Of a stretch of 64,000 bases of DNA, positions 1-64,000 are shown one piece after another; within the stretch, counting starts at the first letter, position 1, and every line of letters starts with the position of its first letter. Location of the stretch: contig NZ_JACHEF010000007.1 in NCBI RefSeq assembly GCF_014207355.1, positions 186,001 through 250,000 of the forward strand, given 5' to 3'. This DNA is from Mesorhizobium sangaii (GTDB lineage: Bacteria > Pseudomonadota > Alphaproteobacteria > Rhizobiales > Rhizobiaceae). Below the pieces are notes generated by a model, which saw only the letters and a program-made list of their open reading frames with translations, ran no database searches and was not told where the DNA came from. Made by a program: the position numbers and the translations under genes.

Positions 1-377
1 TGGCTGCACCCGGCAATCACCCGAAATCGATCATCACCATCACCTCGGTCAGCGCCGAAATGGCGTCGCCGGAACGGCCGGACTACTGCATCTCGAAAGC
101 CGGCCTGTCGATGTGGGTGAAGACCCTGGCGCTCAGGCTCGCCGCCGAAGACATCGCTGTGTTCGAGGTGCGGCCGGGCATCATCCGCACCGACATGACC
201 TCAGGCGTCACCGCCAAATACGGCGCCTTGATCGACGGCGGGCTGGTGCCGGCAAAGCGCTGGGGCGAAGCATCGGACATCGGTGCCGTGGTGGCGACTC
301 TTGCCGGCGGCAAGCTCGGCTTTTCGACCGGCTCGATCATCAATGTCGACGGCGCGCTCTCCGTGCCGCGGCTGTAA
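1..377 (+). CDS. SDR-family oxidoreductase, 3' part only
   Basis: The reading frame is open from the first bases of the window and ends at a TAA at 375-377, so the N-terminal part with the nucleotide-binding glycine motif lies outside. The visible piece has the SDR core: a serine-rich strand (ITSVSAEM), then YCISK, which fits the catalytic YxxxK, then the helix ALRLAAEDIAVFEVRPGIIRTDM and a C-terminus ending in INVDGALSVPRL, typical of classical NAD(P)-dependent short-chain dehydrogenases. The GMC oxidoreductase gene starts 13 bases downstream on the same strand, which suggests co-transcription and a joint role in oxidising a sugar or alcohol. The substrate cannot be told from this fragment. 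Confidence 0.9.
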   Translation, partial: AAPGNHPKSIITITSVSAEMASPERPDYCISKAGLSMWVKTLALRLAAEDIAVFEVRPGIIRTDMTSGVTAKYGALIDGGLVPAKRWGEASDIGAVVATLAGGKLGFSTGSIINVDGALSVPRL

Positions 378-390
378 GGTGGATAGTGTC

Positions 391-2019
391 ATGACCGACT
401 ACATCATCGTGGGCGCCGGCCCGGCCGGCTGCGTTCTGGCCAACCGGCTGAGCGAGGATCCGACGCATCAGGTGCTGCTTTTGGAAGCCGGCGGCAAGGA
501 CTGGCATCCCTACATCCACATGCCGGCGGGCTTTGCCAAGATGACCAAGGGCATTGCCTCCTGGGGCTGGTCGACCGTGCCGCAGAAGCACATGAAGGAC
601 CGCGTCTTCTGGTACACGCAGGCCAAGGTGGTCGGTGGCGGTTCTTCCATCAACGCCCAGATCTACACGCGCGGCAATCCCCGCGACTATGACGCCTGGG
701 AGAAGGAAGAGGGTCTCGCCGGCTGGGGCTATCGCGATGTGCTGCCCTATTTCAAACGCGCCGAGAACAACCAGCGCTACGCCAACGACTTTCATGGCGA
801 CCAGGGCCCGCTCGGCGTGTCGAACCCGATCTCGCCGCTGCCGATCTGCGAAGCCTATTTCCGCGCCGGCCAGGAGATGGGCATTCCCTTCAACCCGGAT
901 TTCAACGGCGCCACCCAGGAGGGCGTCGGCTACTATCAGCTGACTCAGAAGGATGCGAGGCGTTCCTCCGCTTCGGTCGCCTATCTCAAGCCGATCCGCG
1001 CTCGCAAGAACCTCACCGTCAGGACCGATGTGCTGGTGACGCGCATCGTCATCGAGAAAGGCCGCGCCATCGGTGTCGAGATCGTCGACAGGCCGGGCGG
1101 CGAGAAGAAAATCCTGCGCGCCGACAGCGAGGTGATCGTCTCGTCCGGCGCCATCGGCTCGCCGAAGCTATTGATGCAGTCTGGCATCGGCCCGGCCGAC
1201 CATCTGAAAGCTGTCGGCGTCACGCCCGTGCATGACCTCCCCGGCGTCGGCTCCAATATGCAGGACCATCTCGACCTGTTCGTCATCGCCGAATGCACCG
1301 GCGACCATACCTATGACAATTACGCCAAGCTACACCGCACGGCCTGGGCCGGCCTGCAATATCTGCTGCTGAAGAAGGGACCGGTGGCCTCCAGCCTGTT
1401 CGAGACCGGCGGCTTCTGGTACGCCGACCCGACCGCAGCCTCGCCCGACATCCAGTTCCATCTCGGCTTGGGCTCCGGCATCGAGGCCGGCGTCGAGAAG
1501 CTGAACAACCCGGGCGTCACCTTGAACTCCGCTTTCCTGCGGCCGCGCTCGCGCGGCACGGTTCGGCTGAAGAGCGCCGACCCGGCCGACCATCCGCTGA
1601 TCGATCCGAACTACTGGTCCGATCCCTATGATCGCGCCATGTCGATCAAGGGGCTGAGGCTGGCGCGCGAGATCATGCGGCAGAAGGCACTTCAGCCCTA
1701 CGTGCTGCGAGAGGTGCTGCCCGGCCCGTCGCTCGCCAGCGACGACGAGCTGTTCGACTATGCCTGCCGCAGTTCCAAGACCGACCATCATCCGGTCGGC
1801 ACCTGCCGCATGGGCCATGACGACATGGCCGTGGTGACACCCGATCTGCGGCTGCGGGGCATCGAGGGCCTGCGGGTCTGCGACGCCTCGGTGATGCCGC
1901 GCGTGCCCTCCTCCAACACCAATGCGCCAACCATCATGGTCGGCGAGAAGGGCGCCGACCTCATCCTCGACCGCGAGCCGCTGCCGCCCGCGGTATTTTC
2001 CGGAAACCGGGCGGCTTAG
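391..2019 (+). CDS. GMC-family FAD-dependent oxidoreductase
   Basis: A 542-residue flavoprotein of the glucose-methanol-choline family. The FAD-binding GAGPAG motif is at residues 8-13, followed by the acidic strand end LLLEAGG. The second GMC signature lies near residue 85 (GGGSSINAQIYTRG). The C-terminal catalytic region has HHPVGTCRMG at about 466-475 and SSNTNAPTIM at about 507, giving the active-site His and Asn. The ATG at 391 is chosen because it starts directly at the FAD strand; an in-frame extension to 283 would run through the upstream SDR gene. Bacterial members oxidise choline, other alcohols or sugars. No betB, betI or choline carrier is adjacent, so BetA is not claimed. It is likely co-transcribed with the SDR, Dabb and MFS genes. 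Confidence 0.93.
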   Translation: MTDYIIVGAGPAGCVLANRLSEDPTHQVLLLEAGGKDWHPYIHMPAGFAKMTKGIASWGWSTVPQKHMKDRVFWYTQAKVVGGGSSINAQIYTRGNPRDYDAWEKEEGLAGWGYRDVLPYFKRAENNQRYANDFHGDQGPLGVSNPISPLPICEAYFRAGQEMGIPFNPDFNGATQEGVGYYQLTQKDARRSSASVAYLKPIRARKNLTVRTDVLVTRIVIEKGRAIGVEIVDRPGGEKKILRADSEVIVSSGAIGSPKLLMQSGIGPADHLKAVGVTPVHDLPGVGSNMQDHLDLFVIAECTGDHTYDNYAKLHRTAWAGLQYLLLKKGPVASSLFETGGFWYADPTAASPDIQFHLGLGSGIEAGVEKLNNPGVTLNSAFLRPRSRGTVRLKSADPADHPLIDPNYWSDPYDRAMSIKGLRLAREIMRQKALQPYVLREVLPGPSLASDDELFDYACRSSKTDHHPVGTCRMGHDDMAVVTPDLRLRGIEGLRVCDASVMPRVPSSNTNAPTIMVGEKGADLILDREPLPPAVFSGNRAA

Positions 2020-2027
2020 GAGCAAAG

Positions 2028-2345
2028 ATGATCAGGCACTGTGTCTTCGCCAGGTTTCGCAACGATGTTCCCGCCGCCGAGCGCATGGCGATCCATGCCG
2101 ATCTCGAGGCGCTGCGACAGGTGATCAACGGCATGGACACGGTCCAATTCAGCGCCAATGTCAGCCCGGAGCCGTTCGCGCGCGACTTCACCCATGCCTT
2201 CACTATCGACTTCAGCGATGGCGCCGCCCGCGATGCCTATCTGGTGCATGAGGCGCATCAGCGCGCCGGCGCCCGACTGGTCGCCGCTCTAGAAGGCGGC
2301 ACCGACGGATTGATGGTCTTCGATCTCGAGCTTACGAAAAAGTGA
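2028..2345 (+). CDS. Dabb (stress-responsive alpha/beta barrel) domain protein
   Basis: A 105-residue protein opening with MIRHCVFARFR and carrying a mid-region Phe/Val-rich strand, the pattern of the dimeric alpha/beta-barrel Dabb family (PF07876). It starts 8 bases after the GMC stop, with AGGAGC just upstream of the ATG, so translation is probably coupled. Dabb proteins are small dimers; some bind small ligands or act in sugar or polyketide metabolism, but no reaction can be assigned here. Its place between an oxidoreductase and a carrier suggests an accessory role in the same pathway. Confidence 0.85.
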   Translation: MIRHCVFARFRNDVPAAERMAIHADLEALRQVINGMDTVQFSANVSPEPFARDFTHAFTIDFSDGAARDAYLVHEAHQRAGARLVAALEGGTDGLMVFDLELTKK

Positions 2346-2436
2346 CCGCCGGTTTTTCGAAAGCCGGCTGACCAGCTGTTCTCTTTTCCCGACCGGGCGA
2401 CATATCGTTGCCCGGGGACGGCAAAGGAGGAACGTC

Positions 2437-3654
2437 TTGAACCTCAATTCCCAACAGAAGAAAACCGTCCTGGCTTCATTTCTGGGCTGGACGCTCGACG
2501 CTTTCGATTTCTTCCTCCTGACATTCCTGCTCACGGATATTGCGACTGAATTTCAGACCGACGTCCCGGCCGTCTCGAAGGCGCTGTTCCTGACCTTGGC
2601 GACGCGCTTCATCGGTGCGTTCTTCTTCGGCATGCTTGCCGACAAATACGGGCGCAAGCCCATCCTCATGCTCAACATCGTCAGCTACTCAGTGATTGGC
2701 GCGCTCGCCGCCTTCTCGCCCAATCTCGGCATCTTCCTGGCGTTGCGCGCCCTGTTCGGCATCGCCATGGGCGGCGAATGGGGACTTGGCAGTTCGCTCG
2801 CCATGGAGTCCATCCCGCCCAGCGCGCGCGGCATGGTTTCGGGCATCCTGCAATGCGGCTATCCGACCGGCTACCTCTTGGCGGCAGTGGTCTATGGCCT
2901 GCTCTACCAGCAGACGATCGGCGGCTACACGATCGGCTGGCGCGCCATGTTCCTGCTCAGCTTCGTGCCGGCATTGATCGTGCTGTTCATCCGCTCGCAC
3001 GTGCCGGAATCGCCGGCCTTCATCGACGCGCAGAAGACCGCCAGGCCCGGGCTCCTCGAAACGCTACAAGAGCACTGGGGCGTCGCGCTCTATGCGGTCG
3101 TGCTGATGATGTTCTTCAATTTCTTCAGCCATGGCACGCAGGATCTCTACCCGACCTTCCTGAAGAAGCAGCACGGCTTCGATCCGCATACGGTGAGCTG
3201 GATCACCATCGTCGCCAACATCGGCGCCATCGTCGGCGGCCTGGCATTCGGTGCTTTGTCCGAGAAGATCGGCCGTATCAACGCCATCACGCTGGCGTGC
3301 CTGATCGCCTTGCCGTCGATTCCACTGTGGGCCTACAGCACCACGCCTTTCATGCTTGCCATTGGCGCCTTCGTCATGCAGGTCGCGGTCCAGGGCGCCT
3401 GGGGCGTCATCCCGGTGCATCTCAACGAGCTTTCGCCGGGGTCCGTGCGGGCGACCTTGCCCGGCTTCATCTATCAGGCCGGCAATCTCGCGGCGTCCTA
3501 TGGCGGCCCTTACCAGGCAGGCATAGCTGAAGCCCCTGGAGGCAGCTACGGCTATGCGCTGGCGCTTTTTGCCGGCGTGGTTGCCGTCTGCATCATCGTC
3601 GTCATCCGCTTCAGTCCGGAGCGACGCGGCCAGGTGATGACCGTGCTGGGCTGA
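2437..3654 (+). CDS. MFS metabolite:H+ symporter, SHS/NanT-like
   Basis: A 405-residue inner-membrane carrier with about 12 hydrophobic segments. The N-terminal LGWTLDAFDFFLL and the loop ADKYGRKP are typical of the sialate/lactate (SHS) type of MFS symporter; the GGEWGLGSSLAMES region is also characteristic. The start is a TTG at 2437, chosen because AAAGGAGG lies 6 bases upstream and the protein begins just before TM1. It follows the Dabb gene by 91 bases and probably imports the substrate, perhaps an organic or sugar acid, handled by the upstream SDR and GMC enzymes. A palindromic repeat follows the stop. Confidence 0.9.
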   Translation: MNLNSQQKKTVLASFLGWTLDAFDFFLLTFLLTDIATEFQTDVPAVSKALFLTLATRFIGAFFFGMLADKYGRKPILMLNIVSYSVIGALAAFSPNLGIFLALRALFGIAMGGEWGLGSSLAMESIPPSARGMVSGILQCGYPTGYLLAAVVYGLLYQQTIGGYTIGWRAMFLLSFVPALIVLFIRSHVPESPAFIDAQKTARPGLLETLQEHWGVALYAVVLMMFFNFFSHGTQDLYPTFLKKQHGFDPHTVSWITIVANIGAIVGGLAFGALSEKIGRINAITLACLIALPSIPLWAYSTTPFMLAIGAFVMQVAVQGAWGVIPVHLNELSPGSVRATLPGFIYQAGNLAASYGGPYQAGIAEAPGGSYGYALALFAGVVAVCIIVVIRFSPERRGQVMTVLG

Positions 3655-3670
3655 AAGACTTAGGTTTTTC

Positions 3671-3713
3671 GCATGATCTTTTCCGAAAAGTCTGCAACTT
3701 TTCGGGATCAAGC
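3671..3713. repeat. Palindromic intergenic repeat, family A copy 1
   Basis: An inverted repeat with perfect 9-bp arms, CCGAAAAGT at 3683-3691 and ACTTTTCGG at 3697-3705, and outer GCATGATC/GATCAAGC flanks. It fills the gap between two convergent genes and could act as a bidirectional transcription end. A related element lies at 24225-24268. It resembles palindromic repeats found in many copies in Mesorhizobium genomes (recall, not searched). Confidence 0.8.
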
Positions 3714-4559
3714 TTAGCCCAGTCTGAGCGCGACGACGCCGGCGACGATGCTGAGCGCGGCGGCAGCGCGCCAGCTGGTCATCTTCTCGCCGAGGGCGAA
3801 GACCGAGATCATCATGGCGAACAGGATCGAAGTCTCGCGCAGCGATGCCACCGAGGCGATAGGCGCCTTGGTCATCGCCCACATCACGATCCAGTAGGCC
3901 GCGCCGCTGAGCACGCCGGTGAACAGGCCCACCTTCCAGTCGCGTGCCAGCACCGGCAGCGCTTTCGGCCCACGGAAGATGAGGCACAGCACCAGCGCTC
4001 CAAGGGCATCGCAGATGAACAGCCAGGCGGCATAGCTTTGCGCCGTGGCCGCCAGCCGCGCGCCGCTGCCGTCGGACAGCGTGTAGCTGGCGATGAAGAT
4101 CGAGGTGCCCAACGCAAAGCCGACCGCGCGCAGGTTCAGCCTTTCCAGATGCGCACCGCCACGAAACGACATCACCAGCGTACCGGCCGACAGCAGAAAA
4201 ATGCCCAGAATTGCAAGCGGTGCCGGCACCTCGGCGACCACGAACATACCGCCAAGCGCCGCCAACAGCGGAGCGGTGCCGCGCGCCAGCGGATAGGTCT
4301 GGGCGAAATCACCGGCCTGGTAGGCGCCGATCAGGAAGGTCCGGTAGCCCATGTGGAAGATCACCGAGGCGATGATGTAGGGCCACACTTCTGCCTTCGG
4401 CACCTCGACGAAAGGCAGCACGACAAGGGCGGCAGCGCCCATGCCGAGCGTCATCAGCGTGATCGACAGGAAGCGGTCGAGATGGACCTTGACCAGCGCG
4501 TTCCAGATCGCGTGCATGGCGGCGGCGGCAAGCACCGCGAAGAAGACGAAGGGCGTCAT
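3714..4559 (-). CDS. EamA/DMT-family transporter
   Basis: A 281-residue protein with about ten hydrophobic segments in two repeated halves, the layout of drug/metabolite transporters of the EamA family. Examples are the first-half segment HAIWNALVKVHL and the second-half YWIVMWAMTKAPIASVASLRE, which carry the usual Pro/Ala-rich last helices. The ATG at 4559 places the start right before TM1; a longer frame to 4682 would overlap the upstream gene and adds non-hydrophobic, Arg/Ser-rich residues. It begins 7 bases after the stop of the EEP hydrolase gene, so the two form an operon. The substrate is unknown. Confidence 0.88.
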   Translation of the reverse strand: MTPFVFFAVLAAAAMHAIWNALVKVHLDRFLSITLMTLGMGAAALVVLPFVEVPKAEVWPYIIASVIFHMGYRTFLIGAYQAGDFAQTYPLARGTAPLLAALGGMFVVAEVPAPLAILGIFLLSAGTLVMSFRGGAHLERLNLRAVGFALGTSIFIASYTLSDGSGARLAATAQSYAAWLFICDALGALVLCLIFRGPKALPVLARDWKVGLFTGVLSGAAYWIVMWAMTKAPIASVASLRETSILFAMMISVFALGEKMTSWRAAAALSIVAGVVALRLG

Positions 4560-4566
4560 TGCCGGA

Positions 4567-5478
4567 TCATCCGCCGCGCAGCACGGCGAGCGGCATTTCG
4601 AGGTCGATGTCGACCCGTAGCGGGAAATGGTCCGATGCTTCCTCGCCGACATCGGCGCCGACCGAGCGGACGCGCCCGGCAAACATGCCGCCGACGAAGC
4701 AATGATCGAGCCGGCGTTTGGCCAGTTTGCCGTCGATGGTCTTCACATGGGTGTGGAAATTCCCGGTCGGCTGGCTGGCAACGGCGGCGGCATCGACGAA
4801 GCCGTCGAGGTAGGCGGCGCCACGATGATAGGGCGTGCTGCCGACGATGCGGCCATATTCGGCGCTGCCCGGCTCCATGTTGAAATCGCCCATCCAGATC
4901 GCTTCCAGCGGGTTTTCCGGCTCCGGCTCGCCATTGCTCCAGTTGCGCGCAGGCTCGTCATCGACGCCGCTCCACGGCCCGCCCTCGCGGGTCGCACGGC
5001 GATGTTCGCCCAGGAGGTAATCGATCTGCTCCAGCCGCTCCTCCGCTGCGATATGGGCGAGATGCAACGAAAACACCCGAACCGGGCCGGCCGGCGTGCG
5101 GATCATGCATTCAAGTGCCGCGTTGCGCGTGTTGAGCGGCCGCAGCGTGCGGTGCATAGGCAGCGCATGCAGCCGCGACCAGACGATCGGCAGCTTCGAC
5201 AGCACCATCGTGCCGAACTGCCGGCGCCGGTTGATCAGACGGCCGTCGCGCCGCTCGCTGGCGTCCATGTCGAAGGCCGGACCATAGACCCAGTGATAGT
5301 CCGGCAGCAGGCGGGAAATAAGCTCCGGCTGGTCGTCGTCATTGCTGCGCTGCCAGTGCCGTTCGACTTCCTGCAGCGCAATAATGTCGGCGCCGGCGAC
5401 GAGGCGCGCGGCGCGCGAAAGATCGTAGCGGCCGTCGCTGCCGAACCCGTACTGGATGTTGTAGCTGACCAGCTTCAT
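4567..5478 (-). CDS. Endonuclease/exonuclease/phosphatase family hydrolase
   Basis: A 303-residue metal-dependent hydrolase of the EEP (DNase I-like) superfamily. Visible catalytic blocks are SYNIQYGFG at the N-terminus, IALQEVERHW (metal-binding Glu), FSLHLAH, WMGDFNMEP (Asp/Asn pair) and the C-terminal EASDHFPL (Asp-His pair). No signal peptide is seen, so it is probably cytoplasmic. Family members cut nucleic acids, phosphodiesters or phosphoinositide-like substrates; the true substrate is open. The EamA gene follows after 7 bases. Confidence 0.9.
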   Translation of the reverse strand: MKLVSYNIQYGFGSDGRYDLSRAARLVAGADIIALQEVERHWQRSNDDDQPELISRLLPDYHWVYGPAFDMDASERRDGRLINRRRQFGTMVLSKLPIVWSRLHALPMHRTLRPLNTRNAALECMIRTPAGPVRVFSLHLAHIAAEERLEQIDYLLGEHRRATREGGPWSGVDDEPARNWSNGEPEPENPLEAIWMGDFNMEPGSAEYGRIVGSTPYHRGAAYLDGFVDAAAVASQPTGNFHTHVKTIDGKLAKRRLDHCFVGGMFAGRVRSVGADVGEEASDHFPLRVDIDLEMPLAVLRGG

Positions 5479-5570
5479 TGCTTATCCGGCTCAATTTCGA
5501 TGATGGCAGTAACGGTTCGGCAGATTGGTTGCAATGTGCAGGGAAATGGCAGCGGCTTGGGCCAGATATC

Positions 5571-7121
5571 TCACGTCGTCAGCGGCTGGAAACTTCCAGC
5601 TGGCGATGCCGCCAGTTCCGACCAGTCGATTTCCTCTTCAAGCCGGTGATAGGCCTCGTCGCCGATTGTGCCGTTGCGGCGCAGTTCCTCGAGCGTGTCG
5701 CGCTGGCGGTTGATGGCATAGAGGCGCAGCCGGTCATATTCGGTTGCCGCCTGTGCGTCCTCCGGGTTTTGAGCGATCAGGCGCTGAGCCTCATACTGCT
5801 CGCGCACAACAGCAGCCGCCGCCGATGTCTTGCGGCTCAACACGTCAAGGGCGGCCTGCATGATGGCGACTCGCGCCTGCGCCACCTCGTTGTCGATCGT
5901 TCTGTCCGGGTCGAAGTTGAGTATCCGCAGCAGCGGCTTCAAGGTCATGCCTTGTAGCACCAGCGTGCCGAGAACGACCGCGAAGGCGGCAAGCACGATC
6001 GGATCACGGCCGGGAAAACCCGCCGGCAGCGCAATGGCCACCACCAGCGTCACCAGCCCCCGCATGCCGCACCAACCGACGAGCACCGCGCCGCCAAACG
6101 TCGGCACATCTCGCCTTTGGCCTTCGCTTCCGAAACGGGCCAACCATCGGATGATCGCAACGTAACTCCCCACCCAGACGAGGCGCGCCACGATAACGAC
6201 GGCCAGCACCGTTGCAGCGAAGAGAAAGGCTTCGCCTTGCCCTTCGCCGGAGAGCCGGCCGACGATCGATCGTGCTTGCAGGCCCATCAGCACGAAGGCC
6301 AGCACGTTGAGCACGAAGACCGCCGACTCCCACACCGAATAGGTGCTGACGCGCCGCCTGGCCGACATGCGGCGCGGCGCCATCCGCGCAATGGTCATGG
6401 CGTAGACGACGATGGTGATGATGGCGGACAGGCCCAGCCTGTCGGCCAGGATCCAGACTCCGAATGTCCCGGCGAATTGCACCACGGTGCTGCTTGCCGC
6501 ATCCTCGATCCTGCTGAGCGTCAGCAGCGAGAAGCGGCCAAGCAGATAACCGGCGACGAGGCTGCCGATCGTCGACAGCAGGATCGTCGGGATGGCATTG
6601 CTCAGCATGATCGAGCCGAGCGCTGCCGAAACCGCCAGGCGGTAGATCAGGAGTGCTGTGGCATCGTTGAGCAGGCTCTCGCCCTGCAGGATGGCGGTGA
6701 TGCGGTGCGGCACCTTGAACTGCCCGAGTACGGCGCTCGCCGCGACCGCATCGGGCGGCGCGACGATGGCGCCGAGCGCGATTGCCGCCGCGATCGGCAG
6801 CCCGGCCATCTTCCAGCCGACGAAAGCAACGACCGCCGTGGTGAAGACGACGGCGCCGAGCGCCAGCAACGCAAGCGGCAGCCGGTAGCGGTTGAGATCC
6901 CGCAACGATGTGTCGTAGGCGGCATCCAGAAGCACCGGTGCAATGAACAGGGCAAGAGCCAGTTCCGGATCGATCTCGATCATTGGCGCACCAGGCACGA
7001 AGGCAATCCCGACCCCGGCCAAGGCCAGCAGGGACGGATAGGGAATCTCCAGCCGTCGCGACAGCGCCGTCAGCGCAACGGCAGTCAAAAGCAGGACAAG
7101 CGTCAGTTCGAAAAGAGCCAT
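5571..7121 (-). CDS. Na+/H+ antiporter, CPA1 family
   Basis: A 516-residue membrane protein with about 11-12 segments and a cytosolic tail of roughly 120 residues. The CPA1 signatures APPDAVAASAVLG and ILQGESLLNDATALLIYR contain the acidic and Asn/Asp residues that move cations in NhaP/NHE-type exchangers. The tail, from about VAQARVAIMQAALDVL on, is charged and helical, as in bacterial NhaP-like proteins with regulatory tails. It should exchange Na+ or K+ for H+ across the inner membrane. The gene is divergent from the GST gene; the 126-base gap must hold both promoters. Confidence 0.93.
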   Translation of the reverse strand: MALFELTLVLLLTAVALTALSRRLEIPYPSLLALAGVGIAFVPGAPMIEIDPELALALFIAPVLLDAAYDTSLRDLNRYRLPLALLALGAVVFTTAVVAFVGWKMAGLPIAAAIALGAIVAPPDAVAASAVLGQFKVPHRITAILQGESLLNDATALLIYRLAVSAALGSIMLSNAIPTILLSTIGSLVAGYLLGRFSLLTLSRIEDAASSTVVQFAGTFGVWILADRLGLSAIITIVVYAMTIARMAPRRMSARRRVSTYSVWESAVFVLNVLAFVLMGLQARSIVGRLSGEGQGEAFLFAATVLAVVIVARLVWVGSYVAIIRWLARFGSEGQRRDVPTFGGAVLVGWCGMRGLVTLVVAIALPAGFPGRDPIVLAAFAVVLGTLVLQGMTLKPLLRILNFDPDRTIDNEVAQARVAIMQAALDVLSRKTSAAAAVVREQYEAQRLIAQNPEDAQAATEYDRLRLYAINRQRDTLEELRRNGTIGDEAYHRLEEEIDWSELAASPAGSFQPLTT

Positions 7122-7247
7122 GGCCTGTTATCCCCGTGATGCTGCATTGTCGGCAGTGGCAGGCCAGCAAGATGCTGTTGATTGGCCATTGCGCACAAGC
7201 CCCGTGGCAGTATGTCCAGCAGTCACTTGCAGCGTAAAAGTCCGACC

Positions 7248-7874
7248 ATGATCCTGATTGGCCAATTTGACTCCCCCTTCGTTCGCCGCGTCGGCATTGC
7301 GATGACCTTATACGGCATCGCCTACGAGCACCGTCCGTGGTCGGCCTTCGGCGATGCAGACAAGATCCGGCCCTACAACCCGCTGACGCGGGTGCCGACC
7401 CTGGTGCTGGACAATGGCGAGGTGCTGATCGAAAGCCATTTGATGCTCGACTATCTCGACAGCCTCGTTCCGGCCGAGCGGAGGATGTTTCCGACGGCCG
7501 AACCGGCGCGTCACCAGGCGCTGCGGATATCAGCCCTGGCAACCGGCCTCGGCGACAAGGCGGTCAGCCTGTTCTACGAGACGCGGCTGCACGAGAAAGT
7601 CTCCGACCTCTGGGCCGGGCGCTGCCGCACACAGATCGAGGCTGTCCTTGCAGTCCTGGAAGCCGATCGTCAGGGAAGGTCGACACCTTACTGGTTCGGC
7701 GACCGCATCGGCCATGCCGACATCGCGGTTGGTGCCGTGCTCCGCTTCATTGGCGAGGCGCATCCCGGGCTTGTGCCGCTGGCCGACCTCCCGGCGCTGG
7801 ACGCACATGCCGCACGAATGGAAGCGCTACCGGTCTTTCAGAAAGTCATGCAGCCATTCATCGCGCCGGCCTGA
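7248..7874 (+). CDS. Glutathione S-transferase family protein
   Basis: A 208-residue GST-like protein. The N-terminal thioredoxin-like domain starts MILIGQFDSPFVRRVGIA, with a Ser in the active-site turn, and the glutathione-contact motif shows as VLIESHLMLDYLD. The C-terminal all-helical domain includes DRIGHADIAVGAVLRF, the conserved N-capping box. The ATG at 7248 is preferred because the fold begins there; an upstream ATG at 7182 would add an unrelated Ser/Lys-rich leader. The substrate is unknown. Confidence 0.88.
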   Translation: MILIGQFDSPFVRRVGIAMTLYGIAYEHRPWSAFGDADKIRPYNPLTRVPTLVLDNGEVLIESHLMLDYLDSLVPAERRMFPTAEPARHQALRISALATGLGDKAVSLFYETRLHEKVSDLWAGRCRTQIEAVLAVLEADRQGRSTPYWFGDRIGHADIAVGAVLRFIGEAHPGLVPLADLPALDAHAARMEALPVFQKVMQPFIAPA

Positions 7875-7912
7875 GGGGGCTTGGTTCTTGTTCTTCCGGT
7901 CCGCTCTACCGC

Positions 7913-8977
7913 CTAGTGCAGCACCAGCATATCGCTCGACGAGAACGAAATCTGGGCCTTTTCGCCGACAGCAGGCGGCGGTGTGGCAGGGCTGTTGAAC
8001 GTATCGAGCGACACGGTGTTACCGCCGATGCCGACGCGAACCCGGATCACCGAGCCGAGGAAATGCACTTCGGAGATCTCGCCGGAAAGACTGGAGTCGC
8101 GACCGGGCTGAAGGCCCAGCGAAATGGCTTCCGGACGCAGGGCAAGCGACAGCGTGTCGCCGGACTTCGAGCCGTTGAGCTTGCCCTTGAGCGAGACTTC
8201 CTGCGTGTCGACCTGCACCTTGCCGGATGCAGCATCGGTGACCCTGCCTTCGAGCACGTTCAGCGTACCGACGAAATTGGCGACGAACTTGGTTGCCGGA
8301 CGGTTGTAGATCTCGAACGGCGTGCCGACCTGTTCGGCCTTGCCGCCATACATGACGGCGATGCGGTCCGAGATCGACAGCGCCTCTTCCTGGTCATGTG
8401 TGACGAAGATGGTGGTGATGCCGAGCTTCTTCTGGATCGAGCGGATTTCCTCGCGCAGCGACACGCGCACCTTGGCGTCGAGCGCCGAAAGGGGTTCGTC
8501 CAGCAGCAGCAGCTTCGGTTTCGGCGCGATGGCGCGGGCCAGCGCAATGCGCTGCTGCTGGCCGCCCGAGAGCTGGTAGGGATAGCGATCCGCCATTTGC
8601 GGCAGTTTGATGATGCCGAGCATCTCGGCGACACGCGCATCGATGTCCGCCCTGGGCATACCGGCAACCTTCAGGCCGAAGCCTATGTTCTGCGCCACGG
8701 TCAGGTTCGGGAAGAGTGCGTAGGCCTGGAACACCATGCCGACATTGCGCTGGTTGGGCTTCAGCCTGGTAATGTCCTTGCCACCGACGACGATCTTGCC
8801 GGCTGTCGGCTCCTCGAAGCCCGCCACCATGCGCAGCACGGTGGTCTTGCCGCAGCCGGACGGACCGAGGAACGAGACGAATTCGCCGCGCTCGACGTCG
8901 AGATTGAAATCCTCCACCACCGTGGTGGCACCGAAGGATTTTCGCACGTGCTGGATGGAGAGGAACGGGTCGGCCAT
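7913..8977 (-). CDS. ABC transporter ATP-binding protein (PotA/FbpC type)
   Basis: A 354-residue ATPase. Walker A is GPSGCGKT at 38-45, the Q-loop is at Gln84, the signature LSGGQ is at 136-140, Walker B is LLLLDEP at about 156-162 and the switch His is His194. A C-terminal TOBE domain follows from about residue 240, as in importers for polyamines, iron or phosphonates. It is the last gene of a four-gene minus-strand operon after the binding protein and two permeases, and powers uptake. The gap after its stop is only 38 bases, facing the GST gene. Confidence 0.95.
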   Translation of the reverse strand: MADPFLSIQHVRKSFGATTVVEDFNLDVERGEFVSFLGPSGCGKTTVLRMVAGFEEPTAGKIVVGGKDITRLKPNQRNVGMVFQAYALFPNLTVAQNIGFGLKVAGMPRADIDARVAEMLGIIKLPQMADRYPYQLSGGQQQRIALARAIAPKPKLLLLDEPLSALDAKVRVSLREEIRSIQKKLGITTIFVTHDQEEALSISDRIAVMYGGKAEQVGTPFEIYNRPATKFVANFVGTLNVLEGRVTDAASGKVQVDTQEVSLKGKLNGSKSGDTLSLALRPEAISLGLQPGRDSSLSGEISEVHFLGSVIRVRVGIGGNTVSLDTFNSPATPPPAVGEKAQISFSSSDMLVLH

Positions 8978-9007
8978 GGTGTTGTTCTTTCGATCAGTAC
9001 TTTTCGA

Positions 9008-9799
9008 TCAATTGGGGCGGTTCGCCGATCTCGGCGCGAAGCGGGACAGGATCTGGATCAGCGACATGCAGCCCCAGGTGATGGCAAAGGCGATGATGGC
9101 AAGGGCTGCCGGCTCATACGCGCGGTTGGCGCCAATGTTCTGTAGATACGGGCCGAAAGCGGGTCGGTTGAGCAGGCTGGCCATGGTGAACTCGCCAATA
9201 ACGATCGCGAAGGTCAGGAACGCGCCCGACAACACCGCGATCAGCACATTGGGCAGGATAACGCGCGTGATGATCGTCGACCAGCCGGCGCCAAGGATCT
9301 GCGCCGCCTCCGTCAGCGTTCGCACATCGATGGTTCTGAGCCCGGTGTCGACCGCACGGTACATATAGGGCAGCGACAGCGTGGCATAGCCGATCACCAG
9401 CAGGGCGTTCGTACCGGTGTCGCTGGCCAGGAACGGCAGCGGCGAGTTCGATCCGTACATCCTGATATAGCCGAAGACGATGACGATGGCCGGAATGACC
9501 AGCGGCAACAGCGTGATGAACTCGACGAGCGGCCGCAGTTGCGGCAGGCGCAGCCGGATCCAGTAGGCGGCCGGCACTACGATCAGCACGCCGAGAATGA
9601 TGGTGAAGACGGCGGCAAGCACTGAATAGCCGAAGGTCGCCTGGAAGCGAGGATCGCCCAACACCACCTTGTAGGCGTCAAAGGAGTACGCGCCACGCCG
9701 CATGCGCATGGAAAACTCCACCGTCGCGATCAGCGGGATGAAGAAATAGGCCGCGCCCAGCGCGAAGACGACCCAGGCCCAGAACTTTCCCGACTTCAT
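9008..9799 (-). CDS. ABC transporter permease (second, PotC-like)
   Basis: A 263-residue inner-membrane protein with six likely segments. The EAA loop that docks on the ATPase is visible as LTEAAQILGAGWSTIITRVILPN. The start ATG at 9799 overlaps the stop of the upstream permease by four bases (ATGA), a sign of translational coupling. Together with the partner permease it forms the heterodimeric channel of the importer. Confidence 0.94.
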   Translation of the reverse strand: MKSGKFWAWVVFALGAAYFFIPLIATVEFSMRMRRGAYSFDAYKVVLGDPRFQATFGYSVLAAVFTIILGVLIVVPAAYWIRLRLPQLRPLVEFITLLPLVIPAIVIVFGYIRMYGSNSPLPFLASDTGTNALLVIGYATLSLPYMYRAVDTGLRTIDVRTLTEAAQILGAGWSTIITRVILPNVLIAVLSGAFLTFAIVIGEFTMASLLNRPAFGPYLQNIGANRAYEPAALAIIAFAITWGCMSLIQILSRFAPRSANRPN

Positions 9800-10710
9800 T
9801 TCAGCCACCTCTCGGAACGGGTCCGGAACCAGATGTAGAAGACATTGGCAAGGCCGGTGATGAAGATCATGCCGAAGGCGATCGCGTAGCCAAGATGGGC
9901 ATTGTGCAGCACGTCGCCGCGAATCTGCGCATAGAGCAGGATCGGCACGATGTTGAGTGACGAGCCTGTCAGCGCATAGGCGGTGGCGATGGCGCCGAAG
10001 GCGTTGGCGAACAGCAGGATGACCGTGCCAAGGAAACTTGGCCAGATCACCGGAATGACCACCATGCGCCAGTATTGCGCCATGGTTGCACCGAGTGTCG
10101 CGGCGGCCTCGCCCCACTCCTTCTTCAAGCCGTCGATTGCCGGCACGATGATCACCACCATCAGCGGGATCTGGAAGTAGACATAGGTCAGCGTCAGCCC
10201 CCAGAAAGACAGGATGTTGAAGCCGTGAGCGTAAATGTTGAGGCCGAAAAAGGTGTTCAGGATCACCGTGGCAAGGCCAAGCCGGCCGAGCGTGGCGATA
10301 AAGGCGAAGGCCAGCGGGACACCGGCGAAATTGGAAGCGACACCGGAGAAGGTCAACGTCGCCGAGCGTATCCATTCCGGCAGACCGCCGCGCACGATGG
10401 CGATGGCAATGGCGAGACCGGCGAAGGCACCAATCAACGATGAGGCAAGGCTGACCTTGATCGAGATCCAGTAGGCGGCAACGATCGACGGCTGCGCCAG
10501 TGCTGCGATATTTTCGAAGGTGAACTCACCCGCATCATTCTGGAAAGCGCCCAGCATCAGATAGAGCGTGGGCAGGATCAGGAACATGATGGCGAAGATG
10601 AAGAAGGGGGCAACGCCGAACCACTGCGTCGGCAGCCTCATGCTGCGTGCCTCGGCGGGAGGCGCGGTCTTCCCGGTGACAGCGTGGTCTGACATTGGGA
10701 TATCGGTCAT
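9796..10710 (-). CDS. ABC transporter permease (first, PotB-like)
   Basis: A permease of about 304 residues with six main membrane segments and the EAA-type loop EWGEAAATLGATMAQYWRMVVIPVIWP. The start is uncertain: ATG at 10710 (MTDIPMSDHAV) or at 10695 (MSDHAV); neither has a strong ribosome site. TM1 (WFGVAPFFIFAIMFLILP) starts some 25 residues in. It lies 65 bases after the binding-protein gene and overlaps the next permease by four bases. Confidence 0.92.
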   Translation of the reverse strand: MTDIPMSDHAVTGKTAPPAEARSMRLPTQWFGVAPFFIFAIMFLILPTLYLMLGAFQNDAGEFTFENIAALAQPSIVAAYWISIKVSLASSLIGAFAGLAIAIAIVRGGLPEWIRSATLTFSGVASNFAGVPLAFAFIATLGRLGLATVILNTFFGLNIYAHGFNILSFWGLTLTYVYFQIPLMVVIIVPAIDGLKKEWGEAAATLGATMAQYWRMVVIPVIWPSFLGTVILLFANAFGAIATAYALTGSSLNIVPILLYAQIRGDVLHNAHLGYAIAFGMIFITGLANVFYIWFRTRSERWLK

Positions 10711-10775
10711 GCGCCGGCTACCGTCTTCGAGAAAAGGGGACCGGGCGACCTCGAGGCCGCCCGGCATGGCGTTTG

Positions 10776-11882
10776 TTACTTGACGTTGGCGCCGACGACC
10801 GCATCCCAGTTCTTGGTGATGGCTTCCTTGGACTTGGCCTGCTCGTCCAGCGTCGGGAACACCGCCGCGGCATAGGATTCGGCCGGCGGCAGCTTAGCCA
10901 GCACGTCCGCGGGGATCTTGCCGTTCTTGGCAAGGTCGTTGAAGCGGATCGGGTGGCAATAGCCCTTGAGCCAGCCGACCTGGCCTTCGTCGGAGTAGAG
11001 GTATTCCAGCCACAGCTTGGCGGCGTTCGGATGCGGCGCGTAAGCGCTGATCGCCTGCACGTAGACACCGGCGACGACACCGGTCTTCGGCACGACGACG
11101 TCGACGGGCGGGTTGCCCTTCAGCGTGTCCCGGCCGGCGAGCGCGTTGTAGTCCCAGGTGATCAGGATCGGAGTCTGGCCTTGGGCGAGGGTCGCAGCCT
11201 TGCCGATGACCGGGACGAAATTGCCGGCGGCGTTCAGCTTCTTGAAGAAGTCGAGGCCAGCGGTGCCGGCGGCTTCACCAGCAGCGGCGCCCGACGACAG
11301 GCCAGCAGCATAGACGCCCTGGATAGCCTGGTTCGACGCGCGCGGATCGCCGGCCAGTGCGACAGTGTTGGCGAATTCCGGCTTTAGCAGATCGGCCCAG
11401 TCAGTTGGAGCTTCCTTGACGATGTCCTTGTTCACTTGGAAGGACAGCACGCCGTAATAGTCGCCAGTCCAGTAGCCTTCAGCATCCTTGGCGCTGTCGG
11501 GGATCGAGTCCCAGGTCGACACCTTGTAAGGCTGGATCAGACCATCCTTCTTGGCGGACGGGCCGAAGGACAGGCCGACGTCGATGACGTCAGGCGCCTG
11601 TGGGCCCTTGTTGTCCTTGTTGGCCTTGATTGCCTCGACCTCGTCGCCGGAGCCGGCATCGGGGTTGAGCTCGTTGATGGTGATTTCCGGATACTTCGCC
11701 TTGAAGCCGGCGATGACGTCACCGTAGCCGCACCAGTCATGTGGCAAGGCGATGGTGGTGAGCTGGCCTTCGGCCTTGGCGGCCTTGACGAGATCGTCCA
11801 GCGAAGCCGCGGACGAAATCACCGACGACACCATCAGGGTCGCGGCCGAAAGGGAAAGTACTTTCCCCGTGAATTTGAACAT
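10776..11882 (-). CDS. ABC transporter periplasmic substrate-binding protein
   Basis: A 368-residue exported protein. A Sec signal runs from MFKFTGKVLSLSAATLMVSS to a cut near ISSAASLDD. The mature part is of the extracellular solute-binding family 1/6 type (polyamine, Fe3+, 2-aminoethylphosphonate), with LVKAAKAEGQLTTIALPHDWCGYGDVIAGF and a late SAYAPHPNAAKLWLEYLYS block. The ATG at 11882 has GGAGAG upstream; a frame reaching 11939 adds Arg-rich residues before the signal. It is the first gene of the importer operon. The ligand is not readable, though the neighbouring amine-type cassette makes an amine plausible. Confidence 0.93.
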   Translation of the reverse strand: MFKFTGKVLSLSAATLMVSSVISSAASLDDLVKAAKAEGQLTTIALPHDWCGYGDVIAGFKAKYPEITINELNPDAGSGDEVEAIKANKDNKGPQAPDVIDVGLSFGPSAKKDGLIQPYKVSTWDSIPDSAKDAEGYWTGDYYGVLSFQVNKDIVKEAPTDWADLLKPEFANTVALAGDPRASNQAIQGVYAAGLSSGAAAGEAAGTAGLDFFKKLNAAGNFVPVIGKAATLAQGQTPILITWDYNALAGRDTLKGNPPVDVVVPKTGVVAGVYVQAISAYAPHPNAAKLWLEYLYSDEGQVGWLKGYCHPIRFNDLAKNGKIPADVLAKLPPAESYAAAVFPTLDEQAKSKEAITKNWDAVVGANVK

Positions 11883-12015
11883 GTGTTCTCTCCGTTGAAC
11901 TGACGCCGTTGGACGCCTGCGATCCGGTATCGTTTTCATGTGACAGCCAGATGAAAGCTTTGTGAAACCGGCTGCTCGCAGCGCGAAAATTTAACTCTTT
12001 TTAACCGGCTGTAGC

Positions 12016-12046
12016 AATTAGCCATCACTTATTTTTCCGGCTAATT
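12016..12046. other. Inverted repeat between importer and ADH genes
   Basis: Perfect 8-bp arms, AATTAGCC at 12016-12023 and GGCTAATT at 12039-12046, separated by 15 bases that include a T-run. It sits in the AT-rich 242-base gap downstream of the ADH gene and upstream of the binding-protein gene. It could be an operator for the importer or a weak hairpin ending the ADH transcript. Confidence 0.4.
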
Positions 12047-12124
12047 ACTTTCCGCCATGTGTTTCATCCTTTCCCCCTTGGTTTGCCCTGATTTTCCAGA
12101 TCAATTTCTAACAAGAAAGCCGTC

Positions 12125-13297
12125 TTACACCGTGCCGGCGATAGCGTTTTCAAGCAAGGTCAGGGCCGCCTTCTTGGTCAGCTTGACCGGGTTGCCGCCT
12201 GCGGTCGGATCGACCACCGCCATGTCGGCGATGAGCCCCTTGCGCTTCTTGTCCATGTCGAGCCCCTTGATCAGGCCCGGCAGAGCATGCGGCACCTTGA
12301 GTTCCCTGCGCAATTTAATGATCGCCTTGGCGAAGCCGTCGAAGCCGCCCTTGATGCCGCAATAGGCGGCAAGCCGGCCGATGCGCTCCTCGATGGAGTC
12401 CCTGTTGAAGGCCAGCACATAGGGCATGAACACCGCATTGGTCATGCCGTGATGGGTGTCGTACAGCGCGCCGACCGGATGCGACAATGAGTGGATGGCG
12501 CCCAGCCCCTTCTGGAAGGCGGTGGCGCCCATCGCGGCGGCGCTCATCATATGGGCGCGCGCGACGAGATCCTTGCCGTTGGCATAGGCCTTCGGCAGGT
12601 TCTCGAAGACCAGCCGGACGCCTTCGACGGCGATGCCGTCGGCCATCGGATGGTAACCCGGCGCGCAATAGGCCTCGAGGCAGTGGGCAAGCGCGTCCAT
12701 GCCGGTGCCGGCGGTGATGAAGCCGGGCATGCCGACCGACAGTTCCGGATCGGCAATGACGATGGCCGGCAGCAATTTGGGATGGAAGATGACCTTCTTG
12801 GTGTGCGTCGCTTCATTGGTGATGACGCCGGCGCGGCCGACTTCCGAACCGGTGCCGGCCGTGGTCGGCACCGCGATGATCGGCGCGATCGCGTCGGAAT
12901 TGGCGCGCGTCCACCAGTCGTCGACATCCTCGAAGTCCCAAACTGGCCGCGTCTGGCCGGCCTGGAAGGCGATCAGCTTGCCGAGATCGAGCGCCGAGCC
13001 GCCGCCGAAGGCGATGACGCCGTCATGCTTGCCTTTCTTGAACACCGCGATGCCGGCGGTCAGATTGGACTCGACCGGGTTCGGCCTCACCTCGGAAAAG
13101 ACGCCGTAGGGGACCTTGGCATCGTCGAGGATCTTCAGGGTCGAGGCAACGACCGGCAGTTTCGCCAGGCCGGGATCGGTGACGAACAGCGGCCGCTTGA
13201 TGCCGGTGGCCGCCAACACCTCAGGCAGTTCCTTGATGCGCCCGGCGCCGAAGCGAACGGTGGTGGGGTAGTTCCATTTGGAGATCAGCTTGGACAT
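12125..13297 (-). CDS. Iron-containing alcohol dehydrogenase
   Basis: A 390-residue group III alcohol dehydrogenase. The NAD-binding GGGS is at 98-101, and the metal ligands can be placed as Asp201, His205, His269 and His283, with the same spacing as in the FucO/AdhB family. It oxidises a primary alcohol to an aldehyde or does the reverse. It follows the aldehyde dehydrogenase gene by only 18 bases, so the two likely act in sequence. In the context of the GS-like ligase, the substrate may be a gamma-glutamyl amino alcohol (inference). Confidence 0.94.
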   Translation of the reverse strand: MSKLISKWNYPTTVRFGAGRIKELPEVLAATGIKRPLFVTDPGLAKLPVVASTLKILDDAKVPYGVFSEVRPNPVESNLTAGIAVFKKGKHDGVIAFGGGSALDLGKLIAFQAGQTRPVWDFEDVDDWWTRANSDAIAPIIAVPTTAGTGSEVGRAGVITNEATHTKKVIFHPKLLPAIVIADPELSVGMPGFITAGTGMDALAHCLEAYCAPGYHPMADGIAVEGVRLVFENLPKAYANGKDLVARAHMMSAAAMGATAFQKGLGAIHSLSHPVGALYDTHHGMTNAVFMPYVLAFNRDSIEERIGRLAAYCGIKGGFDGFAKAIIKLRRELKVPHALPGLIKGLDMDKKRKGLIADMAVVDPTAGGNPVKLTKKAALTLLENAIAGTV

Positions 13298-13315
13298 TTT
13301 TTGTCTTTCGAAAAT

Positions 13316-14704
13316 TCAGATGGCTTCGCGCAGGTGGAACGACTTCGGCCTGGTCAGGTTGTCATAGCCGATGGCCGACAAGGCAGCACCCTTGCCGGTG
13401 TCCTTGACGCCGGTCCAGACCAGGGCCGGATCGAGGTAGTCGCAGCGGTTCATGAACACCGTGCCGGTCTCGACGCGGTTGCCGATCGCCACGGCATGGT
13501 CCGTATCGCGGGTCCAGATCGAAGCGGTCAGCCCGTAAGGGCTGTCGTTCATCAGCGCGATCGCCTCTTCGTCGTTGCGCACCTTCATGATGCCGACGAT
13601 CGGCCCAAAGCTCTCCTCGCGCATGACGCTCATCTGATGGTCGACTTGCGTCAGCACTTCCGGCGCCAGATAGGGCGAGCCGGCCTTGTCATTGGCCACC
13701 TTCATGTTGATGTGCGCCACCGCGCCCTTGCGCAGCGCTTCGGCCTTCTGCTCGCGGATCAGGTCGGCGAAACGCGCCTGCGCCATCGGCCCCATCGTCG
13801 TTGCCTGGTCGAGCGGATTGCCGACGACATAGTTCTTGGTCTCGGCGATGAAGCCCTCGACGAACTCGTCATAGACCTTTTCGTGCACATAGACGCGCTC
13901 GATGCCGCAGCAGCACTGGCCGGAATTGTAAAAGGTGCCGTCAACCAGATTGGCGACCGCATGATCCATCTTGGCGTCGGGCAGCACATAGGCCGGATCC
14001 TTGCCGCCAAGCTCGAGGCCGAGCGTCATGAAGGTCCCCGCCGCCGCCTTTTCGATGGCGCGGCCACCGCCGACCGAACCGGTGAAGTTGACGTGGTCGA
14101 TCTTGCCCGAACCGAGCAGCTTCTCGGTCTGGGCATGGTTGAGCACGACGTTCTGGAACACGCCCTTGGGCAGGCCCACTCTGTCGAAAGCCTGTTGGAA
14201 ACGCTCGCCAACCAGCAGCGTCTGCGCCGCATGCTTGAGGATGACGGCGTTGCCGGCCATCAGCGCCGGCACGATGGTGTTGACCGCCGTGAGATAGGGA
14301 TAGTTCCACGGCGCGATCACCATGACCACGCCAAGCGGGTCCTTTTTCACATAGCGACGGAAGCCGTCCTTTGGGTTGGAAGCCGGCACGGCCTTGAGCG
14401 CCACCTCGGCGATCTCGACCATGTAGTTGGTGCGTTCCTTGACGCCGCCGAACTCGCCGCCATAGCGCACCGGACGCCCCATCTGCCAGGCGATCTCCGG
14501 CACGATCTCGTCGGTCATCGCGACCAGCGCTTCCAGCATCGCCAGCATGTACTTGCCGCGCTCGACGATCGGCGTCTCGGCCCACCTCTCTTGCGCCGCC
14601 TTGGCGCGCTCGACCGCGGCATTGATCGCCTGGTCCGTTGCCACGGGCCGCTCGGCGTAGATCGAGCCATCGATGGGGGATTTGAGTTTGACCGTCTCGG
14701 TCAT
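13316..14704 (-). CDS. Aldehyde dehydrogenase family protein
   Basis: A 462-residue NAD(P)-dependent aldehyde dehydrogenase. The cofactor strand FTGS is at 207-210, the general base Glu231 lies in LELGG and the nucleophile Cys265 in SGQCCCG. Three cysteines in a row at 264-266 are unusual but leave the GQxC pattern intact. It oxidises an aldehyde to the acid, probably the product of the downstream ADH. The ribosome site is weak, and 173 bases carrying a repeat element lie between it and the ligase gene. Confidence 0.94.
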   Translation of the reverse strand: MTETVKLKSPIDGSIYAERPVATDQAINAAVERAKAAQERWAETPIVERGKYMLAMLEALVAMTDEIVPEIAWQMGRPVRYGGEFGGVKERTNYMVEIAEVALKAVPASNPKDGFRRYVKKDPLGVVMVIAPWNYPYLTAVNTIVPALMAGNAVILKHAAQTLLVGERFQQAFDRVGLPKGVFQNVVLNHAQTEKLLGSGKIDHVNFTGSVGGGRAIEKAAAGTFMTLGLELGGKDPAYVLPDAKMDHAVANLVDGTFYNSGQCCCGIERVYVHEKVYDEFVEGFIAETKNYVVGNPLDQATTMGPMAQARFADLIREQKAEALRKGAVAHINMKVANDKAGSPYLAPEVLTQVDHQMSVMREESFGPIVGIMKVRNDEEAIALMNDSPYGLTASIWTRDTDHAVAIGNRVETGTVFMNRCDYLDPALVWTGVKDTGKGAALSAIGYDNLTRPKSFHLREAI

Positions 14705-14740
14705 TTTGTAAGTCCTCGCATTCTACAACAAAATCTTGTG

Positions 14741-14860
14741 GCGTGGCGCTGCCCTCATCCGCCTGCCCGGCAGTCTCCCGCGTATGGTGACCGGGAGAAG
14801 GGAAGTGCTCTCCGGTCGCCCTGCCCGCGATTCACGGGAGGGTAGGGCGAGAGGCGCGCC
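14741..14860. repeat. Palindromic intergenic repeat, family C
   Basis: A hairpin-rich stretch with arms TCTCCCG (14774-14780) and CGGGAGA (14792-14798), flanked by CCCTCATCCGCCTGCC and a G-rich right side. The pattern matches a large palindromic repeat that I recall as frequent in Mesorhizobium. It lies inside the operon between the ligase and ALDH genes and could stop part of the transcript. Confidence 0.6.
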
Positions 14861-14877
14861 AACGTTCGTCGGCTAGT

Positions 14878-16248
14878 TTAGTACCGCTCGAACCCTCTGT
14901 GCAGTTCCCAATCGGTTATGCGGCGGTCGTATTCGAACTGCTCCCACTTTGCGGTGTGAACATAGTGTTCGAGCACATCCTCGCCGAGCGCCTGCTTGAG
15001 CATCTTCGACTTCGCCAGCGTCTCGGTGGCGTCGCGCAGCGTCTTCGGGATCTCCGGCAAACGCGACGCCTGATAGGCATCGCCGACGAACGGCTTCTGC
15101 AGTTCCAGCTTCTCATCGATGCCGGCAAGGCCGGCGGCGATCAGCGCCGCAAAGGCGAGATAGGGGTTGAGGTCCGCGCCGCCGATGCGGCATTCCATGC
15201 GGATGCCCTTGGTGCCTTCACCGCACAGGCGGAAGCCGGCGGTGCGGTTGTCTTCGCTCCACATGATCTTGGTCGGCGCGAAGGTGCCGGCCTGGAAGCG
15301 CTTGTAGGAGTTGATGTAGGGCGCCAGGAACCAGGTGAATTCCTTGGCGTATTTCAGCTGTCCCGCCGCCCATTGCTGGCCAAGCGCCGACAGCGTCCAG
15401 TCAGCCTTCTTGTCGAAGAAGAGCGGCGTCTTGCCGTCGGCGCTCCACAGCGAATTGTGGATATGGCTGGAATTGCCGGCCAGCCCATAATTGTACTTGG
15501 ACATGAAGGAAATCGCCTTGCCTTCGGACTCGGCAATCTCCTTGGCGCCGTTCTTCAAGATGACGTGGCGGTCGGCCATGTCCAGCGCCTCGGCATAGCG
15601 CACATTGATCTCTTCCTGGCCTGGGCCCCACTCGCCCTTGGAATTCTCGATCGGGATGCCGGCCGCTTCCATCTCGTTGCGAAGCCGGCGCATGACGCCT
15701 TCTTCCTTCGTGGTGATGCCGATCTGGTAATCGCCGATATAGGGCGAGGCGGTATCGAGACCCTGCCAGTGTTTCTTGCGGGCGGAATCATAGGTCTCGT
15801 TGAACAGATAGAATTCGAGCTCGGAAGCGAAATAGCCGATATAGCCGCGCTCCGTCAGCCGCTTGACCTGCTTCTTCAGGATGGCGCGCGGCGAATGCGG
15901 CAGGTCGTCATGCGTGTGGTGGTCGAGCACGTCGCAGATCACCAGCGCCGTCTTCTCAAGCCACGGAATGCGCCGCAGCGTCCCCAGATCCGGCTTCATG
16001 ACGAAATCGCCATAGCCCTTCGACCAGCTCGCCGCCTTGTAGCCGGGCACCGGCTCCATATCGATGTCGGCGGCCAGGAGATAGTTGCAGCCGTGCGTCT
16101 CGTCATGCGCGGAATCGACGAAATACTGCGCCAGGAACCGTTTTCCCGCCAGCCGCCCCTGCATGTCGACGATGCAGGCCAGCACCGTGTCGATCTCGCC
16201 ACTGGAGACCGCTTTCTTCAACTGATCGAACGAGAAATTTCCGGCCAT
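14878..16248 (-). CDS. Glutamine-synthetase-like gamma-glutamyl-amine ligase
   Basis: A 456-residue protein of the glutamine synthetase fold. ATP and metal residues are visible: Glu143/Glu145 in SELEF, Glu212 in GPGQEE, His262/His264 in NSSHIH, then Arg335, Arg340, Arg350, Glu352 and Arg354. Length and motif wording fit the catabolic GS-like group (PuuA, GlnA3/GlnA4, IpuC), which join glutamate to amines, rather than housekeeping GlnA, which has a Tyr-adenylylation loop not seen here. The ATG at 16248 is chosen because the fold begins there. It lies 88 bases after the permease gene in an amine-catabolism-like operon. The amine is not known. Confidence 0.85.
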   Translation of the reverse strand: MAGNFSFDQLKKAVSSGEIDTVLACIVDMQGRLAGKRFLAQYFVDSAHDETHGCNYLLAADIDMEPVPGYKAASWSKGYGDFVMKPDLGTLRRIPWLEKTALVICDVLDHHTHDDLPHSPRAILKKQVKRLTERGYIGYFASELEFYLFNETYDSARKKHWQGLDTASPYIGDYQIGITTKEEGVMRRLRNEMEAAGIPIENSKGEWGPGQEEINVRYAEALDMADRHVILKNGAKEIAESEGKAISFMSKYNYGLAGNSSHIHNSLWSADGKTPLFFDKKADWTLSALGQQWAAGQLKYAKEFTWFLAPYINSYKRFQAGTFAPTKIMWSEDNRTAGFRLCGEGTKGIRMECRIGGADLNPYLAFAALIAAGLAGIDEKLELQKPFVGDAYQASRLPEIPKTLRDATETLAKSKMLKQALGEDVLEHYVHTAKWEQFEYDRRITDWELHRGFERY

Positions 16249-16336
16249 TCCTTTGGCACTCCAGCGTTTTAGCTTTGAACAGGTTAGACAAAACCATGGC
16301 CGGCACGATGCCGGCCATGGCCAAGAATGGTCGATG

Positions 16337-17893
16337 TCAGTGACCGGTTTCGCCGACGGCCTGTTCCGCCGCCTTGATGGCTGCCTGGCGCGCCGCGATG
16401 ATGTCGCCAAGCGGCGGACCCTGGAAGCGGTTCCGTTCGAACGCGAACCAGACGATCGCCGTCAGGATGAAGAAGCCGACGGTGATGTAGAGCGCCCAAT
16501 CGTTCGGCGGCTGGATGCCGATGACGAAGATCAGGATCATCGACACGATCGACAGGAAGGCGAACAGCATGAAAACGCCGCGCCCCATGTTCCATGGACC
16601 CATCTTGTCCCACTTTGGCGTGCCCCAGGCCAGCATGCCGAGCACGATCGGCACGGTGAAGGACAGGAACAGGAAGATGACGGTGCAAGACACGACGATG
16701 GTGTAGGCCGAGGTGCCGGCGACCGAGACCAGCGTCGAACCCCAGACGAACAGCACCGACAGGATCGACGCCGTCCAGATCGCCGCCACCGGCGTGCGAT
16801 AGGTCGGGCTGACTTTGGCGAGTGCCGATGAGCCCGGCAGGCCACCGTCACGCGAGAAGGCGAAGATCATACGCGAGGCAGAGGTCACGGTTGCGAGGCC
16901 GCACAGAAGCTGCGCGACGAACACGACGAGGTACACGAACTCCTTGATGCCAGGGCTGACGCGCTGGTCGAAGGCCCAGAAGAACACGTTCCAGCCCTGC
17001 TTGGCGGCGTCGTCCATGTTTGGGATCATCAGCACGAAGGCGGCCAGGAACAGATAGCCGAAGACGGCCGACCAGATCACCGACATGACCATGGCGCGCG
17101 GCACCGAGGAGGCTGCCTTGATGGTTTCCTCGGAGGTGTGCGCGGAAGCGTCGTAGCCGGTGATCGTATAGATCGGCAGCAACAGGCCAAGTGCGAACAC
17201 CCAGGCATTCGAAACCGACGGCCAGACGCTGGCGCCGGCATCGCCGGAGTAGTTGTGGAAGGTGAACAGCCGGCTGAAATCCCAGGTCTCGGCGGAGAGA
17301 AGACAGACGACCGCGATCAGGATCGAACCGAAGAAGATCAAATAACCCGAGAAGTCGGTCAGCTTCGCCGTCAGCTTTATGCCGAGATGATTGATCAGTG
17401 CCTGGGCGCCGGTGATGATGACCAGGAAGATCATCTGGTTGGTCAGCGTACCCTCGATGCCGAGCGCCGGGCCGAAGGCGCCGACGAAGAACGTCCAGGT
17501 GCCGACATTGATGGCGCCGAGCACGGTGATCAGGCCGAGCAGGTTGAGCCAGGCCGTGACCCAGCCGGTGCCGCGGTTGCCGAGGATCGAACCCCAGTGA
17601 TAGAGGCCGCCGGCAGTCGGATAGGCCGAACTGATCTGCGACATGGCGACCGCGAAGGTCAGCGACACGAAGCAGCCGACCAGCCAGCCGATGCCGATGC
17701 CGATGCCGCCGGCGCCGGAGGTTGCCTGGGCCAGCGAATTGATGCCGCCCGAAAGGATGCAGATGATCGAGAAAGAAACGGCGAAATTCGAAAAGCGGCT
17801 GAGGCGCCGCTCCAGTTCCTGGGCATAACCCATGCTGTGGAGGGCCTTTACGTCCTCCGCCTTGTCAACTTCAGTATAACCCGGTGCTGCCAT
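16337..17893 (-). CDS. APC-family amino acid/amine permease
   Basis: A 518-residue carrier with about 12 membrane segments. The N-terminus ELERRLSRFSNFAVSFSIICILSGG is the signature of the amino acid/choline (ACT) branch of the APC superfamily, which includes GABA and choline-type permeases. The ATG at 17893 has AGGGGAC upstream; the longer frame to 18073 would overlap the preceding gene. It starts 20 bases after the amidohydrolase gene. It probably imports the amine or amino compound used by the ligase downstream. Confidence 0.92.
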   Translation of the reverse strand: MAAPGYTEVDKAEDVKALHSMGYAQELERRLSRFSNFAVSFSIICILSGGINSLAQATSGAGGIGIGIGWLVGCFVSLTFAVAMSQISSAYPTAGGLYHWGSILGNRGTGWVTAWLNLLGLITVLGAINVGTWTFFVGAFGPALGIEGTLTNQMIFLVIITGAQALINHLGIKLTAKLTDFSGYLIFFGSILIAVVCLLSAETWDFSRLFTFHNYSGDAGASVWPSVSNAWVFALGLLLPIYTITGYDASAHTSEETIKAASSVPRAMVMSVIWSAVFGYLFLAAFVLMIPNMDDAAKQGWNVFFWAFDQRVSPGIKEFVYLVVFVAQLLCGLATVTSASRMIFAFSRDGGLPGSSALAKVSPTYRTPVAAIWTASILSVLFVWGSTLVSVAGTSAYTIVVSCTVIFLFLSFTVPIVLGMLAWGTPKWDKMGPWNMGRGVFMLFAFLSIVSMILIFVIGIQPPNDWALYITVGFFILTAIVWFAFERNRFQGPPLGDIIAARQAAIKAAEQAVGETGH

Positions 17894-17913
17894 TGGAAGT
17901 CCCCTGTTGGTTC

Positions 17914-18732
17914 TTAGCTGGCCGATTGAACTGACTTTCCGACTGAATGCGATCTGGCGTGTCCGGCCTCCTGTGGCTCCAGATCCGAAAAAATGCCCGT
18001 GAGCAGATCCGCCCATTTCCGCTGCCCGGTCTCGCCGGCTATTTCGTCGTTGCGGATTTCGATCATCGCGCACGGCAGGCCGCGCGAACGTGCGTGCCGC
18101 TCCAGCGTGAAATAGACGCGGTCGGCCGGCGAATAGGGCTCGTTGACGCCGACGGTGACGCCGGCAAGCCGCTTCAGCGCGTCGATCAAAGGCGACGCCA
18201 GCCGGCGGTCCTCGTCATGGATGATGCCGATATGCCAGGGCCGGTTGCGGCCCTTGTAGACAGGCGTGAAGGAATGCACGGAAACCAGGCGGGTTTCCTG
18301 CCCGCGCGCCAGCCTGCCGTCGACAATCTCTTCGATGGCGGCATGAAACGGCTGCCACGACAGCGCGACACGGGCCGCGCGCTGCTTGTCCGAAAGGCCG
18401 GTATTGCCGGGTATCGCCGTGGTCTCGCTGACCGGCGGCACCAAATCGGGCGCATCGAGCGGCCGGTTACAGTCGATGACGAGGCGCGAAATGCGGGTTT
18501 CGACCAGCGTCGCGTCGAGCGCCTCGGCCATGCGACGGGCAACCGGCAGCGCACCGGGATCCCAGGCGATGTGGCGGGACAAGTCCTCTGCGGCAAGGCC
18601 GAGCGTGCCGAATTCGGCCGGCAGGAAATTCGAGGCGTGATCACAGGTCAGCACGAAAGGGCTTGATCCGCCGGGGTTGGTCACCCTGACGGTATCAGAC
18701 GATGCAAGGCTGGCGGGCCGTGCTTGCTCCAT
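17914..18732 (-). CDS. N-formylglutamate amidohydrolase family protein
   Basis: A 272-residue hydrolase of the N-formylglutamate deformylase family (PF05013). Visible blocks are LTCDHASNFLP (metal-binding His/Asp), HIAWDPGA, SRLVIDCNRP, LVSVHSFTPVYKG and MIEIRNDEI. Classic members finish histidine breakdown, but no hut genes are near. Here it heads an operon with an APC carrier, a GS-like ligase, ALDH and ADH, so it may instead release glutamate from a gamma-glutamyl amide (inference). It is divergent from the RpiR gene across 234 bases. Confidence 0.9.
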   Translation of the reverse strand: MEQARPASLASSDTVRVTNPGGSSPFVLTCDHASNFLPAEFGTLGLAAEDLSRHIAWDPGALPVARRMAEALDATLVETRISRLVIDCNRPLDAPDLVPPVSETTAIPGNTGLSDKQRAARVALSWQPFHAAIEEIVDGRLARGQETRLVSVHSFTPVYKGRNRPWHIGIIHDEDRRLASPLIDALKRLAGVTVGVNEPYSPADRVYFTLERHARSRGLPCAMIEIRNDEIAGETGQRKWADLLTGIFSDLEPQEAGHARSHSVGKSVQSAS

Positions 18733-18966
18733 AGTCTGCCGTCCCCGGGGAGCGCTGTATCGTATGTTACGTATTTTGTCTCATTGCGTCCCTATGGATG
18801 ATTTCATACAGTTTACCCGGTTTTGTCAAATGCGATTTCGGAAAAGACAGTGGACAGGGCCGAAGCATTTTGCAGCCAGGTGGAATCACCTGGCGTCGCG
18901 GAAATGCGGCCAAGACAAACAGACGGATCGGGATGGATTACCATTCGGCTCCGGGGTGGGGAAAAG
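18733..18966. promoter_or_regulatory. Divergent control region, amine operon and RpiR gene
   Basis: The 234 bases between the divergent amidohydrolase and RpiR genes must hold the promoters of both. An AT-richer patch at about 18757-18825, including a TATGTTACGTATTTTGTCTC stretch, is the best place for an operator, but no clear palindrome is readable. RpiR regulators normally bind next to their own gene. Confidence 0.4.
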
Positions 18967-19791
18967 ATGATTTCCAGCATTGCCGAACTGATCGCCGACC
19001 GCGTCGGCACGATGCCGGCCAGTGAAAGGCGCGCAGCCCAGACTCTGATCGCCAGCTATCCGATGATCGGCCTCAAGACGGTTGCTGAATTCTCGGCCGC
19101 GGCAGGCGTCTCTTCGCCGACGATCCTGCGCTTCGTGGCCCGGCTCGGCTTCCAGAATTACCCCGAATTCCAGTCGAGCCTGCAGGACGAACTGGCGGCG
19201 CAGCTGCAATCGCCGGCGATAAGGACGCTCAACCCGCCCTCGCCCGGCGGCACCGCGTCACCGATGCTGGAAGCGACGCTCGACAATATGCGCGAGACGT
19301 TCAGACACCTGTCCGACAAGCAGCTTGCCGACATCGCCGCCCGCCTCGCCGACCGGCGCGGCAAGACCTTCCTGATCGGCGGCCGCTTCACCGATCCGCT
19401 GGCGCGTTACATGGCCGCCCACCTCGCCATCATCCAGCCCGAGGTCTTTCACCTCGCCGGCCAGGAAAGCATGTGGCGCGACCGGCTGATCGACATGGGC
19501 AAGCGCGACGTACTGGTGATCTTCGACATCAGGCGCTACCAGGACAGCCTCCTCCGCTTCGCCGAGAAGGCACATGAGCGCGGCGTACAGATCGTGCTGT
19601 TCACCGACCAGTGGCTGTCGCCGATCGCCCGCTTTGCCCGCCACGTCATTGCCGGACGAACCGCGGTGCCGTCGGCGTGGGACTCTTCGGCAGCCCTCTT
19701 CGTCGTCGCCGAAACACTGATCGGCGCCGTCACACGGCAACTGGAAGCAGAAGGCGCCAAACGCATCCGCGAGATGGAAGGTCTGCGTTAG
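18967..19791 (+). CDS. RpiR/MurR-family transcriptional regulator
   Basis: A 274-residue regulator. The N-terminal HTH_6 domain covers about residues 1-77, with the recognition region KTVAEFSAAAGVSSPTILRF. A SIS-type sugar-phosphate-binding domain follows at about 110-250 (KTFLIGGRFTDPLARYMAAHL and DVLVIFDIRRYQ). The ATG at 18967, behind GGGGAAAAG, matches the usual family start; a TTG at 18823 would add 48 residues without family character. The divergent position over the amine operon makes that operon the likely target. The SIS ligand is unknown. Confidence 0.9.
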   Translation: MISSIAELIADRVGTMPASERRAAQTLIASYPMIGLKTVAEFSAAAGVSSPTILRFVARLGFQNYPEFQSSLQDELAAQLQSPAIRTLNPPSPGGTASPMLEATLDNMRETFRHLSDKQLADIAARLADRRGKTFLIGGRFTDPLARYMAAHLAIIQPEVFHLAGQESMWRDRLIDMGKRDVLVIFDIRRYQDSLLRFAEKAHERGVQIVLFTDQWLSPIARFARHVIAGRTAVPSAWDSSAALFVVAETLIGAVTRQLEAEGAKRIREMEGLR

Positions 19792-19950
19792 CCGTCAACG
19801 TTACGCAGATTTAATGTGCGCAGACACTGGCCAGTTGTCATAAGGGCGCGATATCGGGGGTGTCTTCTTGCCTTAGAATAGCCTCGCTGCGTCTGCTTCC
19901 TTTCGGGAACCCGGTAGACGGAAGGATCGTTTTGCCCAACCGGAGTGCAG

Positions 19951-21114
19951 ATGGCCGCCTGGAAACAGATACTTTTCGCGCTTGTGGTGCTGGTCGTGGC
20001 GGCAGCCGCCTGGCTGCGCTTTTTTCCGGGCGCACCGGAGGTGCTGGCACGCTGGGGGATAGACTGGGTTTACGCGGCAACGCCCCCGGCTGAAACCGGT
20101 GCCGCCAACGCCAAGCAGGCAAACGACGGCAATGGCGGCAACCGGCGGGTGAACGTGGTCGCCCTGGCCGCCACTTCGGCCACCATCAACGACCGCCTTC
20201 AGGCGATCGGCACTGGCCGTGCCAACGCCTCGGTGACCGTCAATCCATACAGTTCCGGCCGCCTTGCCAAACTGCTGGTCGAATCCGGCAGCCATGTCGA
20301 CAAGGGACAGATTATTGCCACCCTCGATTCCGAGACCGAGGTGATCGCGCAGGATCGTGCCAAGCTGGTCTTACAGGACTCGCAGAACAAGCTCGACCGG
20401 GTGAAATCGCTGCGGGCCTCCAACGCAGCGACACCGGTCGCCGTCGCCGATGCCGAAGTGGTGCTGGCGGTCGCCAAACTGGTACTTCGCGATGCCGAAC
20501 TTGCCCTGCAGCGGCGCTCCATCATCGCACCGATCGCCGGCACCGTCGGCATCCTGCCGATCGCCGCCGGCAATTATGTGACCAACCAGTCGGCGATCGC
20601 CACGCTCGACGACCGCTCCAGTATCCTTGTCGATTTCCTCGTGCCCGAACGTTTCGCAGCCGCCGTCAAGGTCGGCGCGCAATTGACGGCGACGCCGATC
20701 GCCAATCCCAGCAAAGCCTACACCGGCACGGTTTCGGCCATCGACAACCACATCGACGAAAAGAGCCGCACTTTGCTGGTCAAGGCCAAGATCGCCAACC
20801 CGGCCGATTCGCTGCGCGCCGGCATGTCGTTCGGCATCATCATGAAGTTCCCCGGCGAGACCTATCCGGCCGTCAGCCCGCTGGCGATCCTCTGGGGGTC
20901 GGACGGCGCCTATGTCTGGCGGGTCGAGGACAGCAAGGCCAGGCGGGTCCCGGTGCGCATCATCCAGCGCAACACCGAGACCGTGCTGATCGACGCGGAG
21001 ATCGACAGCGGCGACATGGTGGTGACCGAAGGCACGCAGAGCGTCAGCGAGGGCGGCGCCGTGCGCATCGCCGGCGAAGACCAGCGCGCCGCGGACGCCG
21101 CCCAAGGCTCATGA
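19951..21114 (+). CDS. RND efflux periplasmic adaptor (MFP) subunit
   Basis: A 387-residue HlyD/AcrA-type adaptor. One N-terminal membrane anchor (KQILFALVVLVVAAAAW) replaces the lipobox seen in AcrA. The lipoyl half-motifs LLVESGSHVDKGQIIATLD and IIAPIAGTVGILP flank a helical hairpin, then a beta-barrel domain. ATG 19951 is preferred over GTG 19945 because CGGAG lies 6 bases upstream. The stop overlaps the start of the pump gene by four bases. It should connect the inner-membrane pump to an outer-membrane channel that is not encoded in this window. Confidence 0.92.
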   Translation: MAAWKQILFALVVLVVAAAAWLRFFPGAPEVLARWGIDWVYAATPPAETGAANAKQANDGNGGNRRVNVVALAATSATINDRLQAIGTGRANASVTVNPYSSGRLAKLLVESGSHVDKGQIIATLDSETEVIAQDRAKLVLQDSQNKLDRVKSLRASNAATPVAVADAEVVLAVAKLVLRDAELALQRRSIIAPIAGTVGILPIAAGNYVTNQSAIATLDDRSSILVDFLVPERFAAAVKVGAQLTATPIANPSKAYTGTVSAIDNHIDEKSRTLLVKAKIANPADSLRAGMSFGIIMKFPGETYPAVSPLAILWGSDGAYVWRVEDSKARRVPVRIIQRNTETVLIDAEIDSGDMVVTEGTQSVSEGGAVRIAGEDQRAADAAQGS

Positions 21115-24100
21115 CCAGCCCCGTCAACACTGCCAGCGACACCGGCTTTACCGCCCTGTTCATCCGTAGGCCAGTGATGGCTTTCGTGCTGAACACACTG
21201 ATCGCAGTCGCCGGCCTGGCTGCCATCTATGGCGTCGAGATCCGCGAACTGCCCGACGTCGACCGTGCGGTCGTCACGGTCTCGACCGCCTTCGAAGGCG
21301 CCGCGGCCGAAACCGTCGACCGTGAACTGACCGACACAGTCGAGGGCGCTGTCGCCCGCGTCTCCGGCGTCAAGTCGATCTCGTCGTCTTCTTCCTTCGG
21401 TTCGAGCCGCGTCACCATCGAGTTCAACGACGGAGTCGACCTCAACGTCGCCGCCTCGGACGTGCGCGATGCCGTCGGCCGTGTCGCCAACTTGATGCCG
21501 GACACCGCCGATCCACCGCGCATCGTCAAGGCCGACGCCAATTCCGATCCGGTGATGCGACTGGCGGTGACTTCGGACGACATGTCGATCCGGGACATGA
21601 CGGTGGTGGTCCAGGATCAGATCGAGGACGAACTGGCCGCCGTGCCCGGCGTTGCCGACGTCCAGATCTATGGCTATCGCGACAAGATTTTCCGCATCGA
21701 CGTCGACCAGAACAAGCTCGCCAGCCTCGGCTTCACCGTTGCCGACCTCAGGGCGGCGCTTGCTTCTGTCGCTTTCGATTCACCGGCCGGCTCGATCACC
21801 ACGACAAACCAGGACCTGATCGTCCGCACCACGGCCGACGTGACCACGCCCGAGGAATTCGAAAACATCATCATCGGCGGCACGACGCGCATCCGCGACG
21901 TCGCCACCGTTACGCTCGGCCCCGATGTCGGCCAGACCACGCTGCGTTCGGATGGTAAGACCGGCATCGGCATCGGCATCATCCGCCAGGCGGAATCGAA
22001 CACGCTGGACATCTCGACAGGCGTTCAGGCCGCCGTCGCCAAGCTGCAGGAGAACCTGCCCAAGGGTATGTCGATCAAGATCACCAGCGACGACGCGGTG
22101 TTCGTCAACGGCGCGGTGCACGAGGTCGAGATCGCACTCGGCCTGTCCGTCACCATGGTGCTGATCGTCATCTATGTGTTTCTGCTTGACTGGCGCGCAA
22201 CGCTGATCCCGGGACTGTCGATGCCTGTTGCCATGATCGGCACCATCGCCGCGATCTACCTGGCCGGCTTCTCGGTCAACATCCTGACCCTGCTCGCTTT
22301 GGTGCTGGCGACGGGATTGGTCGTCGACGACGCCATCGTCGTGCTCGAAAACATCGTCCGACGACGCAATGAAGGCATGGGCCCGCGCGCCGCAGCCGTG
22401 CTTGGCGCCCAGGAAGTGTTCTTCGCCGTCATTGCCACGACGCTGACGCTGGTCGCCGTCTTCGTGCCGATCTCGTTCCTGCCCGGCCAGACCGGTGGCC
22501 TGTTCCGCGAATTCGGCTTCGTGCTCGCCATGTCGGTGCTTTTGTCCTGCGTGGTGGCGCTGACGCTGTGCCCTATGCTCGCCTCGCGCATGCTGTCGAG
22601 TGCCTCGCTCCACCATGAAGGCGGCCACGGCATCGGCGCCCTCGTCGGCGGCGCGCTGAATTCAGCCTACAAACGCGCCCTGCACGCTTGCCTCGACGCG
22701 CCATGGATCGTGCTTCTGGTTGCGGTGCTGTTTGCCGGCACCGCTTTCGCGCTGTTCGGCACCATCCGCCAGGAACTGACGCCGACCGAGGACCGCGCCG
22801 CCGTGTTGTTGCGCATCAGCGCCCCGCAAGGTGTCAGCCTCGACTACACCACGCAGCAGATGCAGAAGATCGAGAGGCTGATCCAGCCGATGCGCGAGTC
22901 CGGCGAGATCCGCAGCACCTTCGAGAACGCCGGCCAGAACGGCTCCTATAATTCAGGCTTCATGGTGATGACGCTGGCGCCGTGGAACGAGCGGAGCCGC
23001 AGCCAGCGGGAGATCATGGCCGAGATCAGCCAGTTGACCAGGCAGGTGCCGAGCGTGCGCATCTTCCCGGTGCAGCCCAACAGCCTCGGCATTCGCGGTG
23101 CCGGCAACGGCCTGCAGTTCGCGCTGGTCGGCAATAACCGCAAGGCACTCGGCGACGCGGCGGTCAAGATCATCGCCGAGATGCAGAAGGACCCACGCTT
23201 CCAGACACCTCGCCTGTCCATCGATCCGACGCAGCCGCAGCTGGCCGTGGCCATCGACCGCGAGCGCGCCTCCGATCTCGGCATCGACATCACCGGGATG
23301 GCCAACACCTTACAGGCCATGCTCGACGGCAACGACGTCGTCGACGTCTACATCGCCGACCGCAGCTACGGCGTGAAGCTGGTCTCGACCACCAACCCCA
23401 TCAACGATCCGACCGACCTGGAAAACATCTTCCTGAAGATATCAGACGGCCGCTTCGTGCCGATGTCGACCATCGCCACGCTGACCGAGCGTGCGGTGCC
23501 GCCGTCACTGTCGCGCGAGCAGCAGCAGCCGTCGGTGGCGATCACTTCCAACCTCAACGGCGACTTCGCGCTCGGCGATGCGCTGACCCGCGCCGAGGAA
23601 ATCGCCACGCCGCTTTTGCCTGCGGGCAGCCGCATCCTGCCGTTGGCCGAGGCCGCGACGTTGGGCGAGACCAACAGCGCCATGGTGACCATCTTCGGCT
23701 TCGCGCTGGTCATCATCCTGCTGGTGCTGGCAGCCCAGTTCGAGAGCTTCGTCAGCGCCGTCATCATCATGGCGACGGTGCCGCTCGGCCTAGCTTGCGC
23801 CATCTTCGCGCTGCTGCTCTCGGGCACCAGTCTCAACGCCTACAGCCAGATCGGCCTGGTGCTGCTGGTGGGGGTCATGGCCAAGAACGGCATCCTGATC
23901 GTCGAATTCGCCAACCAGCTGCGCGATCGCGGGCTTGGCGTGCGTGAAGCGATCGAGCAGGCCTCGATCATCCGCGTACGGCCGGTGATGATGACCATGA
24001 TCTGCACCGTGCTCGGTGGCTTGCCGCTGGTGCTGGCGAGCGGCGCTGGTGCCGAGGCACGCGTAGCGCTCGGCTGGGTGATCGTCGGCGGACTGGGCCT

Positions 24101-24230
24101 CGCCACCGTCTCGACGCTGTTCCTGACGCCGGTTGCCTATCTCTTGCTAGGCCGCTTCGTCACGCCGAAGACCCATGAGGAAGCGCGGCTGAAGCGCGAG
24201 CTCGAGGAAGCCGCCTACACCAGACCATGA
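21111..24230 (+). CDS. RND-family efflux pump, inner-membrane subunit
   Basis: A 1039-residue AcrB/MexB-type (HAE-1) proton-driven exporter. It has TM1 near the N-terminus, two large periplasmic loops, and the proton-relay Asp pair at about residue 405 in LVVDDAIVVLEN. The second repeat shows GVMAKNGILIVEFANQL. The ATGA overlap with the adaptor gene shows coupled synthesis. The stop codon lies inside a family A palindromic repeat. The substrate (drugs, detergents, plant compounds) cannot be told, and no TolC-like gene is adjacent. Confidence 0.95.
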   Translation: MTSPVNTASDTGFTALFIRRPVMAFVLNTLIAVAGLAAIYGVEIRELPDVDRAVVTVSTAFEGAAAETVDRELTDTVEGAVARVSGVKSISSSSSFGSSRVTIEFNDGVDLNVAASDVRDAVGRVANLMPDTADPPRIVKADANSDPVMRLAVTSDDMSIRDMTVVVQDQIEDELAAVPGVADVQIYGYRDKIFRIDVDQNKLASLGFTVADLRAALASVAFDSPAGSITTTNQDLIVRTTADVTTPEEFENIIIGGTTRIRDVATVTLGPDVGQTTLRSDGKTGIGIGIIRQAESNTLDISTGVQAAVAKLQENLPKGMSIKITSDDAVFVNGAVHEVEIALGLSVTMVLIVIYVFLLDWRATLIPGLSMPVAMIGTIAAIYLAGFSVNILTLLALVLATGLVVDDAIVVLENIVRRRNEGMGPRAAAVLGAQEVFFAVIATTLTLVAVFVPISFLPGQTGGLFREFGFVLAMSVLLSCVVALTLCPMLASRMLSSASLHHEGGHGIGALVGGALNSAYKRALHACLDAPWIVLLVAVLFAGTAFALFGTIRQELTPTEDRAAVLLRISAPQGVSLDYTTQQMQKIERLIQPMRESGEIRSTFENAGQNGSYNSGFMVMTLAPWNERSRSQREIMAEISQLTRQVPSVRIFPVQPNSLGIRGAGNGLQFALVGNNRKALGDAAVKIIAEMQKDPRFQTPRLSIDPTQPQLAVAIDRERASDLGIDITGMANTLQAMLDGNDVVDVYIADRSYGVKLVSTTNPINDPTDLENIFLKISDGRFVPMSTIATLTERAVPPSLSREQQQPSVAITSNLNGDFALGDALTRAEEIATPLLPAGSRILPLAEAATLGETNSAMVTIFGFALVIILLVLAAQFESFVSAVIIMATVPLGLACAIFALLLSGTSLNAYSQIGLVLLVGVMAKNGILIVEFANQLRDRGLGVREAIEQASIIRVRPVMMTMICTVLGGLPLVLASGAGAEARVALGWVIVGGLGLATVSTLFLTPVAYLLLGRFVTPKTHEEARLKRELEEAAYTRP

Positions 24231-24268
24231 TCCCGAAAAGTGGGAACCGGTTTTCGGAAAGATCATGG
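24225..24268. repeat. Palindromic intergenic repeat, family A copy 2
   Basis: Outer arms CCATGATC (24225-24232) and GATCATGG (24261-24268), inner arms CCGAAAA (24233-24239) and TTTTCGG (24251-24257). The element overlaps the last codons and stop of the RND pump gene, so it contributes the coding end, and lies between two convergent genes. It is related to the element at 3671-3713. Confidence 0.8.
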
Positions 24269-24354
24269 TTGGATCAGGTCCTGATGTGGAGCCGGCCGAG
24301 TAGAGAAATCCCAAGAACCTGTGTCGCGGTTTCCCGCCAGTGAATAGGCAGTGC

Positions 24355-24765
24355 CTATTTCAAGAACCGGCCTTCGATCGACCAGCGCGCGGCGAGGAAA
24401 TTCAGCACCGCCGCCACCACGACACCGCCGATCTTTGCCGGCCATACTCCAACGGTGGCGGCAAACAGCGCGATCGAAAGGCTGGAGACACCGAGCGAAA
24501 TCAGCGCCCCGAGCGAGGCGAAACGAAGGAACGCGTCGCGCAGCCGGATGGCTTGATTGCGTTCGAACGCCCAAAATCCGTTCGCCACGAACGAAAAGCA
24601 GACGGCGATGAACCAGGCAACGATGTTGGCGGGCACCGGCGGCATCTGCAGCTTGAGCAGCAGGAAGAAGCTGACAAGGTCAATGGCCGTGTTGGCAAGT
24701 CCGACAATGGCAAAGCGGACGATCTTGTTGCCGGTCGAACGCCGGGGCTGGTCGGCGCCGCTCAT
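24355..24765 (-). CDS. GtrA-family membrane protein
   Basis: A 136-residue protein with four hydrophobic segments, of the GtrA family (PF04138). Members help move or present polyprenyl-phosphate-linked sugars across the inner membrane. Visible marks are VRFAIVGLANTAIDLVSFFLL near the start and the final segment VVVAAVLNFLAARWSI. It overlaps the deacetylase gene by four bases and is the last gene of a four-gene glycolipid module. Confidence 0.88.
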   Translation of the reverse strand: MSGADQPRRSTGNKIVRFAIVGLANTAIDLVSFFLLLKLQMPPVPANIVAWFIAVCFSFVANGFWAFERNQAIRLRDAFLRFASLGALISLGVSSLSIALFAATVGVWPAKIGGVVVAAVLNFLAARWSIEGRFLK

Positions 24766-25574
24766 CCGTTGCCGTCCATGATTGCGACACCGGCGCGGGC
24801 CAGGCTGGCGCCGAAATCATCCGATGCCAGGACCGCGAATTCGACCTCGCGCACGCTTTGCATCGGGTCACGCGCGCGCAACGTCTCGTCGACATGGCCC
24901 GGGTGGCACATGAACAGCCCACGTTCCGGCAATGCCTCGACGGCGGCCTGCAGCACCGATGCGAACTTTTCGGGTCGCCGCCAGTCGTAGATGCCGGCGA
25001 GCGGCCCGAAAACGGTGAAGCCGGCATGCTGCATGGACCGGTTGAACCCGGCAGCGAGCGCCGCGATCGCAGCGACTTTCGGCGCCGTGCCGGCCAGTGC
25101 CGGTGCACCGCGCAGCGCCGGTCTGTCGGCTTCCTCATGCAGACGCGCGCGCAGCCATGTGCGCACCACAGGAAGGAAATGCACATGCTGATGCCCGTCG
25201 ACGAAATCGGGGCGGCGCTCGAGTGCTTCGACAAAGCGGCTGTACTGAGCGTCGAGTTCGGCATGGACATCGCGGTCGTCGATGCGACCGCGCAGAACAG
25301 GCAACGCCAGCGAGCGGAGCGGCGGCAGCCGGCCTTCCGGCGCCAGGCTCGACCGGCCGGTGACGGCTGGCTGGTCGGTCAAGGTAAGATGTAGCCCGAC
25401 CGCGGCACGGCCGCACAGAGGCTTTATGCGCTCCGCCTCCTGCGCCCATTGCGCAAAGCCGGTCATGCAGCTGGTGCCGGTCAGGCGCCCACGATCGAGC
25501 AGGTCGAGGATCGCGGCGGAGACGCCTGGCGCCAGGCCGTAGTCGTCGGCGATCAGGCGGATGCGCCGCGTCAT
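24762..25574 (-). CDS. YdjC/ChbG/HpnK-type carbohydrate deacetylase
   Basis: A 270-residue YdjC-fold hydrolase. The metal site is readable as Asp10/Asp11 in LIADDYGLAPG, His62 in VGLHLTLTDQP and His128/His130 in DGHQHVHF. Family members deacetylate chitobiose (ChbG) or act on hopanoid sugars (HpnK). The ATG at 25574 is set by the ATGA overlap with the GT2 gene; a longer frame to 25925 is a shadow of that gene. Its neighbours, a glycosyltransferase and GtrA, suggest it trims an acylated sugar carried on a lipid. Confidence 0.88.
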   Translation of the reverse strand: MTRRIRLIADDYGLAPGVSAAILDLLDRGRLTGTSCMTGFAQWAQEAERIKPLCGRAAVGLHLTLTDQPAVTGRSSLAPEGRLPPLRSLALPVLRGRIDDRDVHAELDAQYSRFVEALERRPDFVDGHQHVHFLPVVRTWLRARLHEEADRPALRGAPALAGTAPKVAAIAALAAGFNRSMQHAGFTVFGPLAGIYDWRRPEKFASVLQAAVEALPERGLFMCHPGHVDETLRARDPMQSVREVEFAVLASDDFGASLARAGVAIMDGNG

Positions 25575-26560
25575 GCCTCGCGAGCGCCCGGTGTCGGCTT
25601 GTCGGCAGCGATGTCGCTGTGTACGACATCGCGCACGATATAGACCGGCCGATCCTTGCTTTCGCTGAGCGTGACCCAGACATATTCGCCAATCAGGCCG
25701 AGAAGGGTCAGGTTGAGTCCGCCGAGCAGGACGACGGCGACCAGCAGGCTGGGATAGCCGGGAACGGCGATGCCGTAGAAGAGCACCTCGAAGAACACCT
25801 TGGCGCCGTAGACCGCCCCTGCAAACGCCGCAAGCAGCCCGCTGAGGCTGATCAAGCGCAGCGGTATGACGGAAAAGGAGGTGAACCCTTCCAGCGAGAA
25901 GGCAATCAGGTTGAGCCGGCTCCATTTCGACGTGCCGCTGGCGCGGTTCTCCGGCGAATAGGGCAGCGCCTTCTGGCGGAAGCCGGCCCAGGCAAACAGG
26001 CCCTTGTTGAAGCGTCGCTTGTCACGCAGGCTGGTCAGCGCGCGCGCCACGGCACCGCGCATGACGCGAAAGTCGCCGGCATTTTCGGGAATGTCGAAAC
26101 GCTGGCTGCTGTTGATCAGGCTGTAGAAAAGCCGCGCCAGCTGACTGCGTCGCCAACTGGCCTCACGCCTGTCGTTCTGCGCGTAGACGACATCGATGTC
26201 GGGATGCTCCACCAGTTCGGCGATCATCTTCAGGCTGATGTCCATCGAATGCTGGAGGTCGGCGTCCATGATCAGCACCATGTCGCCGCGCGACTGGTCG
26301 AGGCCGGCGAGCACAGCGACTTCCTTGCCGAAATTGCGGCTGAGGCGGACGATCTCCCACGACCCCGTCAGCCCCTGCGAAAACCGCTTGGCACCATCGT
26401 CTCGGCTGCCGTCGTCGACCAGGATCTTGTGCACGGCCATGCCGAAGCGCTGTGCAACCGCCGCCTCCAGCGCGGCAAGCAACTCGGCGAATGCCAATGC
26501 CGACGGCGCCTCGTTGAGGAACGGCGCGACGATATCGAGTACCGGCCGCGACTTAGCCAT
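25571..26560 (-). CDS. Family 2 glycosyltransferase, polyprenyl-phosphate type
   Basis: A 329-residue GT2 enzyme. The nucleotide-sugar site is visible as KILVDDGSRDDG at about 45-56 and the DxD as MDADLQHS at 98-105. Two C-terminal membrane segments follow (about 230-300), the layout of DPM1/GtrB/ArnC enzymes that load a sugar on a polyprenyl phosphate. ATG 26560 has GGGGGTC upstream; ATG 26575 is an alternative. It overlaps the GT87 gene start-to-stop and the deacetylase gene by four bases. Confidence 0.9.
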   Translation of the reverse strand: MAKSRPVLDIVAPFLNEAPSALAFAELLAALEAAVAQRFGMAVHKILVDDGSRDDGAKRFSQGLTGSWEIVRLSRNFGKEVAVLAGLDQSRGDMVLIMDADLQHSMDISLKMIAELVEHPDIDVVYAQNDRREASWRRSQLARLFYSLINSSQRFDIPENAGDFRVMRGAVARALTSLRDKRRFNKGLFAWAGFRQKALPYSPENRASGTSKWSRLNLIAFSLEGFTSFSVIPLRLISLSGLLAAFAGAVYGAKVFFEVLFYGIAVPGYPSLLVAVVLLGGLNLTLLGLIGEYVWVTLSESKDRPVYIVRDVVHSDIAADKPTPGAREA

Positions 26561-27719
26561 TTGCGACCCCCGCATTCACCACCTTTTCTCCGGCCTTGGC
26601 CCAGAACCACCAGATCAGGGAACAGGCGATGAAAGCAATCGCGATCGGCCGGAACCAGGGGTTGAGGAAAGCATGCACATCGTGCTCGACGCCGGTCAGC
26701 CCGGTCGCGAACAGCGCCGTCGACAGCACCGAGGCGAGGACGCCGCCTGGTTCCTCGCGCCATAACAGGGCGATGGCGAGCCCGGCAGGCACGGCGATCA
26801 TCGCATAGGTGTTGGGCTCGACACGCGGATTGAAGACGCACATGTAGAAAGTGGCCGTCAGGAAGATCGCCAACCCGGCCGTCCCCCGCTCGAGCTTGCG
26901 ATCGAACAAGAGCACGATCGAGAGCGTCAACAGGCCGACCACGAAGCGCACCGCCGTGGCGCCGGATTCCGCGATGGGCATTCCCGCCACCGCAAAAGGC
27001 GCGGTGAAATCGGAGGCAACAAAGCGGCTGGTCTTGTCGACCGCCATCGAGGTCAGCATGCGGGCGAAATCAAGATACTGGCCGTTCAGATAACTGGCTG
27101 GCGCGAAAGCATAAGGTATGGCGAGCACGAACAGCACGGCCAGCACCAGCACCGGGATTAGCCTGGGGCGCAGCCCTCCCGCCAACAGCAGCATGATGAT
27201 CGCGGTCGGCTTGGCGATGAGGGCCAGCGAAGCCCAGAAGAAGGTCTCGGCGCGCCGCCCTTCAAGCGCCGAAAGCGTAAGGAGCCAGCAGGCGCCAGTC
27301 AGCAGAATTGTCGATTGTCCGTTGCGGATGGCGCCAAGCGCCAGCGGCAGAGCGAGGAACAGACCGAATGAAAGCAGCCAGGTCAGTTCCTGGCCGCCGA
27401 GCTTGCGAACCTGCCGCATTGCGGCGAAAGTCAGCACCGCGAAGCCGATTGCATGCCACAGCAGGCCGCCCAGATGCGGGCCCAGCTTCAACAGCGGAAC
27501 ATAGAGCGTGGCAAAAGCCGGCGCGTAGAGATACCCCATCTGGGAGCCAAGATTGTAGAGCGGCCGGGCGGCCAGAAATTCCTCGCTGCCAAATCTGTAG
27601 GCTGCCAGCACCGAATGCGTGTCGGGCGACCACAGGACCATGACAAGAACGATCAGGAATGCTCCAATCCACATGCTAAGTCCCAAACGGTCGAAAACCG
27701 GCTTGGCAATCGTCATCAA
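26553..27719 (-). CDS. GT87-like (DUF2029) polytopic glycosyltransferase
   Basis: A 388-residue membrane protein with about ten segments, rich in Leu/Ala, of the GT87/DUF2029 type that uses polyprenyl-phosphate sugars as donors in the periplasm. The early loop SPDTHSVLAAYRFGSEEFLAARPLYN and the central RNGQSTILLTGACWLL fit this family. It is the first gene of the module. With the GT2 and GtrA partners it may add a sugar to an envelope lipid or polysaccharide. The acceptor is unknown. Confidence 0.8.
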   Translation of the reverse strand: MMTIAKPVFDRLGLSMWIGAFLIVLVMVLWSPDTHSVLAAYRFGSEEFLAARPLYNLGSQMGYLYAPAFATLYVPLLKLGPHLGGLLWHAIGFAVLTFAAMRQVRKLGGQELTWLLSFGLFLALPLALGAIRNGQSTILLTGACWLLTLSALEGRRAETFFWASLALIAKPTAIIMLLLAGGLRPRLIPVLVLAVLFVLAIPYAFAPASYLNGQYLDFARMLTSMAVDKTSRFVASDFTAPFAVAGMPIAESGATAVRFVVGLLTLSIVLLFDRKLERGTAGLAIFLTATFYMCVFNPRVEPNTYAMIAVPAGLAIALLWREEPGGVLASVLSTALFATGLTGVEHDVHAFLNPWFRPIAIAFIACSLIWWFWAKAGEKVVNAGVANG

Positions 27720-27919
27720 GTCACTCCACCACCCCGGAACGGGCCCTTGCCGCGCCGTCAGGCATTCGATGGCGGCGGCATATCACGGACAAACCGGCGT
27801 GGCATAGAGGGCTGAGAGAGTGGATGGCGGTCCGAGGGCGCTGGCGGCAGCCGGACATCGCCATTTCTGGCATCGAGAGCATGTGCAGGCTTCGTGTCCG
27901 AACGACGGGCACCTTCATG

Positions 27920-28957
27920 CTAAGGCCGGATGAACACCTTGCCGTTGGGCTTGGCCAGTTCCTCCGGCACCCGCGCCATTGCCTCGGCGAGCGGCACCAC
28001 CGCCGTCACATCGGTCGACCAGCGCCCATCGGAGAACCTTTTCTGCGCTTCCAGGATCGCCGGGCCGCGGCGGTCGCGAAACTGACGCATCCATTCGCTC
28101 AGCCAGAAACCCTCGATGTGCTTGTGCTGGAAGATCAGTTGGCCGGGTTCACGGATGATCGTGGCTTCGGGATCGAGCCGCCCATAGATGATCCAGCGCG
28201 AGCGCTTCGGCATGACGTCGAAAATGGCGGAGGCCAGCGGCCCGGTCACCGCGTCGAGGAAGATGCGCGGCTGTTCGGCCTTCATGACCTCGCGCAGCGC
28301 CGTCTTGAAATCCGGCGCCTTTTCGTTGAGGACGTGTGCGGCGCCAAGCTCCTCCAGAGCCGCGATCTGGTCGTCGCGGCGCACGGTGACAATGGGTCGA
28401 AAACCCGCTTCCCTGGCCAGGCCGATGATCAGCTTGCAGAGCTGGCTGGCGCCGGCGGTCATGACGAAGGCCTTTTCGCCCTCTTCCCTCACGATGTCGA
28501 ACATGGCGAGCGCGGTGAGCGGGTTGACGATCATCGCCGCGCCATCCTCGTCGCGAACGGTGTCGAGCAGCGGGATGCAGACCACCGCTTCCGCCACTGC
28601 ATATTCGGCCCATGAGCCCCAGTTGCTCACGCCTGTGGCGAAGGCAACGCGCTTGCCGATGAGGCTTTTGGGATAGGGCTCATCGCCACTGGCGACGACG
28701 GTGCCGACACCCTCGAAACCGGCCGGCTGGCCCTTGGCGCGCGGCTGGCCGTACTGGCCCTTGATGAAGGCGACATCGGATGGATTGATCGAGGCAAGGC
28801 TGACCTTGATCAGCACCTGCGTCGGCCCCGGCGTCGGCACCGCGATGCTGCCCGGCTCGAGATAGGGCTCCATCGCTTCCAGCGCGCTGCCGGACGGCGT
28901 CCTGGTGTAGCCGTCGCCGACAAGCAGCAGCGCCTTCATTTCGGAGGGGACGGTCAT
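27920..28957 (-). CDS. MDR-family NADPH:quinone/enoyl reductase-like protein
   Basis: A 345-residue medium-chain dehydrogenase/reductase. The GroES-like half includes VLIKVSLASINPSDVAFIKGQYG and FEGVGTVVASG; the nucleotide half has VMTAGASQLCKLIIGLAREAGF, a variant of the usual GxGxxG. Zinc-ligand cysteines are absent, so it belongs to the zinc-free quinone oxidoreductase/ETR type. It lies 54 bases after the acyl-CoA dehydrogenase gene on the same strand and may reduce an enone or enoyl thioester in that pathway. Confidence 0.87.
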   Translation of the reverse strand: MTVPSEMKALLLVGDGYTRTPSGSALEAMEPYLEPGSIAVPTPGPTQVLIKVSLASINPSDVAFIKGQYGQPRAKGQPAGFEGVGTVVASGDEPYPKSLIGKRVAFATGVSNWGSWAEYAVAEAVVCIPLLDTVRDEDGAAMIVNPLTALAMFDIVREEGEKAFVMTAGASQLCKLIIGLAREAGFRPIVTVRRDDQIAALEELGAAHVLNEKAPDFKTALREVMKAEQPRIFLDAVTGPLASAIFDVMPKRSRWIIYGRLDPEATIIREPGQLIFQHKHIEGFWLSEWMRQFRDRRGPAILEAQKRFSDGRWSTDVTAVVPLAEAMARVPEELAKPNGKVFIRP

Positions 28958-29011
28958 CGGAACACTCCTTGCTTGGACCTGCCGGCGGCGCCGGGTGACG
29001 AATGCCGGCGC

Positions 29012-30253
29012 TCAGACCTTTTCCTGCGTGTATTTCTTCAGTTCCGTCCGCGCCACCTGGCGGCGATGCACGGCATCAGGTCCATCGGCAAGGCGCAATG
29101 TCCGCAGATGCGTCCATGAGCGCGCCAGCGGCGTGTCCTGGCTGATGCCCTGCGCGCCGAACATCTGCACCGCCTCGTCGGTGACCTTGAGCGCCACGCG
29201 CGGCGCGATCACCTTGATCTGGCTGATCCAGGGTGCTGCGGCGCGCGCATCGCCCTGGTCGATCATCCATGCCGCCTTCAGGCAGAGCAGCCGCGCCATC
29301 TCGATCTCCATGCGACATTCGGCGATGATGTCGAAATTGGCGCCGAGTTTTGCCAAGGGCTGGCCGAAGGCCTGGCGGCGCACGGAACGCTGGCACAGCA
29401 TCTCCAGCGCCATCTCGGCCTGGCCGATGGCGCGCATGCAGTGATGGATGCGGCCAGGGCCGAGCCGCCCCTGCGCAATCTCGAACCCCCTGCCCTCGCC
29501 GAGGATCAGGTTCGATGCAGGCACACGCACATTGTCGAAGCGAAGATGCATGTGGCCGTGCGGCGCGTCATCGTCGCCATAGACCTGCATCGCCCGGACC
29601 TTGGTCACGGCCTTTGCGTCGGACGGCACCAGGATCATCGAATGCCGCCTGTGTTTCGGCTCTTCGTCGCCACCGGTCCGGACCATGACGATGTAGATGG
29701 CGCACCGCGGATCGCCGGCGCCGGAAGCCCACCATTTCTCGCCGTTGAGCACATAGTCGCCGCCCTGGCGCTCACAGCGCATCGCAATGTTTGTGGCGTC
29801 GGACGAGGCGACATCCGGCTCGGTCATCAGATAGGCCGAGCGGATCTTGCCGTCGAGCAGCGGCTCGAGCCACGCCTTCTTGTGGTCGGCCGAGCCATAC
29901 CGTTCCAGCACCTCCATGTTGCCGGTGTCGGGCGCCGAGCAGTTGAAGGTCTCGGCGCCGAGATGCGCCTTGCCCATCTCCTCGGCGAGATACGCGTATT
30001 CGACCGTGGACAGGCCGTAGCCGCGCTCCGAGCCGGTCAGCCAGAAGTTCCACAGGCCGCGCTCCCGTGCGGTCTTCTTCAACCCTTCGAGGATTTCGCT
30101 CTGGCGCGCGCTATAGACCCAGCGGTCGCCTTGCTTGCCCACTTCGCCGAGGAATTCCTCGTCGACCGGCTTGATCTCGTCACGCACCATGGCCGCGACG
30201 CGCGCGTGGATCGGCTTCAGTCGCTCGGTCATGCCGAGATTCATCTCCGTCAT
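29012..30253 (-). CDS. Acyl-CoA dehydrogenase, ACAD10/11-like
   Basis: A 413-residue FAD enzyme. The wording closely follows the dehydrogenase half of ACAD11: NCSAPDTGNMEVLERYG, MTEPDVASSDATNI, WWASGAGDPRC, LILGEGRGFEIAQGRLGPGR and a C-terminal RLADGPDAVHRR. In animals this half is fused to a kinase; here the kinase is a separate gene at 31722. ACAD10/11 and the bacterial LvaA/LvaC pair process 4-hydroxyacyl-CoAs through a phosphorylated intermediate. Starts at 30253, 30244 or 30232 are possible. The gene is divergent from the SDR gene across 134 bases. Confidence 0.92.
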   Translation of the reverse strand: MTEMNLGMTERLKPIHARVAAMVRDEIKPVDEEFLGEVGKQGDRWVYSARQSEILEGLKKTARERGLWNFWLTGSERGYGLSTVEYAYLAEEMGKAHLGAETFNCSAPDTGNMEVLERYGSADHKKAWLEPLLDGKIRSAYLMTEPDVASSDATNIAMRCERQGGDYVLNGEKWWASGAGDPRCAIYIVMVRTGGDEEPKHRRHSMILVPSDAKAVTKVRAMQVYGDDDAPHGHMHLRFDNVRVPASNLILGEGRGFEIAQGRLGPGRIHHCMRAIGQAEMALEMLCQRSVRRQAFGQPLAKLGANFDIIAECRMEIEMARLLCLKAAWMIDQGDARAAAPWISQIKVIAPRVALKVTDEAVQMFGAQGISQDTPLARSWTHLRTLRLADGPDAVHRRQVARTELKKYTQEKV

Positions 30254-30387
30254 CGGTCGTAACCTTCATGCACGCCAGCCATTTTACCCGTGGCAAGGAT
30301 GACCGTACTTCGGATAGCCTTGTCAACGCGAACTGTTTTGCCTGCACACCGAGGCCCGCACACCAAGGTAGGGCGCGGAGGATTGTG

Positions 30388-31203
30388 ATGAGCTATCTGG
30401 ACGAGCTGTTTTCGGTGGCCGGCAAGACCGCGCTGGTGACGGGAGCGGCGACCGGCATCGGCCGCATGGCGGCAACCGCACTGGTCAAGGCCGGCGCCAG
30501 CGTGATGATCGCCTCGCGCAAGGGCGAGGATTGCATCAAGGTCGCCGGTGAACTGAACGGGCTTGGCGCCCCGGGCCGGGCCGAAGGCTTCGCCGGCGAT
30601 GTCTCCAGCGAAGCCGGCATTGCCGCACTCGTCGCCGAGGTCAAGACGCGGACCGATCACCTGAACATCCTGGTCAACAATGCCGGTGTGTCCTGGGGCG
30701 CGCCGCTGGAGAGCTTTCCCTATTCCGCCTGGGCGAAAGTGTTCGGCGTCAATGTCACCGCGGTCTTCCATCTGACACGCGAATTGCTGCCGCTGCTCGA
30801 TGCCGCCGCCAGCGATGCCGATCCGGCCAGGGTCATCAACCTCGGTTCGGTGATGGGCATGCAGCCGTTGGCCGACGACGCCTATTCCTACACGGCGTCG
30901 AAGGCCGCGGTTCATCATCTGACGCGCACCCTGGCGCTCGAGTTCGCCGCCCGCCGCATCACCGTCAACGCCTTCGCCCCCGGCCCCTTCCAGAGCCGCA
31001 TGACTGCGTTTGCCACCGGCACGGCAGAGCAAGCCAGGCATGTCGGCAACCATGTTCCGATCGGCCGTATCGGCGCACCGGATGACATTGCCGGCGCAAC
31101 ACTCTATTTGTGCAGCCGTGCAGGCAGCTATGTCACCGGCGCCATCCTGCCGATCGACGGCGGACAGTCGGTGCAGCATGGGCTGACCTTGTTCAAGGAA
31201 TGA
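30388..31203 (+). CDS. SDR-family oxidoreductase
   Basis: A 271-residue short-chain dehydrogenase. TGAATGIG near residue 20 binds the nucleotide, NNAG near 100, and the catalytic Ser-Tyr-Lys appears as NLGSVMG and YSYTASK. ATG 30388 has GGAGGA 5 bases upstream; the longer frame to 30268 lacks SDR character. It begins the plus-strand operon SDR-MaoC-kinase-SDR. It may be a 3-hydroxyacyl-CoA dehydrogenase in a CoA-dependent route (inference from neighbours). Confidence 0.92.
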   Translation: MSYLDELFSVAGKTALVTGAATGIGRMAATALVKAGASVMIASRKGEDCIKVAGELNGLGAPGRAEGFAGDVSSEAGIAALVAEVKTRTDHLNILVNNAGVSWGAPLESFPYSAWAKVFGVNVTAVFHLTRELLPLLDAAASDADPARVINLGSVMGMQPLADDAYSYTASKAAVHHLTRTLALEFAARRITVNAFAPGPFQSRMTAFATGTAEQARHVGNHVPIGRIGAPDDIAGATLYLCSRAGSYVTGAILPIDGGQSVQHGLTLFKE

Positions 31204-31245
31204 CATTTTCCGGCCGAAGCCGGGGGTGAACTGGAGGACATCCGC

Positions 31246-31725
31246 GTGGAACCGATCAGTCTCGATGTACTTCTGGCCAGTGTCGGCAAGGAAGTTGGCG
31301 TGTCGCCGTGGCGGGTGGTCACGCAACGCATGATCGACCAGTTCGCCGACGCCACCGACGACCACCAGTTCATCCACTGCGATCCGGAGCGCGCCATGCG
31401 CGAGACGCCGTTCGGCGGCACCATCGCGCATGGCTTCCTGTCGCTGTCGCTGTTGTCGGCGATGACCTTCGAGACCATGCCGCCGCTGGAAAACGGCAAG
31501 ATGGGCGTCAACCACGGGTTCGATTCGCTGCGCTTCCTGGCGCCGGTGAAGACCGGCGCGCGCATCCGCACCCGTTTCGTGCTGGCCGACGTCAAGGTCA
31601 GGCCGTCGGGCTGGGTGCAGACCGCGCATGACGTGACGATCGAGATCGAAGGCTCCAAGAAACCGGCGCTGACCGCCCGCTGGCTGACGCTGACCCTGAT
31701 AGAACGCCAGCCCGAGACGGCATGA
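31246..31725 (+). CDS. MaoC-family (R)-specific enoyl-CoA hydratase-like protein
   Basis: A 159-residue hot-dog fold hydratase. The catalytic Asp/His motif is FADATDDHQFIHCDPERA, followed by FGGTIAHGFLSLSLL, the conserved second block. The start is GTG at 31246 with GGAGGA upstream. It overlaps the kinase gene by four bases. It should hydrate an enoyl-CoA or do the reverse. Confidence 0.93.
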   Translation: MEPISLDVLLASVGKEVGVSPWRVVTQRMIDQFADATDDHQFIHCDPERAMRETPFGGTIAHGFLSLSLLSAMTFETMPPLENGKMGVNHGFDSLRFLAPVKTGARIRTRFVLADVKVRPSGWVQTAHDVTIEIEGSKKPALTARWLTLTLIERQPETA

Positions 31726-32756
31726 TCGATCCGAACGTTCTCGACCAGGCAGCACTGGCGCCTTATCTCGAGGCCAACATCCCCGGCTTTACCGGGCTTG
31801 CCTCCATCGAAAAATTCAAATCCGGCCAATCGAACCCGACTTACCTTTTGACCGCGCAAAGCGGCCGCTACGTGTTGCGGGCCAAGCCGTCCGGGCAATT
31901 GCTGAAATCGGCGCATCAGGTCGACCGCGAATTCACCGTGATGAGCGCGCTGACCGGCACCGCCGTGCCGGTGCCCAGGATGCTGCATCTGTCGGCGGAG
32001 GACTCGCCGATCGGCCGGATGTTCTACGTCATGGATTTCCTCGACGGCCGCATCCTCTGGGATCCGGCGCTGCCCGAGGCCCGCGACAACGACCAACGCA
32101 CCGCCATCTACGATGCGATGAACGCAACGCTTGCGGCGCTGCACGAGGTCGATGTCGGCGCTGCGGGTCTCACCGATTTCGGCCGGCCCGGCAACTATTT
32201 CGAGCGCCAGTTGGCGCGCTGGACCAGCCAGTACCGCGCCTCCGAAACCGGTACCATCCCCGATATGGACCGGCTGATTGCCTGGCTGGAGACGCATAGG
32301 CCGGCCGATGACGGCCGCGTTTCGCTGGTGCATGGCGACTACCGGCTGGACAATCTGATATTTGCTGCAGACCAGCCGACGGTTCTGGCGGTGCTCGACT
32401 GGGAATTGTCGACGCTCGGCCACCCCTTCGCCGACATCGCCTATCAGTGCATGCAATGGCGCCTGCCGCACGCCTCGGGCTTTCGCGGGCTGGGCGGCAT
32501 CGACCGTCGCGCGTTCGGCCTGCCCTCCGAAGAAGACTATGTTGCCGCCTACTGCCGGCGACGCGGGCTGGACGGCATCGGCAACTGGACCTTCTTCCTG
32601 GCCTTCTCCTTCTTCCGTCTCGCGGCGATCTGCCAGGGCGTCTTCAAGCGGGCGCTGGACGGCAACGCCTCCAATCCCGAAAAGGCCAGAACCTATGGCG
32701 AGGCGGTAAAACTGCTTTCGCATCTCGCCGCGAAACTGATCGACCAGGAGGCGTGA
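31722..32756 (+). CDS. Phosphotransferase, ACAD10/11 N-terminal / LvaA-like kinase
   Basis: A 344-residue kinase of the aminoglycoside-phosphotransferase fold (PF01636). It shows the nucleotide loop KFKSGQSNPTYLLT, the lysine-bearing YVLRAKPSG, the catalytic loop LVHGDYRLDNLIF and the metal Asp in VLDWELSTLGHP. These details match the ACAD10/11 kinase domain rather than antibiotic kinases. LvaA phosphorylates 4-hydroxyacyl-CoA in levulinate use. It overlaps MaoC by four bases and the next SDR by one, so synthesis is coupled. Confidence 0.9.
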   Translation: MIDPNVLDQAALAPYLEANIPGFTGLASIEKFKSGQSNPTYLLTAQSGRYVLRAKPSGQLLKSAHQVDREFTVMSALTGTAVPVPRMLHLSAEDSPIGRMFYVMDFLDGRILWDPALPEARDNDQRTAIYDAMNATLAALHEVDVGAAGLTDFGRPGNYFERQLARWTSQYRASETGTIPDMDRLIAWLETHRPADDGRVSLVHGDYRLDNLIFAADQPTVLAVLDWELSTLGHPFADIAYQCMQWRLPHASGFRGLGGIDRRAFGLPSEEDYVAAYCRRRGLDGIGNWTFFLAFSFFRLAAICQGVFKRALDGNASNPEKARTYGEAVKLLSHLAAKLIDQEA

Positions 32757-33532
32757 TGGGCCGTTTTGACGGAGCAACGGTGCTGATCACCGGTGCCACC
32801 GGCGGGCTTGGTCGGGGTGCGGCGAAAGGCTTTGCCGCTGAAGGCGGGCGGCTGGTGCTGTCGGACATCGACGACGGGGCGCTGGCCGATCTCGCAGCCA
32901 CGCTGCAGGCCGAAACGGCGATCCTGGCCGGAAACATCGCCAACGAAAAACTTTCCGAGGATCTGGTCAGGCTGGCAGTCGAAAAATTCGGCAGGCTGGA
33001 TGTCGCCATCAACAATGCCGGCATCGTGCAGAGCTTCGTGCGCTTGCCGCAGGTCCCCTCCGACGAGGCTCGCCGCGTGCTGGAGGTCGATCTGCTCGGC
33101 GTCTTCTTTGCCATGAAGCACCAGATCCCGCAGATGGAGCGGCAGTTCAAGGCGACCGGCAAGGGCGGCGCCATCGTCAACATCGCCTCGGCCGCCGGCC
33201 TGTCCGGCGCGCCGAAACTCTCGGTCTATGCCGCCGCCAAGCACGGCGTCATCGGCTTGACCCGCTCGGCCGCGCTCGAATACGCCACCAAGGGCCTTCG
33301 TATCAACGCCATCTGCCCCGCCCACACGAGGACGGCGATGGTCGACAGCTTCGTGCGCGCCTCCGGCGCGCCGGAAGCAGAGGCGTTGGCCGAGTTGACG
33401 CGCGGCGTGCCGATGAAGCGGGTGGCGGAGGTCGAGGAAATCACCACCGCCATCCTGTTTGCCGCCGACCCTGCAAACTCTTTCATGACCGGCCATGCGC
33501 TGGCCGTCGACGGCGGCATCGGTGCGATCTGA
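32756..33532 (+). CDS. SDR-family oxidoreductase (second of the operon)
   Basis: A 258-residue classical SDR with TGATGGLG near residue 13, NNAG near 86, and the active site SAAG...YAAAK. It ends in HALAVDGGIGAI. The ATG at 32756 shares one base with the kinase stop (TGATG). The LvaD enzyme of levulinate catabolism is also a SDR, so a hydroxyacyl-CoA role is possible. The long frame starting at 32447 is a shadow of the kinase gene. Confidence 0.92.
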   Translation: MGRFDGATVLITGATGGLGRGAAKGFAAEGGRLVLSDIDDGALADLAATLQAETAILAGNIANEKLSEDLVRLAVEKFGRLDVAINNAGIVQSFVRLPQVPSDEARRVLEVDLLGVFFAMKHQIPQMERQFKATGKGGAIVNIASAAGLSGAPKLSVYAAAKHGVIGLTRSAALEYATKGLRINAICPAHTRTAMVDSFVRASGAPEAEALAELTRGVPMKRVAEVEEITTAILFAADPANSFMTGHALAVDGGIGAI

Positions 33533-33561
33533 AGCATGCCGTTTGGGAACCTGTCGCGCCC

Positions 33562-33589
33562 TTGTCCGTTTTCGTACAGCGTATATAAT
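33562..33589 (+). promoter_or_regulatory. Sigma-70-type promoter of the TetR gene with operator-like site
   Basis: TTGTCC at 33562-33567, 16-base spacer, TATAAT at 33584-33589. The spacer carries CGTACAGCGTAT (33573-33584), which shares its left half with the CGTACATGTACG sites at 34380 and 34439. This fits autorepression by the TetR protein. Confidence 0.6.
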
Positions 33590-33624
33590 TTAGCCAGGTA
33601 CCAACCAACCAAAGGCACGAGATC

Positions 33625-34269
33625 TTGCCGCCGAGCGTCCAGACACGCCGCGAGAAACAAAGGGCCGAACTGCGCTCCGAACTGGTCGAGGCGGCGCATA
33701 AGCTCGTCCAGGAAGAAGGCTATGAAGGGCTGACCATCCGCAAGCTGGCCAAGCGGGTCGGCTACGCGCCGATGTCGGTCTATTCCTATTTCGCCGACAA
33801 GCAGGACATCCTGTTCGCCCTGGCCGAGGATGCGTTCGCGACGCTTGCCCGCCGCATAGAGGAGCATTCGTCCGACGATCCGATCGAGGCATTGCAGGCG
33901 GTCATGACCGAGTATGCCGCCTTCGGGCTCGGCAATCCCAACGAATACCGCACCGTGTTTATGACCGAAAAGACCAAGCTGCCGGAAGGCAGGAGCTACG
34001 AGGACATGGAAGAGAGCAACCCGGCGATGAACGCGCTGATCAGCAGGGTCGAGGCCTGTGTCGCCGCCGGCAAGTTGCAGGGCGACCCGCGCGCCATCGC
34101 CACCATGCTGTGGGCGGTCGGCCACGGCACGATCTCGCTGCTGATCACATTCCCGTTCTATCCCTTCGGCGACCCGCAGGCTTTCGTGAAGCGGATGTGC
34201 GATTTCACGCTTGCCACGCTGAGCACGCAGAATGTGCCGCCGCTGACTGAGACCCCGGTCAAGTGCTGA
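33625..34269 (+). CDS. TetR-family transcriptional regulator
   Basis: A 214-residue regulator. The HTH is at about 20-65: LVEAAHKLVQEEGYEGLTIRKLAKRVG then MSVYSYFADKQDILF. The C-terminal ligand domain (WHG/TetR_C-like) covers 80-205. The start is a TTG at 33625 with AAAGG upstream; no earlier ATG exists in frame. It lies 92 bases after the second SDR gene with its own promoter. Likely targets are its own gene, the small exported-protein gene downstream and perhaps the CoA operon. Confidence 0.9.
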   Translation: MPPSVQTRREKQRAELRSELVEAAHKLVQEEGYEGLTIRKLAKRVGYAPMSVYSYFADKQDILFALAEDAFATLARRIEEHSSDDPIEALQAVMTEYAAFGLGNPNEYRTVFMTEKTKLPEGRSYEDMEESNPAMNALISRVEACVAAGKLQGDPRAIATMLWAVGHGTISLLITFPFYPFGDPQAFVKRMCDFTLATLSTQNVPPLTETPVKC

Positions 34270-34332
34270 GCGACTTCCCTCACAACCTCTGACAACCACG
34301 ACCACGTCCGGTTGGAGTGCTCGGCTGTGCCA

Positions 34333-34373
34333 GAACGCCGCGATTTTTGGCGTTCAATAAAAGTTCAATAAAA
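34333..34373. other. Hairpin and 11-bp-spaced direct repeat after tetR
   Basis: Arms GAACGCC (34333-34339) and GGCGTTC (34349-34355) form a hairpin with a T-rich loop but no following T-run. It is followed by TTCAATAAAA twice (34353-34362 and 34364-34373), one helical turn apart. It may be a weak end for tetR or part of the next control region. Confidence 0.35.
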
Positions 34374-34379
34374 TTCATT

Positions 34380-34450
34380 CGTACATGTACGTTTCTGACT
34401 TGAACGCCGGCATCGCCAGACGTATATGCACGTGGTATCGTACATGTACG
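34380..34450 (+). promoter_or_regulatory. Promoter with three palindromic operators
   Basis: The perfect palindrome CGTACATGTACG occurs at 34380-34391 and 34439-34450, with a two-mismatch copy CGTATATGCACG at 34421-34432. A promoter TTGAAC (34400-34405), 17-base spacer, TATATG (34423-34428) lies between them, so one site is upstream of -35, one over -10 and one just downstream of the start. This is the layout of a tightly repressed promoter, and the adjacent TetR protein is the best candidate repressor. Confidence 0.7.
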
Positions 34451-34484
34451 GAAAAAATTCAACGGTCGAAAACGGAGACTGACG

Positions 34485-34733
34485 ATGAAAACGACACTCC
34501 TTACACTCGCCGCCGTGCTGGCACTTTCGGGCTCGGCCTTCGCCGCCGGCGCCACCCATCCGGTCAAGCAGGCACCTGCTGCGACCTGCGTCGACACCAG
34601 GACCCATGTGAAACTCGATTGCGCTCCCACCGGCTCGGTCGAGAAGAAGGGTTCCACGGAAAACACTGCTGACGGCAAGGGCCCACGGCTCGGCATCAGC
34701 ATCAATCCGTGGATCGTGCCCAGCACATTCTGA
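34485..34733 (+). CDS. Small exported protein, unknown function
   Basis: An 82-residue protein. Residues 1-20 (MKTTLLTLAAVLALSGSAFA) form a clear Sec signal with an AFA-A cut. The mature part is short, contains two Cys (in ATCVDTRTHVKLDCAPTG) that could form a disulfide, and is otherwise polar, with the end LGISINPWIVPSTF. GGAGA precedes the ATG. It sits behind three palindromic operators. No family is recognised. Confidence 0.75.
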   Translation: MKTTLLTLAAVLALSGSAFAAGATHPVKQAPAATCVDTRTHVKLDCAPTGSVEKKGSTENTADGKGPRLGISINPWIVPSTF

Positions 34734-34904
34734 GACAAAAACAAAGCTGAGGCCGGCGCAATTCGAAGGCCGGCCTGGCGGGCAGTTTGGATTAAGCGGC
34801 GCCGCCTCGGTTGGCGGTACAGGATTGGCCCAGGCGAACGCTGACGCGTAACCCGGCAATGCCGCTGGTGCCGAGCATCAGAAGTCGGCGTGGGCCTGGC
34901 CCCA

Positions 34905-35690
34905 TCAGCTCAGGCCCTTGTCACCATCGGCATGCAGGCGCAGCCCTTTCTGGACGATCTTCTCCTTGGCGGCATCCGCCGGCACGTTCGGTGCATTGGT
35001 AATGCCGGCCCAGGCCGGCGCCGGGTTGTGCGCCCAGTGCACGGCGTTACGCAGCACCTGTTGCACGCCCTCATTGTGATAGATCGGATAGGTTTCGTGG
35101 CCGGGCGAAAAGTAAAAGATCCTGCCGGCGCCGCGCTGGTAGGTCAGTCCGGACCGGAACACCTCGCCGCCCTCGTACCAGGAGACGAACACCGTCTCGA
35201 GCGGCTCCGGCACCGCGAACGGCTCGCCATACATTTCCGTCTCGCCGATCTCCAGGCACTCGCCGATGCCCTGCGCGATCGGGTGGCTGCGGTTGATCGC
35301 CCAGACGCGCTCGCGCTCGCCTGCCTCGCGCCATTTCAGCGAACAGGGTGTCCCCATCAGCCGCTTGAAAATCTTCGAGTAGTGGCCGGAATGGAGCACG
35401 ATCAGCCCCAATCCTTCCCAAACCCGCTTCTGCACCCGCTCGACGATCTCGTCCTTGACCTCGCCATGCGACCTGTGGCCCCACCACAGTAGGACATCGG
35501 TGCTGGCCAGGCGCTGTTCGCTCAAGCCATGTTCGGGTTCCTGCAGGGTGGCGGTGGTCGCCTCGATACCCTTGTCCTGGTTGAGCGCCGCGGCGATCGT
35601 GCCATGCATGCCCAAGGGGTAGAGGTCGCGCACGGCGGCATTGGTCTGCTCATGGACGTTCTCGCCCCAAACGATGGCTTTTGTCGGCAT
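34905..35690 (-). CDS. ThuA-domain protein (trehalose-utilisation type)
   Basis: A 261-residue protein of the ThuA family (PF06283), a class I GATase-like fold. It shows [46 protein letters not shown] and [12 protein letters not shown]. In Sinorhizobium ThuA acts in trehalose and related disaccharide breakdown, but ThuA-like proteins occur with many sugars. ATG 35690 has GGGAGAG upstream. An AAAGCGCTTT palindrome 12 bases further upstream suggests LacI-type control. No ThuB partner is adjacent. Confidence 0.9.
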
Positions 35691-35701
35691 TTTTCTCTCC
35701 C

Positions 35702-35711
35702 AAAGCGCTTT
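35702..35711 (-). promoter_or_regulatory. LacI-type palindromic operator before the ThuA gene
   Basis: The perfect palindrome AAAGCGCTTT lies 12 bases upstream of the ThuA start codon. This core (GCGC centre with A/T flanks) is typical of LacI-family operators in alphaproteobacteria. No LacI-family gene is in the window. Confidence 0.5.
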
Positions 35712-35766
35712 AAATACCATGTCCAATGGGATTGAGAAGGCCCGATCCGGCCTGGTCCGATGGAAA

Positions 35767-36633
<867 letters not shown>

Positions 36634-36641
<8 letters not shown>

Positions 36642-39627
36642 TGAGGCGCCCTCCCGTCTCATCGAAGAACACCATGCTGGAAACCTCCACTTCGATCACC
36701 CCGTTCGGCATCGGCACGTAGAGCGTGTCGCCCATGCGGTCGCGGCCGCCGGCGACCAGCGCAAGGGCAATCGAGCGGCCGCAATTTTCCGACCAGTAGC
36801 TCGAGGTGACGTGGCCGATCATCTTCATCGGGATCGCCTGCTTCGGATCCTCGACGATCTGCGCGCCTTCTTCCAGCACCACCTTGGGGTCCTTGGTCTT
36901 GAGGCCGACCAGTTGCTTGCGGCCCTTCGCGACCAGATCCGGCCGCGCCATGCCGCGGATGCCGACGAAATCGGCCTTCTTCTTGCCGACTGCCCAGTCG
37001 AGCCCGGCATCGTTCGGCGTCACCGTGCCGTCGGTATCCTGGCCGACGATGATGTAGCCCTTTTCGGCGCGCAGCACGTGCATGGCTTCAGTGCCGTAGG
37101 CCGCCGCATCATGCTTCTGGCCCTCGGCCCACAGCGCTTCCCAGACGGCCTGGCCGTAGTCGGCCGGCACATTGACCTCGAAGCCACGCTCGCCGGTGAA
37201 CGACATGCGGAACAGCCGGGTCGGCACACCGCAGATCTTGCCTTCGCGCACCGACATATGCGGCAGCGCCTCGTCAGACATGTCGATGCCTTCGACCAGC
37301 GGCGCGATGATGTCGCGCGACTTCGGCCCTTGCACCGCGATGACCGCCCATTGTTCGGTGATCGAGGTCAGCCAGACATTCAGGTGCGGGAACTCGGTCT
37401 GGAGATAATCCTCCATGTGGTTCATGACGCGCGGCGCGCCGCCGGTCGTCGTCGTCACATGGAAGCGGTCGGGCGCCAGCCTGCCGACGACGCCGTCATC
37501 ATAGATGAAACCGTCCTCGCGCAGCATGATGCCATAGCGACAACGGCCGGGCTCCAGCTTCTCCCACGGATTGGTGTAGAGCAGCTCCATGAACTTGGCC
37601 GCATCCGGCCCGACCACTTCGATCTTGCCGAGCGTCGAGGCATCGAACAGGCCGGCCGTCTTGCGCACCGCGACGCATTCGCGGTCGACCGCGGCATGCA
37701 TGTCTTCGCCCGCCTTGGGAAAATACCAGGCGCGCTTCCACTGTCCGACATCCTCGAACACGGCGCCTTGCGCCTCGGCCCACGGATGGATCGCCGTCTT
37801 GCGCGTCGGGTCGAACAGCGGACCGCGCGCGTGGCTGACGATCGCCCCGAAGGTCACCGGCGTATAGGGCGCGCGGAACGTGGTCAGGCCGACTTCAGGG
37901 ATCGGCTTGCCAAGCTCCTCGGCGGCGATCGCCAGGCCGTGCATGTTGGAGGTCTTGCCCTGGTCGGTCGCCATGCCGTTGGTGGTGAAGCGCTTGACGT
38001 GCTCGATCGAGCGCATGCCCTCATGCACCGCCTGGCGGATATCCTTGGCGGTGACGTCGTTCTGGAAATCGACGAACGCCTTCACCGTCGTGTCCGGGCC
38101 GGCACCGGGGGCAGCCCCCAGCATGCCGCGCGACCAGCTCTCCGAGGCGTCGACCTTCGGCCTGTTGCTCTTGACGGTTTTAGCACCGGTATCTTTCGCT
38201 GCCTTCTCGCCGGCCGCATAGGCCTCGTCGATCGTCGCCGACAGCCCGTCGGTGCCGTTGCAGGCGCCGACCGAGACGCAATCCTGCGCATAGGTGCCCG
38301 GCACGAAGCGCTTGGTCTCGTCGTTGAAGGCGACCTTGCCGCGCGACTGCGAGAATAGATGTACCGACGGCGTCCAGCCGGCCGACATCAGGATCGCATC
38401 GACCGGGATGGTGCGTTCGCCGCCGCCATTCTTCGGCTGCACGGTCATCGACGACACCCGCAATTTGCCGCCGGCGCGGATCACCGCGCGGCCGAAATTG
38501 ACCTCGATGCCGAGCGCCCTCGCCTCGTCGATCACCGGTCCGGTCGGATGGTCGCGCAGGTCGACGATCGCCGCCACCTGGACGCCGGCCTTCTTCAGGT
38601 CTATCGCCGCCGCATAGGCGGAATCGTTGGCGGTGTAGACGCCGACTTGTCTGCCGACCGCGACGCCATAGTGGTTGAGATAGGTGCGCGCCGCACCGGC
38701 CAGCATTATGCCCGGCCGGTCATTGTCGGCGAACACCATGTGCCTTTCGATGGCACCGGAGGCCAGCACCACGCGCTTGGCCCTCACCTGCCACAGCCGC
38801 TCGCGTGGCAGATCATGGCCGGGGGTCGAGAGATGATCGCTGACGCGCTCGACCAGGCCGACGAAATTCTGCGCGTAGTAGCCGAAGGCCGTCGTGCGCG
38901 AGAGCACGCGGACATTGTCCATGCCTTGGAGCTCGGCAATCGCCGCCTGCGCCCAGGCAAAGCCGTCCTGGCCATCGATCCCGGCGCCGGTCTCGAAACG
39001 CAGGCTGCCGCCGAACTCGGCCTGCTCGTCGGCCAGGATGACGCGCACCCCGGTCTCGGCCGCGGCAAGTGCTGCCGCGATGCCGGCCGCACCGCCGCCG
39101 AGCACCAGCACATCGCAATGCCCATAGCGCGACGAATAATGGTCGGGGTCCGGCTGGTCAGGAGAAACGCCAAGCCCAGCCGCGGCGCGGATCTTGGGCT
39201 CGTAGAGGCTCTTCCAGGCCGCTTTCGGCCACATGAAGGTCTTGTAGTAGAAGCCGGCCGAAAACAGCGGCGACGCAATGTCGTTGACCGCGCCGACGTC
39301 GAAGGACAACGACGGCCAGCGATTCTGCGACTGTGCTTCAAGCCCGTCATAGAGCTCCTGCACGGTGGCCCGCACGTTCGGCGTCTTGCGCGCCGCGTCG
39401 CGCTTGATCTCGACCAGCGCGTTGGGCTCTTCCGCGCCCGCCGACAGGATGCCGCGCGGTCGGTGGTACTTGAACGAGCGGCCGACGAGATGGACGCCAT
39501 TGGCAAGCAATGCCGAGGCCAGCGTATCGCCCTCGATGCCGGTGTAGGCCTGGCCATCGAAGTTGAACCGCGCGGTCTTCGCCTGTTTCAGGCGGCCGGC
39601 ACCGGGAATGCGGAACGCGCCGCTCAT
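36634..39627 (-). CDS. soxA: Sarcosine oxidase alpha subunit
   Basis: A 997-residue subunit. An N-terminal Fer2_4-like domain (FRIPGAGRL to about residue 95) precedes the NAD-binding pyridine nucleotide-disulfide domain with VLVLGGGAAGIAAALAAAE near 175. The C-terminal GCV_T-like domain (about 600-997) includes GLFDASTLGKIEVVGPDA and RAEKGYIIVGQDTDGTVTP and binds tetrahydrofolate. The length fits the family (about 965-1000). ATG 39627 is fixed by a four-base overlap with soxD. Confidence 0.97.
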
Positions 39628-39935
39628 TTGGCAACCACTTCGTTGGAGATTTTGGGCAGGTTCGACGGTTTTGGCTCGCCGGCCTTGTAGGTCATGATGA
39701 ACTTGTCGGTGACGGTGTCGCGCACCGCATTGAAGAAGCGGGCGCAGCCATGCATGTGCCGCCAACGCTCATAGATGATGCCCTTGGGATTCGAGCGGAT
39801 GAAGAAGAACTTCTCGAAATCGTCGTCGCTCTCGCCAGCCATGTTGGCCGAGCGCGCGATATGCGCCTCGCCGGCGTTGCGGAACTCAAGTTCCGGGCGC
39901 TCTTCCTCGCAATAGGGGCAGCGGATGAGAAGCAT
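39624..39935 (-). CDS. soxD: Sarcosine oxidase delta subunit
   Basis: A 103-residue subunit that binds zinc. The ligands are visible as Cys6 and Cys9 in RCPYCEE and the His/Cys cluster HMHGCARFF near residue 60. The conserved ERWRHMHGC block is typical. ATG 39935 has AGGAACG upstream. It starts 11 bases after the unknown gene inserted between soxB and soxD. Confidence 0.95.
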   Translation of the reverse strand: MLLIRCPYCEEERPELEFRNAGEAHIARSANMAGESDDDFEKFFFIRSNPKGIIYERWRHMHGCARFFNAVRDTVTDKFIMTYKAGEPKPSNLPKISNEVVAK

Positions 39936-39946
39936 TTGGTTCGTTC

Positions 39947-40369
39947 CTACAATTCGCCGTTGCCGACGTGAGCGCCGGCGGGTTGGTCGCAAAGCCTCTG
40001 GCCCATGGCCGCAAAGGGCGCGACGAGCCGGATGCGCTCCTCCACGCTTGCAGCCGGCCGAAACAGGTCGCGGTACGCCATGTTGCCGATGGTGAGTTGC
40101 ATCGGATCGGTCGTGACGATGACGCGGCGCGGCTCGAATGTGTCGTCCTCATCCTGGTCGGAAGGCATGTTCTCCAGGAACATGACCACCTTCTGGCCGC
40201 CGCTCCACACGCAGGCCAGGATGCCGTCATCGACGGAAAACGGCCATCCGGCCTCGTTCCCGGCGCGGCTGATCGGCTGCGTACGCACTTCGTCCGCCGA
40301 GGGAAAATGGAACATGCCTTGTTCCCCCGCCAGCATCAGCGGCATCGCGACAGCCATCTGCGCCATCAT
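39947..40369 (-). CDS. Unknown protein encoded between soxB and soxD
   Basis: A 140-residue protein whose ATG at 40369 shares one base with the soxB stop (TGATG), with soxD 11 bases downstream, so it is translated as part of the operon. The first 20 residues ([20 protein letters not shown]) are hydrophobic and could be a weak signal or membrane anchor. A central WPFSVDDGILACVWSG followed by an acidic SDQDEDD stretch recalls DUF2511/YebY-like proteins only loosely. No enzyme motif is seen. The usual sox order is B-D-A-G, so this is an extra gene. Confidence 0.8.
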   Translation of the reverse strand: MMAQMAVAMPLMLAGEQGMFHFPSADEVRTQPISRAGNEAGWPFSVDDGILACVWSGGQKVVMFLENMPSDQDEDDTFEPRRVIVTTDPMQLTIGNMAYRDLFRPAASVEERIRLVAPFAAMGQRLCDQPAGAHVGNGEL

Positions 40370-41622
40370 CAGTGCGCCACCGCCGCCGCTGCCGCCTCGT
40401 CGATGAGGCGGCCAGTGCGGAAGCGTTCGATGGTGAAGGGCGCGTTGATCGGATGCGGATCGTCCCTGGCGATGGTGTGGGCAAAGACATGGCCGGAGCC
40501 CGGCGTCGCCTTGAAGCCGCCCGTGCCCCAGCCGCAATTGACATAGAGGCCGGGCACCGGCGTCTTGGCCAGGATCGGCGAGCGGTCGGGCGTGACGTCG
40601 ACGATGCCGCCCCATGAGCGCAGCATTTTCATGCGCGTGAAGATCGGGAACATCTCGCAGATGGCGTCGAGCGTGTGCTGCAATATGTGCAGGCCGCCGG
40701 TCTGCGAATAGGAGACATACTGGTCGGTGCCGGCGCCGATCACCAGTTCGCCCTTGTCAGACTGCGAGATATAGGCATGCACCGTGTTCGACATCACCAC
40801 GCACGGCACCACCGGCTTGACCGGCTCCGACACCAGCGCCTGCAGCGGATAGCTTTCCAGCGGCATGCGCACGCCGGCCATGTTCATGATGACGGAGGAA
40901 TGGCCGGCGGCGACGACACCGACCTTCTTGGCGCCGATGAAGCCGCGCGTCGTGTCGACGCCCATGACCGCGCCATTGGCCGCCCGCTTGACGCCGGTGA
41001 CCTCGCAATTCTGGATGATGTGGACGCCGCGCGCCGAGGCGCCGCGCGCATAGCCCCAGGCCACGGCATCGTGGCGCGCCGTGCCGCCGCGGCGCTGCAG
41101 CGCCGCACCGACGACGGGATAGCGCGCATCCTTGGAGGTGTTGAGGGGCGGGCAGAATTCCTTCGCCTGCTCCGGCGTCAGCCATTCATTGTCGATGCCG
41201 TTCAGCCGGTTGGCGTGGACATGCCGCTTCAGCACCTGGATGTCGTGCACATTGTGAGCCAGCATCATGACGCCGCGCGCCGAATACATGACGTTGTAGT
41301 TGAGTTCCTGGCTCAGCCCGTCCCACAGCTTCAGCGCATGGTCGTAGATGCCGGCGCTCTCGTCATAGAGATAGTTCGAGCGGATGATGGTGGTGTTGCG
41401 GCCGGTGTTGCCGCCGCCGAGCCAGCCCTTTTCCAGCACCGCGACATTGGTGATGCCGTGCACCGTGGCGAGGTAATAGGCGGTGGCCAGGCCATGACCG
41501 CCGGCGCCGACGATAATGACATCGTATTCCTTCTTCGGCTCAGGCGAGGACCATTGTTCCTCCCAGCCCTTGTGGCCGCGCATGGCCTCGCGGGCGATGG
41601 CGAATACCGAATATTTCTTCAA
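40369..41622 (-). CDS. soxB: Sarcosine oxidase beta subunit
   Basis: A 417-residue DAO-fold flavoprotein. The N-terminus [23 protein letters not shown] is the standard SoxB start; FAD binds at [36 protein letters not shown] carries the His that anchors covalent FMN. The start is TTG at 41622, with GAGG about 10 bases upstream. A longer frame to 41760 adds only Arg-rich residues. This is the first sox gene; it holds the substrate site. Confidence 0.96.
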
Positions 41623-41822
41623 CGTTCCAGCCTCGCAAATGGCGGCAGGGCATTCTATCGACCCCGGCGCGCGAGGAGTATCACTAGCGAAACGCAGCTT
41701 CCACCCTTGCGCTGTTTGCGACGGCGCTTGCCGTTTTGCGCCGCGCCGAAAATGACGCATGCGATCTGGTGGCCATGGTTGCCATCAGTCACATTGCCGT
41801 CGCGACACTCTGGAGGACGATC

Positions 41823-42191
41823 ATGGGCAACGCCTGGTGGAATTTGACGTTGCGCTTCCTGCTGGAGCTTGCCGCCTTGCTTGGCCTTGGCCTGGCGGGG
41901 TGGGGTCTCTCCGATGGATTGTGGCGCTGGATCCTGGCCGTGGCCTTGCCGCTCATCGCCGCTGCCTTGTGGGGCACCTTCGCCGTCCTCGACGATCCGA
42001 GCCGGTCGGGCCGTGCTCCGGTGCCGGTACCGGGTGCGGTGCGGCTGGCGCTGGAACTGACGATCCTGTTCGGTGGTGCCGCAGGATTCTACGTGGCCGG
42101 CTACACGACCGCCGGCATCATCGTCGCCCTGCTCATCGTCATCAGCTACGCATTCTCGCTCGACCGACTCAGCTGGCTGCTGAAGCAATAG
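41823..42191 (+). CDS. YrdB-family (DUF2568) membrane protein
   Basis: A 122-residue protein with four hydrophobic segments. WWNLTLRFLLELAALLGLGLAGWG at the start and GTFAVLDDPSRSG in the middle fit the YrdB/DUF2568 family, function unknown. GGAGG precedes the ATG at 41823. The gene stands alone, divergent from soxB. Confidence 0.8.
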   Translation: MGNAWWNLTLRFLLELAALLGLGLAGWGLSDGLWRWILAVALPLIAAALWGTFAVLDDPSRSGRAPVPVPGAVRLALELTILFGGAAGFYVAGYTTAGIIVALLIVISYAFSLDRLSWLLKQ

Positions 42192-42353
42192 GTCGCCCAA
42201 CCCGCATCCCCTTTCGCGGCTCGCTCCTCCAACGCCCAACGGCAAGATCCAACTGTGCAGGTATCGGGTGTCGCGGGTAGGCGTGGCCTGCGATCAACGG
42301 GCCTCGTTGCCGGCACCAGTCGGCCAGACAGGACCGACAGAGGGACGACAGCC

Positions 42354-43112
42354 ATGCTCGCACTCGCCAACAAGATCGCCATCGTCACCGGCGCCAGTTC
42401 CGGCATCGGCCGCGCCACCGCAAGACTCTTCGCCGAGGAAGGCGCCAGGGTCATCGTCGCCGCCCGCCGCCGGGCCGAGCTCGATGCTCTGGTGGCCGAG
42501 ATAGCCGACGCCGACGGCACGGCCGTCGCCCTTGCCGGCGATGTCCGCGACGAAGCCTATGCGAAAGCCCTTGTCGATCTGGCCGTCGAAAAATTCGGCG
42601 GCCTCGACATCGCCTTCAACAATGCCGGCGCCGTCGGGCCGATGGGTCCGATTTCGGATCTGTCGCTGGAGGGATGGCGCGAGACGCTTGACACCAACCT
42701 AACCAGCGCGTTTCTCGGCGCAAAATATCAGGTGCCGGCGATGATCGAGCGCGGCGGTGGTTCGCTGATCTTCACCTCCACCTTCGTCGGTAACACCGTC
42801 GGCATGCCCGGCATGACCAGCTATGCCGCGAGCAAGGCCGGGCTGATCGGGCTGACGCAGGTGCTTGCCGCGGAATATGGCCCGAAAGGCGTGCGGGTCA
42901 ACGCGCTGCTGCCCGGCGGCACCGACACGCCGGCGGCCACCTTCAAGACCCCCGAATCGCAGGCTTTCGTCGAAAACCTGCATGCCTTGAAACGTGTCGC
43001 GACACCGGTAGAGATCGCCCGCTCGGCCCTCTACCTCGCCTCGGACGCTTCGAGCTTCACCACCGGAACGGCATTGCTTGCCGATGGAGGCGTGTCGATC
43101 AACCGGACGTGA
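42354..43112 (+). CDS. SDR-family oxidoreductase
   Basis: A 252-residue classical SDR. The cofactor motif TGASSGIGRATA is at about 12-23, NNAG at about 88, and the active site as TSTFVG and YAASKAG. It ends LLADGGVSINRT. AGAGGG lies upstream of ATG 42354. No operon partner is evident; substrate unknown. Confidence 0.92.
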   Translation: MLALANKIAIVTGASSGIGRATARLFAEEGARVIVAARRRAELDALVAEIADADGTAVALAGDVRDEAYAKALVDLAVEKFGGLDIAFNNAGAVGPMGPISDLSLEGWRETLDTNLTSAFLGAKYQVPAMIERGGGSLIFTSTFVGNTVGMPGMTSYAASKAGLIGLTQVLAAEYGPKGVRVNALLPGGTDTPAATFKTPESQAFVENLHALKRVATPVEIARSALYLASDASSFTTGTALLADGGVSINRT

Positions 43113-43238
43113 AGGGCATTCACAGCAAATAGGCATGTTCGTTGCCGCAAGGCAGACCGCCGGTCTTGCTTTTTCGGCACGATTTGGCGATGCCGTTTCT
43201 GTCGAAACAGGCCTTTTGCCAATACAGGTCCTGGAACC

Positions 43239-43625
43239 ATGATGCTGATCAGAACCTACGTGGCTGCGAGCGCAATCGAAGGCGTCGGCGTGTTCGCCGC
43301 CGAGCCGATCCGGAAAGGCGCCTCGATCTGGCGGCTCGATCCGGATTTCGACCGGTTGATTCCGATGGAAAGATACGAGGCAGCACCCTCGCATCTGAGG
43401 GAATTGCTCGACCGCTATGCCTATCCGAGCCCGGATCGTCCTGGTTTCATGGTCTATGAGGTCGACAATGGACGCTTCATGAATCACGCCGAACGGCCGA
43501 ACACGGATTTTTCGCAGTATGGCGGCGCCATCGCCACCCGCGACATCGCGGCCGGCGAGGAGATCACCTGCGACTATGGCGAGTTCTTCGAGGATTTCGA
43601 GCGGCTTCACCTCGCAACGGCGTAG
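43239..43625 (+). CDS. SET-domain protein
   Basis: A 128-residue protein made of a single SET domain. The opening IRTYVAASAIEGVGVFAAEPIRKGA, the cofactor region GRFMNHAERPNT (NH motif) and the end EEITCDYGEFF (the catalytic Tyr in the DYGE motif) are readable. SET proteins methylate lysines with SAM; bacterial single-domain forms have few known targets. Its neighbour rpsU encodes a Lys/Arg-rich ribosomal protein, an interesting possible target, but this is only inference. Starts at 43239 or 43242. Confidence 0.9.
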   Translation: MMLIRTYVAASAIEGVGVFAAEPIRKGASIWRLDPDFDRLIPMERYEAAPSHLRELLDRYAYPSPDRPGFMVYEVDNGRFMNHAERPNTDFSQYGGAIATRDIAAGEEITCDYGEFFEDFERLHLATA

Positions 43626-43803
43626 TCGGCTCCCTATCCAGCCGCAAAACGGCTGCGGTTTGGCCGTTGATGTTCATTTCGGCTGTGGACAGCGCGGCCT
43701 GATTCTGCTATCAGCCGCCACAATTCGTGGTGTAGATCGCCGCGGAGGCTTGTGGCTATGGCTGCTTGCCTGTTGATAACAAACCCGAAAGACAGGATTG
43801 CCC

Positions 43804-44082
43804 GTGCAGGTACTCGTCCGCGACAATAACGTTGATCAGGCGCTTCGCGCGCTCAAGAAGAAGATGCAGCGCGAAGGCATTTTCCGCGAAATGAAGATGC
43901 GCGGCCATTACGAGAAGCCTTCCGAGAAGCGCGCCCGTGAAAAGGCCGAAGCCGTGCGCCGTGCCCGCAAGCTGGCCCGCAAGCGCGCACAGCGCGAAGG
44001 CCTGCTGCCGATGACGCCGCGTCCGGTTGCTGCTGGCGCCGCCGGCGGTGCAGGTGGTGCTCCGCGCCCGCCGCGGTTCTAA
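43804..44082 (+). CDS. rpsU: 30S ribosomal protein S21
   Basis: A 92-residue S21. [20 protein letters not shown] and [20 protein letters not shown] are the family core, followed by a very basic helix. A C-terminal Gly/Ala/Pro-rich tail of about 20 residues exceeds the roughly 70 residues of enteric S21, as in other rhizobia. The start is GTG at 43804; a TTG at 43798 is possible but would add two residues. A strong terminator follows. Confidence 0.96.
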
Positions 44083-44116
44083 CGCCAATTTTTCGTCCTT
44101 TTCGGAGGATACCAGA

Positions 44117-44149
44117 GGTGGCGCGATGCGGAATCGCCGCCACCTTTTT
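44117..44149 (+). terminator. Rho-independent terminator after rpsU
   Basis: GGTGGCG (44117-44123) pairs with CGCCACC (44138-44144), extended by inner CGAT/ATCG pairing, and is followed by TTTTT. It lies 35 bases after the rpsU stop. Confidence 0.88.
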
Positions 44150-44274
44150 GTTTAGGGCGACAGGCGTCCACTTGGACGCGCAAAGGACGCTCTAACACTC
44201 TACGACAATTTTGACCCGGCCCGGAGGGGGGACCCGGACCCGAGTGACGCGACTGAAGTGAGGACAGGGCAGAC

Positions 44275-45126
44275 ATGAACGCAATCGGCGTGGAGCGCAG
44301 AACCTCATTGCGCGGCTTTGCCCTGACGGCAGCCCTGCTTTCCGGGCTGGCGCTGGCCGGCTGCCAGACGGCAGGCCCTACAGGCGAATTCAACAACATC
44401 GACAAGGCGCAAGGCTCGAGCGAGAACATCTCCTCGCTGTCGGCGGTGATCCAGCGCAATCCCCAGGATCCCGAAGGCTACAATGTGCGCGGCTCCGCTT
44501 ATGGCCGTGGCGGCCAGTACCAGGCGGCGCTCCAGGATTTCAACACCGCCATCCAGCTCAACCCGAATTTCTTCCAGGCCTATTCGAACCGTGCGCTCAT
44601 TCAGCGCTTCCTAGGCAATCAGAAGGCCGCGCTCGACGACTACAACCGTTCGATCCAGATCAATGGCAATTATGACGCCGCCTATATCGGCCGCGGCAAT
44701 CTCTATCGCAAGGCGGGTCGCACCCAGGATGCCTTCAACGACTTCCAGAAGGCAATCCAGCTCGACACCACCGATGCGCGCGCTTACCACAATCGCGGCC
44801 TGATCTATCAGAGCCAGGGCCAGCACAAATTCGCCATCGAGGATTTCTCGACCGCCATCTCGCTGGCGCCGGACGCAGCCGAGCCCTACAACGGCCGTGG
44901 CCTTTCCTATCTGGCCACCAACGACGAAGACAACGCCTTTGCCGACTTCAACATGGCGATCAAGCTCGATGGCAAGAACGCCGAGGCCTGGGCCAATCAG
45001 GCGCTGATCTACGAGCGGCGCGGCGACAAGGTCAAAGCCGGGAAATCCTACCGCGAAGCCGTGCATCTTGATCCGACCTACCAGCCGGCCAAGGATGGCC
45101 TCGCCCGCGTCAGCGGTGCGACTTAG
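44275..45126 (+). CDS. TPR-repeat lipoprotein, NlpI-like
   Basis: A 283-residue protein. A lipoprotein signal ends in LALAGC, with Cys at about residue 30, so it is probably a lipid-anchored periplasmic protein. About six TPR units follow, for example PEGYNVRGSAYGRGGQYQAALQDF and AAYIGRGNLYRKAGRTQDAFNDF, each of 34 residues. TPR scaffolds bind partner proteins; NlpI-like ones work with cell-wall hydrolases and proteases. Partner unknown. Confidence 0.92.
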   Translation: MNAIGVERRTSLRGFALTAALLSGLALAGCQTAGPTGEFNNIDKAQGSSENISSLSAVIQRNPQDPEGYNVRGSAYGRGGQYQAALQDFNTAIQLNPNFFQAYSNRALIQRFLGNQKAALDDYNRSIQINGNYDAAYIGRGNLYRKAGRTQDAFNDFQKAIQLDTTDARAYHNRGLIYQSQGQHKFAIEDFSTAISLAPDAAEPYNGRGLSYLATNDEDNAFADFNMAIKLDGKNAEAWANQALIYERRGDKVKAGKSYREAVHLDPTYQPAKDGLARVSGAT

Positions 45127-45255
45127 CGCCAATCAAAGCTCCCGTTGAGCACCCGAAAGAGCGCGCGGCTTTCGAAAACCTGTCAATCCGGCAACCGCGC
45201 ATTAACCCCGGCGGCAAGGTGTTGGCGCGTGCCTTGTTCGCGCCAAGTTTTCAGG

Positions 45256-45281
45256 GGAACGGTCTGGCCACCCAAGCCGTT
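45256..45281 (+). promoter_or_regulatory. EcfG-type general-stress promoter
   Basis: GGAAC at 45256-45260, 17 bases, CGTT at 45278-45281. The expected start is near 45289, 23 bases before the DUF992 start codon. Confidence 0.65.
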
Positions 45282-45311
45282 ATTCCCAGCAATTTGCGAA
45301 AGGACACACCC

Positions 45312-45788
45312 ATGATCAAGAAACTCGCCTGCGCCGCTGCCCTCGTCACGACGGTGTTCGCCGCCGCCCCTGCCAGCGCCGGCAAGCTGCAGCTCGGAAC
45401 GCTCGACTGCACTATTGATGGCGGCACCTCTTACATCGTCGCTTCCAACAAGGGCGTGTCCTGTGTCTTCCGCCCCTACCATCACGGACCGTCGGAGATT
45501 TACACCGGCGTCATCTCCAAGATCGGCGTTGATGTCGGCCAGACGCATCAGGGCCAGCTCGTCTGGGCCGTGCTGGCGGCAACGCGCGAACGTGATGCTG
45601 GCGATCTCGCCGGCAGCTATTATGGTGTCAATGCCGAGGCCAGCGTGGTGACCGGCGGCGGCGCCAACCTGCTGGTCGGTGGCTTCAACAGCGCCTTCAT
45701 GCTGGAGCCGCTCAGCGTGCAAGCACAGACCGGCGTCAACCTCGCCGTGGCCGTGACCTCGCTCGAGCTGATCCACTCGCTCAAATGA
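45312..45788 (+). CDS. DUF992 exported protein, copy 1
   Basis: A 158-residue secreted protein. The signal MIKKLACAAALVTTVFAAAPASA is cut before GKLQLGTLDC. The DUF992 pattern follows: IDGGTSYIVASNKGVSCVFRP, YTGVISKIGVDVG, and a glycine-rich end GGGANLLVGGFNSAFMLEPLSVQAQTG. Two Cys could pair. The ATG at 45312 is chosen because it begins the signal. Function unknown; it has an EcfG-type promoter and is paralogous to the gene at 45985. Confidence 0.9.
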   Translation: MIKKLACAAALVTTVFAAAPASAGKLQLGTLDCTIDGGTSYIVASNKGVSCVFRPYHHGPSEIYTGVISKIGVDVGQTHQGQLVWAVLAATRERDAGDLAGSYYGVNAEASVVTGGGANLLVGGFNSAFMLEPLSVQAQTGVNLAVAVTSLELIHSLK

Positions 45789-45869
45789 TTGCATGGAGCC
45801 ATGCGCTCCACGACCCCTCAATTTGCGGCGCGGAACCAGATAGGATGGTTCCGCGCCGTTTGATTCTGA

Positions 45870-45960
45870 GAGCAATAGCCGGAAAAGTGTGAAACGGCTT
45901 TCCCAGGAAAAGCGCGTAGCGCTTTCTCCAGAGAATTGCGTCAAGACAAAGAGATAGAGC
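45870..45960. repeat. Mosaic intergenic repeat, family B copy 1
   Basis: Shares GGAAAAGTGTGAAACGG and AAAGCGCGTAGCGCTTT modules with the element at 48101, and an AATTGCGT end. It lies between the two DUF992 genes. Such modular elements resemble the RIME-type repeats of rhizobia (recall). Confidence 0.75.
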
Positions 45961-45984
45961 GGTTCCGAACCGCTGGGGGACCGC

Positions 45985-46467
45985 ATGCCAAAGACAACCA
46001 TCGCTGCTGCCATATTCGCCACAGCGCTTGCCGGAGCGGCGCATGCACAGGACAAGGGCATCGAACTCGGCGTGCTGGATTGCGCCATCGGCGGCGGCAC
46101 CGGGTTCATCTTCGGCTCGAGCAAGGATTTGAGCTGCACCTTCAACCCCGCCGACAAGACCTTTGCGCCGGAAGCCTATTTCGGCGCCGTCAACAAATAC
46201 GGCCTCGACATCGGCACCACGAAGCAGACGGTGATGCAGTGGATCGTGCTGACACCGCTGAAGAACATCTACGCGCCGGGCGCGCTGGCCGGCGACTATA
46301 TCGGCGCCAGCGCCGAGGTGACCGCCGCAGTCGGCGCCGGTGCCAATCTGCTGGTCGGCGGCTCCTCGCAGGCCTTCACCTTGCAGCCACTCAGCCTGCA
46401 GACGCAGACCGGCATCAACCTCGCCATCGGCGTCAGCCAGTTCCAGTTGCGCAGCACCGAGAATTGA
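45985..46467 (+). CDS. DUF992 exported protein, copy 2
   Basis: A 160-residue paralogue of the preceding DUF992 protein, with its own signal (MPKTTIAAAIFATALAGAAHA) and the same blocks: GIELGVLDCAIGGGTGFIFGSSKDLSCTF, KYGLDIG and GAGANLLVGGSSQAFTLQPLSLQTQTG. No EcfG-type site precedes it, and a repeat element separates it from copy 1, so the two may be expressed differently. Function unknown. Confidence 0.9.
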   Translation: MPKTTIAAAIFATALAGAAHAQDKGIELGVLDCAIGGGTGFIFGSSKDLSCTFNPADKTFAPEAYFGAVNKYGLDIGTTKQTVMQWIVLTPLKNIYAPGALAGDYIGASAEVTAAVGAGANLLVGGSSQAFTLQPLSLQTQTGINLAIGVSQFQLRSTEN

Positions 46468-46663
46468 TCGCTCGGTCGCCTGCCGATAAACCCTCGAAAA
46501 TATCACTTGAGCTCAACCCCGGTTGAGGTTTTACAAGCCTGCCCCGACTGGAGCGGCGCCCTCGACGCGGCGCGCGCTCCTGCCTGCGCATGGTCCTGCT
46601 GGAAACCCAGACTGGCTTCTGGCGCCATGCGTTGGCATCGAGATATGGAAGGCAGGGGTGGAC

Positions 46664-48100
46664 ATGACCGGAATCAGCACCAACAGGGTCGACTGGCGCG
46701 CTTTGTGGGCAAGCGGCGACCTGGCGCGTTTCTGCTTCATCAGCCTCGGCATCCTGCTGCACGCCACCAACGAGACGATGGTGGCGACGGTGATGCCGGC
46801 CATGGTCGGCGAACTGGCCGGCGTCCAGCTCGTTGGCTGGTCTTTGGCCATCTATGAACTCGGCGCCATCGTCGCTGGCGCGGCGGCCGGACGGATGGTG
46901 AGCTATGTGGCGCTGCGCACCAACATGGTGGTTGCCGCCCTCCTCTATGGCGCCGGGGCGCTGATCTGCGCCACCTCGCCTTCCATGCAATTGTTCCTTG
47001 CCGGCCGCCTGATCGAGGGGCTTGGCGGCGGCGCGTTGGTGTCGCTGGCCTTCGTCTCGGTCGAGCGGCTGTTCTCGCGCGCCATCTGGCCGCAGCTCTT
47101 CGGCATCATGTCGGCGATCTGGGGCGTTGCCGCCTTCAGCGGCCCGCTCCTCGGCGCGATCATGACCGAGCTTTTGTCCTGGCGCTGGGCCTTTGGTATC
47201 TTCACCTGCGGCGGCACTGCGATGGCGCTGGCGAGCCTGATCGTCCTCAACACGCCCGAGGCCACCAGGCCGCAGGCGACCGCGGGCAAGGCGCCGCCCT
47301 TCCCGTTCGCAGCACTTGGCTGCCTTGCCGTCGCCGTGGTGCTAATCGCCTCGGCAGGCGTCGACATCGCCTTGCTGCGCTCGTCGCTGCTGATGGCCCT
47401 CGGCCTGGTCGGCCTGATGCTGTTCTTCTATGTCGACGCGCTGAAGCCGCGCTCCCGGCTTTTTCCGGCGCGGCTGTTCTCGTGGCGCACGCCGGTCGGC
47501 GCTGGCATGACCATGGTTGCCGCCTTTTCGGTGGCGACCTGTTCCTTCGGCGTCTACGGGCCGCTGATCCTGACAAGCCTGCACAACATTCCGCTGCTCA
47601 CCACCGGCTACATCATCGCCGCCGAATCGATCGCCTGGTCGATCCTGTCGATCCTCGTGGCCAATGCGCCACCGCACCGCGAGCGGCTGATCATCGTTGG
47701 CGGCGCGCTGATGATCGCGGCGGGCATCGCCGGCTTTGCCTATACGATACCGCTGGGCTCCATTCCGCTGATCCTGCTTTGCGCCCTGCTGCAGGGCGGC
47801 GGCTTCGGCATCGCCTGGCCGTTCCTGACGCGCGTTATCGTCGCCTCCGCCCCGGAGGACGAGCAGACCATCGCCTCGGCGGCCGTGCCGACCATGCAGC
47901 GCATCGGCTATGCCGTGGGAGCAGCACTTGCCGGCATCGTTGCCAATGCCAGTGGCTTTTCAGAAGGACTGAACCATGACGCGGCGGCGAACGTCGCCTC
48001 CTGGCTGTTTCTTGCCTTCGTGCCGCTCGGCATAGTCGGCTGCCTCGCCGCCTTGCGGACATCGTCGACGGCGAACCGCCTGCAGGAGGCTGTTGGTTAG
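46664..48100 (+). CDS. MFS transporter, DHA2-like exporter
   Basis: A 478-residue carrier with about 14 membrane segments, the number seen in DHA2 drug:H+ antiporters. Segment 1 carries HATNETMVATVMPAMVGELAG, followed by the motif-A-like loop and GRLIEGLGGGALVSLAFVSVERLF. GGCAGGGG precedes ATG 46664. It may export a drug or metabolite. A family B repeat separates it from the convergent kdpE. Confidence 0.88.
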   Translation: MTGISTNRVDWRALWASGDLARFCFISLGILLHATNETMVATVMPAMVGELAGVQLVGWSLAIYELGAIVAGAAAGRMVSYVALRTNMVVAALLYGAGALICATSPSMQLFLAGRLIEGLGGGALVSLAFVSVERLFSRAIWPQLFGIMSAIWGVAAFSGPLLGAIMTELLSWRWAFGIFTCGGTAMALASLIVLNTPEATRPQATAGKAPPFPFAALGCLAVAVVLIASAGVDIALLRSSLLMALGLVGLMLFFYVDALKPRSRLFPARLFSWRTPVGAGMTMVAAFSVATCSFGVYGPLILTSLHNIPLLTTGYIIAAESIAWSILSILVANAPPHRERLIIVGGALMIAAGIAGFAYTIPLGSIPLILLCALLQGGGFGIAWPFLTRVIVASAPEDEQTIASAAVPTMQRIGYAVGAALAGIVANASGFSEGLNHDAAANVASWLFLAFVPLGIVGCLAALRTSSTANRLQEAVG

Positions 48101-48192
48101 GACAATTCCAGGAAAAGTGTGAAACGGTTTTCCCGGGAAAAGCGCGTTGGCGCTTTGCCTTATGGAATTGCGTTAAACAGCGAGATAGAGCG
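48101..48192. repeat. Mosaic intergenic repeat, family B copy 2
   Basis: Contains AATTCCAGGAAAAGTGTG, a middle GGGAAAAGCGCGTTGGCGCTTT module, and GGAATTGCGTTAAA. It fills the gap between convergent MFS and kdpE genes. Confidence 0.8.
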
Positions 48193-48208
48193 TCACGTCG
48201 AATGGCCT

Positions 48209-48901
48209 CTACTCGACCTCGCGCAGGCGATAGCCGACTCCGGTCTCGGTGGTGATGTAGCGCGGCTGGTCGGGGGTCTTCTCGATCTTCTGCCTGAGCT
48301 GCCGGACATAGACCCTGAGATACTGCACGTCAGTCGAATCGCCCCAGACCTGCTTCAAAAGGAAATGATGGGTCAGCACCTTGCCGGCGTGCTGCACCAG
48401 GATACGCAGGATATCATATTCCTTCGGCGAGAGCTTAACGTCCTTGCCTTCGACCTTGACGATGCGTTTGACCAGATCGACGGACAGGTCGCCGGTCTGG
48501 AACACCGGCTTTTCACCCTGCTGCTGAAACTTGTGGCGCAGTGCCACGCGGATACGCGCAACCAGCTCGTTCATCCCGAACGGCTTGGTGACGTAGTCGT
48601 CGGCACCAAGTTCCAGAGCCTGGACGATGCCGGCCTCGTCGGTGCGGCTGGACAGGATGACCACCGGAATGTCGAGGCCGTCGTCGCGCCATTTGCGCAA
48701 CAGCTCGTGGCCGCCCATGCCGGGCAGGCCGAGATCGAGCAGGACGAGATCCGGCTTCTCCGCATCCATCAGTTCGATCGCTGCCTTGGCGTTCGGCGCC
48801 TCGCTGATTGCGTAGCCCTGGCTGCCGAGCCCGACACGAAGCAGCTTGCGGATCGGCGGCTCGTCATCGACAACCAATATCCTGACGTTCGAGTTTGTCA
48901 T
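48209..48901 (-). CDS. kdpE: KdpE, potassium-responsive response regulator
   Basis: A 230-residue OmpR-family regulator. The receiver domain has Asp12/Asp13, the phosphorylation site Asp56 in LLDLGLPG and Lys106; the C-terminal winged helix ends with YITTETGVGYRLREVE. It overlaps kdpD by four bases. When phosphorylated by KdpD it should turn on kdpFABC at low K+ or high osmolarity. It is last in the operon. Confidence 0.96.
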   Translation of the reverse strand: MTNSNVRILVVDDEPPIRKLLRVGLGSQGYAISEAPNAKAAIELMDAEKPDLVLLDLGLPGMGGHELLRKWRDDGLDIPVVILSSRTDEAGIVQALELGADDYVTKPFGMNELVARIRVALRHKFQQQGEKPVFQTGDLSVDLVKRIVKVEGKDVKLSPKEYDILRILVQHAGKVLTHHFLLKQVWGDSTDVQYLRVYVRQLRQKIEKTPDQPRYITTETGVGYRLREVE

Positions 48902-51639
48902 GCCAAGTCACCCACTTCGCTGTCGTCCGTATTGGCGGCATCGAGATCGGGCTGGTTCGCCGGCTTCGGCATCTTGATGGTGAAGACCGCGCCCGAACGG
49001 TCGGTTCGGTTTGCCGCCGTGATCGTGCCCCCCATCGCCTCGATGAAGCCGCGGCAGATCGACAGGCCGAGCCCGGTGCCGGCGCGGACCTGGTCGCGCT
49101 TGCGCACCCGGTAGAACGTATCGAAAATCCGTTCCAGGTCGCCGGGAGGAATGCCCGGCCCTTCATCCATGATCTGCAGGATGACGGAACCATTGTCGGA
49201 CCAGCCCTGTATCCGGATCGTCGAGCCGGGCGGCGCGTATTTCGCCGCATTGTCGAGGAGATTGAACAGCGCCTGCTCGAACAGCACGGGGTCGACTTTC
49301 AACATCGGCAAATCGCTGGGGATGTCGATCTCGGTCTTGTGCTCAGAGATGATTTTCCTGGCCCTCTGCAGGGCGGAACCGACGATGTCGCCGACATAGT
49401 GGAAGGCGTAGTTCGGCTCCATCGCACCGGACTCGATCTTGGTCATGTCGAGCAGATTGGCGATAAAGCGGTTCAACCGCTCGGATTCGTCGAGCACGGT
49501 CGTCAGCAGCTCCGACCGGTCCTGTTCGGGAAGTGCCGGTGCGAATTCCCTCAGCGTGCCGGCCGCGCCCATGATGGCGGCGAGCGGCGTCTTCAAATCA
49601 TGCGAGATGGAAGTGAGCAGCGCCGAGCGCAGCCTGTCCGCCTCGGCCGCGAGCTTGGCGCGGTCGACGTCGGCGACGAGTTGGATGCGCTCGATGGCGA
49701 CCGCCGCCTGGTCGGCCAGCGCATCGAGCAGGCGCTGTTGCTCGGGCGTCAGCAACGGGCCCTGCTTGTCGTTGTCGAGGCCGATGACGCCGATTGCCGT
49801 GCGCCCAGTGCGCAAGGGAAGATAGAGGCGCTTGGCGCCCGGAAGCGTATCGGCGCCGCGTCCCGCGGCACGGTTGTGTTCCCAGGCCCAGCGGGCGGCT
49901 GCGATGTCGGCCTCGGCCAGCGTGTCATCGGGCGGATAGCCGGCTTTGACGGTGATCGTTCCGTCTTCCGGCAAAAGCAGCACCACCCGCAGCTTCAGCA
50001 TCGAGGCGATCTGGAAGGCGGTGGCCCAGAGAACGTCGTCGAGCGTGCCGGCACCGGCGAGCTTCTTTGAAAAGAGGTAGATGTCCTCGGTGGCCCGCGC
50101 CCGCGAGCGGGCGGCGATCGCCTGGCGCTGCACGCGCACCGTCAGATTGCTGGCAATGACGGCGACAACCAGGAACACGCCGAGCGCAACAATGCTCTCC
50201 GGATCCCGGATCGTCAGCGTGTAGCGCGGCTCCAGGAAAAAATAATTGAACGCAAGCGCGCTGGCGAGACAGGCATACAGAGCCGGCCACAGTCCGCCGG
50301 TCACCGCCGATGCCAGCACCCCAACGAGAAAGATGATGGCGAGATTGCGAACGTCGAGAAACTGGTCGAGAAGGACGGCGAACGCGAGCGAGCCGGCGAC
50401 ATAGGCCGTGGCCTTGAGATAGGGCCATATCTGGAACTGCCACTGCTCGTCCGCCGCCCTGACGTTCCTAGACGTCGCCTCGGTGCTGCGTTCGTTTCCC
50501 GAAATGACATGGACGCTGATGTCACCGGCATTGCGGATGAGATCGTAGGTGAGCGAGCCTTCGATCAATTCGCGCCAGCGCGACCGGGTCGGCCTGCCGA
50601 CCACGATATGGGTGAAATTGTTCGCCGTCGCATAACGCACGATGTCCTGCGCCAAATTCTGACCCGGAATGGTCGTCACCTCGGCACCAAGCTGTTGGGC
50701 GAGGCGCAGGTTCGTGGCGAGCCGGTCCTTATCCTCCTCGGGCATGCTGGCCGAGCGAGGGCTGTCAACATGCAGCGCCGTCCACGGCGCGCGGAGCCGG
50801 TCGGCCAGCCTGCGTGCATAGCGGACGCGTGCCGATCCTCCCTGGCGCGCGTCGAGACAGACGAGGACCCTTTCGCCGGCTGCCCACGGTCCGGGAATGG
50901 CGTGCGCCTGCATATGGATCAGCAGCTGGTCGTCGACGCGCTGGGCGGTGCGGCGTAGCGCCAGTTCCCTTAGCGCTGTCAGATTGCCGGGCGAGAAATA
51001 ACTCTCGATGGCGCGCTGGGCAGTGTTGGGGAAATAGACCTTGCCTTCCTCAAGCCGCTTGATCAGGTCGTCGGGGGTGAGATCGATGATCTCGACATCA
51101 TCGGCCTGGTCGATGATGGAATCGGGCACCGTCTCGCGGACCCTGACCTTGGTGATCTGGGCGACGACGTCGTTCAGACTTTCGACGTGCTGGATGTTGA
51201 GCGTCGTGTAGACGTCGATGCCTCGCGTCAGGATTTCCTGGACGTCGAGGTAGCGCTTGGGGTGGCGGCTGCCAGGCGCGTTGGTGTGGGCGAGTTCGTC
51301 GACGAGAACCAGCGCCGGACGCCGGGCGAGGATGGCGTCGATATCCATCTCGTCGAGGATGCGCCCCTTGTAGTCCACCTTGCGGCGGGGAATGACCTCA
51401 TAGCCCTCGACCAGGGCCAGTGTTTCCTTGCGGCCATGCGTCTCGACGACGCCGATTACCACGTCGACGCCGTCGGCCAGCCTGGCGCGGCCCGACATCA
51501 GCATCTCGTAGGTCTTGCCGACGCCGGGTGCTGCACCAAGGAATATTCTCAGGCGGCCGCGTTCCTCCCGCTCGGCACGATCAAGCAGCGCGTCGGGAGA
51601 AGGTCTGGTTTCGTTGCGGCTGTCGTCCGGCATCAGCAT
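48898..51639 (-). CDS. kdpD: KdpD, potassium sensor histidine kinase
   Basis: A 913-residue sensor. The N-terminal KdpD domain has Walker A GAAPGVGKT at 35-43 and the ARRPALVLVDELAHTNAPGS block, then a Usp-like domain near 250-370, four membrane segments at about 395-510, a GAF-type domain, the H-box SISHDLKTPL with His680, and an ATPase domain with NLLDNAAKYAPPG and GTGLGLSI. ATG 51639 or 51633. It lies 51 bases after kdpC. Confidence 0.96.
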   Translation of the reverse strand: MLMPDDSRNETRPSPDALLDRAEREERGRLRIFLGAAPGVGKTYEMLMSGRARLADGVDVVIGVVETHGRKETLALVEGYEVIPRRKVDYKGRILDEMDIDAILARRPALVLVDELAHTNAPGSRHPKRYLDVQEILTRGIDVYTTLNIQHVESLNDVVAQITKVRVRETVPDSIIDQADDVEIIDLTPDDLIKRLEEGKVYFPNTAQRAIESYFSPGNLTALRELALRRTAQRVDDQLLIHMQAHAIPGPWAAGERVLVCLDARQGGSARVRYARRLADRLRAPWTALHVDSPRSASMPEEDKDRLATNLRLAQQLGAEVTTIPGQNLAQDIVRYATANNFTHIVVGRPTRSRWRELIEGSLTYDLIRNAGDISVHVISGNERSTEATSRNVRAADEQWQFQIWPYLKATAYVAGSLAFAVLLDQFLDVRNLAIIFLVGVLASAVTGGLWPALYACLASALAFNYFFLEPRYTLTIRDPESIVALGVFLVVAVIASNLTVRVQRQAIAARSRARATEDIYLFSKKLAGAGTLDDVLWATAFQIASMLKLRVVLLLPEDGTITVKAGYPPDDTLAEADIAAARWAWEHNRAAGRGADTLPGAKRLYLPLRTGRTAIGVIGLDNDKQGPLLTPEQQRLLDALADQAAVAIERIQLVADVDRAKLAAEADRLRSALLTSISHDLKTPLAAIMGAAGTLREFAPALPEQDRSELLTTVLDESERLNRFIANLLDMTKIESGAMEPNYAFHYVGDIVGSALQRARKIISEHKTEIDIPSDLPMLKVDPVLFEQALFNLLDNAAKYAPPGSTIRIQGWSDNGSVILQIMDEGPGIPPGDLERIFDTFYRVRKRDQVRAGTGLGLSICRGFIEAMGGTITAANRTDRSGAVFTIKMPKPANQPDLDAANTDDSEVGDLA

Positions 51640-51690
51640 CGATCATGGATGGCACCGGGGGTACTGTCGATCCCCGGCACCCACCATTCA

Positions 51691-52254
51691 CTATTTCGCG
51701 GCGTCCAGCGCAAGGTTGAGACCGAGCACGTTGACCACCGGTTCTCCCATGAAGCCGAGTTCCCTGCCCTCGACCTGGCTGTCGACAAGCGCCTTGACCT
51801 TGGCTTCATCGACGCCCCTGGCCTTGGCCACCCGGGCGACCTGGAAGTAGGCAGCTTCCGGGCTGATATGCGGATCGAGGCCGCTGCCAGACGTCGTCAC
51901 CAGATCCATCGGCACGGGCTGATTCGGATTCTCCGCTTTAAGCTTTTCCGCGTCGCCCTTGATGCGGTCGATCAGCTTGGGGTTGGTCGGGCCGAGGTTG
52001 CTGCCGCTGGAGGCGGCGGCGTTGTAGCCGTCGCCGGCTGCCGAGGGCCGGCCATGGAAGTACTTGTCGCTGGCAAAGGCCTGGCCGATCAGTTCGGAGC
52101 CGACAACCTTGCCGTCCCTTTCGATCAGGCTGCCATTGGCCTGGCGCGGGAACAGAGCCTGGGCGAGGCCGGTCATGCCGATCGGATAGATCAGGCCGGT
52201 CAGCACCGTAAAGAAGACGATCATGATGATCGCGGGTCTTATCTGGGTGAGCAT
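51691..52254 (-). CDS. kdpC: KdpC, potassium-transporting ATPase subunit C
   Basis: A 187-residue subunit with one N-terminal membrane segment ([22 protein letters not shown]) and a periplasmic domain with [21 protein letters not shown] and [16 protein letters not shown] family B repeat lies in the 74-base gap to kdpB. It stabilises the Kdp complex. Confidence 0.96.
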
Positions 52255-52268
52255 GGACGTATTCCTCA

Positions 52269-52332
52269 GAGCAATTCCAGGAAAAGTGTGACACGGTTTT
52301 CCGTCTGGAATTGCGTTAAAACAAAGAGTTAA
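52269..52332. repeat. Mosaic intergenic repeat, family B copy 3 (short form)
   Basis: Same ends as the 48101 element (CAATTCCAGGAAAAGTGTG and GGAATTGCGTTAAAA) but without the middle GCGCGTTGGCGC module. It sits inside the kdp operon between kdpB and kdpC. Confidence 0.8.
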
Positions 52333-54422
52333 GCGAGGCCGAGGCCGGTGACGATCATGTCGATCGCCTTGATGCCGACGAAGGGGACGATGATGCCGCC
52401 GAGACCGTAGACGAGCAGGTTGCGGCTGAGCAGCGCGCCGGCGCCGATGGCACGATATTTGACGCCTTTCAGCGACAGCGGGATCAGCGCGATGATGATC
52501 AGCGCGTTGAAGATGATGGCCGACAGGATAGCGCTTTGCGGCGTCGCCAGATGCATGACGTTGAGCGCCTGCAGCGGGCCGGTCGTCTGTCCCGGCGCAA
52601 CGTAGAAGGCTGCGAACATCGCCGGAATGATGGCGAAATACTTGGCGACGTCGTTGGCGATCGAGAAGGTCGTCAGCGAGCCGCGCGTCATCAGCAGCGC
52701 CTTGCCGATCTCGACGATCTCGATCAGCTTGGTCGGATCGCTGTCGAGGTCGACCATGTTGCCGGCCTCGCGCGCGGCGACCGTGCCGGTGTTCATGGCG
52801 ACGCCCACATCGGCCTGGGCAAGGGCCGGCGCGTCGTTGGTGCCGTCGCCGCACATGGCGACAAGCTTGCCCTTGGCCTGCTCGTCGCGGATCAGCTTCA
52901 GCTTGTCCTCGGGCGTCGCCTGGGCGAGGAAGTCGTCGACGCCGGCTTCCGCGGCGATGGCCGCCGCCGTCATCGGGTTGTCGCCGGTGATCATCACCGT
53001 GCGGATGCCCATCTTGCGCAGTTCGGCGAAGCGCTCCCGGATGCCGCCCTTGACGATATCCTTGAGATGGACGACGCCCAGCAGGCGCCCGTCACGCTCG
53101 ACCGCCAGCGGCGTGCCGCCCGACTTGGCGATCTCGTCCGCGATCGCCTGGAGGTCCCTGACTGTATCGCTGCCGGGCCGTGTGGCGTGGGCTGCGACCG
53201 TCGACTGGCTGACATGGGCGAGCACGGAATCGACCGCGCCCTTGCGCACCGAGGAGCCGTCGATATCGACGCCGCTCATCCGGGTCTGCGCGGTGAAGGG
53301 CACGAAGGTGGCGTGCAGCGTTGCCATGTCGCGGGCGCGGATGGCGTATTTCTCCTTGGCCAGCACGACGATTGAGCGGCCTTCCGGCGTTTCGTCGGCA
53401 AGCGACGCGAGCTGGGCGGCGTCGGCCAGTTCCTGCTCGGTGACGCCCTTGACCGGGCGAAACTCGGTCGCCTGGCGGTTGCCCAGCGTGATGGTGCCGG
53501 TCTTGTCGAGCAGAAGCGTGTCGACATCGCCCGCCGCCTCGACGGCGCGGCCGGACATCGCCAGCACGTTGAAACGCACCAGGCGGTCCATGCCGGCGAT
53601 GCCGATGGCCGACAGCAGTGCGCCGATCGTCGTCGGGATCAGGGTCACGAACAGCGCGACTAGAACGGTCACCGAGATGTAGCCCCCGGAATAGGAGGCA
53701 AAACTCGGGATCGTCGCCGTCGCCAGCACGAAGATCAGCGTCATGCCGACGAGCAGGATGTTGAGCGCGATCTCGTTCGGCGTCTTCTGGCGCTCCGCGC
53801 CTTCGACCAGCGAGATCATGCGGTCGAGGAAGGTATGGCCCGATGCCGCGGTGATGCGCACGCGGATCCAGTCGGACAGCACCTGTGTGCCGCCGGTGAC
53901 CGCCGAACGGTCGCCGCCGGATTCGCGGATGACTGGCGCGGATTCGCCTGTTATCGCCGCTTCGTTGACGGAAGCGACGCCTTCGATCACTTCGCCGTCC
54001 GACGGGATGATGTCACCGGCCTCGACCAGCACCGCATCGCCGACCTTGAGGCTGGTGCCGGGCACGAGTTTGTATTTCGTGCGGTCTTCGCCGGTCAAAA
54101 GCTTGGCCTGGGTTTCGGTGCGCGCCTTGCGCAGCGAATCCGCCTGGGCCTTGCCGCGGCCTTCGGCGACCGCTTCGGCGAAATTGGCGAACAGCACGGT
54201 GAACCACAGCCAGATGATGATCTGCAGCGTGAAGGCGAGATTGCCGCCGCCGGTGACCAGATCCTTGACGAACAGCACCGTGGTGAGCGCCGAGACGACG
54301 GCGACGACGAACATCACCGGGTTCCTGGCCAGCGTACGCGGGTCAAGCTTGCGGAAGGCACCGCCGATGGCGGGCAAGAGGATGCGGGCATCCATGATGC
54401 TCGCTGATTTTGAGTGGCTCAT
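52329..54422 (-). CDS. kdpB: KdpB, potassium-transporting P-type ATPase
   Basis: A 697-residue P-type ATPase. The phosphorylated Asp306 lies in DKTGT (306-310), the actuator TGES near 158-161, and the hinge [16 protein letters not shown] near 515. It powers K+ uptake through KdpA. The start at 54422 overlaps the stop of the unknown 71-aa gene by four bases (ATGA). Confidence 0.97.
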
Positions 54423-54634
54423 TTTGAAGCTCCGGCTTCGGTGTTGTTGGATGGCACCGGATGTTCGGATGCCGAAAAGAAGTGAGGCGGCCCGTAGGCC
54501 AGCAACCAGAGGACGAGCATGACTGCCGCAAGACCGAGAAACGTCGACATGGTCGGGAAAGGAGGAGGCCTCTCCTCCTTGCCGTGATCGCCACTGTGGC
54601 TGACCTTGCGACGCATGTTGCTCAACCAGGACAT
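54419..54634 (-). CDS. Small membrane protein between kdpA and kdpB
   Basis: A 71-residue protein with one clear membrane segment ([18 protein letters not shown]) after a polar, basic N-terminus of about 30 residues and a polar tail. It begins 7 bases after the kdpA stop and overlaps kdpB by four bases, so it is made with the Kdp complex. The usual operon has kdpB directly after kdpA, so this is an extra component. No family recognised. Confidence 0.82.
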
Positions 54635-54641
54635 GACGGTT

Positions 54642-56345
54642 TCAGAATGTCTGCCCGTGGATCATCGCCAGGTGCTCGATGATCGGCCCGACGGCGAGCG
54701 CCGGGAAAAAGGTGAGACCACCAACGATGAGGATGACGCCGACCAGCAGCCCGACGAACAGCGGGCCATCGGTCGGGAAGGTGCCTGCGGAGGCCGGGAC
54801 CGTCTTCTTCGCCACCAGTGAGCCGGCAATGGCCAGCGCCGGGACGATCACCAGGAAGCGGCCCATCAACATGCCGATGCCGATCGTGATGTTGTACCAG
54901 GGTGTGTTGCCGCTGAGGCCGCCAAAGGCCGAACCGTTGTTCGCCGCAGCGGAGGTATAGGCATAGAGAACCTCCGAGAAACCATGCGGACCGGCATTGC
55001 CCATCGACGCCACGCCGGTCGGCAGAACCACGGCAATGGCCGTGAAGACCAGCATCGCCAGCGGCAGGCACAGGATGGCCAGCATCGCCATCTTGACCTC
55101 CTTGGCCTCGATCTTCTTGCCGAGATATTCGGGCGTGCGGCCGACCATCAGGCCGGCGACGAAGACGGCGACGACGATGTACATCAGGATGCCGTAGAGG
55201 CCGGCGCCAACACCGCCGACGATGACCTCGCCAAGCTGCATGTTGATGATCGGGATCATGCCCCCGAGCGCGGTGAAGGAACCGTGCATGGCATTGACGG
55301 CGCCGCAGGAGGCGGCAGTTGTGATGACGGCGAACAAGGCCGACAAGGCAATGCCGAAGCGCGTCTCCTTGCCTTCCATGTTGCCGCCGTCGATGCCCAG
55401 CGCATGCACCAGCGGATTGCCGGCGGCTTCCGCCCAGTAGCAGACGATGACGCCGGCGATGAACATGACGCCCATGGCCGCCAGGATCGCCCAGCCCTGG
55501 CGCTGGTTGCCGATCATGCGGCCGAAGACGTTGGTCAAGGCAGCACCAATGGCGAAGATCGACAGCATCTGGATCAGGTTGGAGATAGCGTCGGGGTTCT
55601 CAAAGGGATGCGCGGCATTGGCGTTGAAGAAGCCGCCGCCATTGGTGCCGAGCATCTTGATGGCCACCTGCGAAGCGACCGGGCCGACGGCAATGGTCTG
55701 CTGCGCGCCTTCGAGCGTCGTGGCATTGACATAGGCGCCAAGCGTCTGCGGCATGCCGAGCCAGACATAAACCAGCGTCAGCACGATACAGAGCGGCAAC
55801 AGCAGATAGAGCGTCGAGCGGGTCATATCGACCCAGAAATTGCCGATCGACTTGCCGGATGCCCGGGCAAAGCCGCGGATCAGCGCAATGGCTATGGCGA
55901 TGCCGGTGGCCGCCGAAACGAAGTTCTGTACCGTCAGCCCGGCCATCTGCACGAGATAGGACATCGTGCTCTCGCCGCCGTAGTTCTGCCAGTTGGTGTT
56001 GCTCATGAAGCTGGCGGCGGTGTTGAAGGCGAGGCCTGGTTCAACCGCGGTCATGCCGGCCGGATTGTAGGGCAGGCTGCCTTGCAGGCGCTGCAGGACA
56101 TAAAGCACCAGGAACCCGGCAAGATTGAAGAGCAGCAGCGCCACCGCATAGGTGGTCCAGTGCTGTTCCTCGCGCTCGCTGGTTCCGCAAATGCGGTAAA
56201 GCCCGCGCTCGAGCGGGCCGAAGACTGGCGAAAGCAGCGTGCGGTCGCCATTGAAGACGCGGTGCATGTAGCCGCCAAGCGGCTTCACCAGCAAAATGAT
56301 GATCCCGCAATAGACCAGGATCTGTATCCAACCGTTCAGTGTCAT
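54642..56345 (-). CDS. kdpA: KdpA, potassium-binding channel-like subunit
   Basis: A 567-residue protein with about ten membrane segments and selectivity-filter-like loops such as [18 protein letters not shown] and [12 protein letters not shown]. Length and loops match KdpA. It lies 20 bases after kdpF. It forms the K+ pathway of the complex. Confidence 0.97.
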
Positions 56346-56365
56346 GGCTGTGGCTTTCCGTGCCT

Positions 56366-56455
56366 TCAGAAGCGTTCTGGACGAACGAGCGCGTAGGTCA
56401 GGTAGGCGAGCAGGAACAAGGTCACGCCACCACCGAGGATGTAATCGACAAGCAT
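56366..56455 (-). CDS. kdpF: KdpF, small stabilising subunit
   Basis: A 29-residue peptide, [20 protein letters not shown] then YALVRPERF. One membrane segment and the ending RPERF are typical of KdpF. AAGGAT lies upstream of the ATG. It is too short for usual gene callers. Confidence 0.92.
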
Positions 56456-56471
56456 GGTCCGATCCTTCAGC

Positions 56472-56552
56472 TCAAATTCTGTCGCAGGCTTTGACGTAGA
56501 CGAAGAACAGGCCGAAAAACAAAATCCCGATCCCGAGAACGACGATGTCCAT
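56472..56552 (-). CDS. Small membrane peptide upstream of kdpF
   Basis: A 26-residue peptide, MDIVVLGIGILFFGLFFVYV then KACDRI, with one membrane segment and a short basic end. AAGGAACA is upstream of the ATG. It precedes kdpF by 16 bases. The composition suggests an accessory subunit or membrane regulator; comparable short peptides exist before kdpF in other rhizobia as far as I recall. Confidence 0.7.
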   Translation of the reverse strand: MDIVVLGIGILFFGLFFVYVKACDRI

Positions 56553-56924
56553 TGTGCTTGTTCCTTGCTTCGGACCTTCTACTTTCCACCGTAGCGCCTG
56601 CCACAGGCAGGTCGGCGATTGCGTAAACAGGTCGGCGATTGCGTAAAAAGCGGCCCGCCATACTTCAGGTGTGACGCGCCAACTTTTGCTCAAGGCGGAA
56701 TATGGACCCGATCGCCATAAAGGTTCGAGACGGGGCGGGAATGAAAGAAATAGGAATTTTATAAAGATTTGCGCCGGCTCGCCGCCGGACGCCGGGCCAA
56801 TCATTCTGACGAGAGTCTGCCTTGCCAGTCCGTGATCGCCTGGCGGCGCTCATTGCCGGAAAGAACGGAACAAATCCTTCGACACGAGATTGTCGACCTG
56901 AGGGCCCACCAAAGGAGATGACAA
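56553..56924. other. Divergent kdp / ferritin-like gene control region
   Basis: This 372-base gap must hold the kdp promoter (minus strand) and the promoter of the ferritin-like gene (plus strand). It contains a tandem 20-bp repeat at 56608-56647. A GGAAC at 56868 lacks a CGTT at the right distance, so no EcfG promoter is claimed. No KdpE site could be identified by eye. Confidence 0.5.
56608..56647. repeat. Tandem 20-bp repeat (two units) in the kdp upstream region
   Basis: CAGGTCGGCGATTGCGTAAA occurs twice head to tail (56608-56627 and 56628-56647) with no mismatch. It could be a duplicated operator (for example for KdpE) or a recent slippage product. Confidence 0.9.
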
Positions 56925-57422
56925 ATGGCAAAGCCAAAAATGCTCGACGATCTGTTTCACGACACGCTGAAGGACATCTATTTCGCCGAAAAGAAGATCC
57001 TGGCGACGTTGCCGAAAATGGCCAAGGCCGCGCAAAGCGCCGACCTGAAAGCGGCCTTCGAAAAGCATCGCACCGAGACCGAGGGCCATGTCGCAAGGCT
57101 GGAGAAGGTCTTCGGCGTCATCGACAAGAAGCCGGTCGGCAAGACGTGTGCGGCCATCATGGGCATCACCGAGGAAGGCGCCGAGATCATGGAGGAATAC
57201 AAGGGATCTCCCGCGCTCGACGCCGGCTTGCTGGCCGCCGCGCAGGCGGTCGAACACTACGAGATTTCGCGCTATGGCACGCTGAGGACCTGGGCCGGCG
57301 AACTCGGCCTGAACGAAGCCGTGACACTTCTCGAAGCGACGCTGAAGGAAGAGAAGGCTACGGACGAAGCGCTGACGCAGATCGCGGAGTCGGCCGTCAA
57401 CCTGGCGGCAGAAGCAGCATAG
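56925..57422 (+). CDS. Ferritin-like DUF892 (YciE-type) protein
   Basis: A 165-residue helical protein of the DUF892/YciE family: DLFHDTLKDIYFAEKKIL at the N-terminus, HRTETEGHVARLEKVF in the middle and HYEISRYGTLRTWA near 110, which give the Glu/His pattern of a di-iron four-helix bundle. AAGGAGATG precedes the ATG. Family members are stress-induced and may store or handle metals. Confidence 0.9.
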   Translation: MAKPKMLDDLFHDTLKDIYFAEKKILATLPKMAKAAQSADLKAAFEKHRTETEGHVARLEKVFGVIDKKPVGKTCAAIMGITEEGAEIMEEYKGSPALDAGLLAAAQAVEHYEISRYGTLRTWAGELGLNEAVTLLEATLKEEKATDEALTQIAESAVNLAAEAA

Positions 57423-57461
57423 CAACCGAAAGCAATGATCGGCGACCGCGTCAGGAACAAC

Positions 57462-57517
57462 CTAACGCGGTTCCCGCATCATGCTGAGACTAACGCGGTT
57501 CCCGCATCATGCTGAGA
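57462..57517. repeat. Tandem 28-bp duplication at a gene end
   Basis: The 28-bp unit beginning CTAACGCGGTTCCCGC lies at 57462-57489 and again at 57490-57517 without change. The second unit encodes the stop and last seven codons of the Crp-family gene; the first lies just outside. The repeat looks recent. Confidence 0.95.
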
Positions 57518-58209
57518 TAGGTCGGGTCGAACTCGGCAATTTCCTGCAGCCGGTGCCAGTCGAGAATGGTCACCGTGTGGTTTGCCCAGTTGACGACGCC
57601 GACCTTGCGCAGGGCGCCGATGACGCGGTTCATATGCACAACCGAGAGGCCGAGCACGTCGGCCAGTTCGGCCTGCGAGAGCGGCAGATGGAAGCTCATG
57701 CCGTTGGTGCGTTGAACCACCTGCAAGCGTACGAAGAGTTCACAGACGAGATGGGCCAGATGCGAAGTCTTGGAACGGCGCCCCATCGCCACGATCCATT
57801 CGCGGTGGATGGCGCCGTCGACCAGCGTGTCCAGCCACAACAGCCGGGTCAGGTGCGACGCCTCCTCGGTGATGGCACGCAACCGGCTGTGATCAGCAAA
57901 GATGACGTGACAAGGCGACAGGGCGACGATGCCGTGATCCATGGTCTTCAGCAGGAAAGCGTGGAGATCGACGAAGTCGCCAGCCACCTGCAATGAGGTG
58001 AACTGTCGGCCGCCATTCTCCAGCACCTTGTAGCGTGCCGCCAAGCCGTCGAGGATCAGCGTCGAGTAAGTCGGCCGCGATCCGGAGGCGACAATGTCCT
58101 GCCCAGTGGCAAAATGCCTCTCGAAGGTCATGGCACCGGCCAGCAACGCTTTCTCGGCGTCGGAGAGCGCGTCGTGCTGGCCAAGGTTCAGATAAAGGGA
58201 TTCAAGCAC
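57490..58209 (-). CDS. Crp/Fnr-family transcriptional regulator
   Basis: A 239-residue regulator. The cyclic-nucleotide-like barrel covers about 15-130 (SGSRPTYSTLILDGLAARYKVL and FTSLQVAGDFVDLHAFLLK), the DNA-binding HTH about 165-205 (LPLSQAELADVLGLSVVHMNRVIGAL). No Cys cluster for an Fe-S centre is seen, so FNR-type oxygen sensing is unlikely. The ligand is unknown. Its end lies in a 28-bp duplication. Confidence 0.92.
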   Translation of the reverse strand: MLESLYLNLGQHDALSDAEKALLAGAMTFERHFATGQDIVASGSRPTYSTLILDGLAARYKVLENGGRQFTSLQVAGDFVDLHAFLLKTMDHGIVALSPCHVIFADHSRLRAITEEASHLTRLLWLDTLVDGAIHREWIVAMGRRSKTSHLAHLVCELFVRLQVVQRTNGMSFHLPLSQAELADVLGLSVVHMNRVIGALRKVGVVNWANHTVTILDWHRLQEIAEFDPTYLSMMREPR

Positions 58210-58432
58210 CGCTATCTCCAGCGAAGGGGCTCAGAGCCGATCGCCAATCCGTTTTGGCGCAAGCATGGGGGCGGCTGCGGAAGCACTAGGTCTTTGGACG
58301 GGGCCAGGCATTAACATTTGTTAGAGTGCACTTATTCTCCGGCAATCGCCACCTCAGGTGGAACAACAGTTCGGTCCGCGAATTGTCGGTTGAATCTCTC
58401 GCGAACATCGTCACCTGGAGGTCCAACCCATC

Positions 58433-58669
58433 ATGCCCAGATATTACCTTGACCTCTACAATGGTGATGGTCTGACGGTCGACGATGATGGTCAGGTGTT
58501 CGAAACGCGCGAACGCCTGCGGCGAGAGGCGATTCGCATATTGCCCGACATTGTTCGCGACGAGATGATCGAGAACGACCGCACGGTCATCACCGTCAAA
58601 GTGCGGGACGAGAGCGGGCGCCATGTCTTCGAAGCGTCGCTGGTCGTCTCTTCGGGGTGGTGTGACTGA
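58433..58669 (+). CDS. DUF6894 small protein
   Basis: A 78-residue protein: MPRYYLDLYNGDGLTVDDDG, then LRREAIRILPDIVRDE and VKVRDESGRHVFEASLVV. This is the pattern of rhizobial DUF6894 proteins, function unknown. CTGGAGG precedes the ATG. Confidence 0.85.
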   Translation: MPRYYLDLYNGDGLTVDDDGQVFETRERLRREAIRILPDIVRDEMIENDRTVITVKVRDESGRHVFEASLVVSSGWCD

Positions 58670-58814
58670 GCGCCTCGGCCCAAGGCTCGGGCGAAAGATT
58701 CCTCTGGCCATCATTTGTAATCGTCACCGTCGCCGCACCACTCCACCATGCGGAGATTGATCGAGGTGACGACGGTTTCCGAACCGACGTCCCGGCAGCA
58801 GGGAGTCCCGGCAG

Positions 58815-59012
58815 ATGAATCGCGCGAAAGTCGATACGGAGCGCGACGAACGCGCCAAGCGTGAATCGCAGATCGTGATCGCCGCCGAGCGGGCGGCGCG
58901 GGAGGAAAAGACGGCCAGGCTTAGAACTCTGCGCCTTGCCGCGCAGTCGGCGGATGAGCCGGCATCGGCCGGCCCCAAGCCGCCACGGAGACGCGCACGT
59001 TTGACGCGATGA
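58815..59012 (+). CDS. Small basic helical protein, unknown
   Basis: A 65-residue protein of alternating Lys/Arg/Glu (DERAKRESQIVIAAERAARE), probably one long helix, with a Pro/Arg tail. GGGAG lies about 12 bases before the ATG. No family recognised; it is supported by codon use and the ribosome site only. Confidence 0.5.
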   Translation: MNRAKVDTERDERAKRESQIVIAAERAAREEKTARLRTLRLAAQSADEPASAGPKPPRRRARLTR

Positions 59013-59059
59013 TTGTCGCGCAAGGCACACAGCCCGCATCTGTGATTTCCTGCGGCTAC

Positions 59060-59095
59060 TGAAAAAGCGAAAGCCCGGCTGGGTCGAGCCGGGCT
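59060..59095 (-). terminator. Rho-independent terminator (minus strand)
   Basis: AGCCCGGCT (59072-59080) and AGCCGGGCT (59087-59095) form a perfect 9-bp hairpin with a GGGTCG-type loop; reading on the minus strand it is followed by TTCGCTTTTT. It ends the DUF982 gene transcript. Confidence 0.85.
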
Positions 59096-59147
59096 TGGTG
59101 CGATGGCTGGTGTAGATTAGCCACCACATGGGAGGTGGCGTCAGGCG

Positions 59148-59450
59148 TCAAGCGGCGTAGCCGCCATAACCACGCGCAACCGCGTGTACGCCGACGGCTG
59201 GCTCGAGGTCAGGCCACAGGATGCCGGAAGCCTGGGCAAATTCGACCAGCGCACGGCGCGCCTGCTCGATGGTCACATAACCGGGAACCGCGAGATCACA
59301 TGCCTTTATCGCGTTGCGATAAAGCGGGCCACGGCGGGAAGTCGTCCAATTGGTCAGGAAATCGTGCATTTCGGCCAGCGAGGCAATCTCGCGCTTGAAG
59401 CCAAGGCCGACGGTCAGTGCGACCGGTGAATGAAACAGCTTGTCGTGCAT
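59148..59450 (-). CDS. DUF982 protein
   Basis: A 100-residue protein. ALTVGLGFKREIASLAEMHDFL, PLYRNAIKACDLAVPG and TIEQARRALVEFAQASGILW match DUF982, a rhizobial family of unknown role. AGGAG precedes ATG 59450. A perfect EcfG-type promoter lies upstream and a terminator downstream, so it is a single-gene stress unit. Confidence 0.85.
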   Translation of the reverse strand: MHDKLFHSPVALTVGLGFKREIASLAEMHDFLTNWTTSRRGPLYRNAIKACDLAVPGYVTIEQARRALVEFAQASGILWPDLEPAVGVHAVARGYGGYAA

Positions 59451-59519
59451 GAAACGGGCTCCTGATTTTCGCAGCGCCGGGAGAGATATCCGGGCTGGTC
59501 CACGGACGGGACGCCGTGA

Positions 59520-59544
59520 AACGCGCCGCGAGGCACGAGGTTCC
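59520..59544 (-). promoter_or_regulatory. EcfG-type general-stress promoter
   Basis: On the minus strand, GGAAC at 59544-59540, 16 bases, CGTT at 59523-59520. Start expected near 59512, about 60 bases before the DUF982 ATG. Confidence 0.7.
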
Positions 59545-59609
59545 AAGCCGAGCGCTTTTATATGAATGCGGCGGTCATTCCTTTGATCGCGATGCCCGCA
59601 CCAGCGCTA

Positions 59610-60851
59610 TCAGCGGTCGGCAGATTGTCGTGTGAGGCTGGTCGGCATCCGCCAGGACCTTGCGTCACTCGCGATTGGAACCTCGCGTGTCTCACGCTGG
59701 TTCGACAGGCGAAGAATTGCCGCAAGCCTGTTTCCCAGCGAGACGCCGGGCTTTTCAACAACAAGGTGCGCGACCAGCGCCATGAGGAGCAGCAGTACCA
59801 TCGCCATCACGATCACAAGCCAATATTGGGTGGCGTTGTCCATGGCAAAGGTCCGCACGGGCGGGATGGAAAATATCGAGACGAAGGCAAGCCCCTGCAA
59901 GAGATAGATGCCATAGCTGATCTCGCCCAGTCGCACCGAACGGGTGGCGGTCAGAAGGCCAAAGAAATCGGCGCCTGAGACAATCAGGACGAAGGCACCG
60001 ATGCATAGCAGCATCGGCCCCGGCGCGTAGGCAACCCTGTAGGTGGCAAAAACATACACCAGCAGCGCCAGGGCGATGGCGGACAGGGCGTGCCGGTGCA
60101 CCCTCACCAGCAGGGCGTTTGCTTCAAGCGTCGCGCACAGCATGCCGCCAGCGAAAAGTCCCAGGTAGCTGTAGGCGCCGCTGCCTCCACTCATTGACAT
60201 GAGGATGGAAAAGGCCAGCAGAACGGCCGGCAATCCTATGCGGGTAACCGGGTGTCGGCTGAATATGGCTGCGATAGGCAGGCTGAAATAGAACAGCCAT
60301 TCATAGGGCAAGGTCCAGGTTACGCAGGCCAATACGCAGACGCGGGCATTCGAAAGCGGGACATAGCCAAAGACGCCGAACAGCAGATTGAAAAATGCCC
60401 GCTCGTAGGTGGCGAAGGTCGAATAATCGATCCGCCCGTCGACGATCTCCAACGCCATCGCCACGCCGACGGCCAAAATGTAGAGCGGCCCGATCCTGAA
60501 AGCCCGCTTGAGCAACAGGGTCGGAAAATCCAGGGAAGCCCTTGCCGACAGCAGTTTCCCCCAGAACAGATAGGCGGAGATGATGAAGAAAAAGGACACC
60601 CCCACCTGTCCCAGCAGGCCATAGAAAGCGGACGGCGGATACTTCCATGCGCCGGTCGTCAGGAATTCATGGTAGATGACGGCGTGGTGAAGCGCGACGG
60701 CAAGCGCCAGATAGCCTCGCATTCCGTCTATCGCCCGGACCCTGGCGGCGGTCGCTTCGAAACCGACCCGCTGAAACAGCGGCAAGCCCGCAAGCGGCCA
60801 AAGCAGAGCGACGACCACGAAGGCGGGCCAGAGATCATAAAGTCCAATCAC
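59610..60851 (-). CDS. Acyltransferase 3 (OafA-type) membrane protein
   Basis: A 413-residue protein with about ten membrane segments. The family signature RAIDGMRGYLALAVALHHAVIY holds the catalytic-type His pair and the R of the RxxxR region; FFFIISAYLFWGKLL follows. Such enzymes O-acylate sugars of polysaccharides, lipid A or Nod factors. No polysaccharide genes are adjacent. Confidence 0.9.
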   Translation of the reverse strand: MIGLYDLWPAFVVVALLWPLAGLPLFQRVGFEATAARVRAIDGMRGYLALAVALHHAVIYHEFLTTGAWKYPPSAFYGLLGQVGVSFFFIISAYLFWGKLLSARASLDFPTLLLKRAFRIGPLYILAVGVAMALEIVDGRIDYSTFATYERAFFNLLFGVFGYVPLSNARVCVLACVTWTLPYEWLFYFSLPIAAIFSRHPVTRIGLPAVLLAFSILMSMSGGSGAYSYLGLFAGGMLCATLEANALLVRVHRHALSAIALALLVYVFATYRVAYAPGPMLLCIGAFVLIVSGADFFGLLTATRSVRLGEISYGIYLLQGLAFVSIFSIPPVRTFAMDNATQYWLVIVMAMVLLLLMALVAHLVVEKPGVSLGNRLAAILRLSNQRETREVPIASDARSWRMPTSLTRQSADR

Positions 60852-61064
60852 GATTGCTCCGAGCCGACGCGCACAGCCTGCTGAGTCCCTGTTGGACTAT
60901 GCAACCTTGCCCAGCGCCGGCACAAGCGCTCGCCACGATCCGCCTGATGCTTTCCGCGGGCGGCTAGCCGAACAGTCGCTGGCCCGCCTGGCCAAAGCCA
61001 TCAAGCATTTGCACGAAACGGGAACTGGAGGGTTGGCCGATCGCGCTGTCGCCGACGTTCGGCC

Positions 61065-61244
61065 CTACTGCCGCACGAGCGCGTTTGCTTCAGCCAATGT
61101 GGCCAGCATTTGCTCGACGTTCTGCGCCGAGGCGTCCGTACGCTCGATGTGCCGCATCACCTGCTGCGTCAGCATCGCAAGCCTTGCGGCGCGATATACG
61201 TCGCCGTTTCTCGCGGCATCAAGGTTGAAGGTCGCGATCGTCAT
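61065..61244 (-). CDS. Small helical protein, 59 residues, unknown
   Basis: A 59-residue protein beginning MTIATFNLDAARNGDVYRAA and ending MLATLAEANALVRQ. It is highly helical with no membrane segment. The ribosome site is weak (TTGGGA). It lies 33 bases after the next gene upstream, on the same strand. Composition and helix periodicity favour it over the plus-strand frame across the same bases. Confidence 0.6.
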   Translation of the reverse strand: MTIATFNLDAARNGDVYRAARLAMLTQQVMRHIERTDASAQNVEQMLATLAEANALVRQ

Positions 61245-61277
61245 GGCAACAATCCCAAAGAGTATGGAGCACTACAA

Positions 61278-61484
61278 TTAGAGTGCCGAGGGATCGATCT
61301 TCGTCAGGCGCTCTCTGGCCTCGATCACACGCCGCTGAGCGGCCCGTATTCTGCCGCAGAGCGCGAGATTGATCCCGACTCCGCAGTCTTCGTCCAGCAT
61401 TTCCTTGGCGCGTCTGAGGGCGGACTCCGCCCGCTTGACGCGCTGTCTGGCCTTGGCCAGTTCCAAGATCACGAGATCGGCCAT
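61278..61484 (-). CDS. Small coiled-coil protein, unknown
   Basis: A 68-residue protein (MADLVILELAKARQRVKRAE and onwards) rich in Arg/Glu/Leu heptads, likely a coiled coil, with Cys residues in DEDCGVGINLALCG. The start at 61484 is chosen over 61556 because an EcfG-like promoter (61529-61553) would begin transcription near 61520. Confidence 0.65.
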   Translation of the reverse strand: MADLVILELAKARQRVKRAESALRRAKEMLDEDCGVGINLALCGRIRAAQRRVIEARERLTKIDPSAL

Positions 61485-61528
61485 CGCGCCACGTTCGTTT
61501 TGCTCTGGGGTGTACATCATGAAGTGCC

Positions 61529-61553
61529 AACTCATGACGGAGCGGTTCGTTCC
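61529..61553 (-). promoter_or_regulatory. EcfG-like promoter
   Basis: On the minus strand, GGAAC at 61553-61549, 17 bases, GTT at 61531-61529 (AGTT in place of CGTT). Start expected near 61520, about 36 bases before the ATG at 61484. Confidence 0.5.
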
Positions 61554-61657
61554 CATTGAGGCTTGGCACCGAGATCACGAATAGAGTCTTCGTTGCGACG
61601 AACCCCTGCAACGGAGATCTCTTCCCAATGACAGTGAGACCCCGATGGCGGGCTCTT

Positions 61658-61900
61658 CTATTGCCCTGCGGTCAGGACGAACGTGCGCACTCTTGCGTCA
61701 GTTCGCTTCAGGCAATGCTCTGGAATATCTGGCCACGTCGCCTCAGCGCATTCTTTCCCTGTGCCTGCAACAGTTTCGCGAGGCTGCACGTTCGCGGCTT
61801 GGGTAGCGGTGGTTGAGGTGAAGAGCACAGTCTGCGTGATGAGCGCAGCGACGGCGGCGACCTGGATCAGGACGGTAGCTAGGGCGATCTTTTTGAGCAC
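61658..61900 (-). CDS. Small exported protein, possibly leaderless
   Basis: An 80-residue protein with a Sec-type start (LKKIALATVLIQVAAVAALI) and a mature part holding CAEATWPDIPEHCLKR, a Cys/Trp/Pro pattern seen in small exported rhizobial proteins. The only start in frame is GTG at 61900, which lies almost exactly where transcription should begin from the EcfG-type promoter, so the mRNA may be leaderless. Confidence 0.72.
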   Translation of the reverse strand: MLKKIALATVLIQVAAVAALITQTVLFTSTTATQAANVQPRETVAGTGKECAEATWPDIPEHCLKRTDARVRTFVLTAGQ

Positions 61901-61907
61901 GCGAGGA

Positions 61908-61932
61908 AACGCTCCACCCCGCTCCTGGTTCC
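61908..61932 (-). promoter_or_regulatory. EcfG-type general-stress promoter
   Basis: On the minus strand, GGAAC at 61932-61928, 16 bases, CGTT at 61911-61908. The expected start, 6-9 bases past -10, falls on or next to the GTG at 61900. Confidence 0.7.
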
Positions 61933-62079
61933 TCCGGTTTCTGATTTTGGTTCAGATTGGCCCACTCCCTTACGGTGCGGACTTTTCTGCTTGAGCAGGC
62001 CAGCCAAGCGGAGAAAGAAGCAGGGAGACCTAGGCTCTTCAGAAATCACCAGCGATTTCAAAGCGTTGTCGAATTATGG

Positions 62080-62169
62080 TGGCGGAGAGAGCGGGATTCG
62101 AACCCGCGTTACGGTCTCCCGTAAACACACTTTCCAGGCGTGCGCCTTCAACCACTCGGCCACCTCTCC
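62080..62169 (-). tRNA. tRNA-Ser (anticodon GGA)
   Basis: A class II tRNA of about 90 bases with a long variable arm. Acceptor GGAGAGG pairs with TCTCTCC; the anticodon loop is CTGGAAA with anticodon GGA; the T-arm is GCGGGTTCGAATCCCGC. The CCA end is encoded (62080-62082). Confidence 0.97.
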
Positions 62170-62533
62170 GTCCATGCATGTCGCGCCGGCCGGTTTCGCC
62201 GCGCGGGTTGGGGAGATGCACCTCCCTTGGGGCGGTGGCGTGGAATTCCGCGCCGGCGTCGCCAACCAGCGAACGCCCTTCCCCTGCACCTGAGCCGTCG
62301 AAGCAACAGGCGCGGGGCTCATCTAGTCGATCCGGCGCCGAATGCCAAGCCATAACGGCAGTCTATTCGCTTTGCCGGCCACACAGCGTTTCGCGAGACT
62401 GCCGGCGCCTCCATTTTGAGGCGCCGCCACCCGAATGATGTGCACAGGCAAGGCCGCAAAGCCGGCGGCGCTTGACTTCGCCCGGGGTCGCCTGTCTCGT
62501 GGTGGAAAGACTTTGCGGGGGCATCGTCCGGAC
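62170..62533. other. Non-coding gap next to tRNA-Ser
   Basis: 364 bases without a supported gene. It should hold the tRNA promoter on the minus strand near 62180-62230. A perfect hairpin GGCGCCTC (62404-62411) / GAGGCGCC (62418-62425) is present but has no T-run. Open frames across it lack ribosome sites and family character. Confidence 0.5.
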
Positions 62534-63238
62534 ATGACATCGAGCAATGGACAGACGCCAGCGAGGCGACCGGACAGCGGCCTGTCCTTCGTGCCTCCGG
62601 GATGGCTCATCTTCGTCATGGCATGGTCGGTCTACGGCCTGATCTCCGCCTGGCGACTGGTCGGCGACTACGGCCTGCCGGACAGGGTCTTCTATCTCGT
62701 CTATAGCGGCCTCGCCGTCGACATCATCACCATCCTGTGGGGGCTTTATCTGCTCGGCCTCGCCTTCGGCCGCTCGGCCCGCTTCCCGCGCCATTTCACC
62801 ATCTGGCAGATCGCAACGATCATCTGGCTGCTGGCGAGGCAGGCCTATGTGCTGACGATTTCCGATTTCGTCTTCTCGGGCCAGGCGCTTGTCGTCACCG
62901 CTGCCGAGATCGCCATCGGGGTTCTCTGCATCTATCTGCTGCGCCGCGGTTCAGAAGCCGGGACCGTCTATGCCAATCCTGCAACCGAAAGCCCGCCTGT
63001 CTTCGTCTCGGTCGCCGCCGCCCTGCTCGGCATCATCCTCGGCGCGGTCATCGGCGCCGTCGGTGGATTCCTCGTCGGTGAGGGGATTACGGATGCCACC
63101 GATATGAGCTGCTTCGAGGGCGCCTGCGGCTATTTTGCCGTGTTCATCGGTCTGGCCGGGTTGGTCGTCGGCGCCATCGCTGGTGGCCTTTTCGCCGTCT
63201 GGCGCGTCCACCGGCGCAAACGCAAGCCTGCGGCATAG
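62534..63238 (+). CDS. Polytopic membrane protein, DUF2569-like
   Basis: A 234-residue protein with about six membrane segments. After PPGWLIFVMAWSVYGLI it shows an aromatic-rich pattern with conserved loops, loosely like DUF2569. The last 70 residues form two glycine-rich helices (LLGIILGAVIGAVGGFLVG and FIGLAGLVVGAIAGGLF) joined by an acidic loop with two Cys, like channel or small-Gly-zipper proteins. ATG 62534 is preferred; upstream extension is not hydrophobic. Function unknown. Confidence 0.75.
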   Translation: MTSSNGQTPARRPDSGLSFVPPGWLIFVMAWSVYGLISAWRLVGDYGLPDRVFYLVYSGLAVDIITILWGLYLLGLAFGRSARFPRHFTIWQIATIIWLLARQAYVLTISDFVFSGQALVVTAAEIAIGVLCIYLLRRGSEAGTVYANPATESPPVFVSVAAALLGIILGAVIGAVGGFLVGEGITDATDMSCFEGACGYFAVFIGLAGLVVGAIAGGLFAVWRVHRRKRKPAA

Positions 63239-63357
63239 GCCGGGCTTCAAATTCGCGTATGGCGATTGCGAACCAGGCATGCGCATTCTATCTCTCATTT
63301 GAAACCGGAAGGCCTCGGAAGTGCTTGAGGACCGGGCCGGGAGGAAAAGGTCCCTGA

Positions 63358-63681
63358 ATGTTTCGCTTGCTCTTTCGTCTTGCCGCGATGGTCGCGCTGT
63401 CGATTTCCGTCATCATGGCGGTGCTCGACGCGACGCGCACCGTGGCGGCCTCGGCGCTGGTACTGACCCCGCTCAACGCCAGTTGGCTGGCGGTCTCGCC
63501 GGACACGCGGGCTGCCTTCGAAACCTTGGTGCGAACCAAGGCCGGTCCTCTGCTGTGGGACGTTGCCATCGCCTGGGTGCTCAACCAGCCCGGCTTCGCC
63601 GTGTTCGCGGTGCTGGCCCTCCTGCTCTATGCGATCGGCTACAGGCGGCAACGACGCCCAGGACAGTTCGCCGCCACCTGA
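63358..63681 (+). CDS. Small membrane protein, unknown
   Basis: A 107-residue protein with an N-terminal and a C-terminal hydrophobic segment (AAMVALSISVIMAVLDAT and FAVFAVLALLLYAIGYRR) and a soluble middle with LNASWLAVSPDTRAAFETLV. Conserved-looking but not recognised. It precedes msrA by 39 bases and may be co-transcribed. Confidence 0.75.
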   Translation: MFRLLFRLAAMVALSISVIMAVLDATRTVAASALVLTPLNASWLAVSPDTRAAFETLVRTKAGPLLWDVAIAWVLNQPGFAVFAVLALLLYAIGYRRQRRPGQFAAT

Positions 63682-63720
63682 TCCAGTCCCTGCATCCCAC
63701 CCAGAGAGGGAAGACCGCGC

Positions 63721-64000
63721 ATGTTCTTTCTCAGCGACATGCTGAACAAGAAGCTCAATCTGCCGAAGCCGTCCGAGGCGTTGCCGGGCCGCGCCCGGGC
63801 GATCCCGACGACATCCAGGCATCATGTCCTGAAAAAGCCGCTCAAGGGCCCCTATCCCGAAGGCTTTGAAACGGCGCTGTTCGGGCTCGGCTGTTTCTGG
63901 GGCGCGGAGCGCATGTTCTGGCAGCTCGAAGGCGTCTGGGTCACCGCGGTCGGCTATGCCGGCGGCATCACGCCCAATCCGACCCATCAGGAAACCTGCA
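63721..64000 (+). CDS. msrA: Peptide methionine sulfoxide reductase A, 5' part
   Basis: The first 93 residues of MsrA; the window ends inside the gene. The catalytic Cys58 is in [10 protein letters not shown], followed by [21 protein letters not shown] 50-residue N-terminal extension (to about KGPYPEG) is usual for the long rhizobial form. AGAGAGGG precedes the ATG. It repairs oxidised methionine, fitting the stress genes nearby. Confidence 0.95.

Follow-up and report, generated by a model that had tools for sequence, protein, structure and literature searches.

A predicted RpiR-controlled ethanolamine operon of the gamma-glutamylation type, with an apparently exchanged importer gene, in Mesorhizobium sangaii

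A stretch of 64,000 nucleotides from the genome of the soil bacterium Mesorhizobium sangaii (the window) very probably contains an operon for ethanolamine breakdown by the gamma-glutamylation route, controlled by an RpiR-family regulator, judging from its genes and from analogy with described systems. All six genes were found as intact open reading frames (ORFs) at the positions listed in Table 1, and the Pfam matches of all six proteins exceed their curated cut-offs, which bears out the gene set of the original prediction, including the divergent RpiR regulator. The ORF of this regulator is open from position 18823 and the ATG at 18967 was preferred as the probable start. The five minus-strand genes are separated by 20, 88, 173 and 18 bp, which is compatible with a single transcript. 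In a scan for sigma-70-type promoters, where chance alone would give 1.7 sites, none was returned; this promoter and terminator scan carries little information.

Table 1. Genes of the putative operon and of the adjoining ABC importer (positions in the window).
Feature	Position	Strand	Match or remark	Predicted role
ABC importer, linked	7913-11939	-	downstream of operon	
ABC ATPase	7913-8977	-	PhnT2 model 439.2 bits (cut-off 457.7)	
Second ABC permease	within ORF 9008-10375	-	by eye only	
ABC permease	9796-10767	-		
ABC substrate-binding protein (SBP)	10776-11939	-	SBP_bac_6 105.6 bits	
Iron alcohol dehydrogenase (Fe-ADH)	12125-13297	-	PF00465 167.8 bits, PF25137 139.2 bits; best NCBIfam match 330.9 bits (cut-off 500)	gamma-glutamylethanolamide dehydrogenase
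Aldehyde dehydrogenase (ALDH)	13316-14704	-	PF00171 397 bits	gamma-glutamylacetaldehyde to gamma-glutamylglycine
GS-like ligase	14878-16248	-	PF00120	gamma-glutamylethanolamide synthetase
APC-superfamily permease, 2A0304-like	16337-17893	-	PF13520 173.6 bits	ethanolamine importer
PF05013 amidohydrolase	17914-18732	-	PF05013 168 bits	gamma-glutamylglycine hydrolase (last step)
MurR/RpiR-family regulator, divergent	18967-19791	+	HTH_6 43.8 bits, SIS 64.9 bits	

In the proposed pathway, ethanolamine would be both substrate and inducer. The APC permease would import it and the GS-like ligase would join it, with ATP, to the gamma-carboxyl group of glutamate, giving gamma-glutamylethanolamide. This would be converted by the Fe-ADH to gamma-glutamylacetaldehyde and by the ALDH to gamma-glutamylglycine, from which the PF05013 hydrolase would release glycine and glutamate, the latter thereby being recycled. 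The glutamate cap would avoid a free toxic aldehyde and make a microcompartment unnecessary.

The predicted series of import, glutamate capping, two oxidations and hydrolysis is the ethanolamine gamma-glutamylation route as outlined in passages of PMC10132767 and PMC9397018. The amino-alcohol pathway of the original prediction is therefore upheld and can be narrowed to ethanolamine; the route is already in print. The hint of novelty, which concerned the hydrolase family in the last step, is not supported: this use was already proposed (PMC6529630) and PF05013 is among the families listed (PMC9397018). Pathway and enzyme families were thus already known, and the window is a further instance.

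In Phaeobacter MED193, the operon is induced on phosphorylethanolamine and has the order RpiR, gamma-glutamylglycine amidohydrolase, TRAP EtoVWX, ethanolamine gamma-glutamylase, ALDH and ADH (PMC10132767). For Chromohalobacter salexigens, the enzymes in Table 2 of a review belong to PF00120, PF00465, PF00171 and PF05013 (PMC9397018); the route in this organism is called demonstrated in one source (PMC10132767) and predicted in silico in another (PMC6529630). Compared with these published descriptions and with PDB chains, the window shares the four enzyme families in one cluster, as in C. salexigens, and the arrangement of MED193, with a divergent RpiR, the hydrolase first, then importer, ligase, ALDH and Fe-ADH. 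The difference lies in the importer: the DctP, DctQ and DctM genes of the three-gene TRAP system EtoVWX are absent from the window operon, which has one APC permease instead and an ABC importer downstream. The enzymes were assigned to the Eto pathway, the importer of the window was not.

A cluster in the MED193 order was found on plasmid 1 of Paracoccus denitrificans PD1222, with identities to the window of 55% (ligase), 60% (ALDH), 64% (ADH), 47% (hydrolase) and 39% (RpiR). On pSymB of Sinorhizobium meliloti (Ak57) and on pSK03 of Rhizobium leguminosarum the order RpiR, PF05013, permease, ligase, ALDH and Fe-ADH is that of the window, with a homologous ABC importer adjoining; its genes are arranged differently, lying beyond the RpiR gene and pointing away, and gene names in these records are generic. 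The GlnA4 pathway of Streptomyces coelicolor, correctly cited as an ethanolamine precedent in the original prediction, was compared by description. It likewise has a GS-like gamma-glutamylethanolamide synthetase, with activity shown in vitro, two dehydrogenases and a proposed amidohydrolase, but differs in its alcohol dehydrogenase, labelled short-chain, in its regulator EpuRI and in having no specific permease in S. coelicolor (PMC6529630). A literature search for a Rhizobium or Agrobacterium version yielded, as relevant results, the review and the Streptomyces work only. The Eut ammonia-lyase route was discarded, as EutB had no matches in the genome while the control in E. coli was positive.

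An alternative is that the genes share no pathway, the ligase being a GS-like enzyme specific for ammonia or an aromatic amine, the dehydrogenases unrelated and the hydrolase the N-formylglutamate hydrolase of the histidine pathway. The family names are indeed generic, and the best NCBIfam match of the ligase is GlnA (TIGR00653), at 244.7 bits below the cut-off of 429.15. Against PDB chains, however, the ligase scored 804 bits with 11zs (74% identity) and 77 bits with 4hpp, presumably PA5508. It is 56% identical to PDB 5dm3, which we take to be the ligase of C. salexigens; the primary paper on the route in that organism is reportedly Vetting et al. 2015. A literature search on 11zs returned no relevant paper. 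GS-like paralogues at six loci of the same genome are 26-32% identical to the window ligase, and no second ligase of the same subfamily was found in this genome. By these comparisons the ligase appears to group with the ligase of the pathway, not with GlnA or the other paralogues.

The ten catalytic positions examined are kept in all 70 ligase rows, including the window. The position of the flap glutamate (E327, in what we take to be Salmonella numbering) holds F in 68 rows, among them the window, and W in two. In the ammonia-site loop, the DGSS of the GlnA from the same genome reads PGYK in the window ligase, and DGSS is absent from all 70 rows; the D50-like position is D in 15 of the 70 and P in the window. 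Identity as GlnA was rejected on the score below cut-off and the missing loop and flap glutamate, features that also argue against an ammonia-specific enzyme. An AlphaFold2 model of the ligase reached a mean pLDDT of 36.8 from 13 near-identical sequences.

For the hydrolase, identity as HutG was likewise rejected, with 28.1 bits against a TIGR02017 cut-off of 278.75, while another protein elsewhere in the genome (C1:431381) scores 339.2. In the hydrolase tree the window protein clusters with operon-borne hydrolases, next to that of locus L123 (support 99; all trees in this study are quick searches with SH-aLRT support only). Residues H32, H153 and E225 are kept in all 31 hydrolase rows and also in three paralogues from the same genome, so that they mark the family and not the substrate. 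A second, divergent PF05013 protein in the genome (C6:46259, 40% identical) falls in the same clade on a long branch, and the hydrolase step may therefore not be unique to the operon. PDB 2odf (Atu2144), deposited as a hypothetical protein without function, is 49% identical to the window hydrolase and groups with the operon-borne hydrolases of S. meliloti and R. leguminosarum (support 98), which suggests a role for this structure.

Linkage was assessed in the best 80 of 311 loci found, which are of the Mesorhizobium type, picked by ligase similarity alone and with ligases 90-100% identical to that of the window. Hydrolase, ALDH and ADH are each present in 80 of these 80 loci and RpiR in 78, an association exceeding chance. 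Together with the ligase and hydrolase scores, this linkage makes the absence of a shared pathway highly improbable. The wider set comprised 61 neighbourhoods, that of the window and 60 of the 67 places found outside the genus; named plasmids were also sampled. The neighbourhoods were read by tblastn, since the ligase came out of greedy ORF calling in 48 of the 61 only. ADH was found beside the ligase in 52, ALDH in 40 by a strict count (46 by a looser one that takes in weak distant matches), PF05013 in 25 and RpiR in 24, with all four together in 23. In 10 of 68 loci neither dehydrogenase was close to the ligase. Given this number and the PF05013 count, some relatives of the ligase in the range of 50-65% identity may act outside the pathway.

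The window permease matched TIGR00907 with 212 bits, under the cut-off of 598.3, and gave no match to the ethanolamine permease model TIGR00908 (EAT) at E<=0.001. Of the relatives sampled outside the genus, locus L123 is the closest. Its ligase is sister to that of the window (support 100), and it has the order RpiR, hydrolase, DctQ-DctM-DctP, ligase, ALDH and ADH, together with the same ABC genes; a TRAP system fills the slot of the APC permease. TRAP genes occupy exactly this slot in two Mesorhizobium-like loci as well, L043 (M. tianshanense) and L092. The DctP proteins of both slot loci tested match PDB 4uab, with 478 bits (L123) and 493 bits (L043), as do those of P. denitrificans (L167, 567 bits) and L162 (640 bits). 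4UAB is Csal_0678, its structure solved with ethanolamine (PMC12410723), and the next locus tag, Csal0679, is annotated as a putative glutamine synthetase (PMC5299690). In six further loci, with ligases 95-98% identical, the slot permease is 60-63% identical to a TIGR00908-like one; those of two loci, L041 (373 bits) and L087 (376 bits), were scored with TIGR00908 and fall below its cut-off of 381.75. In M. loti DSM 2626 the ligase is 100% identical to that of the window and the slot permease only 48%.

The pathway could employ the same enzymology on another main amino alcohol (L-alaninol, serinol, isopropanolamine or 3-aminopropanol) or on a mixture, with a product other than glycine. A ligase from a Paraburkholderia symbiotic plasmid lies in the clade of the window (8 rows, support 95, long branch), in a biosynthetic-looking cluster without ADH and ALDH. 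That cluster resembles, in our view, the one for rhizobitoxine, of which the amino alcohol is serinol. Rhizobium sp. CB3171 combines ligase, ALDH, PF05013, permease and an aminotransferase with no Fe-ADH within 7 kb, and the importer classes vary among loci. On the other hand, two unrelated families of ethanolamine importers share the slot beside near-identical enzymes, and M. loti DSM 2626 differs in its importer, not in its first enzyme. Another main substrate is considered unlikely, and ethanolamine is preferred.

Equally unlikely is a division of labour in which ethanolamine, or else phosphoethanolamine or glycerophosphoethanolamine, enters through the adjoining ABC importer, while the APC permease moves glycine, glutamate or another solute. 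The SBP gene lies beside the operon in 78 of the best 80 of 311 loci, the ABC genes are kept in Rhizobium and Sinorhizobium, and the score of the ATPase falls only a little short of the cut-off of a model for aminoethylphosphonate transport. The best PDB match of the SBP is 5t1p (202 bits), for which we know of no ligand. TRAP and TIGR00908-like importers, however, fill the permease slot in relatives, and L123 and L043 retain the ABC genes despite a TRAP system in the slot. Ethanolamine import by the slot permease thus remains the preferred assignment.

Across the best 80 of 311 loci, importers of five discrete classes occur in the slot, and five loci have two permeases in tandem. Permease classes were defined by identity to the permease of the window and checked in a tree with nine rows per class. 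On a tree of the downstream ALDH and ADH genes of the 80 loci, 31 changes of importer state are required, with tandems counted as a state of their own and the possibility that this same-operon tree has itself recombined. The labels are clustered on it, the mean after shuffling being 39.3 changes. These sequences suggest that relatives have repeatedly exchanged the importer gene. A stronger reading, to which we give slightly less than even weight, is that of a hot-swap slot, in which five classes (three 2A0304-type permease clades that predate the genus, a TIGR00908-like ethanolamine permease and the TRAP system) repeatedly replaced one another across Mesorhizobium by recombination, partly via tandem-permease intermediates, while the neighbouring enzymes stayed near-identical.

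This importer-slot pattern is unusual and is what the present analysis adds to the known pathway. If the hot-swap reading is true, the importer would be selected differently from the pathway, be it through affinity, through toxic analogues or through a bacteriocin or phage using it. The occurrence, within one genus, of five importer classes beside near-identical enzymes is a natural experiment that permits direct testing of why transporters turn over faster than pathways. For the rhizobia, a function is proposed for a generically annotated operon that is kept by the sampled Mesorhizobium relatives and is also present on plasmids of S. meliloti and R. leguminosarum. By this route, which needs no microcompartment, they may feed on the ethanolamine of membrane phospholipids.

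The operon lies within C7:186001-250000 of a 7.2-Mb genome, and the six genes originally described there, proposed to import an amine or amino alcohol, cap it with glutamate, oxidise it and release glutamate plus an amino acid, were confirmed as intact ORFs of the expected Pfam families. Intergenic gaps in the operon are 20, 88, 173 and 18 bp. Very probably it encodes a gamma-glutamylation pathway with ethanolamine as the substrate. The pathway itself is already known from the literature. For Phaeobacter sp. MED193, the operon description in PMC10132767 gives the order RpiR, gamma-glutamylglycine amidohydrolase, EtoV, EtoW, EtoX, ethanolamine gamma-glutamylase, ALDH and ADH, with the operon proteins raised on phosphorylethanolamine and ethanolamine bound by EtoX (Kd 7.9 µM). 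A review table lists the C. salexigens pathway enzymes as PF00120, PF00465, PF00171 and PF05013 (PMC9397018), and the account of S. coelicolor GlnA4 shows the ligase step and puts forward an enzyme of the formylglutamate-amidohydrolase family for the final one (PMC6529630). The agreement of published order and families supports the gamma-glutamylation reading, narrowed to ethanolamine. The supposed novelty of this hydrolase family for the last step falls away, since the published pathway already includes or proposes it.

Coordinates of the operon, its neighbours (window positions) and related loci
Feature	Coordinates	Strand	Basis or remark
GMC oxidoreductase	283-2019		Pfam
MFS transporter	2437-3654		Pfam
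Endonuclease/exonuclease/phosphatase-family protein	4567-5478		Pfam
Na/H exchanger	5571-7121		Pfam
GST	7182-7874		Pfam
ABC importer, SBP_bac_6 type	7913-11939		ATPase near 2-aminoethylphosphonate-transport model
Operon, six intact genes	12125-19791	five on -, one on +	ORFs and Pfam
PF05013, PF13520, PF00120, PF00171, PF00465		-	Pfam scan
HTH_6/SIS regulator, RpiR-type		+, divergent	Pfam scan
HlyD-type protein, then long RND-like ORF	19945-24230		Pfam for the part outside 21111-24230
Second operon-type PF05013 protein of the genome	G000:C6:46259-46876		
Aminobacter aminovorans pAA03 operon	L165:1-15359		
Paraburkholderia symbiotic plasmid clusters	L166:877-8356, L170:1877-9356		
Rhizobium sp. 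CB3171 cluster	L171:3005-12334		

The ligase is 74% identical to PDB 11zs and 56% to PDB 5dm3, and 26-32% to six further GS-like genes found elsewhere in this genome. Ten positions that bind metal, ATP or glutamate in GlnA (Salmonella numbering) were conserved in 70/70 ligase rows. The flap glutamate, at the E327-like position, is replaced by F (68/70) or W (2/70), and the DGSS loop was found in 0/70 rows, its first position being D in 15 and P in the window. With the ten positions kept, the flap glutamate replaced and the loop gone, the ligase fits a predicted amine substrate other than ammonia.

The contig search found 311 ligase relatives. The best 80, 90-100% identical, were kept for comparison; 77 are titled Mesorhizobium, the closest named relatives, and three only bacterium, Rhizobiales or Hyphomicrobiales. 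Hydrolase, ALDH and ADH were each present in 80/80 of these loci, RpiR in 78/80. Ligase matches occurred in 40/385 genomes of the class (E<=1e-150) and 43/398 of the phylum (E<=1e-130). In a wider set of 61 neighbourhoods (the window's locus and 60 of 67 places outside the genus), the ligase had ADH close by in 52 cases, ALDH in 40, PF05013 in 25 and RpiR in 24; TRAP genes were found in 20, an APC permease in nine and neither in 32. All four partners occurred together in 23/61, so the complete operon is common around this ligase, not universal.

Against the HutG model, the window hydrolase scored 28 bits and the paralogue C1:431381 339 bits. In the hydrolase tree the window's protein grouped with 29 operon hydrolases and 2odf, apart from two HutG-like paralogues. 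A third paralogue, at C6:46259 and 40% identical, joined the window protein's clade as a long-branched member, a placement that would count against uniqueness of the window hydrolase; it lies outside any ligase cluster examined. On pAA03, a transporterless RpiR/PF05013/ligase/ALDH/ADH operon stands immediately before bhcRABC, with flavin-dependent oxidoreductase genes on its other flank. Because glyoxylate and glycine feed the bhc cycle, we infer from this one case that glycine would fit as the pathway product.

Ethanolamine is suggested by the occupants of the importer slot, between hydrolase and ligase, in relatives. L123, a locus outside the genus and the window's sister on the ligase tree (SH-aLRT 100), has the same operon and ABC genes, but DctQ/DctM/DctP where the window has its permease. 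DctP scored against PDB 4uab at 478 bits in L123, 493 in M. tianshanense (L043), 567 in Paracoccus denitrificans and 640 in the locus L162; 4UAB is Csal_0678, in a structure described with ethanolamine (PMC12410723; also PMC4646407). In 6/80 of the best loci the slot permease is 60-63% identical to that of the locus L125, which scored 370 bits against the ethanolamine permease model TIGR00908; the two of these six that were scored gave 373 and 376 bits, just below the cut-off of 381.75. EutB, sought in the window's genome, was absent. The window's permease is of another subfamily and had no match to TIGR00908, so its predicted role as ethanolamine importer rests on position.

A downstream ABC binding protein adjoins the operon in 78/80 of the best loci; S. 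meliloti and R. leguminosarum also have an ABC importer beside it, arranged differently from the window. Two Paraburkholderia symbiotic plasmids encode a ligase that shares about 63% identity with that of the window and lies among genes for a PhnW-like aminotransferase, an O-acetylhomoserine-sulfhydrylase-like enzyme, a desaturase-family protein, a gamma-Glu-GABA-hydrolase-family protein, a LysE exporter and a MetA-like acyltransferase. These clusters resemble the rhizobitoxine cluster, so the ligase clade may also serve biosynthetic capping of an amino alcohol. The CB3171 cluster (ligase, ALDH, PF05013, permease, aminotransferase and a dimethylformamidase-beta-like gene, Fe-ADH not being nearby) is perhaps a variant for a different amine.

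Across the best 80 of 311 loci, with ligase identity from 90 to 100%, slot permeases were at least 91% identical to the window's in 39, 63-66% in 25 and 48-51% in eight; six held the TIGR00908-like permease and two TRAP. None lay at 67-90%, so identity is not continuous. M. loti DSM 2626 combines a 100% identical ligase with a 48% identical permease, and in five of the 39 loci (L058, L059, L071, L076, L081) two tandem permeases separate the hydrolase from the ligase, one about 48% and the other 95-97% identical to that of the window. Ligase, ALDH and ADH, the in-operon control, showed a narrow spread. The bands are not confined to the slot, because the ABC genes are banded too (binding protein about 76-78% in ten loci and 84-99% in the others; more than one band for the ABC permease). 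On the ALDH and ADH DNA tree (81 rows), the six slot states need at least 31 changes (least possible 5, shuffled mean 39.3), a count that flanking-gene recombination could inflate; when only the window's class is considered, the supported branches require at least 16. TRAP/APC switches on the ligase tree of 68 loci number at least 5. In the permease tree (nine rows per class) every class formed one clade (SH-aLRT 100), and the window's was nearer to permeases from S. meliloti, R. leguminosarum and one non-alphaproteobacterial genome (95) than to the other main class in Mesorhizobium, the second; the classes therefore appear to predate the genus. We read the slot as a site of repeated importer exchange, perhaps with loci acquiring a second permease and then losing the original one, and it is this part of the operon that may deserve a second look.
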